Shown: positions 1-64,000 of the stretch, piece after piece
Layout: each line of letters begins with the position of its first letter
Position numbering within the stretch: the first letter of the stretch is position 1
Assembly (NCBI RefSeq): GCF_042242105.1
Contig: NC_092032.1
Coordinates: forward strand, 16,603,915-16,667,914
DNA length: 64,000 nucleotides
Reading direction: 5' to 3'
DNA from: Pempheris klunzingeri
Taxonomy: Eukaryota > Chordata > Actinopteri > Acropomatiformes > Pempheridae
Program-made: the position numbers and the translations under genes
The notes under the pieces: model-generated
The model's database searches: none
What the model saw: only the letters and a program-made list of their open reading frames with translations
Told to the model about the DNA's origin: nothing

Positions 1-1366
1 GAGGCACTTATCTATAGTCAGTGTAATACCTACAGTAGATTGGGGTCAGCGTACTCACATGAGTCCCGGCACAGATGCAAAGCAATGTGCTGCTGTGGAC
101 GAGGACGGCAGAAAAACGTATTCTAGCCACCTAAAAGAAATCAACATCATTTTAAGTATACACTATATTTAGAATATTCTCACCTCTTTACATCGCCATC
201 AGATGGCCCTTTCAATTGGGAATTGAAACTGTTTTCTCTTTCTCTTTAAAGCTACCAGATTCCATTCACTAAAACAGCAATTTTATCATGCTGAAAACGA
301 GAAAACTAGTCTACCGCTGCCTCAATTGGTTAGTTAGTTTGGGCTATTGTGTGACTTAGGTATTTCACATGGTTAATGTGAATCAGATCCAAAATAATAT
401 GTTAGTCCACTGAGGCAGCAGTAACACAGCAAACTCCCCTGTCCACAGCAATATAATGCTTTGCTTCTGTGCCAGGATTCCTGCCTGCTTCTCCAAACAG
501 TAATACACTAACTATGGATAAGTTACTCCTATAACCCCACTTCAAATAATCCAAATTATCCCTTTAAATCTTTTTTTCTTTATTTTTTGCTTTTTACTTT
601 GGACAATCTTATCAGCTATAGTGGCTGTTGCTGCTCATACTAACTACAGGTAAAACTAGAATCTGCAATACTTCACATACACTGGCATCAAGGTCCACTT
701 TGTAGGCTACCAAAGTGGAAACTGTGATGTTATGTACATAGAATCACATCCCTTCTGTGACAGATTAGGAAGAAGAAGGTCTGAAATGAATTAATTGAGC
801 ATGAACAGCAATAAATCTATAAACCTATGATTTATGCCAGGAGAGCTTTTCTGTTTTTCTAATGTACTGAAAAATATCCTCTGTCTGAGTGTGAGTTAAA
901 ATCCACATTGAACATTAAATACATGAGTCTACACAGTATTCTTGCAGTGTTTACCACCATGCACATTTAATAATAATGTGCTTTTCATTGTAAAAACTAT
1001 TTTACTATCTGGCAGTTCCTCTGGCTTTTTTGTACATTCTGCTGAACGCAATTAGCAGATCGGGAAGTCTGTGAGGAATCTTCATCTTCATCGCTGCACC
1101 ACTAACTTATACTGGTCTGTTGGGGCCCCTGCATGGACTGAGGAGCGAAATAGCATGACCTTTCATGCACTTCACACTCCTTTAATGAATCTTGGATGAA
1201 AAGGACCAGCTGTGCCTCTTCCGATGGTTGGTTGGTTGTTCCCTACCCAGGGCAACAAGGAACGCAGCGTAGGGGGAACACGTCTCAGATGACATGAATG
1301 CTAATTGTGTTTGCACTGGATTCCACCACCTTCTTGCTAACACGGTGAACAAGTTGCCGCTGGATG
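1..1366. other. AT-rich intergenic sequence, nothing recognised
   Basis: No reading frame, RNA gene or mobile-element end that I can support on either strand. The sequence is AT-rich with short poly-T runs near 570-600. Confidence 0.5.
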
Positions 1367-1906
1367 TTATTGCTCAATTGGCATGGCACGGTGTAGTTCT
1401 AGCTGTAAATGTAAAACCCATAACTTACAGTTCACCATTAACCAAAACTCTGCATTTATCTGTTTCTTCATGAGGTAAAAGTTTTCAAATTTGAAGACGA
1501 GCAACAGGATCGTCCAGTTTGCAATGGACAACCCTGTTTCTGACACAATAGTGGTTCCTTTTAAATATTTGATGTTATCAGTGTAACTGTGAGCAAGAAA
1601 CCATGTCATGTTTTCTGCCACTGCAAAAACTATAACCCCTAATCACCGAGCGTGGTGGCTGAGTTTGAGCGTGAGATCCAGCAGCAGGCTCAGTCCGTGC
1701 GACACCCACATGACATAACATGAAGCATTGATCATGTGATGTTTGGCGTGAGGTCCCTCATGTAGATATCTCCGAACTAACATGGGGGGTTGATAGCGGA
1801 GGGGTGTGACGCCTTCGGAGGCCGCTCCACTCTCCTTGTACAGTTCAGGAGTAACGTTATCTAGGTCACCTACACAGCACCTCCTCCTCCTGTTCTGCTG
1901 GCCACA
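1367..1906 (-). pseudogene. Possible broken multipass membrane-protein fragment
   Basis: On the minus strand one reading frame runs from an acceptor-like AG at 1907-1908 down to a TAA at 1367-1369. It is interrupted only by one TGA at 1643-1645. The part before the TGA has a basic, His-rich stretch followed by a hydrophobic segment containing CYVMWVSHGLSLLLDL. After the TGA the same frame continues with two more hydrophobic segments (LGVIVFAV and WTILLLVF) separated by polar residues, and ends with a basic run. I do not recognise the family. It could be a decayed exon of a membrane protein, two unrelated pieces, or chance. A very short intron across the TGA (GTGATTAG...TTTTTGCAG) would be only 26 nt and would break the frame, so splicing does not rescue it. 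Confidence 0.22.
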
Positions 1907-4900
1907 CTGATAAGAAGAATGAGTCTATTCAGTGAGGCTATCAGGCTGGCAGTTTGCTCAATGAAAGTGTGCCAAACCTGTACCAGTCCCAGCCATTTCC
2001 TTGTCCATTTGATTGTTGGTTTCTTGACTCCCTTTCTTTCGCTCTTTGTCCCTCACTTTTTCTCACACGCAGAAGGAGACTAACTTTTTGAGGTGGAGAG
2101 ATGTTTCGCCTGAATAGATTACAACAATCAGTCATTCACTTTTGAATTCCTTCCTTTCTTTGTTCTTTTTTTTCACCCAGTCACTCAGCCAAAAAGCAGT
2201 ATTCTTCAGGTTATCCGCTGGTTTCCTTTCATTGCTCCTGACCACAGTCAAATGAATCAGGCCATGGGCTGGATTTCTGTCCACGCTCCCGTGCCTGCCC
2301 GATGGTATGCTGGCTAGCATTACCCATGGGAGTAAGGTTTCCTGGAGAGCTGCAGGAGGTCATGTCTCTCGCGTTACCACCTGTTAGCTTGTGCTTGTGG
2401 GTAGAGAAGAGTGTTCCTTTAAGAAATGTGCTTTTATTTAAGTCCTCAATGGAGTCACAGCTTTAATAATGTTTTATTAGTATTTTAAGAGAGATTGGTC
2501 AGTGGTTTTTCTTGTATAATAGTTCAGTTTAACTGGTTGGACCATGAGCGGCATCAGTATGTAGAGGTGTGTATGTGTTTGTTTTGGATTATGTATTACG
2601 GATCTAATGTTTGATCTCTTTTGAATTGCACCGACTATCAGGAGATTACTTTAATCTACTTTCTAGATATCATTCCTATTTGTAAATTATTTAGCAGTGT
2701 TTGATTTAAAGATTGTGTTAATTATCAACAAGATTGACACTGAAAACTGCCAGTGGGATGATAGAGTCCTTTTTTATTACAATCTAAAATGTAAACAAAT
2801 AGCTGAAAGGGGTTCAGTTTAAGCATAAAAAGTATTTACCCAATTTGTCACCCAAAGATCAGTGCAACAATGTTGATATTTCATTCATTGTCACAATAAC
2901 ATACAACAGTAACAGTAACACACCTACATATGTACATGGTGAATACATACATGCTGGTTACTGGATATTATATGTATATAATAAAGAAGTCACATTTGAT
3001 CCCCATAATCAGACTGAGAGAAGCAAAATGGCCGCCATAAGATCCTGTGAAACAACGCTGAATATTATGGTGGTGACATAATGTGTTACAAAAGAGGTAC
3101 AGTTAGTTATTTTTTACTATTATGATTACACATTGAAAATATTGTACATTTCTATACACTCACCAAAGCCATTTTTTGGTAAAACATTGCCCATTGTTCT
3201 CCTCGAAAATACACAAAGATAAAGACAACAGAAAGGAGTCAAAGGCTCAGCACGTATCACACAACACAGGAACATCAGTCACCACACCACCACTTCGACA
3301 AAACAAGTGTCGATATTTCTATAGAGCGCCTTTCATTTCAAAGGAGACTTGCCTGGCGCCATTTAAGTAGGGAAGGAAATTCCTTTAACGTAAACAGTAG
3401 TGTACAGACAGATCACGCCTTTGATAGACCAACACAGCCTAAATAGCTTCAATGAGATCCTCTAAAGTCAAGGAAGTGTGTGCTGCAGTATGAGGTGATG
3501 AGGTGATAAAGTGCAACAGCAGTGGCCCTCATCAGCTTTCAAGCAGGTTTGAGATGGCAAAGATTCTGGAGGTCCCATGACAGGTGACACACACAAGAAG
3601 CACATGTAGCATTATCTAATATGTTCAAAGCCTCAGTGCACGTTTCAGAATGAGTGCTGTGCATGTCAACACTGTCTTGTAAAAACTAGGTTCATAATTT
3701 GCTTCACTTAATACGTCCTGGAGGAAACATTCTGTAATTATTGTCTGGATTAAGTTCACTAGCACGATTTGCCTATTATTATATTATACTATTATTATTA
3801 TATTGCCTATCATTGCACTATATTTATGTACTTATGATAGGAGTGTCACGATATACCAGTATTGTCTATAACTATATGATATTTTAAAATGAAATATTGC
3901 TGTCATGTCAGTAAGATACATGTGATATGAACACAAAGATTGGTGTTTTGGTAAGATATTACAAAAGTCAGTGCGTTCTTAATTTAAGGTCCACTCACTG
4001 GCTTTGTCTGAAACTTTATAATTTAAGGATTTTCATATAAATTAACATACATTTCATAAGCCCAAAAAAAGAGGCTGTTCTCACTCTTTCGTTGGGTGCG
4101 CAAAACATTCATTGGCAAAACATTCAAATTTATATCTAATGATAAAGTAAATAAGTGTTGAAAATACCTAAATATAAAGCTAGAAGATCAAGAAAAACCC
4201 AAGAAAATTTGAAAATTAGTTTCTGGGTTATTTTTAACACATTTAAAAATGTGCCTGACTTTGCAGGAGACTGGGTCCAAAAATGCAGCACATGATTAAG
4301 GACAAGTACAGTTGCTTAATGTAACAATACTTTGGGAATTATTCTGTAATGAAAAAGGACATCAACACATCTGCAATATTCTCCAAACCTCTTGGTAAAT
4401 AACATCAACTGCCCCTTGTTCTTCATCTGCCACCACCTCTGTTTGTCTGGAGCATCACCACAGCAGCTCTCACTCACACTCTCACAGTGTTTCATCAATG
4501 TCACACATACTGTCAAACCTTTTTGAGGAAGTTGGGTATTTGTTCTCAGCAATGTGGGCACAGTGAGTTTCACAGCAATCATGGCATCGGCAAAGATAAG
4601 GTTCTGCATGAAACTACCATTCACTCTGATTCCCACGGATTATGAGGAAGGTGGAAGGGGCTGACGTGAATGTGATGCGAAGCATTGTGTAAAATTCTTA
4701 CCAAGCGACTGAATGTTCACCCACAGACAGTCCTGCAGTGAGAACTCACATCTCTTATGTGCATTTATGTTGTAAAGGAAGCTGATGAGCACAGTTGTTA
4801 CGCTGTTGACACTGATTGATGTGGGAGAAGAAGAAATAAAGGGTCTTTAAAAGAGATAAAAGCATGAAAAAATTGGCAAATAATGTAAAAGTGGCATGAA

Positions 4901-6241
4901 TTTGTCATATAGTTGCAATCTATTTGTGTCACACCTGTTATAGAAGGCCATACATGTGAACTGTATATTGTTGGGTGTATGTAATTATGTTGAAACCACT
5001 TATAGCTAACTGCTTCTGTATTGTTACATAATGCTTAATGGTTTACCAGGACTATCCCCATTCAGACCACTGAAAGAAATAATGGAATGGTGACAGCCTG
5101 AGTTAGAGTCAAATATCGAATTAAACCATTAAATTTTCATTTAATTTTCAGAGCAGTGTACAAACTGCGAAAATTGCATCATCGTATCTGTTGCATCAGA
5201 TGCTTCGCAGGGTGCGGTGTCCTTTTGTCTGCTCCAGACTTCTGGCACCATATGTTGGGTCTCTGATAACATGCAGTTAGTCTGATAAGATACTGTATGT
5301 TCTTTTTGAGGAGGCTATGAGGGGGGAAACGACCACCCAAATCTACAGTAAGCTCCAGATGAACTCAAAGGTCACCAAATGTGCTTAGTTTTATTTTACT
5401 TTATTTATTTGGCACCTATATGATACGGACCCATATACGTGTCAGATTTTTCAGCTATCTTGTGTTCCTGAACCACACAACATACATTCAAGATGTAGGT
5501 GAGGGAACAGTCTCACCACGAGGTCCATTTGGTAGCTGTTTTGAAACTTTCAACCACAAAACCACAAAAAACAAGTCAGTGAAAACTTGACAAACTTTTC
5601 CTAGTTTTGCTCAGGCACTGCTATTAAATAATAATAGATAATCTTGTAAAATGTTGTTTCCGTGGTGAAGAATGAACATGTCTTCTCAGTCATTTTTTAA
5701 TCACATATTTATTGACATGTTGAGTACAGTTGAATGTAAAAGGTTCATACTTGTATTTGGAGGACCTACTAGAATAGGCTTATGTTTTATGTTACACATA
5801 ATTCTTCTCGAACAGACATGGCTGCTGCAGCTGTTTTCAGCCTCTTTCTACAGCCTCAGTTTTAGAAGAACAGAATAATCTGTGCTTCGCTCTTGCCTTC
5901 AGCATCTTCATGTTTGGCATTAGTGAGGAAAAAACAATGGCAGACAGTGGGGTGGATTCAAGAGGTTTTCCGTGGGTGTCACATGTTCAGCTGCTCCCAT
6001 TATGACATCATAAAGAGAGCCAAATTTGAACTGTGTGTTTTCACACACATTTACTAAGAGATGGAGCAGGAGAGAAAGAGAGAGGATGGTCTTTAATGGT
6101 CACAATTTGCCGCCTCCCAGCACATCTGGGACACATACTTATGTTGAAAAGATATTAAAAAGTGCATATTACATAGTATGGGACCTTTAGAGCTTCAAAT
6201 TTGTATATTCACGTGTGAGGCAACTCTACAGTATTTAGCTG
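1907..6241. other. Intergenic, no supported gene
   Basis: AT-rich spacer with only short frames (for example 4316-4636 on the minus strand) that lack recognisable motifs, splice partners or a codon pattern. A TTA/ATT-rich patch lies around 3770-3810. Confidence 0.5.
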
Positions 6242-6268
6242 TTAGGGTTAGGGTTAGGGTTAGGGTTA
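6242..6268 (+). repeat. Interstitial telomere-like (TTAGGG)4 tract
   Basis: Four perfect TTAGGG units (6242-6265) followed by a partial TTA. This is the vertebrate telomere unit, here embedded in ordinary intergenic sequence. A short tract like this usually reflects repair-associated insertion or slippage, not a chromosome end. Confidence 0.9.
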
Positions 6269-9200
6269 CATCCAAGACAATTAGTGCAAATATCTTCACT
6301 CTAATATGCTCAAAGAATCGCCTTGTATGGCTTATAAAACCACGACTTAAGTATACGCTCACTCCACAAGAGATACTGCAGCATGCCTGTGCAGTCTAGC
6401 AAAAACTGAACGCAACTGAAGTGTCATCCACCACAGTGCTTCGCCTCCAGGCCCAGTGGCTGTACAAGAGAATACGAAATGACAGCTTCTTTGTAAATCT
6501 GACAAATGGCTGGACATGAGGAAGATCTCAGGGGTCGAGGCTGCAAATCTGTGGATGTTGATGCAATCATGTTTGTATGCATGTGTGTGTAGATGGACGC
6601 CAGAAAGAAGAAAGATAAACAAAGATTGCTCACAATGTATGCATGAACACGCTCCACAGTGAGCGTTGTTGAACCGTCACTACAGCTGTTTCACCAGATG
6701 GACATAACCTCTCTCGCCGTCCTGAGCAGGTGTATTGTTAAATGTATCCTCTGTCAGCCTGATGCAGGGACTTACTGTTGATACTGAAGCGAACAAATTC
6801 CTCCACAGTTGTCAACAGTTTGCTAAATGCTGATCCTCATTTTTTACAACTGCTTCTGTGGTTATAGCATCAAATGGACAATTAAAGGTGTCCTGTGGAG
6901 TTTATGACAGCTATGAAGCAATGCTAGCCATAAAAAATGAAGAAAAAAAACATGAACAGGAAAGTATAAACAGTAAACTACATCTTTTTGGGATATAAAT
7001 GTTGTAGAAGTCATCTCAAAGATCTCAGTTTCATTCTCTTGTGTGTTTTTGGGTCTCACTCTAACGGCACCCCGTCTCTTAGAACTTCGACTTATATAAA
7101 ACTAATTTGCAAATACATTTTGAGCAAAGCATATTGCCAACTGAATTACTTTTTCCATAAACAAAATCACCAATTGTTGTTCATTAGCGTACTTGGCAAC
7201 TCAGAAAAACGTTTATACTGGACAACATGTCTCATTTGCTCTCTGTATTTTATTTCATATGTATTTTATTCGTTTTCTACTAAAATAACCAAAATGACCA
7301 TCTTTCCCTAACATTGACCAAAGTGCTTTTGTTGCCTAAACTTAACCTAAGATTTGAGTGTGAACATGAACTCTGTCTAAACAGCTGTTTATCTTCATCC
7401 GAACATCGAAATAGTTTCCTTTACTTTGGCTTTCAAACAGCTTGCCACTTGCCTGGGCCTGTATATCAAATTGTCTAATGCAATTGCAATCAAAATAGTA
7501 TTTAGCTCAAAGATCGGCTATTTGTAATGAAATATCAAATGAAAACCACATGCAGTAGTGTGCCTAAAACCGTAGCATTGCACCAGCAATATATAACCGA
7601 CCTCAAGAATACATGAGAAACACCACATGTTAATGTCACTGTCAACATTTAGTGTCTACTGTATATTTTAAGATAAAATAGATTATAAACATTTTAGTTG
7701 GAAAATTTGTGACACAAAATGTTCATTTGAAGATCAATTTTTTCAATAACGGTGTACAGAAGACTCCGACTGCCTCCTCCTACTCTTTAGCATATCTTTG
7801 TGTTCACATGACATGTTTTACTTATTTGATATATGATTCTTACTCCACAAATTTCATGAGGTTGTATTCGTGAGGTTACTACCCCGCTCACGTCCGACAG
7901 AAAAACCTCAACAGGACAAAAAGGAAAGAAAGGATGTTTGAAAATGGGTTCGTCAAAAATTATGTAACAGCAGAACAGTGTGCTTCCCCTCTGCTGCTTT
8001 GATGAGTTGTTCTGATCTCTTAGCAGATAATGATGATTGCAGTTAATTATCATGCTGTAATACACAGAGGGATTGGGAAGCTGGTTGGGCTGGGTGTTGT
8101 TTTCCATTGCTGTGCCAAATGTGAGATGCTGTTCCCGAATCTGCTGCATACGCCTGCTGACCTGAATTCAGCATTTGGATGCTCGTTCTCCACATTTTTG
8201 ACAGACATTGCTGCAGGGCTCTCATCAGCTGCTCATATGTCAGCTCAAAATAGAGCTTTATTCTATGTGCTGGTTTTCTTTTTTTTTCCTTTTTTTCAAT
8301 GATGTATTCAACATTCATTTGGGCTAATTCATTAATGAAAAGCAGATTTACTTTGCTTGACATTTCTCTGACCTACGCATTAAATGTCGCCACAACAGCC
8401 GCCTTATCTGCACAGCTCAAAAACCAGATACCGGCTGTTTCTCAGTGTTGGCAAAGCAAACACAAATGCCTCCATCATTTGAAGTAAAAACAGACAAAGT
8501 AATGGGCTGATTGCCATCACACTTCCTCCCCAGTGAGCTCTGGGTCGAGCAGGAGACGGCCGTAGACCGGCCTCCTTATGCAACCAGACACAATCTGTCT
8601 GGCACCCACATATGAACGCAAAAATGCCACGAGAGACGAGGGAACAGGCTTGACAGAGGTGTTCATGGATAATGATCACAAATTTATCTGTTTGTACATC
8701 ACACAGTGCACAAGGTGGCCATCAGACTTTATATACGGGGATGCGTGTCACATGTTTATGCAGGGGGCGGACAAAATAGAGTATAGCCTCCATTTCGTTG
8801 CTAAGAAAGTGACCACTGTTTGGGAGTAAGATTTAAAAATGAGGTAAAGTGCAGTCAAGCACTGCTTCCTACAGCGTGTCAATGAAGGTGTATAAACATA
8901 AGGAACATGAATAAATAAGGGAAAACTTGTTCTTACCCCCAGTGACCTAAAAGGTTGTTTCAGAGGCAAGTATTTTGAGTCACAACACAACAGGGTTTAC
9001 GAGGATTACATCAGCGCATTTCCTCCTTCTGCTCAAACCACCAACATTTTCTTTAAGATGATTACAAAAGAACAAAGGTCTGCATTTATCAGTAATTAAG
9101 ACAGCTTTAATTGTGTTAATTCAGGAGTGGTTTGCACCTGAGGCTTAGTTATGGTTCTTGGGAAATTAACCTGATCCCACTCAGCACTGCTGCATTTTTC

Positions 9201-12200
9201 TTTAAAAAACAATGAAAACCATTGTAAAAACATGCTGAGCTGGTGAGAGTCTCATTCTCAGTTATGTGTCAAGGTCGTTCTTAAGATCCATCCTCAGAAA
9301 GTAGATCTCATTATCTTTATATAGAACACAACGGCTTTAATCCAGAGCTTCGCTGTGAGCACACAGTCATTGGCTGTGATTCTGCATGACTGCATGCTCA
9401 CTGACCATTAAATATTTGAGGCAGACACGTTTAATAAGATTTCAATTTTCACCTCAGACTGTAAATCTGCTTCTGTTGGTCAAACCTCTGACAAAGTATC
9501 TCAGCAAGCACGATTGTCAGACTGAAACGCTGCTTGATCAGATGTGATAATATGGCAATAAGACATGAACAAGATTTGTAACATTAAAGCTTTCTGTAGT
9601 CGCTCTATTTTCAGGGTATTTCCTGATAAACATCAGACTTTCTTTTGGGCTGAAGTTAAAGGGGAATGCCATCAATCTTACACACCAAAGTCTCTGTTGA
9701 GGAGTACTATTGCATATGTGAAAAAGTTGCATAAAGAACTTTAGCCCACTCCTCATCTCTGCTTGAAGCCACTAATACAACCCACCTGCCAGGTTTTGAT
9801 ACCAAACAGGAACATGTGGAATAAAAGAGATGATATCTCTGGTTCTGTTGCACTGATTTTAATTCTTTTTTTTTAACTGTCCATCGTTATAGGAGTGCAA
9901 TGCTAAAATGGTGAAGTACACTGTGAACATATGACAAAGAATAAATGTTCTTTCACTTCGATTAAAAGTTAATGGCCAGTATTGTGCGTTCTTAGTGTAT
10001 TTTGTTCGATCTCTCTGTCTCACTGAACATGGCGACAGAAGCTTAAATCCATTGTTTCCAATAGCACAAAGAGGATTAGCGTAATAAAGTATTGCAGGGT
10101 TCGGCGGGGGCAACAATCACTCATGGCCTTATGTATCCCACTGTTGGGGTGGACTTGGTGCTGTTGTTAGCAGGTCTTACCTTAGGATTACCTCTGCCTT
10201 TAAACAGCAGGTTTTGCCCTTTCACCACTATGCTTCTTTCGCCACATCATGCTTAAGTTAATAGTAACACAGCGCCAACTAACTACTACACCCAAATGAG
10301 TAACTTGTAGTGATTAGCAGGTACAGTGCAAAGCCCTGTGAAGATAAGATATGAGGAAATGTTATTGATTTATGTCAGGAAATGAGGTCATTGCAGCAGT
10401 AAAGGTTAAGGATTCAGTAGTGAGGCTACTGGAGTACACAACATGTGTACAAAAGGCAAAAAAAGAGAATAGAGGCTAGAATAGTATCTTAGATTTGGGG
10501 TTTATGGAAACCAAAGAGCAAGAGGCACAGAAAATGTATGGTTATCATTATTGTATCATCAGTGTTAGATGATATTTATTTGATTGCTTATTTACTTACC
10601 GTAAAGGTGGATTAATATCCAAATCAATCCTTGGCTGATCATGTATTTCAGTGACTGACATGATTTGGATTCATATAATCATTGAACCAGTATCATCACA
10701 AGGCTGCTTATGTAAGTGGTACCCGTTTTAATATGAGGAATGAATGCAACCAAAGGGATAATCCACCATTTTATGTTATGGTCATCATAACGTGGCTTCC
10801 AGGGATCTGATGCCCTGCAGTGATCAGCGTTCTCCCCTTCTGCTCATTAATCTGAGCCATAAATCATCAGCAGTGCTTTAAAAATGTATGTACCCTATGG
10901 TCACCATTCAGTCACTCTCAATACTCTATATGTTCAAACAATCACACCAAACCCTCAGTGTAATATGTAAATATAGATATAGGCTGTAATAAAGAAAATA
11001 ATGGCGTATTAATACAATAAACCCCAAAGTAAGAGATCTTGCAGATAAATAAAATACCAACAAAGACTAGATTTTCCTTTTCTTCCAGAAACAGGACTTT
11101 TGTTGCAAAGGATTTCTATGGAACTGTACATTTCATATTTTTCAACAGATCTTGCCAGCCGATGGAAGAGCTCCCTCTTCACCTGAGAAACACTGTTAGC
11201 CATGTTCACACAAAATAACCTTGGGAGACAGCACCATGGTGTTATTTTTCCTCTATGTAGTCCTGAAATAAATGTTTGGTTCTTGGCATAAGAATGCAGT
11301 GAAAAACCAGAGGGAAATGGATTGCTTGGAGCCAGAAATATCGGTGTGGGGGATTCAGTACACACACTGCATGTGCCAAGTCTCCCCTCAAATAATGCTC
11401 TTGTACACCCAGAAACAAGGCCAGCTCCCCATTGTCTACTTCCCTGCTGAAGCCTGAGTGACTGAAAGCACTGAGGAAGCCTGCAGCGCCGCACAGCTCC
11501 CTCACTTTCACTCACTTTGCAATGTATGAAACAAGTTGTGAAGGTAGCGAGTAGCAAGCTAAAGCCTCGTTGTCTAAGCTGGCCTATTGTTTTCACCACC
11601 TTTTCTTTTTAGCTTTTCATCACCACCTGCCACCCGTTCATCATCTATTGGGTGGGTGTGAGCTGGCTAAACCAGCAGACAAAGACCTGAAATGTTAAAA
11701 GGGTTTTCAAGGCTTTAAAGCGTCTTTAACAGGCCCTTTCACCACTCTCTCCATACACTAATCAATTACCCTTTTTGCTTTAACCTTGTGCAAATAGTAA
11801 ATTCAGCTTAAAATGTCTGTGACCTCTTCTGCCTTCTGCTGCTTGAAATGATGAGTTGAATGAATGAACTATTCTCCTCCCAGCATACTTTGTTTGAGAG
11901 TTCAAACTCTCCTTGTTTTTTGTTATAGCATGCATGCTGTTTTTGATTAATCATTAATTAAGTTGCCAAGTTGAAGGTATTGAAATCAGTCTCTCCATCC
12001 AAACATTTTTTAATCAAAAATGTTACTGGGAGCAGCGTTCAGTTTTGTCTTTTACACACACAAAATGTGGCTCAAACGGCAGCAGCCACAGCTGTTTGTC
12101 TTCGTCAGCAAACAAAGAACTGGTTTTTCAAAGTTATAATAAGACTTTCAGTCAAATGAATGTCTTAGCGTATCCATCGTCTGCTGGTTAAACACACTGG

Positions 12201-15200
12201 TGATTCAGTCTGTGGGTCACTAGTGAAAGCCCTTACATTTCCAGTCCTCTTTGGTATTACAAACTAGGTGTTGGTGGCAACATTTGACAGAAAAATCACA
12301 AGTGGCGTCCATCATCCAGCAGCGGTTGGTCCACTAGAGAGTATAGGTGCACGTGGTGTACTGTTTACTCTGTCCTCTGCAGAGTCATGAATAAACAGTT
12401 ACTATTTCCAAAGAAAGAATCGAAGATGATCTTCTTCACAACTCATGAGATGGCAGCAGAGACACTTTTGAAGGTGAGCTCTCGAGTAAACAAAGCTCCA
12501 CTTTTCAGGAAAATGAATTGTCATTATCTTGCCCTTGAGTTATTTACACTTTTTGATGTTGTTAACTCTTTTTTGCATCTCAAACACAGTTAACATTTAG
12601 ACTTGTTCAAGCAAACAAAAAAGTGAATAAAAAAAAGTGAACACAAGTGAAAAAAGCAAACTGTAGTGGCCTTGATCCGATCCAGTTCTAGCAACACACT
12701 GATTTTTCTTGTTTGGTCGTTCTAAATGTAGAAATTTGTATTTGGGAAATCTTAAGAAATGGGGCTTAGGGAAACAAAAGTTTAACTTTGAGCCAAGCTT
12801 GCTGCTGGTGGTAGTCAGCAAACAAAATGTTCATACAGTAGCTTCCTTGGTGATGTTGGTGTGTGTTAAGCATCTGCTGAGACCTCAGAGACAAGCACAC
12901 AAGGACATGAACAGAATATCAATAGTCCTTGGCTTGACCGTTGTGTGCCACTGATCACAGCTTAAATCCTGTCTTTTACTTGCTCATTCAGATGCATATG
13001 AACCCTGTGAGCTCCTCTCACAGCCTTGTGCTACGGCTCGGTTTTCTTTAGAAAGTCCCGTTTTGTGTCCCTCTGGCTCTGCAGCTCATTTTCTGTGAAT
13101 GTGTCTGATGAATAGCAAAGAGCTCCTTGTACTCCTTTTGCAGCTGACCACTTCTCCCTTTTGAAAATGGCCAAAGTTTGCAGAGGTGACGTGCTTTGCA
13201 TGGTAACACTGAGGAGGATAATGTATTTGAGTCTATTTATAGTAGTCGTTTTTCATCTTCACGTACTTTCCTCAGAGATGTTGATGGCCAGAGAGCAGCT
13301 GGGAGGAAAGGACATTATATATGTGTACAGTATACTTCTGTATGTATATATGTATGTGTGCTGATGTATCTCTTCTTCACAAGCTTTAGACATTGTACAT
13401 AGTTGTACGGTGCAGTGTTTAACATAACACCTACTAGCGGATTCACTGCAGTGGAGAAATGTGGCAAATATCCAGGTTTTTTGTCCAGTGAGTCAGCAGA
13501 GAGAACAAGCACAGTGCTGCGTTCAGCCTGTTTTTCAACGTCCTTAAATATGTCCAGTAAAACTTTATCATCAAAGTTACATGTTGTTTTAAATCAAAGA
13601 AAATAGATGAATTGCACTGCAGCTCAGTGACCCACTGCTGTGTTTTATGACTCTGTCCAGTCTCTCTTTTTAATCCATTTGATCAGTGTTGCAATCTAGT
13701 TTAAATAAAAATTGGGATTATGTGAAGTCTTACATAATGTAATCCCTGCAATGAAAACAGGTTCAATCAAATCTGTGTCCTGGCAGAGTTCACTGGAATT
13801 TCATTTAACCGATAGTATGAGTGTCACAACAAGTTGAACTGCCTGAGAAAGGTTTTAAGCAGCATATGCACACCACCGTCATCATTTATGCAATTAACCA
13901 GCTGTCAGCGAACATGCGTTGACCAGATGTGTAAAGTCTATATCTTCATGTATTTCCTCCACATTCCCTACAAAAGTGCTGCTGACATTTCTCCTTAAGT
14001 TTACACAAGAGAACGCAAAAGAAAACAAAGCTCGCAATTTAGACATGTACCAGATCACTCTTACCATTTTCCCTCTGGAGATGTCAAGCAGTCTGAAGTT
14101 TCACTGCGTACTGTCTGATATCCAACATAGTAATAGTATGTGCAATGGTTTGTTTTTAGGAGGCAAAATCTAGTCCTGGATGAAAAAAGTAATTAACTAA
14201 CAGATTTGTACTTTGTCATCATTTGTGTCTGTACTGTAACACGCTCAGATTACATAAAACGGCGTCCCCAATCCAGTTGCTCCTAATGAATCATCTGGAC
14301 TCAGTTTGTGTATTTTTGGACCCTGTCTGTCTGAGAAAGGGACAGAGGAGGTCAGAGTCGTTTGCTATGACAGGGCACTGTTATTATACCCCCTCCAAAT
14401 GTTTTTTCATACCACTCATCCATCACGGTCCCGAATGTGCTCTGTATCTTGTATGTTTTGAGGCCTGTATGTTTGTGTGTGTGCATGTGTGACTGCAAAA
14501 TGACCTTTTTCACTCGAGGCACAGGATGTACTTGTTTCTGTGTAATGGCATAATTATTGTAAGCTTGTGAACATGAACACATTGCAAACATCATGAAGGA
14601 ATCTTTGCATCAAATACCTGAGCAGTACAAGACGTCCTAATGTCGAACTGTTTTTTGACTTGTTCCATTCCTTGAACGTATGTGTAGCACTATGTTATGC
14701 TATGCGGTCACAGGAGCAGTACATTGCTCATGCAGATTATAGTTATTCAGGAAAAAAATCCATTTTCCAGGTGGACAGAAACATGATTCCAAATGGAAGA
14801 TAATGTTGCTCCGTCTTTGAATGTGTGAATAAGCAACTGTTTGCTGACACATTCAACTTGGCATGTCCGTACTGTGTTTGCAGCTTGTTCCTGGTTGACT
14901 TGAGGACACCTACTAGTGTGTAGATACATATTTTTTGGGTGTGTTCATCATGTTATGCACGAGTGCATTCACAACATAATGACTATTTAGTTGTATGATG
15001 TTGTTGTACATAGTACGCATATGCAGTGCTATACCTCGCAAAAAGTAATTTGTGTTTAATAAGTTGAATAGGTGAACTTCACCCTAACAAAATTCATAGG
15101 AGACTTGGTTACATACAGGATGGTATCATCAGCAAAACAAACTAAACAAAAGATGTGCATTATTTTCATACAGCCACATCCAGAGGGCTATAGTAGGGCT

Positions 15201-18200
15201 AGACTGAGGGCACAGATAAAAATGGATCAAAGATGAACAGTGGTTTCATTCATTAGAACACCAACCCAATAATGCCTCAGCGCTTCCAGGCCATGCAAAA
15301 TCATCCAAACCAAGAGATAATCATTTGTTTAGTTAGATAATCTGGTCACCATTTAAATGCCTTTTGATTTGCTGTGAATAGAGGCACACACTGATGCATC
15401 TGATCAAGAGATCATTCCTCAGAAAGCTTGCAGCCATAACTCTATTTACATACAAGATAAGGTTCACACACAGAAACCCATGCAAATAAAACTTAACCAA
15501 TGATTGTTCATTTCAAGGAGATATGAAAAGTAGATAAGAGTTCCTAAAGGGATAGTTCCCATCACAACATACGCTATTCCATCTTGCTCTGGTGAATTAT
15601 GAGACATGTAAATGGGTAATCATGAGAGGATGTGTGGGAATAGTGTACACAATAAACAACTGGGTTATAAATATTTCTCTCAATTTCCCTACATTTAGCC
15701 TTCATACACATCATGTAGCGTGCACCATCTGCTGATCCAACAGTTTGAATCCATTCTCACACATTTTTGAATCAACAGCTTAACAAATGTGTCTCCAGTG
15801 TCACAGAACTAAACGTGTTTTTACTTGACAACCATTGAGAACCCCAGAAGGTCGTTTAACACCACTTATGGTGGTTTTGAGTATTTCAAGGATCAGCTGT
15901 GATCTGAATTAAATAATAATCCATCTGCTGCATGATCATTTCTTTCCTGATTTCCAAGTTGAGACTTATTCGCTTGCTCATTTTGCACAACACTAGAAAA
16001 CTATAAATGTATTATAACATGTAAAATGATTGATTTAAAATAAATCTCAAAGAAAAACTTTTTTCCTCCCCTGTTCCAGCTTCATGTACTCCCTTCAGAG
16101 GGGACACAAGAAAAACTCACTGTTGATTATAATGTAATGTTTTTAAATTGCAGATACAAACAAATAGCTTTCTCAGTGACGTGAATAACAGAGCAATCAC
16201 TATATCATCCTTTAGTCATTCATGTATTTATTGTTTTTACCCACCTAGAAATACTCCAGGTCACAGGGGTCTGTGGGGAAATCCCAATAAGGTCATCAGT
16301 GCATCACAGGGATCAGATGGTCTAATAGTTTTACTATGGCTGCTGTGGCAGACAACAGTTGCTCAGCTGCTGAGAGATGAATATGGATGCATTACTGTTG
16401 ATCACTCAGCATGCATACTGAAAAGCTTCATACTCAGTGAAGCTGCACCTAATATGTCTGCAGGAAGAGGAAGCTTACAGTGAATCCAGCTCAGGGTAGC
16501 AACAGCTAGGAGACATTATGTCGCAATAAAAGAAAATACTGATAAAGTTGTTATACATATTGGTATATAAGTGCTTGTGTAAAATAATATATTAGACTCT
16601 GATGGCTGAATGACATACTGAGTGTGCCGCTCCCATTCAGAGTATTTGGCAGAGGAGACATCTGGGGTGACAGAGGAAATAAATGTGTCATGAGGCGAGG
16701 ATGTAAAGATAGTACAGGCTCAGTTACTGGTCATATAGTGTGAGAGGTTACAAGAAAATTGTTTTTCCCACGATAGAAAGATCATAAAAGAATTAATTAT
16801 TAAAGAAGACATTCAAGGTACAAAAAGCAGTATCTTGACAGCCAGGACATTGAGCACTCCCATTTCGTCCATGACATATAACTTGTAAGATAAATACCAG
16901 AAAAGATGATTTCTTTGCTGAAGTGCTGGAATTTCTAGCTGATTTTGAGAAGGTTGTTGTTATTGTTGTCAAGAAACAAAGATGTGTCAACCTCATAGCA
17001 TTTCAAATGCTCCCCATGCTCCCTGACCTACTTACAATTTGAGTCACTTGTTTGTGATGAAGCCAAGACTAGGGAAAATGTGAATGTATGTATGCACAGG
17101 GCATCCTGAGCGGCATCAGAGATGTTGTGGTCTCCGTCTTCCGTCACTGGTCGTAGTAGTCACAGTTGACTAATTCTCCTTTTAACTGAACTGAATTTCA
17201 AGCAAGCCTCTTAAAAACATAAAATAAAATCTATGAAATCGAAGCTTATTCTGTTGGCACACTCCACTCAATAAATAAAATGTCATCCTTTAATCCCAAA
17301 TCCATGATTTTAGATAATACTCGCAGACTTTTTACGCAGAAATACGATACTGCATCTCATGTGGCTGTAAATGTCTAAATCAGCCATAAAACCAGGCCAC
17401 CCATGTCCCCATAGGAGTTCACACAGCTCTGAAATACAGTATTGACTCCTTGAGACAGTTCTAAAAATAGCACCCAACGCCTGTTTCCTGGGGCTCATAG
17501 CAGGGCCCTGATGACTGTCTGCTCACCTTCAAAGGGCAACGCAGCCTGAATTCACCACAGTGCCATCTTGCGACAGTCTTGAATTATCTCTGATGGGCAG
17601 AGCAGAGCACATTAACGGCTTTATGGTGGCGTTGAAACAGCCTTAACACTCACTGCTCTTTGTTTCCCAATTTTTTGCAATAAAGTGAAACAGAAGTTTA
17701 GATGTGATGATGCATGCTGCTGCCAAGATGAAACGGTGAAGATCAAAAGGTGGATATTAAGGGAAGGAGCTAAGAGGTGGGATATCTGCAGACGACTGAT
17801 TAATGTTTCTGGTGCATCTCTTCTGGTATATTTCAATAAACAATGACAAAGTAAGACTGTGGGAATAATTAAAGGCCCTGTAAATGTATTTTCTCAAACA
17901 GATTCTTATTATGAGCAGTGGGGTCTTACATGAAAGCACAATATTCTGCAAAAGATCAAACAGTTTTGGTGATTCAACACGAGGGATTTTCTGTATTTTT
18001 TATTCAGCCTGTGCTGGTTTGAAGTGGGAGCTGTGTGATGTCACATATTTATGTGCAAAATGTAGGATTTGAGCAACATTTGAATCAAGATCTGATGGCA
18101 GTTGTGAGGTTGTTTGCTCATGTTGCCGTCGCTGCCAAATTCAAATCTGATCAAACCAAATCCACACAGTCCTGAGGAAGCAGATTGAGTTTTTGTGTGC

Positions 18201-18455
18201 TTAACACCTAATTAAAAACACCTAAAAATGTTTTTTTCAAACATGGACTTTGAATGTGGCGCATTTCTTTATAAATATTTGGCGTCAAAATTGAACTCAT
18301 ATTTTCAGGCTGAACCAGACCAGTCCATGCTCCACTTTTATTGGCTAGCTCGCCTTTGTTTTTTAATTCTGTGCACTGACCCCTGAAACATAAGACCCTA
18401 GGCAAGAGAAAAGAATACAGATCAATCTCAGCTTTAAGACAAATCATAAAATGTA
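6269..18455. other. 12-kb intergenic stretch, no supported gene
   Basis: I see no exon-like segment flanked by plausible splice sites, no tRNA or rRNA, and no transposase or reverse transcriptase remnant. The longest open frame (11009-11599, minus) has no recognisable domain and looks like chance. The stretch could hold enhancers, but sequence alone does not show it. Confidence 0.45.
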
Positions 18456-18482
18456 ATCCCCTTAGTGTGAGACTAAGGGGAT
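18456..18482. repeat. Perfect 11-bp hairpin
   Basis: Left arm ATCCCCTTAGT (18456-18466) and right arm ACTAAGGGGAT (18472-18482) are exact reverse complements around a 5-nt loop. No gene borders it, so it is not a bacterial-type terminator. Its function is unknown. Confidence 0.85.
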
Positions 18483-19367
18483 ATAAAGGGGAGATTTAAC
18501 TTTGTACATACACGGTCAAACACAAACGTAAAGGGGACGTGTCGGTGTTGTGTAACATAAACCTTAGAAAACATGTTGTATGATTTAGATACATGAGGCA
18601 GGAAACACTTTCCATGCATCAAAAAAATCAACTCTGGACTGCATCAAACAGGAAAACCTTCTCATGACCTTCCAGCTTTTGCAATGGTTGAGCTAATTTC
18701 TCCAGGGAAAAGGAAAATTGGTGAGAAAAAGCCTTTAGCCCAATTATGAAGGGACCTGATGTAGCACAGCTAAATGCTGCGGTGTGTTTCAGTCAACAGT
18801 GCAGAGGTGAGATGAAGGGGTCTGTCATCTGGTGTAAAACAAGTCCACTGGTAAAAGACAGAGTGTAATTATGAAGGTATAGATTGGTATCTCAGGGAAA
18901 TGGTGCAGCATTTGAAAAAGCCATTACAGCTCGGAGATTGGATCAGGAACGGTCTGAGCAAATGAATGGCATCGTTTATGTGTTATGTAACCATTCAAAG
19001 AGGTGAGGGAGGCTGAGAGGGTGAGAAACAAAATACAGGAGCATGGCAGGGGGCTGCAGGAAGAGCCAGACTAAACAGAATACGAGTGTTGGAGGAACCA
19101 GCAAAGGTTTGTCTGTACAGCAAAGGTGAAGGCAGGAGATGAGGACGCTTGGAGATGTTTATCATGTCCCACAGCTTCAGATCATTTGAGGTTTTGTAGA
19201 TGAGAGCTCACTGTGCGAGCCAGACTGCTGGCCGCCTGTCAGGGGAGGCAGCGAGGGATGTGACCTTGGAAAGATATTGTTATAATGTAAACAGCAGGGC
19301 TGCTGGCTCTGCCAGCTTTGCTACTGACCTGTTTTAAAGGACAGGAAAATTTGTTCTTCTTTTCTTA
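18483..19367. other. Intergenic, nothing recognised
   Basis: Purine-rich patches around 18,980-19,160 (gagggaggctgagaggg-like sequence) but no gene or element that I can support. Confidence 0.5.
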
Positions 19368-19396
19368 AACATAGTTATTCTCTAAATAACTATGTT
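19368..19396. repeat. Perfect 12-bp hairpin
   Basis: Left arm AACATAGTTATT (19368-19379) and right arm AATAACTATGTT (19385-19396) pair perfectly across a 5-nt loop. It is AT-rich and about 0.9 kb from the hairpin at 18456. The stem is too short for a normal miRNA precursor. Confidence 0.85.
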
Positions 19397-21838
19397 CTGA
19401 ATGTTTGCGTGGCCCTTTCAGACTAAGTATATCTGTCTTGCAAAGTCACTCTGTCCTCCTCCTTAAAGCTCTTTTATGAGAGGGCCTTTCTCAAGCTGCT
19501 ATTAGAAATGTCACATCATTTCAGTGTTCAAATACCTAAAGGCCCCCTCCACTCACAAATGAATGCAATATGAAACTTAGAGACAGTAGATAACAAGAAG
19601 ATAATAAGCTTTAACTAAGTCAGTTAAATCTTATATGTAAATCAGTTTAGTAAAATCCTGTGTGTAAAATGTCTCTAGAAGACATTGATTGTATGATGTA
19701 TGTATGTAGTCAGATAGTAATAAAGAATAAAAATCTATATATATATTCTTTATTCTGCATTTAAATGTCAGTCACTTCTGTTATTATTCCTTTCTGTGTG
19801 AGCAGTGTAAACATATCCCCCAAAAATACATATACATACATACATTATTAGGATTTTTAGAAGTTGGTCACATAATTCTGAATGAGTGATTAAACTTTTC
19901 TGTGGAGAAACTTTATCAGACACAAAGTATTATTCAGATCAGTGACTTAAAACATCTGGGGGGTTTTTATCTTTTACTTGTGCCTATCTACATTTTATTA
20001 TTGTTTTCTTATTAAAGCACCCTTTGTTTTGAACTGAAATGCAAATTAAGTATATTATTATCTATCATTCTTCACCAGTATTAATATCATTATTTCTTTC
20101 ATTATTAATGATGGATGTCTACAAAACGACACTTGTAGGCTAATCATGTTTCACAAAGTAAGAGTTAGCATATCGCACCAAAGCTCAAGTGGTTTGAATT
20201 ATGTTGCATGTTTTTTTAATGAGTTTTGTTCATGTGTTTACACATTTCTGAAATCAACAGGTTCATTTCTTTTAAATCGTGTCATACTGCCTTTGTTGCT
20301 AAACCTCCACAGTCACATCAGCATTAGATGTTCTCCTACAGCTCTCATTTGTTTATTTGTGTTTTCTCCCGTCTGTATAAAAATAAAAACGTGCATCCTC
20401 TTGCTCTCCATCTGCCAAAGTAAAGTTAATAGTCCCATTATAGCTAATGGATTGTTCTCATAGTTTATTCAGTGCATCCTCTTGCCTCTCCATTGTCTTT
20501 GGCTTCTGGGAAGCTGCTAATGCGGCGCCAGTAATGGCTTAGGTAAACTGTTATGTCTGATGTTGTTTGCCACTAATGGTAAAACAGTAGCCCACCAACA
20601 ATAGCAAACACAAGCAGGGAAGATGACATGCAAATAATTCACAAATAAGCACAAACATTGTTGTTGTGTCACATAATAAAATCTAAATTAAAAGTCACAG
20701 GGTGGCCTGGATAGACAAATATTCACTTGAAAGATGCAACTCAATGTGTTTTTTGAAGTTTGGTTGAATCACAGAGCACCTGTTAAATTATTATAATATA
20801 TCTATTACATAAAAAGACTCACGGTGAGTCGATGGCAATAACTTATGCTTTTATATGAGGAATTAATCAACAGCCACTTAAAATCACTTCCTATCCCACT
20901 TGCCAGCACTTGTTGCTTAAATAAACATGGAAAAGGAAGTTAAAGAGGGCGGGTGGGCAGCTGGGGGGATACAATCAGGATAAGTGCACACAAACTTGAT
21001 TTAGACTCGTGTGTGTTGTCTGATCATAGTGGATCCAGTTATATCCCACATCCACACTCACTTCTGCCTAAAAGTGCACATAGAAACACATATACACACA
21101 TAACACACCCATACACTCCTTTACTAACAGACAGAGAAAAGGGAAGGAAATGTTTGCTTACACACAATCAGCTGATGACCCAGCACAGCGTTTCCTGTTC
21201 TAATGACCTTCTGTCCACATTGTAATCCTACTGTATGCTGTAATAATGTCTTTAAAGTATGAATGAACCATTCATTGTGTTTTACTGTTGGAGAAGCATA
21301 ATGGGTGATTGGGTCTTTTCTGTTTCCTGCCAATGATTTAACAGCAGAGGGAGATCTCAGCCAAGGACATATCTACCCAAATACCAGCCTGTTAATCTGT
21401 CTACAGACAGAACACAGTGCCACAGGGCTGGTGTCACAGTGGGCTATAACAGGCTCCCTCAGCTGATTCATGGCGGTGGATGGTCATTGGCTGCCACCTG
21501 CTGGAGAGACAAACACAGAGGTACAGTGGGACTGTGTGAATATCTGGAGCGCAAGTTATTTTACATATCTAAATCATTGCAATAAAGATTTACAATCATT
21601 TGGATACAATACAATAGGCTATGCAGTAATAAACAGTACAAGTACTGTTCATGTTACAGGTCTACGCACATACTACAAAATGATTTGGATAGGACAGAAT
21701 GGAATGGCTGTTCTTTGTTATCATGAACAGGCTTTTTTATATATATAATTATTCATTATTTATGTATTTATTAATTCAGTCAATCATTGAATCATTTTTA
21801 CAACAGTAGTAGTAGCTGTAGTTGTCTAGTATAGTTGA
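19397..21838. other. Intergenic, nothing recognised
   Basis: AT-rich spacer with short (TA) and TTA-rich runs near 19,738 and 20,050-20,110. No supported coding or RNA gene. Confidence 0.5.
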
Positions 21839-22110
21839 AATAATAATAATAATAATAATAATAATCCTTTCTTGATCCCCATGGGGGAAATTCAGGTGTT
21901 GCAGCAGCCAATGGACAACATTAAAGTACAAAATTAAAAGCGCAATAGAAAAAAAGTAACACAGATCAAAAAATACAACCGGGTTATGATTTAAATAAAT
22001 CAAACTAAAACAATGTGCTAACATAATAACAATCATAGTAATAATAATCTTTGTAATATAATAATGATATTATTATTATTATTTTCATCATCATCATCAT
22101 ACAAATAAAT
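21839..22110. repeat. AAT/CAT microsatellites flanking a dispersed teleost-type repeat
   Basis: An (AAT)n run at about 21839-21865 leads directly into a segment containing TTGATCCCCATGGGGGAAAT and continues AT-rich to another ATT/ATC microsatellite at about 22071-22100. From memory this core resembles a sequence found many times in fish genomes, commonly at the end of a degenerate retrotransposon copy. I cannot name the family from sequence alone. Confidence 0.55.
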
Positions 22111-22293
22111 AAATAAAGAGGAAGAAGAAAAAGAAATGTCGCAGTTTATATCATACCGTAATAAAGAAAGTAAATACAAGATAAATATAGTTTCTTTAGT
22201 TTCTGTCAACAGGCTCTCCGCCCCTCCGGCGCAGCCCGTATTCACAGTCAAACGCACACAGCGCAGAGGGCGGACCCAAACGTAAAGCTTTAA

Positions 22294-22336
22294 CCAATCA
22301 GTGTTGTCCTAGAGCGATGGAGTCGCAGCTGATTGG
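22294..22336 (+). promoter_or_regulatory. Two CCAAT boxes upstream of the retinol dehydrogenase gene
   Basis: A forward CCAAT (22294-22298) and a reverse one, ATTGG (22332-22336), lie 190-230 bp before the predicted start codon at 22526. The surrounding sequence is more GC-rich than the spacer. The pair is typical of NF-Y-type vertebrate promoters. No clear TATA box is seen. Confidence 0.5.
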
Positions 22337-22525
22337 CTAAAATCCCAGCCTATCAAACATTACTGTTTATTGACACTTCCGCATCGCCAGTTTTCAACAT
22401 ACCGAGGCTTTTTTTTTTATGAACTTGATGAGGCTTGTGGTGCCCTCGAGTCTGAGACTGAAGATTTGTTTTTGAGGTTTCAGGTCTTAATTCAGCCAAA
22501 CACCTGACTGCTGTAGTTCAGTGAG

Positions 22526-25500
22526 ATGCAGGCTATAAGGTGAGGACTCTGTACATTCAAGGGAAAACCACCAACTGTCTGAATGAATTATGTTATTTCA
22601 GCTAATTCTGCTCAAACTTCATTTTAGATAACTTTATAAGTGAGTTCATCGCTACATAACCGCTAACAAAAGTTGTCTTTGCCTCAGCTGAGGGCAAACT
22701 AGTATATTACATTACATTTTAAGTGTGTTTTAGTTGCTGTTCTTGTCAGTAAAGTCACACCCATTTTGACACAGTGTTGTAACAGTGTTTTCTCAACATC
22801 TCAGAAATTTCTTCCGGGCTGCCTGGTCTTCTGCTGAAAAGCTAGATGGCCAAACTGTGCTCATCACTGGTGCCAACACTGGTATTGGCAAAGAAACAGC
22901 CATCGACTTGGCAAAGAGAGGTTGGTCTGACAGAAAGTCTGCAGCTTAAACTTCACCTCACACTGATCCTGCTCAACTTTTATTTTGCTTCGTCATGGTG
23001 ACTTGAATCATGTGCATTAATGGGCATCATGACATGTTTGGATTTTGTGCTAATGTGATATATATATATATATATAATTATTATTTTGTGTACTAATATC
23101 TCAACAATACATATTTTCAGCGCCTTGGAGGGAAGCATTCAAAAATATGTTACCAGACATTCAACCCTCCAGGCAATTCTAGCTAGTCTGCTTGTGCACA
23201 TTGAAATATTTGTTGTTCATGTAGTTATGCACACAATAAGCATACACAGGGAACGCATACATAAAGAGGATACACAGAAAACTATGTGTGTTGTTTTTCA
23301 CTTTATGTATATACTAAACTTGACAAACGTATTTATGAAAAAGTTAGTTCATAAGAATCCCATCAAGTGTTTGATGCCAATGGAGGTTTTTTTTTTTTGA
23401 CAGTTTTTGATACTCAGTGTTACACATTTTGACCTGTACTCAAATGCTACTGGAGTTTCAATACCCAGTTCTGATTTCCTGCAATAAAATATAAAGAAAA
23501 TGTGTTTCCACACATTTTTCTACTTAACTTTTCTGTGAAGCTTAATATACGACTTTGGGCGAGCAAGTTAAAACACAGTAAACTGAGTAGTGTTTAACTT
23601 TAACAGGATATTTTCTTATTCTCTAAGATGAAAATTTCCTTTTGTCCTTGTTTGTGAGTGCACACACAGAATCAGCATGTGTATACAGACATTGTTTATA
23701 CTGTTTTATTTCACTACTGTTTATTTTTCTGTTTAGGGGCGAAAGTCATCATGGCGTGCCGGGACATGGAGAAAGCACAGGCTGCTGTGAAAGAAGTCAT
23801 TGAAACCTCAGGCAACGAAAATGTGGTCTGCATGAAACTGGACTTGGCAGATAGCAAGTCGATTAGAGAATTCGCTGAAGCAATCAACACAGGTTCAACA
23901 GAATGTTCCTCAGACATCTGGACACTTTAAGGTACTTTAAAGCAACAACATCTCACTTCTTAATGTTCTGTTTCTGCAGGAGAACCAAAACTCAACATCC
24001 TCATCAACAATGCTGGTGTCATGGTTTGTCCTTATGGGAAAACAGCGGATGGCTTTGAGATGCAGATCGGTGTCAATCACATGGGTAAATAAAACTATGT
24101 TGTCTCCTACATGTGTGATAAGTAAAGGAGTTAAAGATTTGTGGAGATGGACTGTCTTAGTACATCACTGACGTGGCTTCGTGTTTATACAAATTTCTTT
24201 CATATGTGACACACAAATCATTAGTAACATGGTGTCCTGTTGACATAAAATCTACTTCAAATTTATTTTAAATGAACTTCTGTTGATATTTGTAAGCAGA
24301 GAGAGGAATTCAATGATTTAGGTTTTCTGTCATGCTGGACTGCCAATATTAGTAGTCTTAGTAGCAGCCTTTCCTCTTAGCGGGAGGGATCAAGGCACTC
24401 AAAACTATTCCCATATTTGCATATAATGTCCACTAGGAGGCAGACATAGTTTTTGTTTTTTTATTTTTTTGTCCGTTGTCTTTGCAGCTTGTGTTCTTAC
24501 TAAATCAAGTGTATTGAAACTTTAATGCAACAGTACCTGCAGAAACAATGCTTGCTGTAACACTTTCAGTGGTTTTGTTTGGAAATGGTAAAAACCATAC
24601 ATCATAAATATCAACCTGCTTGAATTATAACAAAGTGTGTACATACGTGTGAGGAGCGGCTGTTTCTCTGTGGTAGAGCGGGGCGTCCACTGTTCGCAGG
24701 GTTGGAGGGCTCCCGTTCCGAATGAGAGGCAAAATTGTAAAGCTCTTTGTTGGTTATGGTAGAAAAGCATTGTGTAAATGCCTTTGCATTGCGCAGTCTA
24801 AGACTCGGGACAAAGAACACACCAAGGGGTGTGTATAGCCCTCTATTATACTTCACTATTAAACAGTAATGTACTTTTGCTGTTAAATATTGATTGGTGT
24901 GTTAGAGCTTGCTGTGCTGTAATGCCTGATAAGGCAAATAGTCTCTAGGTACAATAGAGAGAACAATTTATCACCCTGCCATCAGAACTTTTGACCCTGC
25001 CAAGGTTTATAGTCTGAAAGACGCTTCCGATTCAAGGATTCAAGGATCTTAACTGGCATACCAGCACACATTTCAACATGAGATGGCACAAAATGAAGTA
25101 CTTTGGTCCCAGTTATAAGCCAAAGAGAATAAATAAACTGGATAAACAAGAGTACTATAAAATAAACAAGAGCACTATAAAATAAACAAGAGCACTATAA
25201 AAAGCATCAAAAGCACCATAAAAACAAGTATTTAGCAGTGATAAATAAGCATATGTGCAGAATGCAGTTGGCTGGGTTATAAAGGGAAATGTGCAGTGAG
25301 GTAGGTCTGTAGAAGTGTAAAGTGTCTGTAGTTGCAGGTAGCAGGTATCAGGGGGGCTACAGAGCACCACCACAACAGCCTCTGGAAAGAAGCTGTTCCT
25401 CAGTCTGGTGGTCCTGCTCCGGATTCAGGAGGGGGCTCAGCACACAGCCCTGGGGGGAGCTCAGTGCTGAGGGTGATGGAGGAGGAGAGGATGCAGTGGA

Positions 25501-27214
25501 TTGTGACGGTCTTTGGCCCGTTGGTTAGGATAGTTTCTGCACCAGGGTTTGTGGGGTGATTGTGTTGGAGGTAGAAGTGAAGTCCAAAAAGAGCAGGGGG
25601 ACATATGCGTTCTTGCTAACAAGGAGGATGATGGTTGTGTGAACCACAGATGAAGTGGCATCACCAGTGGAGCAGTTCTTCCTGTAGGCGTACTGATGGG
25701 GGGTTCACAGGAGTCAATGAAATAGAATCACTGGAATAACTTCCTTGTCTGGTCTCTTTAATTTGGATATCATTACTTAGCATAAAGACAACCTGGACAC
25801 CTGTATACATGTTTTTGGCTCTGTGTGCCTAATAATAAACTAGTAACTGTGTGTATCAACAACACAAAGCCTACACAGTGAATTAAGTATAAGAGAATAT
25901 GTAACAATGCTGAAATGTTTCTCAAATATTACTTATACTCCTTTTAAGATACAATATCCTCTTTCAGCTTTCTGAAACTCTGATTTTAAAATTGTAAAAT
26001 GATTTCTTTATTGTCCAGGTCACTTCCTGTTGACACATTTGTTGCTTGACCTGATTAAAAGATCGGCACCAGCCAGGATTATCAATGTGTCCTCCATGGC
26101 TCACACCTGGGGCTCCATCAACCTGGACGACATCAACAGCGAGAAGAGTTACGACAAGAAGGGAGCCTACTCTCAGAGCAAGCTAGCTAATGTCCTCTTC
26201 ACCCGCTCGTTGGCTAAGAGACTAGAAGGTATTTGTTGTACCTTTTACCTCTGCCACTGAATTTAACTTGCACTGAAGTTCAAACGTTCTATTTATATGC
26301 TTTGTCATTGATGCTGTACAGAAACAGTAATCAGACGGTGATTCGTCTTTCAGGCACAGGTGTGACGACATATTCCCTCCACCCTGGAGTCGTCCAGACA
26401 GATTTATGGCGTCACCTGACCCCCACCCAACAGGTTTTCATGAAGGTGGTCAGTCCTTTCACCAAAAACTCTGTCCAGGGGGCGCAGACGACCATTTACT
26501 GTGCAGTGGAACCGTCCCTGGAGAAAGAGAGCGGTGGATACTACAGGTACACTGAACACGTAGACATTAAATCTTTTTTTGTGATATTAGATTAATGTCT
26601 TTCAATAAAAACACATTAAAAACATGTTTCCATGCTAATCCTGTTAACTTGATCCCAAGCCAAGGTTGGCAACCTCTCACCTAATTTACAATATAGTAGT
26701 TATATATATAGTGGTAATCAAACTGTTTGAAGAGGGATACTAAAAGTTTTATTGTGGTGTGGGCAATCAAGTCTTACATAAACATGGATTATCTAGTGAG
26801 AGTTGTCTGTCACAGGCACTGAAATTACTGCTCTGTGTTGTTAGTATACAAATTTAGAAAATAAAAGACTTTTACACAATGCAATAGTTTGCTTTTAGTT
26901 TAGAATGTCCTTACAAGAAGATGGTCACTATTTGCTAAATAGATATTACTTTTAAGATCAACTGATCACATGAATGAATCACTTCCCAGTTAAAATGCCT
27001 TTAAAAATCTTCTGATGGAATACATCCAGGACTTGAGCCTAAAACTCATCATATGAGAGAGATGATTTATCTAATTTTTAAGTTGGCTCTCTAATATGTC
27101 TTCGCTCGCAGCGACTGTGCTCCCGCCAACTGCTCAGAGGCCGGTAAAGACGACGACGTAGCGCAGAAGTTGTGGGAACTGAGCTGTCGGATGCTGTCGA
27201 TAACGTGGGAATGA
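22526..27214 (+). CDS. rdh12l: Retinol dehydrogenase 11/12-like short-chain dehydrogenase, 7 exons, 298 aa
   Basis: The family carries out NADP(H)-dependent interconversion of retinol and retinal, and also reduces other lipid aldehydes. Exons: 22526-22539, 22805-22920, 23737-23892, 23980-24084, 26019-26228, 26354-26546, 27112-27214; all introns are GT-AG and the total is 897 nt. Classical SDR signatures are present: cofactor motif TGANTGIG (residues 26-33), ACRD (50-53, the Arg favours NADP), NNAG (105-108), Ser156, and Tyr181/Lys185 in YSQSK. The 25-residue Ser-Tyr spacing is that of RDH11/12. Unlike human RDH12 it begins MQAIRNFF and has no N-terminal hydrophobic membrane anchor, as expected of the shorter fish rdh12-like proteins. 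The start is the only ATG before the spliced Rossmann fold. Intron 4 (1.9 kb) carries repeats. The exact orthologue (rdh12l or another RDH11/12 paralogue) is uncertain; the family is secure. The next gene downstream, 1.5 kb away on the same strand, is a PKS. Confidence 0.92.
23058..23077. repeat. (TA)n microsatellite
   Basis: About ten AT dinucleotides inside intron 2 of the retinol dehydrogenase gene. Confidence 0.85.
25020..25690. repeat. Degenerate dispersed repeat with an internal 20-bp minisatellite
   Basis: In intron 4 of the RDH gene. A duplicated TTCAAGGA motif at about 25033 is followed by roughly three copies of a 20-bp unit (aataaacaag + agcactataa, 25143-25201). Then comes a GC-richer block with GGAAAGAAGCTGTTCCTCAG (25384-25403). 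From memory similar blocks recur in many fish genomes, so I read this as an old transposable-element copy. I see no intact coding frame or terminal repeats, and the family is not assigned. Confidence 0.5.
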
Positions 27215-28721
27215 GGCGACGTGGAATTTGAATAATATCCTTCAGCTCAAGAGTTTGTTTTGTTTCTTTACTAACTGGTGCGATAGATCTTATTTCACTC
27301 AACACTGTCTGCCAAATAATGTGCAAAATCTTTAACTATGTATAATCAGGCCTATTCTAAGTATATCATTTGTATTAAATTAATGACAAAGTTTACCACT
27401 AAAATAAAGAAACTTCTATACATTTTATAATAGCTTTGCACTGTTCGAGAGTCTAATGACTCAAACTACATGTTTCAAATGGTTTTTTGTACCTGTCTTT
27501 TCTGACATTAAACCCAAAGTTACATTCCATCCTTTTTGTTTGTGTCCCTTGATATTTCAATTAATTGTATACAAAAAAAACACTGTTGAGCACACAGTTG
27601 ACACCACAACATGACAAAGCATTATTATAAATCCAGAAATTTTCATTGTGATTTAACTGTATCTCCTCTCCACACATTTTAAGCTGAGTTGCTTTTTGAG
27701 GGGGCTAACATCTCAAGGGCCTCTGAGGAGTGCAGAGAACCTGTATCATAGATTTACGTTGGACAAAAAATTTAGAATTTAATACTTAACCAATCAATTA
27801 TCCTTCTTAGAATCCATTCTGTGCTTTAAAATGAACGTTGAAGCCATTAGTCAGTCATCTTGAAAGAGTTAAGAAAGGTTTTTGGCTTAGACTCAGCAAA
27901 AGTATTTCGAGTCGTGTCTCTCAAATAATGTGACGTAACTGTTGATATGAGTTTATGAGTTGTGTTGTGTTATGAGTTGACAGTCTATTGGATGTTGTAA
28001 AGACATCTGAAGATGTTTTTCCGCCACTATGTCACGGGTTGGTACGAATGCATCTTTCAACATTTACCTTATCTAATCAAAACATAAAGCTAATGGAAGG
28101 AAAATGATGGCCACTCTCTTACTTAACACTCTGCATCCATTATATTATGTTGATAAGTAATGATAACATTGTTGACTCATTAATACAAATACAATTTTCC
28201 ATGTAAAATGTGGTAATTTTTTAGTTTTAGATTAATGGAGTGAGGTTTTATTTAAAAGCCTTACCCATAAGAATATTTAAAATTCCCTTGATCACTTGTT
28301 TGATATGAGTTATGGTATGACTGTGATAAACTTCAGTGAGACAAGACCTACAGTCACATCATGGCTTGATACCACATTGAACTTGGTCTAATCATTTGCA
28401 AGGCGCCATAAATGTGTGCACTGAAGTCCTTCATCTCCATGGCCACGTATACAATCATTCATTAATGTTTAATAAAGAAAAGAAGCTGGCTATAAGAATC
28501 AACCGCAAGTCCGGCAGTGATACCATCACTGAGGGAAAAGGCAAAAGACATGGATGTAAGGATGCACTGCTGCATGACAAAACGGGACTAATTACACAGT
28601 TTTAAAGAATGCTAAACACATTTATTTCTGGGTGTGATGGGGCCTGGAGGAAAGAGTGATGTCGACATGTTGATGCAGTAAAGATTTTTGATTTTTTCTT
28701 TCTCAGTGATGTTCACTCAGA
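27215..28721. other. RDH-PKS spacer with probable 5' noncoding splice acceptor of the PKS gene
   Basis: The first 200 bp are the RDH 3' UTR. Most of the rest is AT-rich with no supported gene. Just before the PKS start codon a T-rich tract ends in CTTTCTCAG (acceptor AG at 28705-28706). The PKS start is then only 16 nt into an exon, so a 5' noncoding exon probably lies somewhere upstream. I could not place that exon. Confidence 0.5.
27403..27408 (+). terminator. Poly(A) signal AATAAA of the RDH gene
   Basis: AATAAA 189 bp after the stop codon at 27212-27214; the first canonical signal downstream. Confidence 0.7.
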
Positions 28722-31700
28722 ATGGAAGAAGCTGAAGACAGCATTGCTGTGGTAGGCATTGGATGCAATTTTCCAGGGGGTAAGTCATTTGAATTTGGGA
28801 ACTTTTTTTGTGTGTTTCTTGATATTTTATTGACAAATTTGCCATTTACAGATTTTTCACAATGTGCATCAAGAAAAATGAACAATATTTCTGAATGTAG
28901 TTATTGAAAATTTAACGAAAACCATAAACAAAACAAATTGCATCATTTAAACATTATTAGATCAGCTCATAAATTAACAGATTAAAATGTGTTTACATGG
29001 GACAAATAACCTCTTAACAACCACCACAGTTGGTAAAATAAATTCATAGTATTTCTAAAAATGATTGTGTCATCATTTTATTTTGTCTAAATGAAGTTAC
29101 TGTGGCCAAATTATGTATTTCCTTTCTATGAATTATATCTAACCCTTTGACCAGAACTTTGTGATTGCAAATCAGGCGAATCGTGCAATTATAAAATGCT
29201 TAATGCAAACAGTGCACCTTTTTCTTATGATATTACCCACAACAACTTATTGTACCACAACTGAGCTTTTAATTACTATATATATCTTTCCAAACAGGAG
29301 AAGGGCTTGAAAATTTCTGGAAGGTTCTGGTGGATGGGAGAAACTGTTCTGTGCCAATTCCCAAAGAGAGATTTGACTTAGCCAGCTGGTATGACCCTGA
29401 TGACAGCAAAGCGGGTAAATCCCGCACAGCCAAGGCTGCCCTCATTGACGGGTATGGTCTTTAAATCTTACCCTATCATCTATTTAGGCCTACTTCTGTG
29501 TTTTGTACTTGTGTCTATACGGATAGTTATATATTTTTCCCTGCTGATGAAATGATCTTTTAATGTTGTTTATATCTCTATAATATTTGTGTTTCGTCCT
29601 TTGCCCCCCTTACCATACCATTTTTTTGTAACTTGTAAATGAAAACAATTTCTATGTTGCCCTTTAAATTTCCCTCTTTAAATATAAAAGAATATATATT
29701 AATGTATAAATACGATAGATACGATACATATGATAGAAGTGATTTTAGATGATCAAAAACAAATAAGGGGTTTTCCTCACATCAGAAATATCAGCTCTTG
29801 ACCAACATAAAGCTTTGCTGTCATTTGTACCAAGTGGTGTGCAGAAAGCCCCCTCTTCACTTTTTAATCCTCTCACATTATCTGAGTTTATACCAGCTTT
29901 GACTGAAATATGCTGCTGTGCAGAGCACTTGTGATTCTATTATTTCAAACTATAGTCTTCACGTTATTATATCATTTCCATTTAGGCAATTAAAGTGTTA
30001 AATTATTATATATTTCTGAGTAGCTAAATTTCATCTCGTGGTTTTAAATGTTTTTCAGGTTCAATGAGTTTGACCACAAGTTTTTTGGCATCAGTGACAG
30101 TGAAGTGGAACAAATGGACCCTCAACAAAAACTGCTCCTTCAGTGTGTCTACAGGGCTTTAGAGAATGCTGGGATTCCTATGGAGAAGGCCAGTGGGACC
30201 AGGACAGGAGTGTTTTTTGGTAAGTCAGTAAAAATGTGTTGGCGAGGATTGACTCTTAATAGTTTAAGTGTAATATTTGGCAAAAGGCTGGATGCAGGAT
30301 CAACTTCTTCTATTTCTTACTACAGGCCTAATGAACAGAGATTATGAGACAAATGCTGCACACGTGCACCCAAGTGTGATCAACCACTGGACCGGCACAG
30401 GGCTTGCCATGAGTATTGCAGCAAACAGAGTTTCCTACATCTTCAACTTCACTGGGCCCTCTTTGTCCATAGACTGTGCCTGCTCGTCATCTCTCGTGGC
30501 CCTCCATCTTGCCTGTCAGTCCATTAAACAAGGTCTGTACAGTATGTCTAGCTTAAGTCATGCCCAGCAATGTGGTTTTAATTACAAAGATGGTTTTATA
30601 AAAGGGTACTCAGATATTATGTGTGTGAGATTATGAAAAGTTTTATCTTATCAGGCGATTGTGACATGGCTGTTTGTGGAGGAGTCAACTGTATCATAGA
30701 GCCGAGAGTGTTTGTTGCTCTCAGCAAGGCCAAGATGATTTCACCTGAGGGGACCAGCAAACCTTTCTCCAACAAAGCAGATGGTTATGGTAGAGGGGAG
30801 GGCTGCGGTGTAGTTCTCCTCAAGCCTCTAAGAAAGGTCAGAATATTCAAAGTAATAAACGTGCAACAATTTCCCTATTTCAATCTTAATGACATCTGAC
30901 CATATCTGATAGACCTACATAAATTAATAACTGATTGACCTTCTATAACTAAGCAGTTCCCATGTCATTGCATGCCAATATGACACACTTAATGTTTTAA
31001 ACATTGTACTTTATTGTTGTTTACAGGCTATAGAAGACCATGACCATATCTGGGGCATCATCAGCAAAACAGCTGTCAACCAAGATGGACACTCAGTCTC
31101 TCCAATCACCAAACCCTCCATGACACAACAAGAGGAACTCCTGCGCAGAATCTACTCAGAGTCTGACCTTGCAAATGTCCAGTACATAGAGGCACATGGG
31201 ACTGGGACTCCAGTTGGAGACCCCATAGAGGCAGGAAGCATCTCAAACGTCATCGCTAAAGCCAAACCTCCTGGCTCAGAGACATTGCGCGTTGGCTCTG
31301 TGAAGAGCAACATTGGACATACAGAATCTGCAGCTGGAGTGGCCGGACTCATTAAGGTTCTCCTAATGATGAAACATGAGACCATTGTTCCCTCGGTTTT
31401 CTACTGTGAAGAGACTGCCAGTGTAGATGCCAACGCATTGAACATTAAGGTTCCTACGAAAGCAGAGAAGTGGGAAGCCTCCGGAGGAAGAATTGCAGGA
31501 GTGAACAACTTTGGCTTTGGGGGTACAAATGCGCACACCATTGTCAAACAGCACAAAAAGTCACGCACTGAGCAAAAGAATGATGGGACACAGACAAAGT
31601 ATTTTGTCATGTCTGCAAATTCACCAAAATCTCTCACTCTGATGATGGAGGACACCATTAAACAGCTAGAAGCAGATAGCAAAGTTGATCTAGAGTCTCT

Positions 31701-34700
31701 GTTGTACACATCAGCTTGCAGGAGGAGCCATCTAAAACATAAATACAGAAAGGCTATTGTGGTTACATCTGTAGTCGATCTTAAAGAGAAGCTAAGTGCC
31801 AGTGTAGGCAAAAACATTGGCCCGTCCTCCTCAGATCCGAGGTTAGTGTTTGTCTTTTGTGGAAATGGTGTCACTTACCATGGCATGTGCAAACAGCTAC
31901 TAAATCACGAGCCTGTATTCAGGGATAAGATCAAAGAGATTGCACAACTTTTACAAAGATGGAATACACTGAACATCTTAGATACACTCGAGAGTGAAGT
32001 TGAGGGTAGTGACTTCAAAAACCCAAATGTTGTCCAACCACTCCTCTTTGCTATCCAAGTGGGCATTTCTACTCTACTCAGACGCTGGGGTGTCAAGCCC
32101 GATGCAATACTTGGACACTCTGTTGGCGAGGTTGCAGCTGCTCACTGTTCTGGCCTCTTGTCTCTTGAGGATGCAGTTAAAGTCATCTACTTCCGCAGCA
32201 CACTCCAGAGCAAAGTCACTGGGGGTAAGATGCTTGTGATCAGCAACATGGCTGTATCAGAGGTGACCGCTCTTCTCCCTTGTTACTCTGGTAGAATTTG
32301 CCTTGCTGCTTTCAACAGTCAGCAGTCTTGCACCCTCTCAGGAGATGCAGATGCCATTGAGAGCCTTCATGAAGAGCTAAGATCCTCAGCCAATAGTCAG
32401 AATCTGTTCCTTCGTATACTAGATGTTCCTGCTGCTTACCACAGCCACATGATGGACCCAATTCTGCCAGAAATCACGGAAACAATTGGCTCCTTACAGG
32501 GAAATGATCTTGACACTGAGTTGTTTTCAACAGTCACAGGCAAGGAGGTCCAGCATGGTGATTTCTGCACAGGGGAATATTGGGCTAGAAACATTCGTGA
32601 GCCAGTAGATTTTGAGCAGGCAGTGAGGTCATCAATTAAAGGAAAGAGGAATACAGTTTTTGTGGAGATAGGGCCAAGAAGGGCGCTACAGAGAAACATC
32701 ATGGATTCTCTGGGTAATGACACAGCTGTTCTTGCATCAGTGCAGCCAGAGAAAGATCATGAAACAATAATGTCTGTTGTTTCAAAGCTATTTGAACTGG
32801 GTGTCCACGTAAATTGGAACACTTTCTACAGAGGGTACGAGACAATGCCATTGCCTATTCTGAAATACCAGTTTGATTGCTCAGACAGAGACGTTATCAT
32901 TGGAGCAGCACAGACAAACTCAAGAAGTAATCATCCTGTGCTCTGTCAGAAAGGAGGAGAAAGCAACATTTTCAGCTGTAACCTGCAGTCTGACTCTTCC
33001 TTCTACCTGAAAGAGCACAAGCACAATGGTATACCCATCATCCCTGGTGCCTTCTACGCCGAGTTGGGTTTAGCCACATTCATGGCCAGTGCAAAGCCAA
33101 AAGTACCACTCAGCTCACTACAGCTCAGTGTCAATTTTCACAGTCCCTTTGTTTTAACCCAGAATTCACCTGAGATGAAGGTACAGCTAGAACAAACAGA
33201 GAACAAAACCAGGTTCATGGTACTCTCCCCATCTGCAATGTATGCATCGGGCACAGTGGTTTCCAAGAAAGAGAGGCTGATTGAGGAGCAGTACATTTCA
33301 CTAAGCTCCATCTACAAAAGATGCAAATCTGCAGTGAGCTCTCAGGAGTTCTATGGGTATCTCTCTCAGGGAGGCTTTCAGTATGGAGACGTCTTCCAGA
33401 ATAAGGGGGATGTGCACTATGGAGAGGATCTCAGGGAGGCTTTTACACTTGTTGCAGTTCCAGAAGAATTAAAGTCTCAGTTGCATGAATACTGCATTCA
33501 TCCTGTTGTGCTGGATTTTCTGATGCAGCTTCTACCAGTTACAGTAGAGCACATTTTTGCTGGTAGACCAGGATTTCCTGCCAAAATAGGAAGTCTGACA
33601 GTGTTTGAACCCTTGCAAGATGAGATGATTGTCTATCTGAGAGCAATTGATGTGGGAATTGATCACTTTGAGGTTTGTGGCTGCTTTGCAGATAAAGAGG
33701 GAAGAGTGTTGGTTGAGGTTAAGCATGTGATAATCAAGTACCTTGGCAGTCGCTCTCATGTGGTGGAGGAGTATTTCTATCATAATGCCTTTAGTGTCAT
33801 TCCGAAAGGCATTACATCTGCTCCTCCCCGGGCGTTAGTGTTCTGTGACCGTATAGGGATCTCTAAAGGCCTTCAACAATATTTGGACTCTGGGTCTAGA
33901 TACGTTTCCTTCACACATGCAAAAGATATCTTGAGCCATGGGTTTCCTTCTCTCTTGGCAAATCTCAATATAACAGATATTGAGAAGAACTTTGATGAGG
34001 TCTTATTTTTGTGGGGCAAAGAAAACCTCACTTCACTCGCAGCTGATGTTGTCCTGCAGAATTTGGCGAGCTGCTGTGAGACGTTCCGCCAAATCGTCCT
34101 TGAGCTAAAGCGAATTCGCTTCCCGAACTCAATCAGAGCAGTCACCTACTGTTCATCTGACATCACTATAGATCACATAAGTCCAGGTTTTGCTCTTGCT
34201 GGCATGACAAGATCATTTGCTGCAGAGATACCAGATCTTTTATTTCAGCTGATTGATATAGGCACTGTCTCTGCCAAGGACATTGCAGCTCTGTCTGAGG
34301 TCCTAAAATCGTATCCTTGCAGCAAGTACCCAGAGCTGGTGGTAAAAGATGGGCTGATTCTGAAACCTTCCATTGTCCGCACTCCACCTGAAATCACTGA
34401 CAGTTCAGAGGGCAGTTTTACCTCTACAATGTCTGAGCCCTGCATCCTTCAGACAGCTGACACGCATGAGATGAGTCAACTGCATGCCATTCATTTTGAG
34501 GAGGAGGCCCAGCCAATCAGTGATACATCAGTTGAAATCCGGCTCACTAAGATATGTGTTCATTCATCGGATTACTTCCCCGTCAGTGCTTCACACCTGA
34601 AATTTGGCCCAACACTGTACTGGGACAAACATTCATCACAGAAACACAAGCTACTGGCTCTTGATTTCAGTGGTACTATAACAGCAGTTGGAAAAGATGT

Positions 34701-36576
34701 CAGGAAATTGAAAGTGGGAGACCAGATTGCTTCCTGCTATCCCATTGTGGCAGCCAGCAAGGTCAGAATTCCAGAGGATGTGTGCTACAGTGCCAAGCGG
34801 TTCCCATTCCTTGAAAAAACACCCTGTGTTTCCTACTTTGTGCTAGCATGGGAGATCCTGCATCGAGCCTTGCCCAGGGCTAAACATAATGTAGGAATAA
34901 TATCCTCTGCGCCTGATTCCGCGCTGATGAAAGTCTTGGCAATCACTTCTTACAAGTCGGGTTGGAATGTGATTGTTGGCACACAGTGCAATGGCAATTT
35001 TGTAGATGTTGGTCAAATAGATGCATTTGTCGTTTTACCACCATTTGATGAGTCTCTGATTGCTAAAATTTGCAACTTTCCAGGTGTCCCACATGTTGTC
35101 TTTGTCTGTGAATCTCAGATCCAGTGCTCGCTAGCTCTGGATGTATTCCAAAGTTTAAAGGAAAGTGTTCATGTGCAGACAATTCAGATGCCAGCCATTT
35201 TGCAAAAGGGGTCCTTGAGTGCACAAAAGCCACACATTTATCACTGGCTTAAGTCTTTGAGCTTGAGCAGAAAATTTGCTCTTGAAAGCTTCACCTTTCA
35301 GAGTGCAAAATCTGATGGTGTCCAGAGCCTTCATTCAGATAAACCACAATCATACTTCACCTCAAAGAGGCTGGCTGTTGTGGCTCTGGAAAAAGATGCA
35401 AGCAGTACGCTGTCTGACATTCCTCTGCTGCCAACCAAAAAACAGCTTTTCCGAAAGCAAGCAGTCTACATTGTGGCAGGTGGTCTTTCTGGTCTGGGCT
35501 TTGAAACGGTCAAGTTCATCTCACAAAGAGGGGGTGAGCACATTATCATACTTTCCAGGAGCAAGCCCACACCAGATGTGCAGCAAAAGATACACAATGT
35601 GGAGAAACAGTGTGGAAACGACATCACTACCATGGAGTGTGACATATCTGTGTCTGAATATGTGCACAAAGTTATCAGTGTCATTGGCCAGAAATTCCCT
35701 GGTTGTCCAATCAGAGGAGTGTTTCACAGTGCAGTTGTCTTGCATGATGGACTGATTGAGACCCTTGACAGATCCCTTTATGAGAAAGTTCTCAAACCCA
35801 AAGTAAATGGTGCTTTGAATTTGCACCATGCAACACAGCACTGTCGCCTGGATTACTTTGTGTGCTACTCCTCCATCTCAGCTTTTCTGGGAAACGCATC
35901 ACAGACAAACTATGCAGCAGCTAATTCATTCCTCGACATGTTCTGCCAGTACCGCCGCAAACTTGGGCTGCCTGGACAGTCTATAAACTGGGGAGCCCTA
36001 AATCTCGGTCTCCTCTTGAACAAGGAGCATTTCCAGCGGTTTCTGGAGGCAAGGGGGATGATGGTGTTGGATGTGGCTGAAATCCATAAAAGTCTAGAGC
36101 AATGCCTTGTGCTCAATCGTCCCCAACAGGTTGTTTGTAGGTTTCACTTCAGAAACATCAGGTATAACATCCTCTCTCAGAATGCAGCCTTAACCATGCG
36201 CCTGGTTGCATTGGTAGAGGAGGCCTTCCAAAAATCCAAAGAGGCAGATTCTCAAACTAAACAAACTGAATCCGTCTCACCAAGAGAGTATGTCGTCTCT
36301 CTGCTTTGTGAAACCATTGGCATGGATAAAAGTGAGCTGAAAGATGAATCCCTTCTTTCATCCTTAGGCATTGACTCCATGCAAGCCATGACTCTGCAGA
36401 ATCTCATCTTTCAGGAGAAAGGTGTGAATGTGCCTTTGGTGAAACTGTTGGACCCCAATGCCACAATATCAACAGTAGTAGACATTCTGAGTGAAGAAGC
36501 TGAAAGTGAAAATTTCAGCAATGGCTCAGAGTCTCTTCCAGTTGGAGACCTGGATGATGTTTCTACAAGATTGTAA
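28722..36576 (+). CDS. pks: Animal type I polyketide synthase, copy A, 6 exons, 2103 aa
   Basis: An iterative, FAS-like multidomain enzyme of the vertebrate PKS family. Known relatives are the fish otolith PKS and budgerigar pigment PKS. Exons: 28722-28779, 29298-29451, 30059-30219, 30326-30532, 30655-30836, 31027-36576. Domains in order: KS (about 9-430; Cys177 in DCACSSS, His311, His352); AT (about 527-810; Ser619 in GHSVG, His726); DH (about 890-1170; His918 in HxxxGxxxxP, Asp1084 with Gln1088); a structural, KR-like segment; an MDR/ER-like region (about 1420-1690); KR (1733-1900; GGLSGLG at 1739-1745, Ser1870, Tyr1883); and one ACP (Ser2038 in GIDSM). The ER-like part has no glycine-rich NADPH motif near 1543-1555, so enoyl reduction is probably lost. 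There is no methyltransferase, thioesterase or reductase at the C terminus. The gene converges on its paralogue 1.8 kb downstream. The product is unknown; a conjugated polyene is my inference. Confidence 0.95.
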
Positions 36577-36828
36577 AAAAGTGCAAATACAGAAATGTAA
36601 GCAACTACAGCACCATTCTTCTGTTAATGACACATGTTCATACTGTATTTTGGTTATTTTGTTTTCATTGTAAACGTACAGCTGTGGTTATTGTATTGGT
36701 TCATTTTAGTATACTTTTGCATTATTATAACCATACATCACAGTATTTTACTTGGAGACATCCCCAATTTTTAATGGATGCTTTGTGTCAGTTTTCATCC
36801 TGTTTATTGATATGTTCATGATAAAAAC

Positions 36829-36834
36829 ATTAAA
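36829..36834 (+). terminator. Candidate poly(A) signal ATTAAA of PKS copy A
   Basis: The common variant ATTAAA lies 253 bp after the stop codon. No canonical AATAAA occurs earlier in the 3' flank. Confidence 0.45.
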
Positions 36835-37170
36835 ATAGTCAGCATTACCATTAAGTACACAATTATTGTAGATAAATTATGCTTGTGTTAGTGAACAATT
36901 TTTGTAATTGAGTACTTTTTTTTTTACTTTATTCATTTTCAATACATTTTGAGACTTAAAAGCTCATCTGTAATTTTTCAACTTAGGAGCACAGGATTCT
37001 TCAGCACAGGATTCGGTCTGCATAATACTAACCCTAACTTTTATCTGCTTGTTTTATATTCTCTCAGCTCTCACAGGTCATGGTCAGTTGTTATCACTGC
37101 TGGCTCATTGATTCTGATTGATTACCACTTTTATGATGGTGATGATGGAATGAAACATGTGACACAGTTT

Positions 37171-37320
37171 CAGAATCAGAATCAGAATCAGAATCAACTT
37201 TATTGGCCAAGTTTCTACAAGCAAACAAGGAATTTGACTCCGGTGAAACTTGTCTCTCTATGTACAGTAAGAAAATTAGAAATAAACTACAACAATAAGA
37301 ATAAGAACAGAACAATATAA
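37171..37320. repeat. Dispersed repeat beginning with (CAGAAT)n
   Basis: Four tandem CAGAAT units (37171-37194) lead into TTTATTGGCCAAG and TTTGACTCCGGTG. From memory this arrangement is common in teleost genomes and I take it as a transposable-element copy of unassigned family. Confidence 0.55.
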
Positions 37321-38398
37321 GTATTACGTATTCTGATCATGTCCCATAAACATTAAATTGGGGGCATGTATAATTACTGGGTTTTGCTGTTTGAACTACA
37401 AATTTATCACATTGTGTGGACATAGACTTTGTTCTCCACAAGGACAGACAGTGCATTCAAATATGATGAAAACAGATACAGTAATCTATTATGTTAGTAC
37501 CTATAGCACTGTTTTCCTACTAAGACAATATTACAATCACAATTAAGCAAATGATTTGGTTATTTGAATATTCTGAGGAGTTTTGACAGTTTTTTCATCA
37601 TTGTGGTTAATGTGATCCCAATGAATCATACATGCTATCTTGGCAACATGTGTGACTTTATTTTGTTTTGTTTCTTCAAAGACAAGACAATAATACTTAA
37701 GTAAATTTCACAATGCACTTGATAATGGTGGTTTATTCACAACTGTTCCTTCACACAGATTACACAATTGAGATTTTATTGTAGCATTTAACAAAATTAT
37801 CCGGAGTGGCTCCAAATTAATGCAGCCAAGTCAGTTTATCATGAGCACCCATTTCATTTGTTCACACTTCCAAAAATAAATTATGCTTAAAAGATTGCAA
37901 ATATTGCTAAATAAAAATTTAATTTTGAACTGCTCAACATTAACTGTGCCACTCGTAGTAAGTCTTTGTGGCACAAGAGCTGCTATATACGCACTCTACA
38001 TTTAACCAACATCACAATTAGACATATCAAATGACAAAGCAAACAACAACAGTAGAGAAATGCATCATCCAAACAATGCATTGACAATGACAGTGGACTT
38101 TCATGGCATGAAGAAATAAAAATAAAATCAGGCTAATAACAAGAAAGTAGTACAGCACAAAAATTGTGACTGAATAAGGATGTCAGTGGACAAACAAGTG
38201 TAACATGCAGTAACTCTGAAAGATTATTGTGGGGTTGTGTAAACACGCCTACTGCAAAGAAATTCAATTCCATTTGACTGCAATAAGAACAATACCTCTG
38301 AGGTGAAACAGTACAGTCCCTCTGCAAAAACTTGAGATATCTCAAAGTCTTTTCATTGATTCCATGGATCAAAGTATTATTTGATGTATTCCATTCAA

Positions 38399-41300
38399 TT
38401 ATACATTATTCATGACAATATTTGCCAAAGTGGCCAGTGTACTGCTGGGATCCAGTATTCTAACCAAAGGCACATTTACACCTGTCTCTTGGAAAATTTT
38501 ATTCTGCAGAGTCATGGCCAACATCGAGTCGATGCCCAGTGCACACAAAGGTGAGTTATCATCCAGCTCATCTACGCATATGTTGCTGATGTCACTGACA
38601 ATTGTTCTCACATTTACATGTGTGGAGGACAAATGCTGAACCCTCATATCATTACTTATGTCATCTTTTAGCTCCATTTCGACTAAAGCTGACAGCCGCT
38701 CTTTGAGGGATGCATTTTGTGAAAGTACATGAATGTTAAGGTTTTTGAAGTTGAACTTGCATATGACTTGCTGTGGTCTGTTCATCAGTAGACACATTTT
38801 AAGTGCCTCGTGAACATCACATACATCCATTATCATCATCCCTTTTGCTTCCAAAAACTTTTGGAAATGGCCTTTGTTGAACAAGAGTCCGAGGTTCAGC
38901 GGACCCCAGTTGATGGACTGTCCAACAAGTCCAAGGTTTCTCCGATAATGACAGAACGTGTCGAGGAAGGAATTGGCTGCTGCGTAGTTACTTTGTGAGG
39001 GATTGCCAATGAATGACGAGATGGAGGAGTAGCACACAAAGAAATCCAGCTTCTTGTGGAGTGTTGCATAGTGAAGGTTTAGAGCCCCATTTACTTTGGG
39101 CTGCAGCACCTTCCGGAGGAGGGACTGATCAAGGGTTTCAATCAATGCATCATGTAATACTGCGGCACTGTGAAACACTCCTTTGATTGGACAAGAGGAG
39201 AATCTCTGTTCAATTTTTGAGATTGCACCCACTACCTGCATCGACATAGAAACATCACACACGACATTCATGATCGTAACGTTGTATCTTCTCTGTAGGA
39301 GTTCCATTTCCAACTGCATTTCATCAGTCAGAGTTCTTCTAGAGAGTGTTGCGATACAACCACCACCATTATGGGCAATGAATTTTACCGTCTCAAGTCC
39401 CAAACCAGAGAGCCCTCCAGTTACAATATAAACACAGTGTTGTTTAAAGAGTTGTCCAGGACTCATAAGCAACGGGATATCAGACACTGGACAATCGCAT
39501 TCTCTGTGATCCAGAACAACTTGCTGCACTGTCTTTGTTGTGAAGTAGGACTCAGCATCTGCATTGGTCTGAAGCTCTTTTGTGTTTGATGTTTGAAAAG
39601 TCTCCCTTTTCAAAGGTAGAGAGACTCTCTCAAAGCCCAATGACATTAGCCAATTAGAGATATTTCTGTTTTGTACTTGCAGATTGGCTCTCTGGAGAAC
39701 TTCAGCCACATCAAGTTTATGTACATGCACGTGTTCACTCTTCATTGCAAACATGTTTGCCGAGAGTGAGAATGACAGAGGATTACTACATACAAAAATA
39801 ATGTGTCTATCAGGACCACCAATGTCATACATCCCCTGCCAAGAGTGATCAAATGGGGGCAGAAAAACAAATGCACGAGTCTGATCAAAATGCAGAGATT
39901 CTTCACTGAAATGTGGTAGAGAGGACACATTCCAGCCAGATCTGTTTGCTGTCAGAGCCAAAACTTTCATCAGAGCAGAGGCCGGGCTCAAGGAGACAAT
40001 GACCAGCTTTCTGTGCTGTTGTTTTACCCTAGATAGCATTCTCTGCAGGATCTCCCATGCCAGTATGAAGTAAGACACACATGGGGTCTCTTTCAGAAAC
40101 GGGAGTCTCATTGTGCTGTAACACACACCTTCAGGGATTATAACCTTCGCTGTGGCAGCTACTGGATAACATGAAGCAATATGATCTCCCACTCTTAGAT
40201 CATAAACATCCCTCCCGACAGCTGTTACAGTGCCACTAAAATCTAAAGCAATAAGCTTGTGATTCTGTGACGTACACTTGTTCCAGTACATTGTCTTACC
40301 GGAGTTCAAATGTGAATTGGTGACAGGAAAGTAATCTGATGAATGCACGCACACATTGGTGAGCTGAATCTCAACTGACTTCTCTTGGACAGGATTTGCA
40401 TTTGTGTCAGTGGCGATGGCGGACAAGTGAGCTACTCTGTACGGATCAGATGTTTGTAAAACAAAGTTGCTCAGATGAACTGAATGGAGATCACCTTCAC
40501 ATAAAGCCCTGTCTATCATCGGGGTCCGAGCTATTCTTGTTGTTGATGCTTGCCCATTGCTGATCATGACCTCTTGTTGTTTGCAGATGTTCATTACATG
40601 AACCAGCGTTTGAATGTCTTCACTGGTCACAGATGCGAGGTCAATCAGCTGAAAAGTGAGATCCGCCACCTCTGCTGCACAAGCCCTTGTCATGCCAGAC
40701 AGCACAAAACCAGGACCAACATGGTCCACAATCGTTTCTGTCGATCTATAGGTTATGACGCGGATGATGCAAGATCGTTTGCTCTCTTTTAAGGCTAAAA
40801 CAATTTGGCGAAATAGCTCGCAGCAAGTCACCAAGCAGTCCAGCATCCTCTCGGATGACAAGTGACTGAGGTCCTCTGCACCCCAAATGAAGAGAACATT
40901 TTCCAAATCCACACTGGAGTTAAGTGAGTGCAACACTACATGTCGGACTTCATCTGCCATCCAGTGCTCTCTGCTCTCCACAAATACTGACTCTGGGTGT
41001 GTGTATGGCCTAACTCCTTTAGCAATGCCAAGCTTGTCTTCAAAAACTACTGCTTTTATTTGGCAAATTTGCATGTTTGTCTTGTCAGGAATTGCAATTA
41101 TTTCATTGTGTAAGAAAAATGACTGAAGAGCATTTGAGCAATTGTCCAAAAATGTAATCCTCACTCCCTTAAGTTCCACCAGTACATGGCCGTCTGTGGT
41201 GGAAAAGCTACCACATAGATCGAGGAAGTCTGGAGTCTCTCGAGTGGCTCGTAAGTACATGACCATTTCCTCTTGCAGTGGCCCTGATATTGCCACACTG

Positions 41301-44300
41301 CCGATAGCTGAAGGGAAGCCCTGTTTGGCTGTTAGCCGGCCAACAGCTACCACAGCACTCATTTGTAAGAAGTAGTCCAACAACACGGGGTGAATGTAAT
41401 AGTCATGAAGGTGTTTTAGAAGTTCACATGGGACTTTGATTGCTGTCACTGCTTCCTTGAATTCATCTCCAAAATGCACATCATCAAGCTGTTTGAAGAC
41501 AGTGCCATATTCAAACCCTGCGTGAGAAAGGATGGAATAAATCTCTTTTCTCTTCATGACCAGATTGCACCTTCGGGAGATCATGTCAAGACAAATGGTT
41601 TGTTCTTCTAACAGTGGTTGGCCAACTGTACACCTGTATGTGCCAGAGGTATGTGTTGCGGCAGAAGAATGTACTTTAAATGAAGCCTCATTCTCTGCAT
41701 GGTCTAGTGTCACTTTCAACTGATGACAGTTTGAGGTCAGTGCAAAGACTCTCTCAAATCTCACGCTGAGCTGGAGCACACAAACTGGTTTCTTTGGCCT
41801 TAAACTTGCCATTACTGAGGCATAAGCTAGTTCGACATAGAATGCACCTGGCACAATGGGAATACCATTGCTTTTATGCTCCCAAAGATATGGTGCACTC
41901 TTTAATGAGAGGTTGCACGTGTACTCTTTATCTTGCTTTGTTTGGGATATGAGCATATGGGGAAAGAAAGCAGATGATTGACCTTTTATTGCAGCTTCAA
42001 AATTCAATTCTTTCTTTGTGTTGACAAACTGATAGACTGGAAGAGCTGTGGGCAAAGTCTCATAACCTCTGTGGAATTGATGCCAGTCCACACTGATGCC
42101 CAGTTCAAATAGTTTTGCCACGGTAGATAAGATTGTATCACAATCTCTCTCTGGCTGGACAGAGGAAAGAACTATGGTATCATCTCCCAGAGTCTCTTGT
42201 ATGTTTCTTTGAAGAGCCCTACGAGGTCCAATCTCCACAAAGACCACATTTCTCCTTGATTGCTCATCTTTAATGGCAACACGCAGTGTTTGTTCAAATA
42301 AAACAGGCTCTCGTATGTTCCTTGCCCAGTACCTGCCTGTTCTAAAGTCACCATCTGAACAACTGTCTCCTGTCATTGTTGAGAAGAGTTTGCACTCGTT
42401 GTTGTTGGCATGCAAGTGATCAATATTTTTCTCAATGTCATCTAGTATAGGATCCATCATGTGGCTATGGTATGCTGCTGGTACATCTAACTCATGGAGG
42501 AAGAGATTTTTCTCTGTAAATGCAGTCTTCAGCCTCTGATGGACGATGTCTATAGCACCTGCATCCCCTGACAGAGTGCAGGACTGGGGGCTATTGAACG
42601 CTGCGACACAAATTTTCCCAGAGAAGACTGGCAGGATTTTTAAAACCTTTTCTACTGCCACATTACTAACAAGAAGCATTTTCCCCCCTGTGACCTTGCT
42701 CTGAAGGGCACTGCGGTGGTACAACACCTTCACAGCATCCTCAAGAGACAAGAGACCAGAACAGTGAGCTGCAGCGACCTCACCGACAGAGTGTCCGAGC
42801 ACGGCATCAGGTTTGACACCCCAGTGCTTTAGCAGAGTGACAATGCCAACCTGAATTGCAAAAAGAAGAGGCTGAGCGACATTTGGCTTGCTAAAATCAT
42901 CATTATCGTACTCACCAGCTAGCCACTGAATGATGCCAATGCTGTTATGACTCTGGAAAAGATTCTCAATTTCTCTGACCTTATCTCTGAAAACAGGAAA
43001 CTCCCTCAGGAGCTGCTTGCACATGCTCCTGTAGGCTACCCCGCTTCCACAAAACACAAAGACCACCTTCATTCCAGACCTTATTGACTCAACCGGTGTT
43101 TTCAGTGCAGATGTCAATTGATGTTTTAAATCCATGAGGGAAGATGTTGGGAAGGCCCTCCTATATTTGTGTCTAGAATGACTCCGTCCACATGCTGAAG
43201 TGTATGACAGTGCCTGTAAGTCAACCGTTTCATCACTACAAAGCCTCTGGTGGGTGTCAGTGATGGACAGGATACACGATTCCTCAGAGGCTGCAGATAT
43301 TACAAAGAGTTTTGCACAGCCTTTTAGGATCTGTGTGGGAATGGTGGTCTGTTTGTACCCTCTTACAATCACATGTGCATTTGTGCCTCCAAACCCGAAG
43401 CTGTTGACCCCAGCAACCCTTTCTACTTGCCCATTTGTCTGCCATCTTTCCACTTTAATCGGAACACTTATATGCAGAGTTTTTACATCTACACTGGCAG
43501 TCTCTTCAGAGTAGAAAACTGAGGGAACAATGGTCTCATGCTTCATCATTAAGAGTACCTTAATGAGTCCGGCCACTCCAGCTGCAGATTCTGTATGTCC
43601 GATGTTGCCCTTCACAGAGCCAATCCGCAGTGTCCCTGAACCTGGAGGTTTGGCTTTAGCGATGACGTTTGAGATGCTTCCTGCCTCTATGGGGTCTCCA
43701 ATTGGGGTTCCAGTCCCATGTGCCTCTATGTACTGGACATTTGCAAGGTCAGACTCTGAGTAGATTCTTTCCAGCAGCTCCTGTTGTTGAGTCATTGACG
43801 GTTTGGTGATCGGAGAGACCGAGTGACCATCTTGGTTGACAGCTGTTTTGCTTATGATGCCCCATATTTTGTTGCAGTCTTTTAAAGCCTTTGAATAGAA
43901 AAATCACACCATCAGCAGGAAATTAATTATCAAATTTAATGATGATGTGAAATGACTAAAAAAAATATAAACCCAGTACTTGCTTACGTTTTTCAGTGGC
44001 TTCAGGAGAACCACACCGCAGCCCTCCCCTCTGCCATAACCATCTGCTCTGTTGGAGAAAGGTTTGCTGGTCCCCTCAGGTGAGATCATCTTGGCCTTGC
44101 TGAGAGCAACAAACACTCTTGGCTCCATGATGCAGCTGACACCTCCACACAGAGCCATCTCACAGTCTCCTAATTGAAAAAGAAAGTGACAAGTGAAATA
44201 TGGAACATTTAAATGTGATGATTTGACTGGCTTGCTTTTTAGGCACGTAGTGAAAAGAGAATCGCATACCTTGTTTTATAGCCTGACAGGCTAAATGCAG

Positions 44301-45689
44301 AGCCACCAAAGATGAAGAACAGGCACTATCAATGGCAAAAGAAGGGCCTGTGAGGTTAAAGGTGAAAGAAATTCTATTGGCAGCCACACTCATTGCTGTC
44401 CCAGTGCTGTTGTAGTGGGTTGTTGTAGAAGAACTGTTACTTTGGAGCATCTCATAATCCCTGTTCATTAGACCTGCAACACCATTACAAAAACAGACCA
44501 TGTTACAATTTATGCATCATCAATTTGTGCTTTTTTATTTAAAGTGCATCATAGAGCTTTTGTAGGCACCTATGTAGACTCCAGTTCTGCTTCCACTGAT
44601 GCTCTCCATGGCCATTCCCGCATCCTCTAATGCCCTGTATGTACACTGCAGAAGGAGTTTCTGCTGAGGGTCCATAAAATCAGCCTCTGCTTCAGTAATG
44701 CCAAAAAACTTGTGATCAAACTCATTAAACCTGAAATATAAAAACAGCAGATCCGTCATAATTCAAACATCTCTCAGCAGAAGGATTTCTCAATCACAGT
44801 CTCTCATCCTCAGCCCCCTGCATTGCTCTGTCCCCGTCTCCAGCCCCGCTTCTCCCAGGCCATGTACTTTTCCTCCAACTTGCCATCCTCAAGCTGTCCA
44901 CCAGATGCCCTCGGACTTTCCCTCCTTTCCCCATCAGCTAACTGCCGTCCACACACCAGATCCCACTTCCCTCATCTGCTCTTAAGTTGAATGGGCTTCC
45001 TCATCCGCCGCCTCACCTGCATCTCATTCCCTCATCACCTACTCACTATATATACCAGCCCAGATCCATTGCTCCTTGTCAGACTTCTGTTAATGTGTCT
45101 TGTGCCTTTTTGTTGCTGTTGTCTTCATTTTGAAACCTGTTACCTGCCTGTCTGAACCTCTGCATGATCCTCTCTTTTGATTAATTTAACTATTTGGACT
45201 GACTTCCCAGTTTTGACCATTGTCTGTCTCATCACTCCTCCAGCCTTTGTACTGTACATCTGTACTGTGCATCACTGAACTGTCCTCAGCTGTCCGTTTG
45301 TATCATAACCCTGTTACCCTTCACAGTCACCATGACAGAAATGCTTGGTCTTAATCTAAACAGATAATGCTTACCCTTCAATAAGAGCTGCTTTGGTTGT
45401 CTGTGTCTTTCCAGGTTTGCTATCATGAGCATCAAACCAACATGTGGTGTCAAACCTCTCTGCTGGAATATCCACAACACAGTTCTTTCCATCCAACAGA
45501 ACCCTCCAGAAATTGTCCAACCCTTCCCCTAAAATAAAATGGACCACAATGCTTGTGATTTGCCTTGAGACAACTGGAAAAAATTAACTCAAATTCTAAA
45601 TGCTTGCAACAGCTTCTTAATTTAATCATACCTCCAGGGAAATTGCATCCAATCCCGATGACGGCTATGTCATCCTCTGTGTCCTCCAT
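38399..45689 (-). CDS. pks: Animal type I polyketide synthase, copy B, 6 exons, 2082 aa
   Basis: Paralogue of the plus-strand PKS with the same exon plan and phases. Exons (read on minus): 45689-45632, 45528-45375, 44730-44570, 44473-44270, 44169-43988, 43888-38399. Four of the first five exons have exactly the same length as in copy A; exon 4 is one codon shorter. Catalytic residues seen: KS Cys176 (DSACSSS), His310, His351; AT Ser620 in GHSVG; DH His924 and Asp1091; KR GGLSGLG with Ser1875 and Tyr1888; ACP Ser2041 in GIDSM. The ER-like region again lacks a glycine-rich NADPH motif (it reads [11 protein letters not shown] there), and there is no methyltransferase or release domain. The main difference near the active site is a Ser/Thr-rich KS loop (about residues 136-148). 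Intact residues and an open 5.5-kb frame argue for a working enzyme, not a pseudogene. Confidence 0.95.
44781..45330. repeat. Possible retroelement-derived insertion in intron 2 of PKS copy B
   Basis: Intron 2 has a pyrimidine-rich block unlike the rest of the gene. On the plus strand it contains a TATA-like ACTATATATACCAG at about 45045-45058 and ends in TGACTTCCCAGTTTTGACC (about 45199-45217). These features resemble repeats I recall from fish genomes (LTR-like or non-autonomous), but I see no clear terminal repeats or coding remnant. Confidence 0.35.
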
Positions 45690-45805
45690 TGTCCCTGTGA
45701 CGTTGCTTTTATTTTAATAGCCAAAACAAAACTTCAAGCTTCTCCATAGTGAAGCTAAATGTCCGGCTGTGGTTGCTGTAACTAGTGCTGCTCTACCTCC
45801 TGCCC

Positions 45806-45813
45806 TTTATAAA
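45806..45813 (-). promoter_or_regulatory. TATA box of PKS copy B
   Basis: TTTATAAA, followed on the minus strand by GGGCAGG, lies 117 bp before the ATG at 45689. That places a start site about 30 bp further on and a 5' UTR of about 85-90 nt. A TATA promoter fits a tissue-restricted gene. Copy A has no matching TATA at this distance and seems to use an upstream noncoding exon. Confidence 0.6.
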
Positions 45814-46943
45814 CATTGTGCCAGGAGCCAATGAAAAATGGACAAGAGGACACAACAATGCCCTGGATTGATGCATGTTAGCTGGCTTCATCTGGAACTA
45901 AACACACTAATTACTAGTTAAGATAATTTAAAGGCTGCAGCCTAAGCTTTTGTTCTCTTCTGCAGATTCACAGTGTATCCTGAGAACCTGCTTAAGACCA
46001 GCAGATTTCTAGGTCCTCTGACCTGTGGCCTCATCTCGAAAAGGAAGAAGTTAATGTTTTACCTTGTGGATGTTTATGGACATGGCATCATTGAGGTGAA
46101 GTTAGCAGCTAGCTGCCGAACACAGCAGAGCATCTGTGTTGATGTTAAGATATTAACAGCTATTTCACTCAGGAGTTGGCAGAGACCAAAAGAGAAGTGA
46201 ACATTCAACTCACATTCATCAGGTAGCCAAACACACAAGACAAAATGAATGCTAATGTTAGTTTGCTGAATATGTAAATAAGGAATCATTTAGCTCTACA
46301 TGGTGATCATATGCCAATGTTCTGCTACAGACTACAGCTTGTTGAGCTGCCCAGATTGATTTGAGTCATGTATTGACACATTCATGAGTAAGAGAAGCAT
46401 TTATTTGAGCTTCAAGAAGGCCTTTGTCTAAAGGAACAAACATAAGCACAAAGCCAAACACACTTTATGTCTATATACATTTCCCCTCAGTTATCGGTTA
46501 CAGTTGAGCTTAGAATAGGGCATGAGGGCCTATCACTAATTAGAAAGAAAGACGGCACGCTTTTGGGCACTTAAATAAATAACACACAGAATATTTAACA
46601 TATGGTAGGTGCAAGTGAAAGACATCATTTAGAGAAAAAACCTCTAGTATGAACAGCGACATTCCTGCTACAATGGTTTCAGTCTGGATTGAGGTACTTT
46701 AAGGTCCTATGGTGTTCACCAGTCTGTACAAATTTAAAATGAGACATGGATGAAATTACCTCACCTTAAATAACCATAATCTTTGTTAAATTAACTTGCC
46801 CTATGACCTTATGACCAAACATGACTTTGATGTGTGAAACTTCTACAGAAGTCATTTGTATTGAGAGCAGAGGACAACGAGTCCCTGACGAAACCTCAAA
46901 CATCTTTGTGAACTGTAGCAGACAAACTTGTGGAGAGCAAAGA

Positions 46944-46949
46944 TTTATT
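46944..46949 (-). terminator. Candidate poly(A) signal of yme1l1
   Basis: AATAAA on the minus strand 213 bp after the stop codon. A second one lies at 46400-46405 and could give a longer 3' UTR. Confidence 0.55.
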
Positions 46950-47161
46950 TTCATCCAATTAAACTGTGATGGGCTTCAAAAATTTGAAATGAAAATGATT
47001 ATAAAAATGTCAAAAGGGGTGAAACTTAATAATTTCAGTGTCATCTTCGCGTTGATAATACGAGGGATACATCAAATGAAATACAAGGCCTCCAAAAGGC
47101 CTGTGCACAATTGCACAGCTTTCTATGTACATGATACAAGAGTTTAAAATATCTGAGGTAT

Positions 47162-50100
47162 CTAGTGGTCCAGTGATTTTCCCTCCAGCACCATCTTGAT
47201 CTCTTTAGCATCCAGAGTTTCATATCTTAGCAGGGCATCAGCCAGCGTCTTGTGCTCCTTGTCGTAAGTCTTCAGGATGCTTTTAGCACGTTCATATGAG
47301 TCCTGGGTGGAAGAGAAAGGTTGGTCAGTTAGATATCGAGGAAGAAAGAGGTGTTATAAATTATCTCTATTGATAGATCTGTAAATTAAACACAGCCAAT
47401 AGAGAGCGTTGTAGGAGAGCTCACCTTAAGTAAGGCCCTGACTTCCTGTTCAATGGCAGCTTGTGTCTCGGGGCTCTGCTTGGTTACATCACCGTAGGTC
47501 ATGACACCAAGCTGAAACATAACACAAATTACACCCTTAGGTTGAATAAACAATAGATCTTCTCATGCATTAGTAGTTAAAGAATCATTCTGAACTGTGA
47601 GAGTCCAGGGTGAGACAGATTTTCATTGTCTTAGGTGTAATTATATGTTACAGTAAAGTTAGAGATCAGCAGGTTCTCATTCCAACTTCACAATAAATCA
47701 GTGTCACAGTCTGTAACTGGAGACACACTGAAATGAGCTACTGTCATGTCAAGTAGTTCATGATTAGATAACAGGTGTGCATGACATAGAAGGAAGTACA
47801 ATAAATAATGTGCGTGTTTAAAACAATAAAAACATCCACATGCACATTTACACTTGACTTTGTGCAAACACTTTGGTGTATATACTGTAAATAAAGGTCC
47901 AGCCCCGCAGCTGTGTGTACAGTAACAGCACTGTTTCATTCAACTGTTGTCTATGTTAGTGGAAAGGATCAAAATGTCCACACATCAACCACATAACTTT
48001 GAATTTCTATTCACCTTGGCACTCATGCCGAACCTGGTCACCATCATTTTTGCTATTTTGGTGGCCCCATCGAAGTCGCTGGATGCTCCTAAAATGGCAC
48101 AACAACAGGAAAACATTGACATTAAGATTAACATTATCAGGTACTTAAATATTTCACTGTTTGTCTGGTGGTTCTTAAGTCATCACAACTGAAAACACTT
48201 CATCCAGATGATCAGTACATACTTTTTATCAGTACTTTTCAAAATTATGTTTTTGTAATAAATCCACCGCTCTGAATTTTTTTTAAATATTCCAATTATA
48301 CAATACGGGAGGAGTATTTTATCTTTAACTGTGTTTCTGGTTCAGAAATGACACCAAAGAGTCAAATAAATCGAGTTCTGTTATCCCCGCACCGGTGGTG
48401 ATGTAGTCGTCTCCAAAGATGAGCTCCTCTGCTACGCGACCGCCCATACTGACGTCCATCTGAGCCAGCAGCTGGGCTCTCGTCTCACTCCAACGATCGT
48501 TCTCCGGGAGCATGGACACCTTGAGGACAGGAACAGTACTGATTAGCTTTGGTTTTAACATAAAGTGACACAAATGGTATTTGAGTGTGAGGTATATTGT
48601 GGGGCCAGAAGAAGAACTCACATGGCCGAGAGTCGGGCCTCTAGGCATGATCGTGGCCTTATTGATGGGCATTGCATCTTTGGTGAAATAGGCAACAATG
48701 GCATGGCCGGACTCGTGGTAGGCTGTGATGGTCTTATTGTTCTTGTCGATTTCAACACTCCTCCTCTCAGGGCCTGGTATAGAAAACAAAAAAGGATTTT
48801 AAGTGATTAAAACAAAAGCTCTCCTTCACGTTATCTCTCTGAGACAGTCTTCCCGTCTCATAAATACAGAGTGTCCAAGTAAGCGGTCTCATGTGATGTT
48901 GATGTGAGGGGTGCGGAGCAGATCTAAACACTGAGTGTGCTCACCCATGAGGATCTTGTCCTTAGCGAACTCTAGGTCCTTCATTGTTACCATCTCTTTC
49001 TCGTCCACGGCTGCCTTCAGGGCTGCCTGGTTGACCAGGTTCTCCAGCTCTGCCCCAGAAAAGCCCACTGTGCCCCGAGCAATTATCTCAGCCTCCACAG
49101 CTGTAAAAGAACAAAAAACAATAGAAGATGCCTTCTTTAGAAAGGTGATCAGTGTTGGGGGGGGGCAGAAAATAGTGTCCTTCACAGAGATAGCAATGGT
49201 ATTTTTAAGACAGTTACAACTGATACATTTCCAAAAACTTTTTTTCAAGATACTAACAAATAAGAGTGAAGTAAGAAATACAACCTGAAAGATTTGCTTT
49301 GTGACATTAAAAATCATATTTATATCTTAATATTGTTGAATGTTTTACACTGAGACCTACCGGGGTCCACTTTGATCTTGGCGAGGTACCAGTTGAGAAT
49401 TTCAGTGCGTCCTTTCACGTCAGGGCGGGGGACTGTCACCTGCATGTCAAACCTTCCTGGCCTTACCAGAGCACTGAAAGGTAGTTGCAAAGTAGCAACA
49501 AATTAGATTTCTTTAAAAACCAACTGCCTTGTGAAACTATGCTCGCAGTGTCCTGTAATACTGTGAATAATGAAATGAAGATGCAAGGTTTGTGAGAAGA
49601 AGAGAACATGTGAGAATTTTAGTTTTGAGGACTGTGACATGTTTTTTCCCCTTTTACTCAAGTTTAATTCACAGTCATTGCACAGATGGAAAATTAACAC
49701 TAGGAGCAATTCTCAAAACATTTTAATTAACTTCCCATAAAAATGTAAAGCAGTAAGACTTAAATTTGTTGTCTTGGTGTAGTTGGTATAAAACCAGGTC
49801 AGTGGTTTTAATTTATATCAATTTTATATAATTAATGTATATTTTAGCGTGTGTTTTATTTGTGTACATGACGTGGTTCCACTCAGACAGAGTTATAGCG
49901 AAAATAGGCCAAAGCAACAACGATTAAACAGCTCGAGGCATCTTACAGACAACAAAGGTTACAGAGTGGGAGGTAAAACACTGGAACACTTTTGTATACA
50001 TGAACTGCATCTACTTAATGTGTGGACTGGCCTTATTTGAAGCAATAGGATATTTTAATTAAAGCAAATTAAAGTCTAGGCAGAAAGAAATATAGAATGT

Positions 50101-53100
50101 AATAATATAATTATATATTTTTTGTGTGTGATTAAATGTAAACTTACTTATCTAAAGCCTCTGCAAAGTTTGTAGCACCGACAACGATGACACCTTCATT
50201 TGGTTTAAACCTGTAAAATACCAAAACATTGAGAATAGGAAGAAAAAGTTACAACATTTTATTGACACTATGCAGTTTTCAAATTGTAAAAGCCAGAAGA
50301 CTGACCCATCCATTTCAGCCAGCAGCTGGTTGATGGTTTGTCTGGAATAGGGATGCATGGGGGACTCAATCCTCTTTCCACCAACGCTGTCCAACTCATC
50401 GATGAAGATGACACAGGGAGCATTAGCTTTTGCCTCTTCTGCAAAACACAAAAAACAGAGAGATTGCAGTCGCTTGGATACATCCTCAACTGGTAACTCA
50501 CACTTTCTTGCATCCAGCAAACTTACTGAAAAGGTTCCTGATTCGGCTCGCACCAACACCCACGAACATCTCATCAAACTCTGACCCAGAAGCGTAGTAG
50601 AAAGGAACATCGGCCTCCCCAGCGACAGCCCGTGCTAACAGAGTCTTTCCAGTGCCTGGGGGACCAACGAGGAGGATCCCTGAGAGGATAACAGAGGACA
50701 CACGTTAGGGTAAAGTGCAGGACGGAGACTAATTGGCAGATTTGTGTATTAGATCCAATAAAAACAGGGGAAATGGAAGATGTGGAGAAAATATGAAATA
50801 CAATACCTTTAGGCAGCTTTCCACCCAGAGCAGTAAACTTCTGAGGATTCTTGAGAAACTCGACAACATCTTGCAATTCATTCTTTGCCTCCTCCACTCC
50901 TTTCACATGCTCAAATGTCACATTCTTCATCTGGACGGGGTCGACTGCTGAGTCAAGACCAGATGTGGTGCGGAACCTCACTGTGAAATCCCAAAACAAC
51001 TGGTTCAGTACAGCAACATCAGAGAAGACTACTTTATTTACAGTGTCCCACAATGGCAGACAATGTCACTGCTGCTTTCTCCACATTTATCGCCTCCGAC
51101 TTTTTGAACATTTCTGGCTCACTGGCATGAAAACATACTCAGTTGATATAGATATTTAAGTATTACTACATAGTGGCATGTAGCAGAATAGTCAGACAAA
51201 CTCTACATGCACACCATAGGACAGATCATATTTCAGGAAGAAGTTACACACTGAAAACTTATTACATCCAATATTTATCCTGAAACTGGGCTAAATAGGC
51301 CCTTGGAGGCACTAACAACCTTGGTTCTATTTGCAGTGTGCGTGCAGAGTTGTGAGTTGATTTGCAAGCATGAAAAGGAATAAAGACTGAAACAAACCAG
51401 CATCAGAAAACGAGCCTTTACCAGAGAGAAACGGGTTTCTTGACAATCCATAAATGCCAACAATTAAGAGGACCAACAGGATCAACCTGGTTCTCCTCAG
51501 CATGTCTGTCAAAACAGAGAGAAAGAGACAAACATTAGTCATGAGGCCTTTATGTCAGTCGTATGAACCTCTCTGTAATTCAGCACTGCCACATGCCTTG
51601 TGTTCTCTGAGTGAAGGCCTGAGACCTCATGAATCCCTCAGTGAAACCGGTCTTGAAAGCCTCCTGCTGATTCTCTGGTAGGTTCCTTTGTTTCGTCAGT
51701 TGATCCAGTGATTGTGCCTCTAAACCCTTTTCCTTCTGAAACATTCCCTGTGATGGAAACAGAGGGAGAGTTGGTTATTAAGCTTTTCACTTCTTTATGT
51801 TTTATGTGCACATTCACAAATAGGTCCCCCCAATAGGTGGTACTCCACCGCACGGTGCCCGCTCTACTCGCTTGGACTAGTTCTCCCAGCGGCAACAGTT
51901 GTGCGCACTACTTGGTACCTTGTACATTTTTTGGTAACACCTCTGTCAAGGTTCCAAGCAAGCGAGGTGATACTACAAGGTGATGTGAAGACACTGCAGA
52001 CTGGTCAGAGGAAATCGTCACTAAATTCACTAAACTCAGATTTTTTTTAAGAAAATGGATGCCTGCAAAACCATGCCGTAGTGCAGATGTATGAAGGACA
52101 CAATCCCTTCGATATCCTCTCTTTCCCTCCCTTAAAGGAATAGGGCAGAGGTACGCTGTGTGCAGAGCGAATGTTCTGAGCATGAGAGAGAGAGCAGCAG
52201 AGAATGTTGGTGAATGCGAAGAGAGCAGAGGGAAAGGTGAGCACTGAAGTTGAAGATTTAGCAGTAAATAAACAACGAAGGTCACAATTTGTGTTGCTAT
52301 GAGTCCAATAAAACTCAAAACATTAACTCTATCCCTGGCGACGCCGGCAGTTTTATGAAGCATCGCTATGATGACCAGCAAAGACTACCACCTACATTGA
52401 GGGGGCACTACCTGCAGTAGAAAATGAAGTACCTGGTAATAAAATTGAGTTGAGTACAGTAGCGCCTCACCATGCGGTGGAAACACTGCATTATCTTTCG
52501 ATTAGACAGAATGTGAAAACAGCTGGACTAGTAACATGCTGACCTTCATGAAGGCTGGTGTGAAGGGCTCAGACTCAGATGAATTGTCATAGCCAGACTG
52601 CATTCGTCTGGTTTTTGATCGTAGTGTTTTGAAACCCCGACTCTGGACCCACACTAAATAGAGACACAAGAGAAAAACCAAAAGGATTAAATATTACCCT
52701 AAATGTCTAGCCATTCAGACACATACAGAACTTAAACATGGCTGGTTAAGTATTCAAAGTCTGTTTCTTACCTGGTAAAAACTGTAACTCTGAGCAAACT
52801 TCTTTTAGAGGTCTGTGGTACTGTCTGTGGAAAATTGGGGAGCCAAAAACCCCCAACCTTCTATGTGAAAACCCTATCAGACAAAAAGTGCAAAAGGTTA
52901 GATTCACTTTACAGGATATATTTACAAACGCAGAAAATGTATTTTCCAAATTAACTGCTCTTCGATATGACAGATTTGAATAAAGTGAGCTTTGGGGATA
53001 TTTTCTGAGAAAACAATACAGCTGAGTGGCCTTTCTGCTCACCATGCTTGTTGTGAAAGAAGCTGTCTGCAGAAACGTGACTCGTCCTCCATACTGAGGG

Positions 53101-54590
53101 AACTGCGGGAGGCTCTTCTGGTCCTGGTGTAGGCAGTAACCTGCTGACAAGCTCATCCAGCTGATTGACCCTGATCTCTGACAGGCCAAGATCCTTCAGA
53201 CTCACAGTGGGCTACGGAAGAAGGATAGTAGGTCATCTATACCTTTGTGACAATTACTATTAAATTCACATTATTACAATGTCTTGGCTTTTAGGAGCCT
53301 TTAATGAAAAAAGACATTAAGATGTTGACAGACATATTGCAAGTTAGACCTTCTGTGCACCAGGATGTGAAGAATAATTTGTCGTGTATATTTCTGGTCA
53401 GCTTAAGAATACATTTCTTATCTAGTGTAAAATTGAACAACCCTTTTTTTAGGCACATTTAAAAATGTGTATATATGTTTAACACAGTGTGTTCAAGAAA
53501 ATGCTACAGGTGACGACAGACATGCATCCTTAACCTAATTTACAATCCTTTTTTCCCCACAGGGTTACTTTTTGGATGAACGAATAGCAAATTTAAAACA
53601 GCTTGAGAATAAATTCAGTTAAGAAGGGCTTCTCCCTCCCTCCCTCCCTCCCTCACAAATACTGATGTGAAATAAAACTGGTGTTACCAATAATGTAAAA
53701 AAAAATCTGTGTATGTGAGGACACTGTAGGACACAGATCAAAGTCATTGATGATTATGTATTGTTCTCTCATTGAATCATATGGTGTACCTGTGGTGTCC
53801 ATCTCACCTCTTTTAGAAATGAGCTGTGCTCTGGGATGAAGTCCTTGTGCAGGGTCTGGACTGAAGCTGTGGCCGAGTTCTTCAGAGAGTGGAGGGCATT
53901 GATGAGCTGGCTGAGGGGCAGTATCATCTGGCAGGGTCACAAACAGGAGGGTGAATGACAGCCTTTCAACACATCTTTACATGCATCATATGAACTAAAC
54001 ACTCACAAGAGTTCATGTTTAAACACTTAGCTAAAGTTAGTTGTTTGGATTTCAGGTGAATCTTCCAGAGGAGGGTCGTTATGTCACTGTTATTCAAGCT
54101 GACTCCATACTGAGGGCAGTATGGCCCTCTGACGTCAGAAGCATGCGTTACACAACATGAACTCTTTGAAATTTAAGTTAGCACCCTTCAGTTTACATTA
54201 CATTTAACTCTTCCAACGCGTATCACACGATTATTAAATCGTGAGGAACAAAACACAAAGCTTGCCTGGGTTTCATGATTTCAAACAGCTTAGTAAGACG
54301 TCGGGGCGTCGCGTTAAGCATGGGCTGATAACGGAGAAATGTATCGCTGACTTATGCTAACATTAGCTGAGCTAAGTGTCATTGACTGTAAGACAAGACG
54401 TGGCATAAACAACAACAGACACAGCTTGGTGTTGCTATAAGTCCCATAAAACTATGTCCCTGGCAACGCTGACTTTAAAAATTAAAAGACAGATACGTTA
54501 ACAGAAGAGCATATATTAGCTAGCTAAATCTAAAGGCTGACACGGCCGGCTTACCTGCTGAGGCTGCAACGACCCGGCCAGTGAAAACAT
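47162..54590 (-). CDS. yme1l1: ATP-dependent zinc metalloprotease YME1L1 (i-AAA protease), 18 exons, 714 aa
   Basis: Mitochondrial inner-membrane protease facing the intermembrane space; it processes OPA1 and degrades misfolded or unassembled proteins. Exons on minus: 54590-54555, 53927-53808, 53211-53043, 52873-52772, 52653-52544, 51747-51597, 51505-51422, 50980-50807, 50679-50527, 50438-50306, 50210-50148, 49473-49361, 49100-48945, 48773-48622, 48519-48393, 48088-48015, 47511-47425, 47302-47162. Features: N-terminal mitochondrial region starting [12 protein letters not shown]; one TM segment (about 237-251); Walker A GPPGTGKT (321-328); Walker B FIDELD (378-383); arginine-finger region ending RPGRFD; zinc site HESGH (541-545); and the conserved C-terminal helix region with TLDAKEI. 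The length matches the 716-aa human isoform. One intron (donor at 51596) starts with GC. It diverges from mastl across a shared promoter. Confidence 0.97.
53634..53654. repeat. (CCCT)n microsatellite
   Basis: About five CCCT units in intron 2 of yme1l1. Confidence 0.85.
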
Positions 54591-55332
54591 TTTCGCCGAA
54601 TGATAATTAAAAATCAGAGTTTGGAGGGTGGCTGTATGAGGAGAGACCCTCAGTGTGACTTAAACGTCCTCCCGGCAGCCGGCTCCTTTTGTTTCCCTTG
54701 TTATACAACTTTGACCAGCTTAACGTTAGCTAACAACGGCAAATGGATTCTCCGGTAACTGAGGTCAAATGAACTACAAAATGACGTCAGGTCGCGTTAC
54801 TGTGAGAACGTCGCTGCGCCGTTGACGTTTTGGTTACATCACTAGTGGACCCTAAACCGCAAATTTATTAAAATCAGATCAAAATATATTGATTTTGATA
54901 TATTACAAAAATTGAACTACAACATGTGTTTATCACGAAAAATAAGCTTAGCTGTTATCACTCAATTTATATTTTTACCTCTCGTGCCTGGCCCTGACTG
55001 CCTGATATCAAAATGAAGATATCAAAAATATAAATTCGGTCCATTAACTACCTCTTTGAAAGACAGTGATGTACTTGATAGTTTTCCAGTTGAAAGCAAA
55101 TGCTAATTCATGACGATATGGCACATTAGGAAAGATCGTTTCATGCTTTACACGCAGGCACTTGCTTGTACTACTAAAAAGGACGCACGCCCAAGGACCC
55201 CGCGAAAGAGCAGTGCAATTCAAAATTTCAAAACAAACCCGAGACTGTTGTTCAATCATGCAGATGTTTACTCTGAGCTAACCTGGCTGTTACAGTCCCA
55301 ACCCAGTTCCTCATTAGAAAACTAGTTATAAC
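54591..55332. promoter_or_regulatory. Bidirectional yme1l1-mastl promoter with CRE
   Basis: The two start codons face away from each other across 742 bp. The half nearest yme1l1 is GC-richer and TATA-less. A perfect CRE palindrome TGACGTCA sits at 54782-54789, with TTGACGTT close by at about 54821. A second TGACGTCA lies at 54130-54137 in yme1l1 intron 1. CREB/ATF control is inferred from these sites only. The 55000-55330 part nearer mastl is AT-richer and probably 5' UTR. Confidence 0.6.
54782..54789. promoter_or_regulatory. CRE/ATF site
   Basis: Perfect TGACGTCA palindrome, 192 bp upstream of the yme1l1 ATG. Confidence 0.6.
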
Positions 55333-61152
<5,820 letters not shown>

Positions 61153-62022
61153 AGTTACACACATGAACAGCTCAGTTTTATCACAGCAGAAGTCGACAAA
61201 CTGAGAATGTCGTGCGTGCTGAATTGCTTCCTTTGAATGTGGAGAAACTCCTAAAGTCAGATCCATCATACAAATGAATGCACGGTAATGATTAGGATTC
61301 TGTTTGCTTCTCTGTTTCATGGTTGTAATTTTTTTTTTTTTTTTTAAAAACCATTTTACCTATGTGCAATCAGTTGTCATAAGAGTCAGAAAAAAGCTGA
61401 ATCTGTTGACTGCTCACTTACTGTAGTTTGGAGTATGCGTTGTAGAAAGTCACCTTTTAAAACTTACTAGTGTTCTTATGTCTCAAATTAGGTTCTTCTA
61501 GCAAAATCCTCTTTTTCTTTATAATAGCCATTGATTTCTGTGTTGATACGGTGTTAGATTGATTAAATTCAAATTAACTGTGTATGTCAGTTCATGTAGA
61601 TGTGGCACTCACAGCTTGATACCGTTTCCATGCCGACACGCTCCATTTTTTTGCTGCACTGTTCATCTTTGTGAAGTTCCCCTGCGGTCATTAGACTGGG
61701 TGGGCGGGCCCCCTGAGTTTCTCTTTGAGGGGTTCAATACTGCTATGAAAAAACATGCTAATATATTCATGAACAATGTATTTTATATATAAATCTTGTT
61801 AATAACATTTAGTGTCATTTTTTAAGACAGGCGGAGGACTTACTGTGCTTACTCTGCAGGGTTTTGTTTTCTTTTTCCTTTTTTGCTGATTTTATGTCGT
61901 CTGTATTTGTATTTTTGATCTGATCTCTTTTTCCACACTACTCGGTTTTTAGATAAGTTCACTAAGCTCCCTGCTACTGATGAAATTTTATGTTGTTCAC
62001 TCTAAGAAAAGAGTAAAATACA

Positions 62023-62028
62023 AATAAA
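62023..62028 (+). terminator. Poly(A) signal AATAAA of mastl
   Basis: First canonical plus-strand AATAAA after the stop codon, about 870 bp downstream. Confidence 0.65.
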
Positions 62029-62341
62029 ATCTGTAACATAATGTGACTTTGTGCTGGTTTTGGTCATTTAACAAACATCACAATGACAAAGTTTGGATAA
62101 AATGTAAATTGCTCTTGTTCATAAGATTGTTCAACTTTAAATTGTGGTCATAATTATTTCAGTCACACAGATTTTGTTATCTTTCTAAAAGAGCCAGGCT
62201 AGCTGATTTCCCTGCTCTTTGTGCTAAGCTACGCTAACTGAATGTGTTTTCAATCTTCTCATCTACCAAATAAACATTACTTCCCAAAAACAATCAATTT
62301 ATTTGAAATAATCTGGACAAATTAAAACGCTTTATGAAAAC

Positions 62342-62347
62342 TTTATT
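62342..62347 (-). terminator. Poly(A) signal of acbd5
   Basis: AATAAA on the minus strand, 1.34 kb after the acbd5 stop codon. Confidence 0.6.
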
Positions 62348-63686
62348 TGCGGCTTAGATTATTACATGCAAACACCGCTCTGTCCACAGGCAGAGAGGAT
62401 GAGAAAGCCTTGGTACATTTCAGTAGAAAGGTAAACTTCTTACTTTCTTTATTAAAACATAATGGCTCTGAAAAGATTAGTACTATTGCAGATGCAAACC
62501 TTTGTAAATATGATATAGTATTCTATAATAATTCATGGGAATGCAATTAAAATACTGCATTTTAAATCAGAACTGTACATCTATTGTATACAATTTGTAT
62601 AGATTTTCGCTGCTTTGCAAAGAATGTATGATTAACTATCGCTCACACGAAATCTTTCCACAATATTCATACAAATATATCACACATTAAATTATACAAT
62701 ATAGAAAAATTGGACAGCGTAAACAACACAGACGGTGACAAGTTATGCATTAATAATCCGACAGCTAAGTGGAAAATGATTCTCACCACCTCATGGCTCG
62801 CTAGGTAGTATGATTAATATTAATTTGGTCAATTATGCTACAGTATGTGGACATACGAAATCATAATACCATCTACAGTATTAATGTACCTTATGATGTT
62901 GAGGCACTTCTTCTATTTGGAAAACAGTGAAGTAGAGACTCAGGCCGCTCACACATAAAGCACACACTGATATGCGGGTGATGAGAACCTTGTCTAACTT
63001 ATACACGACACTTAGCAGTCACTTTAAACACAAACCTCACTTATACAGCTGCAGCAATGCCTTCACTGTAACTGTCGCTAAAAGCAATAAATATTAACTT
63101 ATTCTCAGAATTTAAAAGAATTTCACACATCAATATATTATTACATTCAATCCTCCCTTCTAATCTACAGGTATTACATTTTATCATAGCAGCATTGCCT
63201 GGGCAACTAATGAAAGTGAAGTGATGAATTTATGACGACATCAAGCGTTACGCTCAAAACAAAACAAGTATCGGGCCCATTTTTTTGTGCAACAAAGCTT
63301 TAGTTATGGGAATAACTGAGAAGCTATTGTAGTTGGTTCATAGACACGCTGACGACAATCCAACTCCAAGTTCCCCCTCTCAACACAAACCGTTTCTTAC
63401 ACAGAAAAAGATTCCAGGACAGTGGTTATCATCTTGTAAAGTTTCAATAATCGCAGGCTGTGAGCCCAAACATTCATGTCTCCACTTGATTCCACATTAC
63501 GTCACGTCTGAGATGCACTCTTCCTCTCACTCATTACTCCAGGTGCCTTCTTCATAGTGCAAAAGCAAATTACTGGGCTGCGGGTCTAAGCAGGGGGGGA
63601 GTTACGGCCATTAGCAACCCAACCAAAGACATTTAGAGGACTCTTCTTCATCAGCAATGCCCATGGGTGTTTGGGTGAGCGTGGGT

Positions 63687-64000
63687 TCAGTTGATTGGTC
63701 TGTTTAAAGCAGGAGGAAATTAAGGAGTTAAAGCTGGACATTGCATTCAAATCTTACATTTCATAGTGTTCTGTACATGAATACCTTCTCCTCCTCTGCA
63801 GGTATAGACGAATAAGCCACTGTACCACAAAAGGCCAAATCACAGCAAAGGCCAGACTGGTTGGAGAGATGTCAAAAGGCCACCAGGACGGTTTCTGGGA
63901 AAATTAAAAATAAAATCAATTACAACAATAAAAACTTAACTGGTGTATGATGAAAAGGTGCATTACTTTCCAACTGTTTACCTGACTCCTCTTATTCACT
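63687..64000 (-). CDS. acbd5: Acyl-CoA-binding domain protein 5, C-terminal end (partial)
   Basis: ACBD5 is a tail-anchored peroxisomal membrane protein that binds very-long-chain acyl-CoA and tethers peroxisomes to the ER through VAPB. Only the last three exons are in the window: 64000-63982 (cut by the window edge), 63894-63785, and 63699-63687 with stop TGA at 63687-63689. The middle exon encodes SWWPFDISP, a hydrophobic span containing FAVIWPFVVQWL, and LYLQRRRR. This is the diagnostic tail anchor with its basic luminal tail. The final exon adds only PIN. Phases agree across both introns. The acyl-CoA-binding domain and FFAT region lie beyond the window. The position next to mastl matches the vertebrate gene order. 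Confidence 0.92.

Follow-up and report, generated by a model that had tools for sequence, protein, structure and literature searches.

Type I polyketide synthases (PKSs) with ketosynthase (KS), acyltransferase (AT), dehydratase (DH), ketoreductase (KR) and acyl carrier protein (ACP) domains have been described in fish and birds. Medaka OlPKS, at the ha locus, has six exons and 2051 aa, and each of its five domains is needed for rescue (Hojo et al., 2015); the enzyme is needed for otolith nucleation. Medaka has two further genes, OlPKS-2 and OlPKS-3, which were reported to be unexpressed and to lack a DH residue (Hojo et al., 2015). Zebrafish has two KS-AT-DH-KR-ACP genes, pks1 (wu:fc01d11) and si:dkey-61p9.11. 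The mutants nco, csr and vns, which affect the otolith, have been mapped to pks1, and RNA is listed for both genes, in muscle and kidney (Hojo et al., 2015). The bird enzymes (budgerigar MuPKS, chicken GgPKS1 and duck ApPKS) share the domain order, including an ER-like stretch, and have no release domain. They yield polyenes when expressed in yeast, and the parrot product is a feather polyene. For the chicken and parrot enzymes, the site of expression is reported to set the role.

An earlier note on the DNA analyzed here pointed to the right relatives, a fish PKS needed for otolith formation and a bird enzyme that makes polyene feather pigment. It is mistaken in saying that even a single PKS is rare among vertebrates. 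Two genes are tabulated for zebrafish, fugu, zebra finch, painted turtle and green sea turtle and three for medaka and anole (Hojo et al., 2015, Table 2), so a retained pair in a fish was already known. Lin et al. (2024) describe PKSs as relatively widespread among vertebrates and report no AFPK in them. Birds have mainly a single copy, with two in chicken and quail.

We analyzed a window of 64,000 nucleotides from Pempheris klunzingeri (contig NC_092032.1, positions 16,603,915–16,667,914). Splice models and motifs show two intact six-exon type I PKS genes, A and B, facing each other tail to tail (Table 1). The full-length convergent pair that the earlier note described is thus borne out, and the limits it gave coincide exactly with the start codons of A (28722) and B (45689). 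Its ‘identical exon plans’ hold for exon number, order and phase but not for intron lengths. Exons 1, 2, 3 and 5 have the same length in both genes, exon 4 has 207 versus 204 nt and exon 6 has 5550 versus 5490 nt. All five splice phases match, and all 10 modelled introns are GT-AG, although the donor of intron 3 in B (gtgcct) is off consensus. Each coding sequence has a single, terminal stop. The large exons are open for 1850 (A) and 1830 (B) codons, which argues against a chance arrangement.

Table 1. Features of the PKS locus (positions within the 64,000-nt window)
Feature	Position	Strand	Evidence
PKS gene A, six exons, 2103 aa, KS-AT-DH-(ER-like stretch)-KR-ACP	28722..36576	+	splice model, translation, Pfam, motifs
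Gene A exons	28722-28779, 29298-29451, 30059-30219, 30326-30532, 30655-30836, 31027-36576	+	splice model
Homogenized tract 1 of A, exon 5	30657..30841	+	90% DNA identity to 43983-44167 of B
Intron 5 of A, 190 bp, between tracts	30837..31026	+	no similarity to B intron 5 (99 bp)
Homogenized tract 2 of A, exon 6 start, KS C-terminal half	31025..31429	+	91% identity to 43486-43890
Acyltransferase domain of A, PF00698	31846..32760	+	Pfam
Dehydratase domain of A, PF21089 + PF14765	32953..33744	+	Pfam
ER-like stretch of A	34522..35421	+	structure-library search, motif pattern
Ketoreductase domain of A, PF08659	35461..36000	+	Pfam
Acyl carrier protein domain of A, PF00550	36286..36483	+	Pfam
PKS gene B, six exons, 2082 aa, architecture as gene A	38399..45689	-	splice model, Pfam
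Gene B exons	45689-45632, 45528-45375, 44730-44570, 44473-44270, 44169-43988, 43888-38399	-	splice model
Acyl carrier protein domain of B	38420..38611	-	Pfam
Ketoreductase domain of B	38897..39433	-	Pfam
Dehydratase domain of B	41147..41938	-	Pfam
Acyltransferase domain of B	42182..43063	-	Pfam
Homogenized tract 2 of B, exon 6 start	43486..43890	-	own-genome DNA search
Homogenized tract 1 of B, exon 5	43983..44167	-	own-genome DNA search
YME1L1-like i-AAA protease exons	48328..50634	-	PDB match, Peptidase_M41 and AAA domains
MASTL (greatwall kinase) exons	55578..59143	+	PDB match of first part; rest by eye

The catalytic residues that had been noted for all five domains were recovered in both proteins by motif search: the KS cysteine and two histidines, AT GHSVG, DH HxxxGxxxxPG and HPxxLDxxxQ, KR GGLSGLG, YSSIS and NYAAAN, and ACP GIDSM. 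With the large exon alone as query, Ketoacyl-synt_C, AT, DH, KR and PP-binding score above the Pfam cut-off in both copies. The N-terminal KS half is encoded by the small exons and was matched by a KS family scan of the genome. In a structure-library search with the ER-like stretch of A only, residues 4–115 of the 300 searched resemble an ER, covering just the first part of the CurF ER. The single NADPH motif pattern tried is absent from both A and B. Motif patterns found no thioesterase after the ACP in either protein.

These features, with the active-site residues on one chain, are those of the vertebrate type I PKSs of the OlPKS/MuPKS group. The active ER and C-terminal thioesterase of animal fatty acid synthase (FAS) were not found by motif patterns and library searches. 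A and B share KS-AT-DH…KR-ACP ancestry with FAS and the animal FAS-like PKS EcPKS1, but show no thioesterase motif after the ACP. Among the best 60 PDB matches listed for each large exon, A scores 355.9 bits against EryAI versus 270.6 for the best FAS, and B scores 346.9 bits against Dictyostelium Pks16 versus 247.6. By these scores, which are bit scores for the large exon rather than a tree, both are nearer to microbial PKSs than to animal FAS; FAS and EcPKS1 fall below the best microbial PKSs, though not below every PKS chain listed. The assignment of A and B as intact animal type I PKSs of an old duplication is supported.

Scans of the species’ own genome gave no third PKS, and the remaining ketosynthase matches look like FASN and OXSM. 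Medaka has three genes, whereas these scans show two, both intact. Genome contigs scanned with the large exon of B yielded no relative, and a scan of them with the A/B alignment returned two weak matches to bacterial KS (34 and 40% identity). No relatives were found in the viral contigs scanned, and none of these scans produced the PKS of another fish.

On balance we favor reading this region as the vertebrate PKS locus of a fish, with two old, convergent, intact paralogs that would act as iterative polyene synthases, with B as the pks1/OlPKS copy and a KS tract produced by exon-confined conversion. In each KS-AT-DH-KR-ACP synthase, AT would load malonyl units, KS would condense them, and KR and DH would reduce and dehydrate the chain in each round. 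With the NADPH site of the ER-like stretch apparently lost, the chain would stay a conjugated polyene, and its release would need a partner because there is no thioesterase. As the probable pks1/OlPKS ortholog, B would make the lipophilic product that starts otolith mineralization, and a similar polyene would probably come from A, at another site or a later stage. The earlier note suggested split functions for the two copies, which is a guess. With both copies intact, the genes are a clean pair for learning whether role follows the enzyme or its site of expression.

Gene B is probably the pks1/OlPKS ortholog. The comparison draws on a pair of short medaka oligos from the literature together with residue numbers and spacings, and the medaka fragments weakly favor B. 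Before the DH histidine, where medaka and B share the peptide NLSL...PY, B matches medaka at six of nine residues and A at four of nine (counted by eye). B has leucine at the position of medaka L905, where A has serine, and 41 residues follow the ACP serine in both B and medaka, versus 65 in A. Six exons and about 2.05 kaa are true of both copies and do not discriminate. Neither do the KS-AT and DH-KR spacings (442 and 965 in A, 444 and 964 in B, 435 and 945 in medaka), which fit about equally badly, nor the N-terminal medaka oligo, which is ambiguous. That A is instead the otolith ortholog, with B a spare paralog, we regard as unlikely but deserving real weight. A shares IAVV with the medaka N-terminus, and the counterpart of zebrafish G239 lies at position 239 of A and position 238 of B. 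For zebrafish L681, A has leucine at 680 and B has valine at 681. These zebrafish mutation numbers did not discriminate between the copies and lean, if at all, to A; B is the better fit in the pre-histidine peptide, at the L905 position and in tail length. With up to three mismatches allowed, published RT-PCR primers for zebrafish pks1 match nowhere in the window.

A and B are 56% identical in protein (1155 of 2060 residues) and share 62% of bases over aligned codons. Overall dS is about 2, so that synonymous sites are saturated, and dN is 0.36. These values bear on whether the pair is redundant, with one copy barely or not transcribed, as for the extra medaka genes, and decay not yet begun. 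The medaka precedent and the weak intron 3 donor in B speak for redundancy. However, with synonymous sites saturated and dN at 0.36, a dead copy would be expected to carry stops and frameshifts by now, yet the frames and checked motifs are intact in both; RNA is also listed for both zebrafish genes. We consider redundancy improbable.

By their synonymous divergence, the copies are old except in the C-terminal half of KS. Among degenerate positions encoding the same residue, 133 of 162 codons are identical in the tract (aa 205–253 and 255–390), compared with 69 of 133 before it (aa 1–204) and 360 of 825 after it (aa 391–2103). dS is 0.23 and 0.28 in the two tract cores and 1.8 or more elsewhere. 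The main segment spans aa 21–388, 196–388 or 211–388 at penalties of 1, 2 or 3. Its score was reached by none of 20 000 shuffles, which treat codons as independent and so leave room for regional constraint. At penalty 1, the best segment outside it was reached by 511 of 20 000 shuffles. A second and much weaker run at aa 1854–1871 (13 of 13 codons identical) was equalled in 117 of 5000 shuffles when the penalty was 3 and in 251 of 5000 when it was 2. Intron 5, between the two parts of the tract, shows no similarity between A and B (226 of 300 shuffles score as high).

Locally low synonymous divergence with sharp edges, in copies otherwise saturated, is the pattern of gene conversion, and exon-limited conversion fits the tract best. 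A and B would have diverged freely except in this half of KS, which holds both catalytic histidines, and short exon-confined events may have overwritten one copy with the other well after duplication. An own-genome search matched the tract to A and B only, leaving a third gene as donor unsupported. Strong synonymous constraint from splicing or RNA signals, acting without conversion, appears quite improbable. With one end close to the start of exon 5 and the other within exon 6, the tract makes exon-linked constraint conceivable, and a search for GC-biased conversion was negative (tract GC3 0.49/0.51, not clearly above the 0.41–0.51 of other segments). But the AT active site (aa 602–661) is 85% identical with a dS of 1.6, KR aa 1818–1877 are 78% identical with a dS of 1.3, and the far edge of the tract is abrupt, aa 389–425 being saturated.

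Fish with two or three PKS genes were known before; the new part is the KS tract, which seems to have been copied between the two old duplicates. The tract marks a part of the enzyme kept alike while the remainder diverged. As a caution, trees of fish PKS genes built on KS may cluster the copies of one species together instead of following their descent. Neither this tract nor the YME1L1 neighbor described below was in the earlier note.

Since A and B are convergent, their homogenized tracts form inverted repeats separated by about 12 kb, with the AT-to-ACP parts of both genes between them. Tract 2 of B falls in the longest inverted-repeat pair among those listed for 28000–46500. The pair might form a synthase cassette that can invert, its orientation varying within the species or differing between species, and the same recombination would keep the KS half alike, perhaps from spliced templates, since intron 5 was not copied; we treat this as a long shot. 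If true, exchange between tracts would delete nothing; it would turn the enclosed block around and so place each processing half under the promoter of the other gene, yielding two full-length chimeric synthases. The assembly artefact that the earlier note allowed for, or an uncollapsed haplotype, we discount almost entirely: we found no point in its support, the copies are too divergent in bases and residues, intron similarity is not clearly beyond shuffles, both genes lie on one 22.5-Mb contig and two such genes are known in other fish.

Bird PKS is reported with RAB18 and YME1L1. Here too YME1L1 lies beside the PKS genes (yeast YME1 is the best PDB match of 48328–48798). The shared neighbor supports a single ancestral locus in vertebrates, from which the enzymes of otoliths and of feather pigment probably both derive. 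Unlike in birds, RAB18-like exons lie elsewhere in this genome, at a distance of about 11.8 Mb on the contig of the PKS pair and also on another contig. A short-chain dehydrogenase gene also neighbors the PKS pair, but a biosynthetic cluster formed by it and the PKS genes was set aside for lack of evidence. On the far side of YME1L1, 55578–55979 matches greatwall kinase in PDB; the later MASTL exons, which had no Pfam match, were named by eye.

The convergent pair of intact animal polyketide synthase (PKS) genes proposed in the earlier note, with identical exon plans and all catalytic residues, is borne out by six-exon models with intact frames and by domains and checked motifs in both copies. 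In the models, gene A (type I PKS) and its paralogue gene B share exon end phases 1, 2, 1, 1 and 0, and each CDS has a single stop codon, at its end. Exons 1, 2, 3 and 5 are equal in length, with small differences in exons 4 and 6. The introns are of unequal length, and local alignment of the five intron pairs gave no similarity clearly beyond shuffles (score matched in 20, 164, 255, 300 and 226 of 300 shuffles for introns 1 to 5). The two genes are 1822 bp apart, and AATAAA or ATTAAA hexamers, which are common in AT-rich DNA, lie 3' of both stop codons. The off-consensus intron 3 donor of gene B preserves a reading homologous to gene A; the remaining splice sites were assessed by eye only.

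Positions of the PKS genes and nearby or related features (plain coordinates are window positions; C15 and C21 are contigs of the same genome, L022 the stretch left of the window)
Feature	Position	Strand	Remark
Gene A	28722-36576	+	six exons, 2103 residues, modeled from sequence
Gene B	45689-38399	-	six exons, 2082 residues, modeled from sequence
Gene B intron 3 donor	44562-44569	-	gtgcct, off consensus at +4 and +5
Short-chain dehydrogenase gene	23658-26595	+	upstream of A, same strand; adh_short in 26003-26257
Tandem array	25142-25224		20-bp unit, 3-4 copies
YME1L1			right of B
MASTL			right of B
ACBD5-like gene	C21:16672507-16672632		right of B; position of ACBP match; C-terminal frame named by eye
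ABI1-like gene			right of B; Abi_HHR match
Second ACBP-RAB18 neighborhood	C15:2874942-2897721		
Carbonic anhydrase 2-like exon	L022:7781-8020		~12 kb left of window, ~41 kb from A

In Pfam searches of the large exons, both genes exceeded the cut-off for AT, KR, PP-binding, two DH models and the C-terminal part of KS; ADH_N fell under the cut-off in A and was unlisted for B. All motifs checked occur in both copies, including the KR lysine in the protein alignment (KPK in A, QPK in B). In the ER-like stretch of A, which a pseudo-KR part presumably precedes, similarity to CurF is confined to residues 4-115 of the 300 searched. The single pattern tried for the NADPH motif of ER is absent from both genes, as is a GxSxG pattern after the ACP. 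The AT motif AAYH is identical in A and B and belongs to a type that we take to mark malonyl-type ATs. The AT of duck ApPKS has been demonstrated to load acetyl- and malonyl-CoA.

The best PDB sequence matches of both genes (large exons) were microbial PKSs. Among the best 60 of 119 matches, A scored 355.9 bits with EryAI, 345.9 with mycocerosic acid synthase, 337.1 with Dictyostelium Pks16, 281.3 with EcPKS1 and 270.6 with FAS; among the best 60 of 113, B scored 346.9 with Pks16, 327.8 with mycocerosic acid synthase, 313.9 with EryAI, 248.3 with EcPKS1 and 247.6 with FAS, scores that vary with the domains contained in each chain. Several PKS chains rank under FAS among the matches listed. As judged from sequence, the placement of A and B agrees with the group termed animal PKS by Lin et al. 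(2024) and the ApPKS paper.

Of 2060 aligned residues, 1155 are identical in the two proteins, and dS over the whole alignment is saturated (~2). Part of the KS domain departs from this: six 60-codon windows within aa 182-391 have dS of 0.16-0.54, against >1.2 in every other window. By exon, dS is 1.84 for exons 1-4, 0.23 (0.07-0.43) for the exon 5 core and 0.28 (0.16-0.41) for the exon 6 core; aa 389-425 are again saturated at synonymous sites. We compared 1120 degenerate codons encoding the same residue in A and B. Inside the tract, codons were identical at 36/44 (aa 205-253) and 97/118 (aa 255-390) positions, versus 69/133 (aa 1-204) and 360/825 (aa 391-2103) outside. With penalty 3, the top-scoring segment was aa 211-388, in which 131 of 158 codons are identical; its score was reached in 0 of 20000 shuffles. 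DNA identity is 90% over 185 bp of exon 5 and 91% over 405 bp at the start of exon 6, and a DNA search of the same genome found no match to the tract outside A and B.

Intron 5, between the two parts of the tract, has no A/B similarity by alignment and shuffles. A single conversion over both exons would be expected to carry this intron along, unless it was replaced later. Its dissimilarity therefore points to a spliced template, or to two or more events each limited to an exon, as the likely origin of the tract. The conversion events look much younger than the A/B duplication. Conversion that is confined to exons and affects half of KS in synthases lying tail to tail seems new; no prior paper was found in open-licence literature, using query words that did not include 'gene conversion'.

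A PKS pair in fish is a known kind of thing. Hojo et al. (2015) describe two pks genes each in zebrafish and fugu and three in medaka, two of the medaka genes being unexpressed and without a DH residue. In medaka, olpks comprises six exons encoding 2051 residues, and otolith rescue requires each of single residues in KS, AT, DH, KR and ACP (Hojo et al., 2015). Three zebrafish otolith mutants are tied to pks1 by Thiessen et al. (2019). According to a review (PMC7036892), extracts of Aspergillus expressing OlPKS restored otoliths, and chicken GgPKS1 produced parrot polyenes in yeast. A search of open-licence literature for the second zebrafish gene name (si:dkey-61p9.11) turned up Hojo et al. 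(2015) alone.

Gene B is weakly favored as the pks1/OlPKS copy, from medaka peptides and residue spacings. Published oligos give OlPKS the N-terminus MEDGIAVV and the peptide IFNLS[L905]DITPY before the DH histidine, where B shares NLSL...PY with medaka and A has NLQSDSSFY. The start-Cys, Cys-Ser, Ser-His, His-Tyr, Tyr-Ser and Ser-end spacings are 173, 435, 306, 945, 151 and 41 in medaka, 176, 444, 304, 964, 153 and 41 in B, and 177, 442, 299, 965, 155 and 65 in A. Zebrafish pks1 residue numbers instead lean slightly toward A.

A KS family scan of the whole genome (646 Mb, 439 contigs) gave 11 matches: six in A and B, one on C16 and four on C20. Judged by eye, the frame on C16 looks like mitochondrial OXSM and one on C20 like FASN. 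Scanning with the large exon of B gave five (B, A, one on C16, two on C20). Both scans score the best candidates only, and a decayed third PKS copy could escape them.

A paper on redpolls (PMC8616904) places a PKS in synteny with RAB18 and YME1L1, read there as homology to the budgerigar PKS. With a human RAB18 query sequence, RAB18-like exons were found at 4.86 Mb on the window's own contig and at 2.90 Mb on C15, where an ACBP match lies 21 kb away. These neighbors would fit a single PKS locus in the vertebrate ancestor that has since been rearranged in part. Linking the fish pair to the bird locus on its YME1L1 side seems new, with no prior paper found in open-licence literature. The C15 neighborhood is probably the duplicate counterpart left by the teleost genome duplication; neither the KS family scan nor the scan with the large exon of B matched a PKS there. 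Together with gene content and genome size, the two RAB18-like loci suggest that the host is a bony fish.

Growing otoliths receive bicarbonate through carbonic anhydrase, and the linkage of the carbonic anhydrase 2-like exon to the PKS genes may be coincidental. The dehydrogenase gene looks retinol dehydrogenase-like by eye, and the tandem array lies inside its span.
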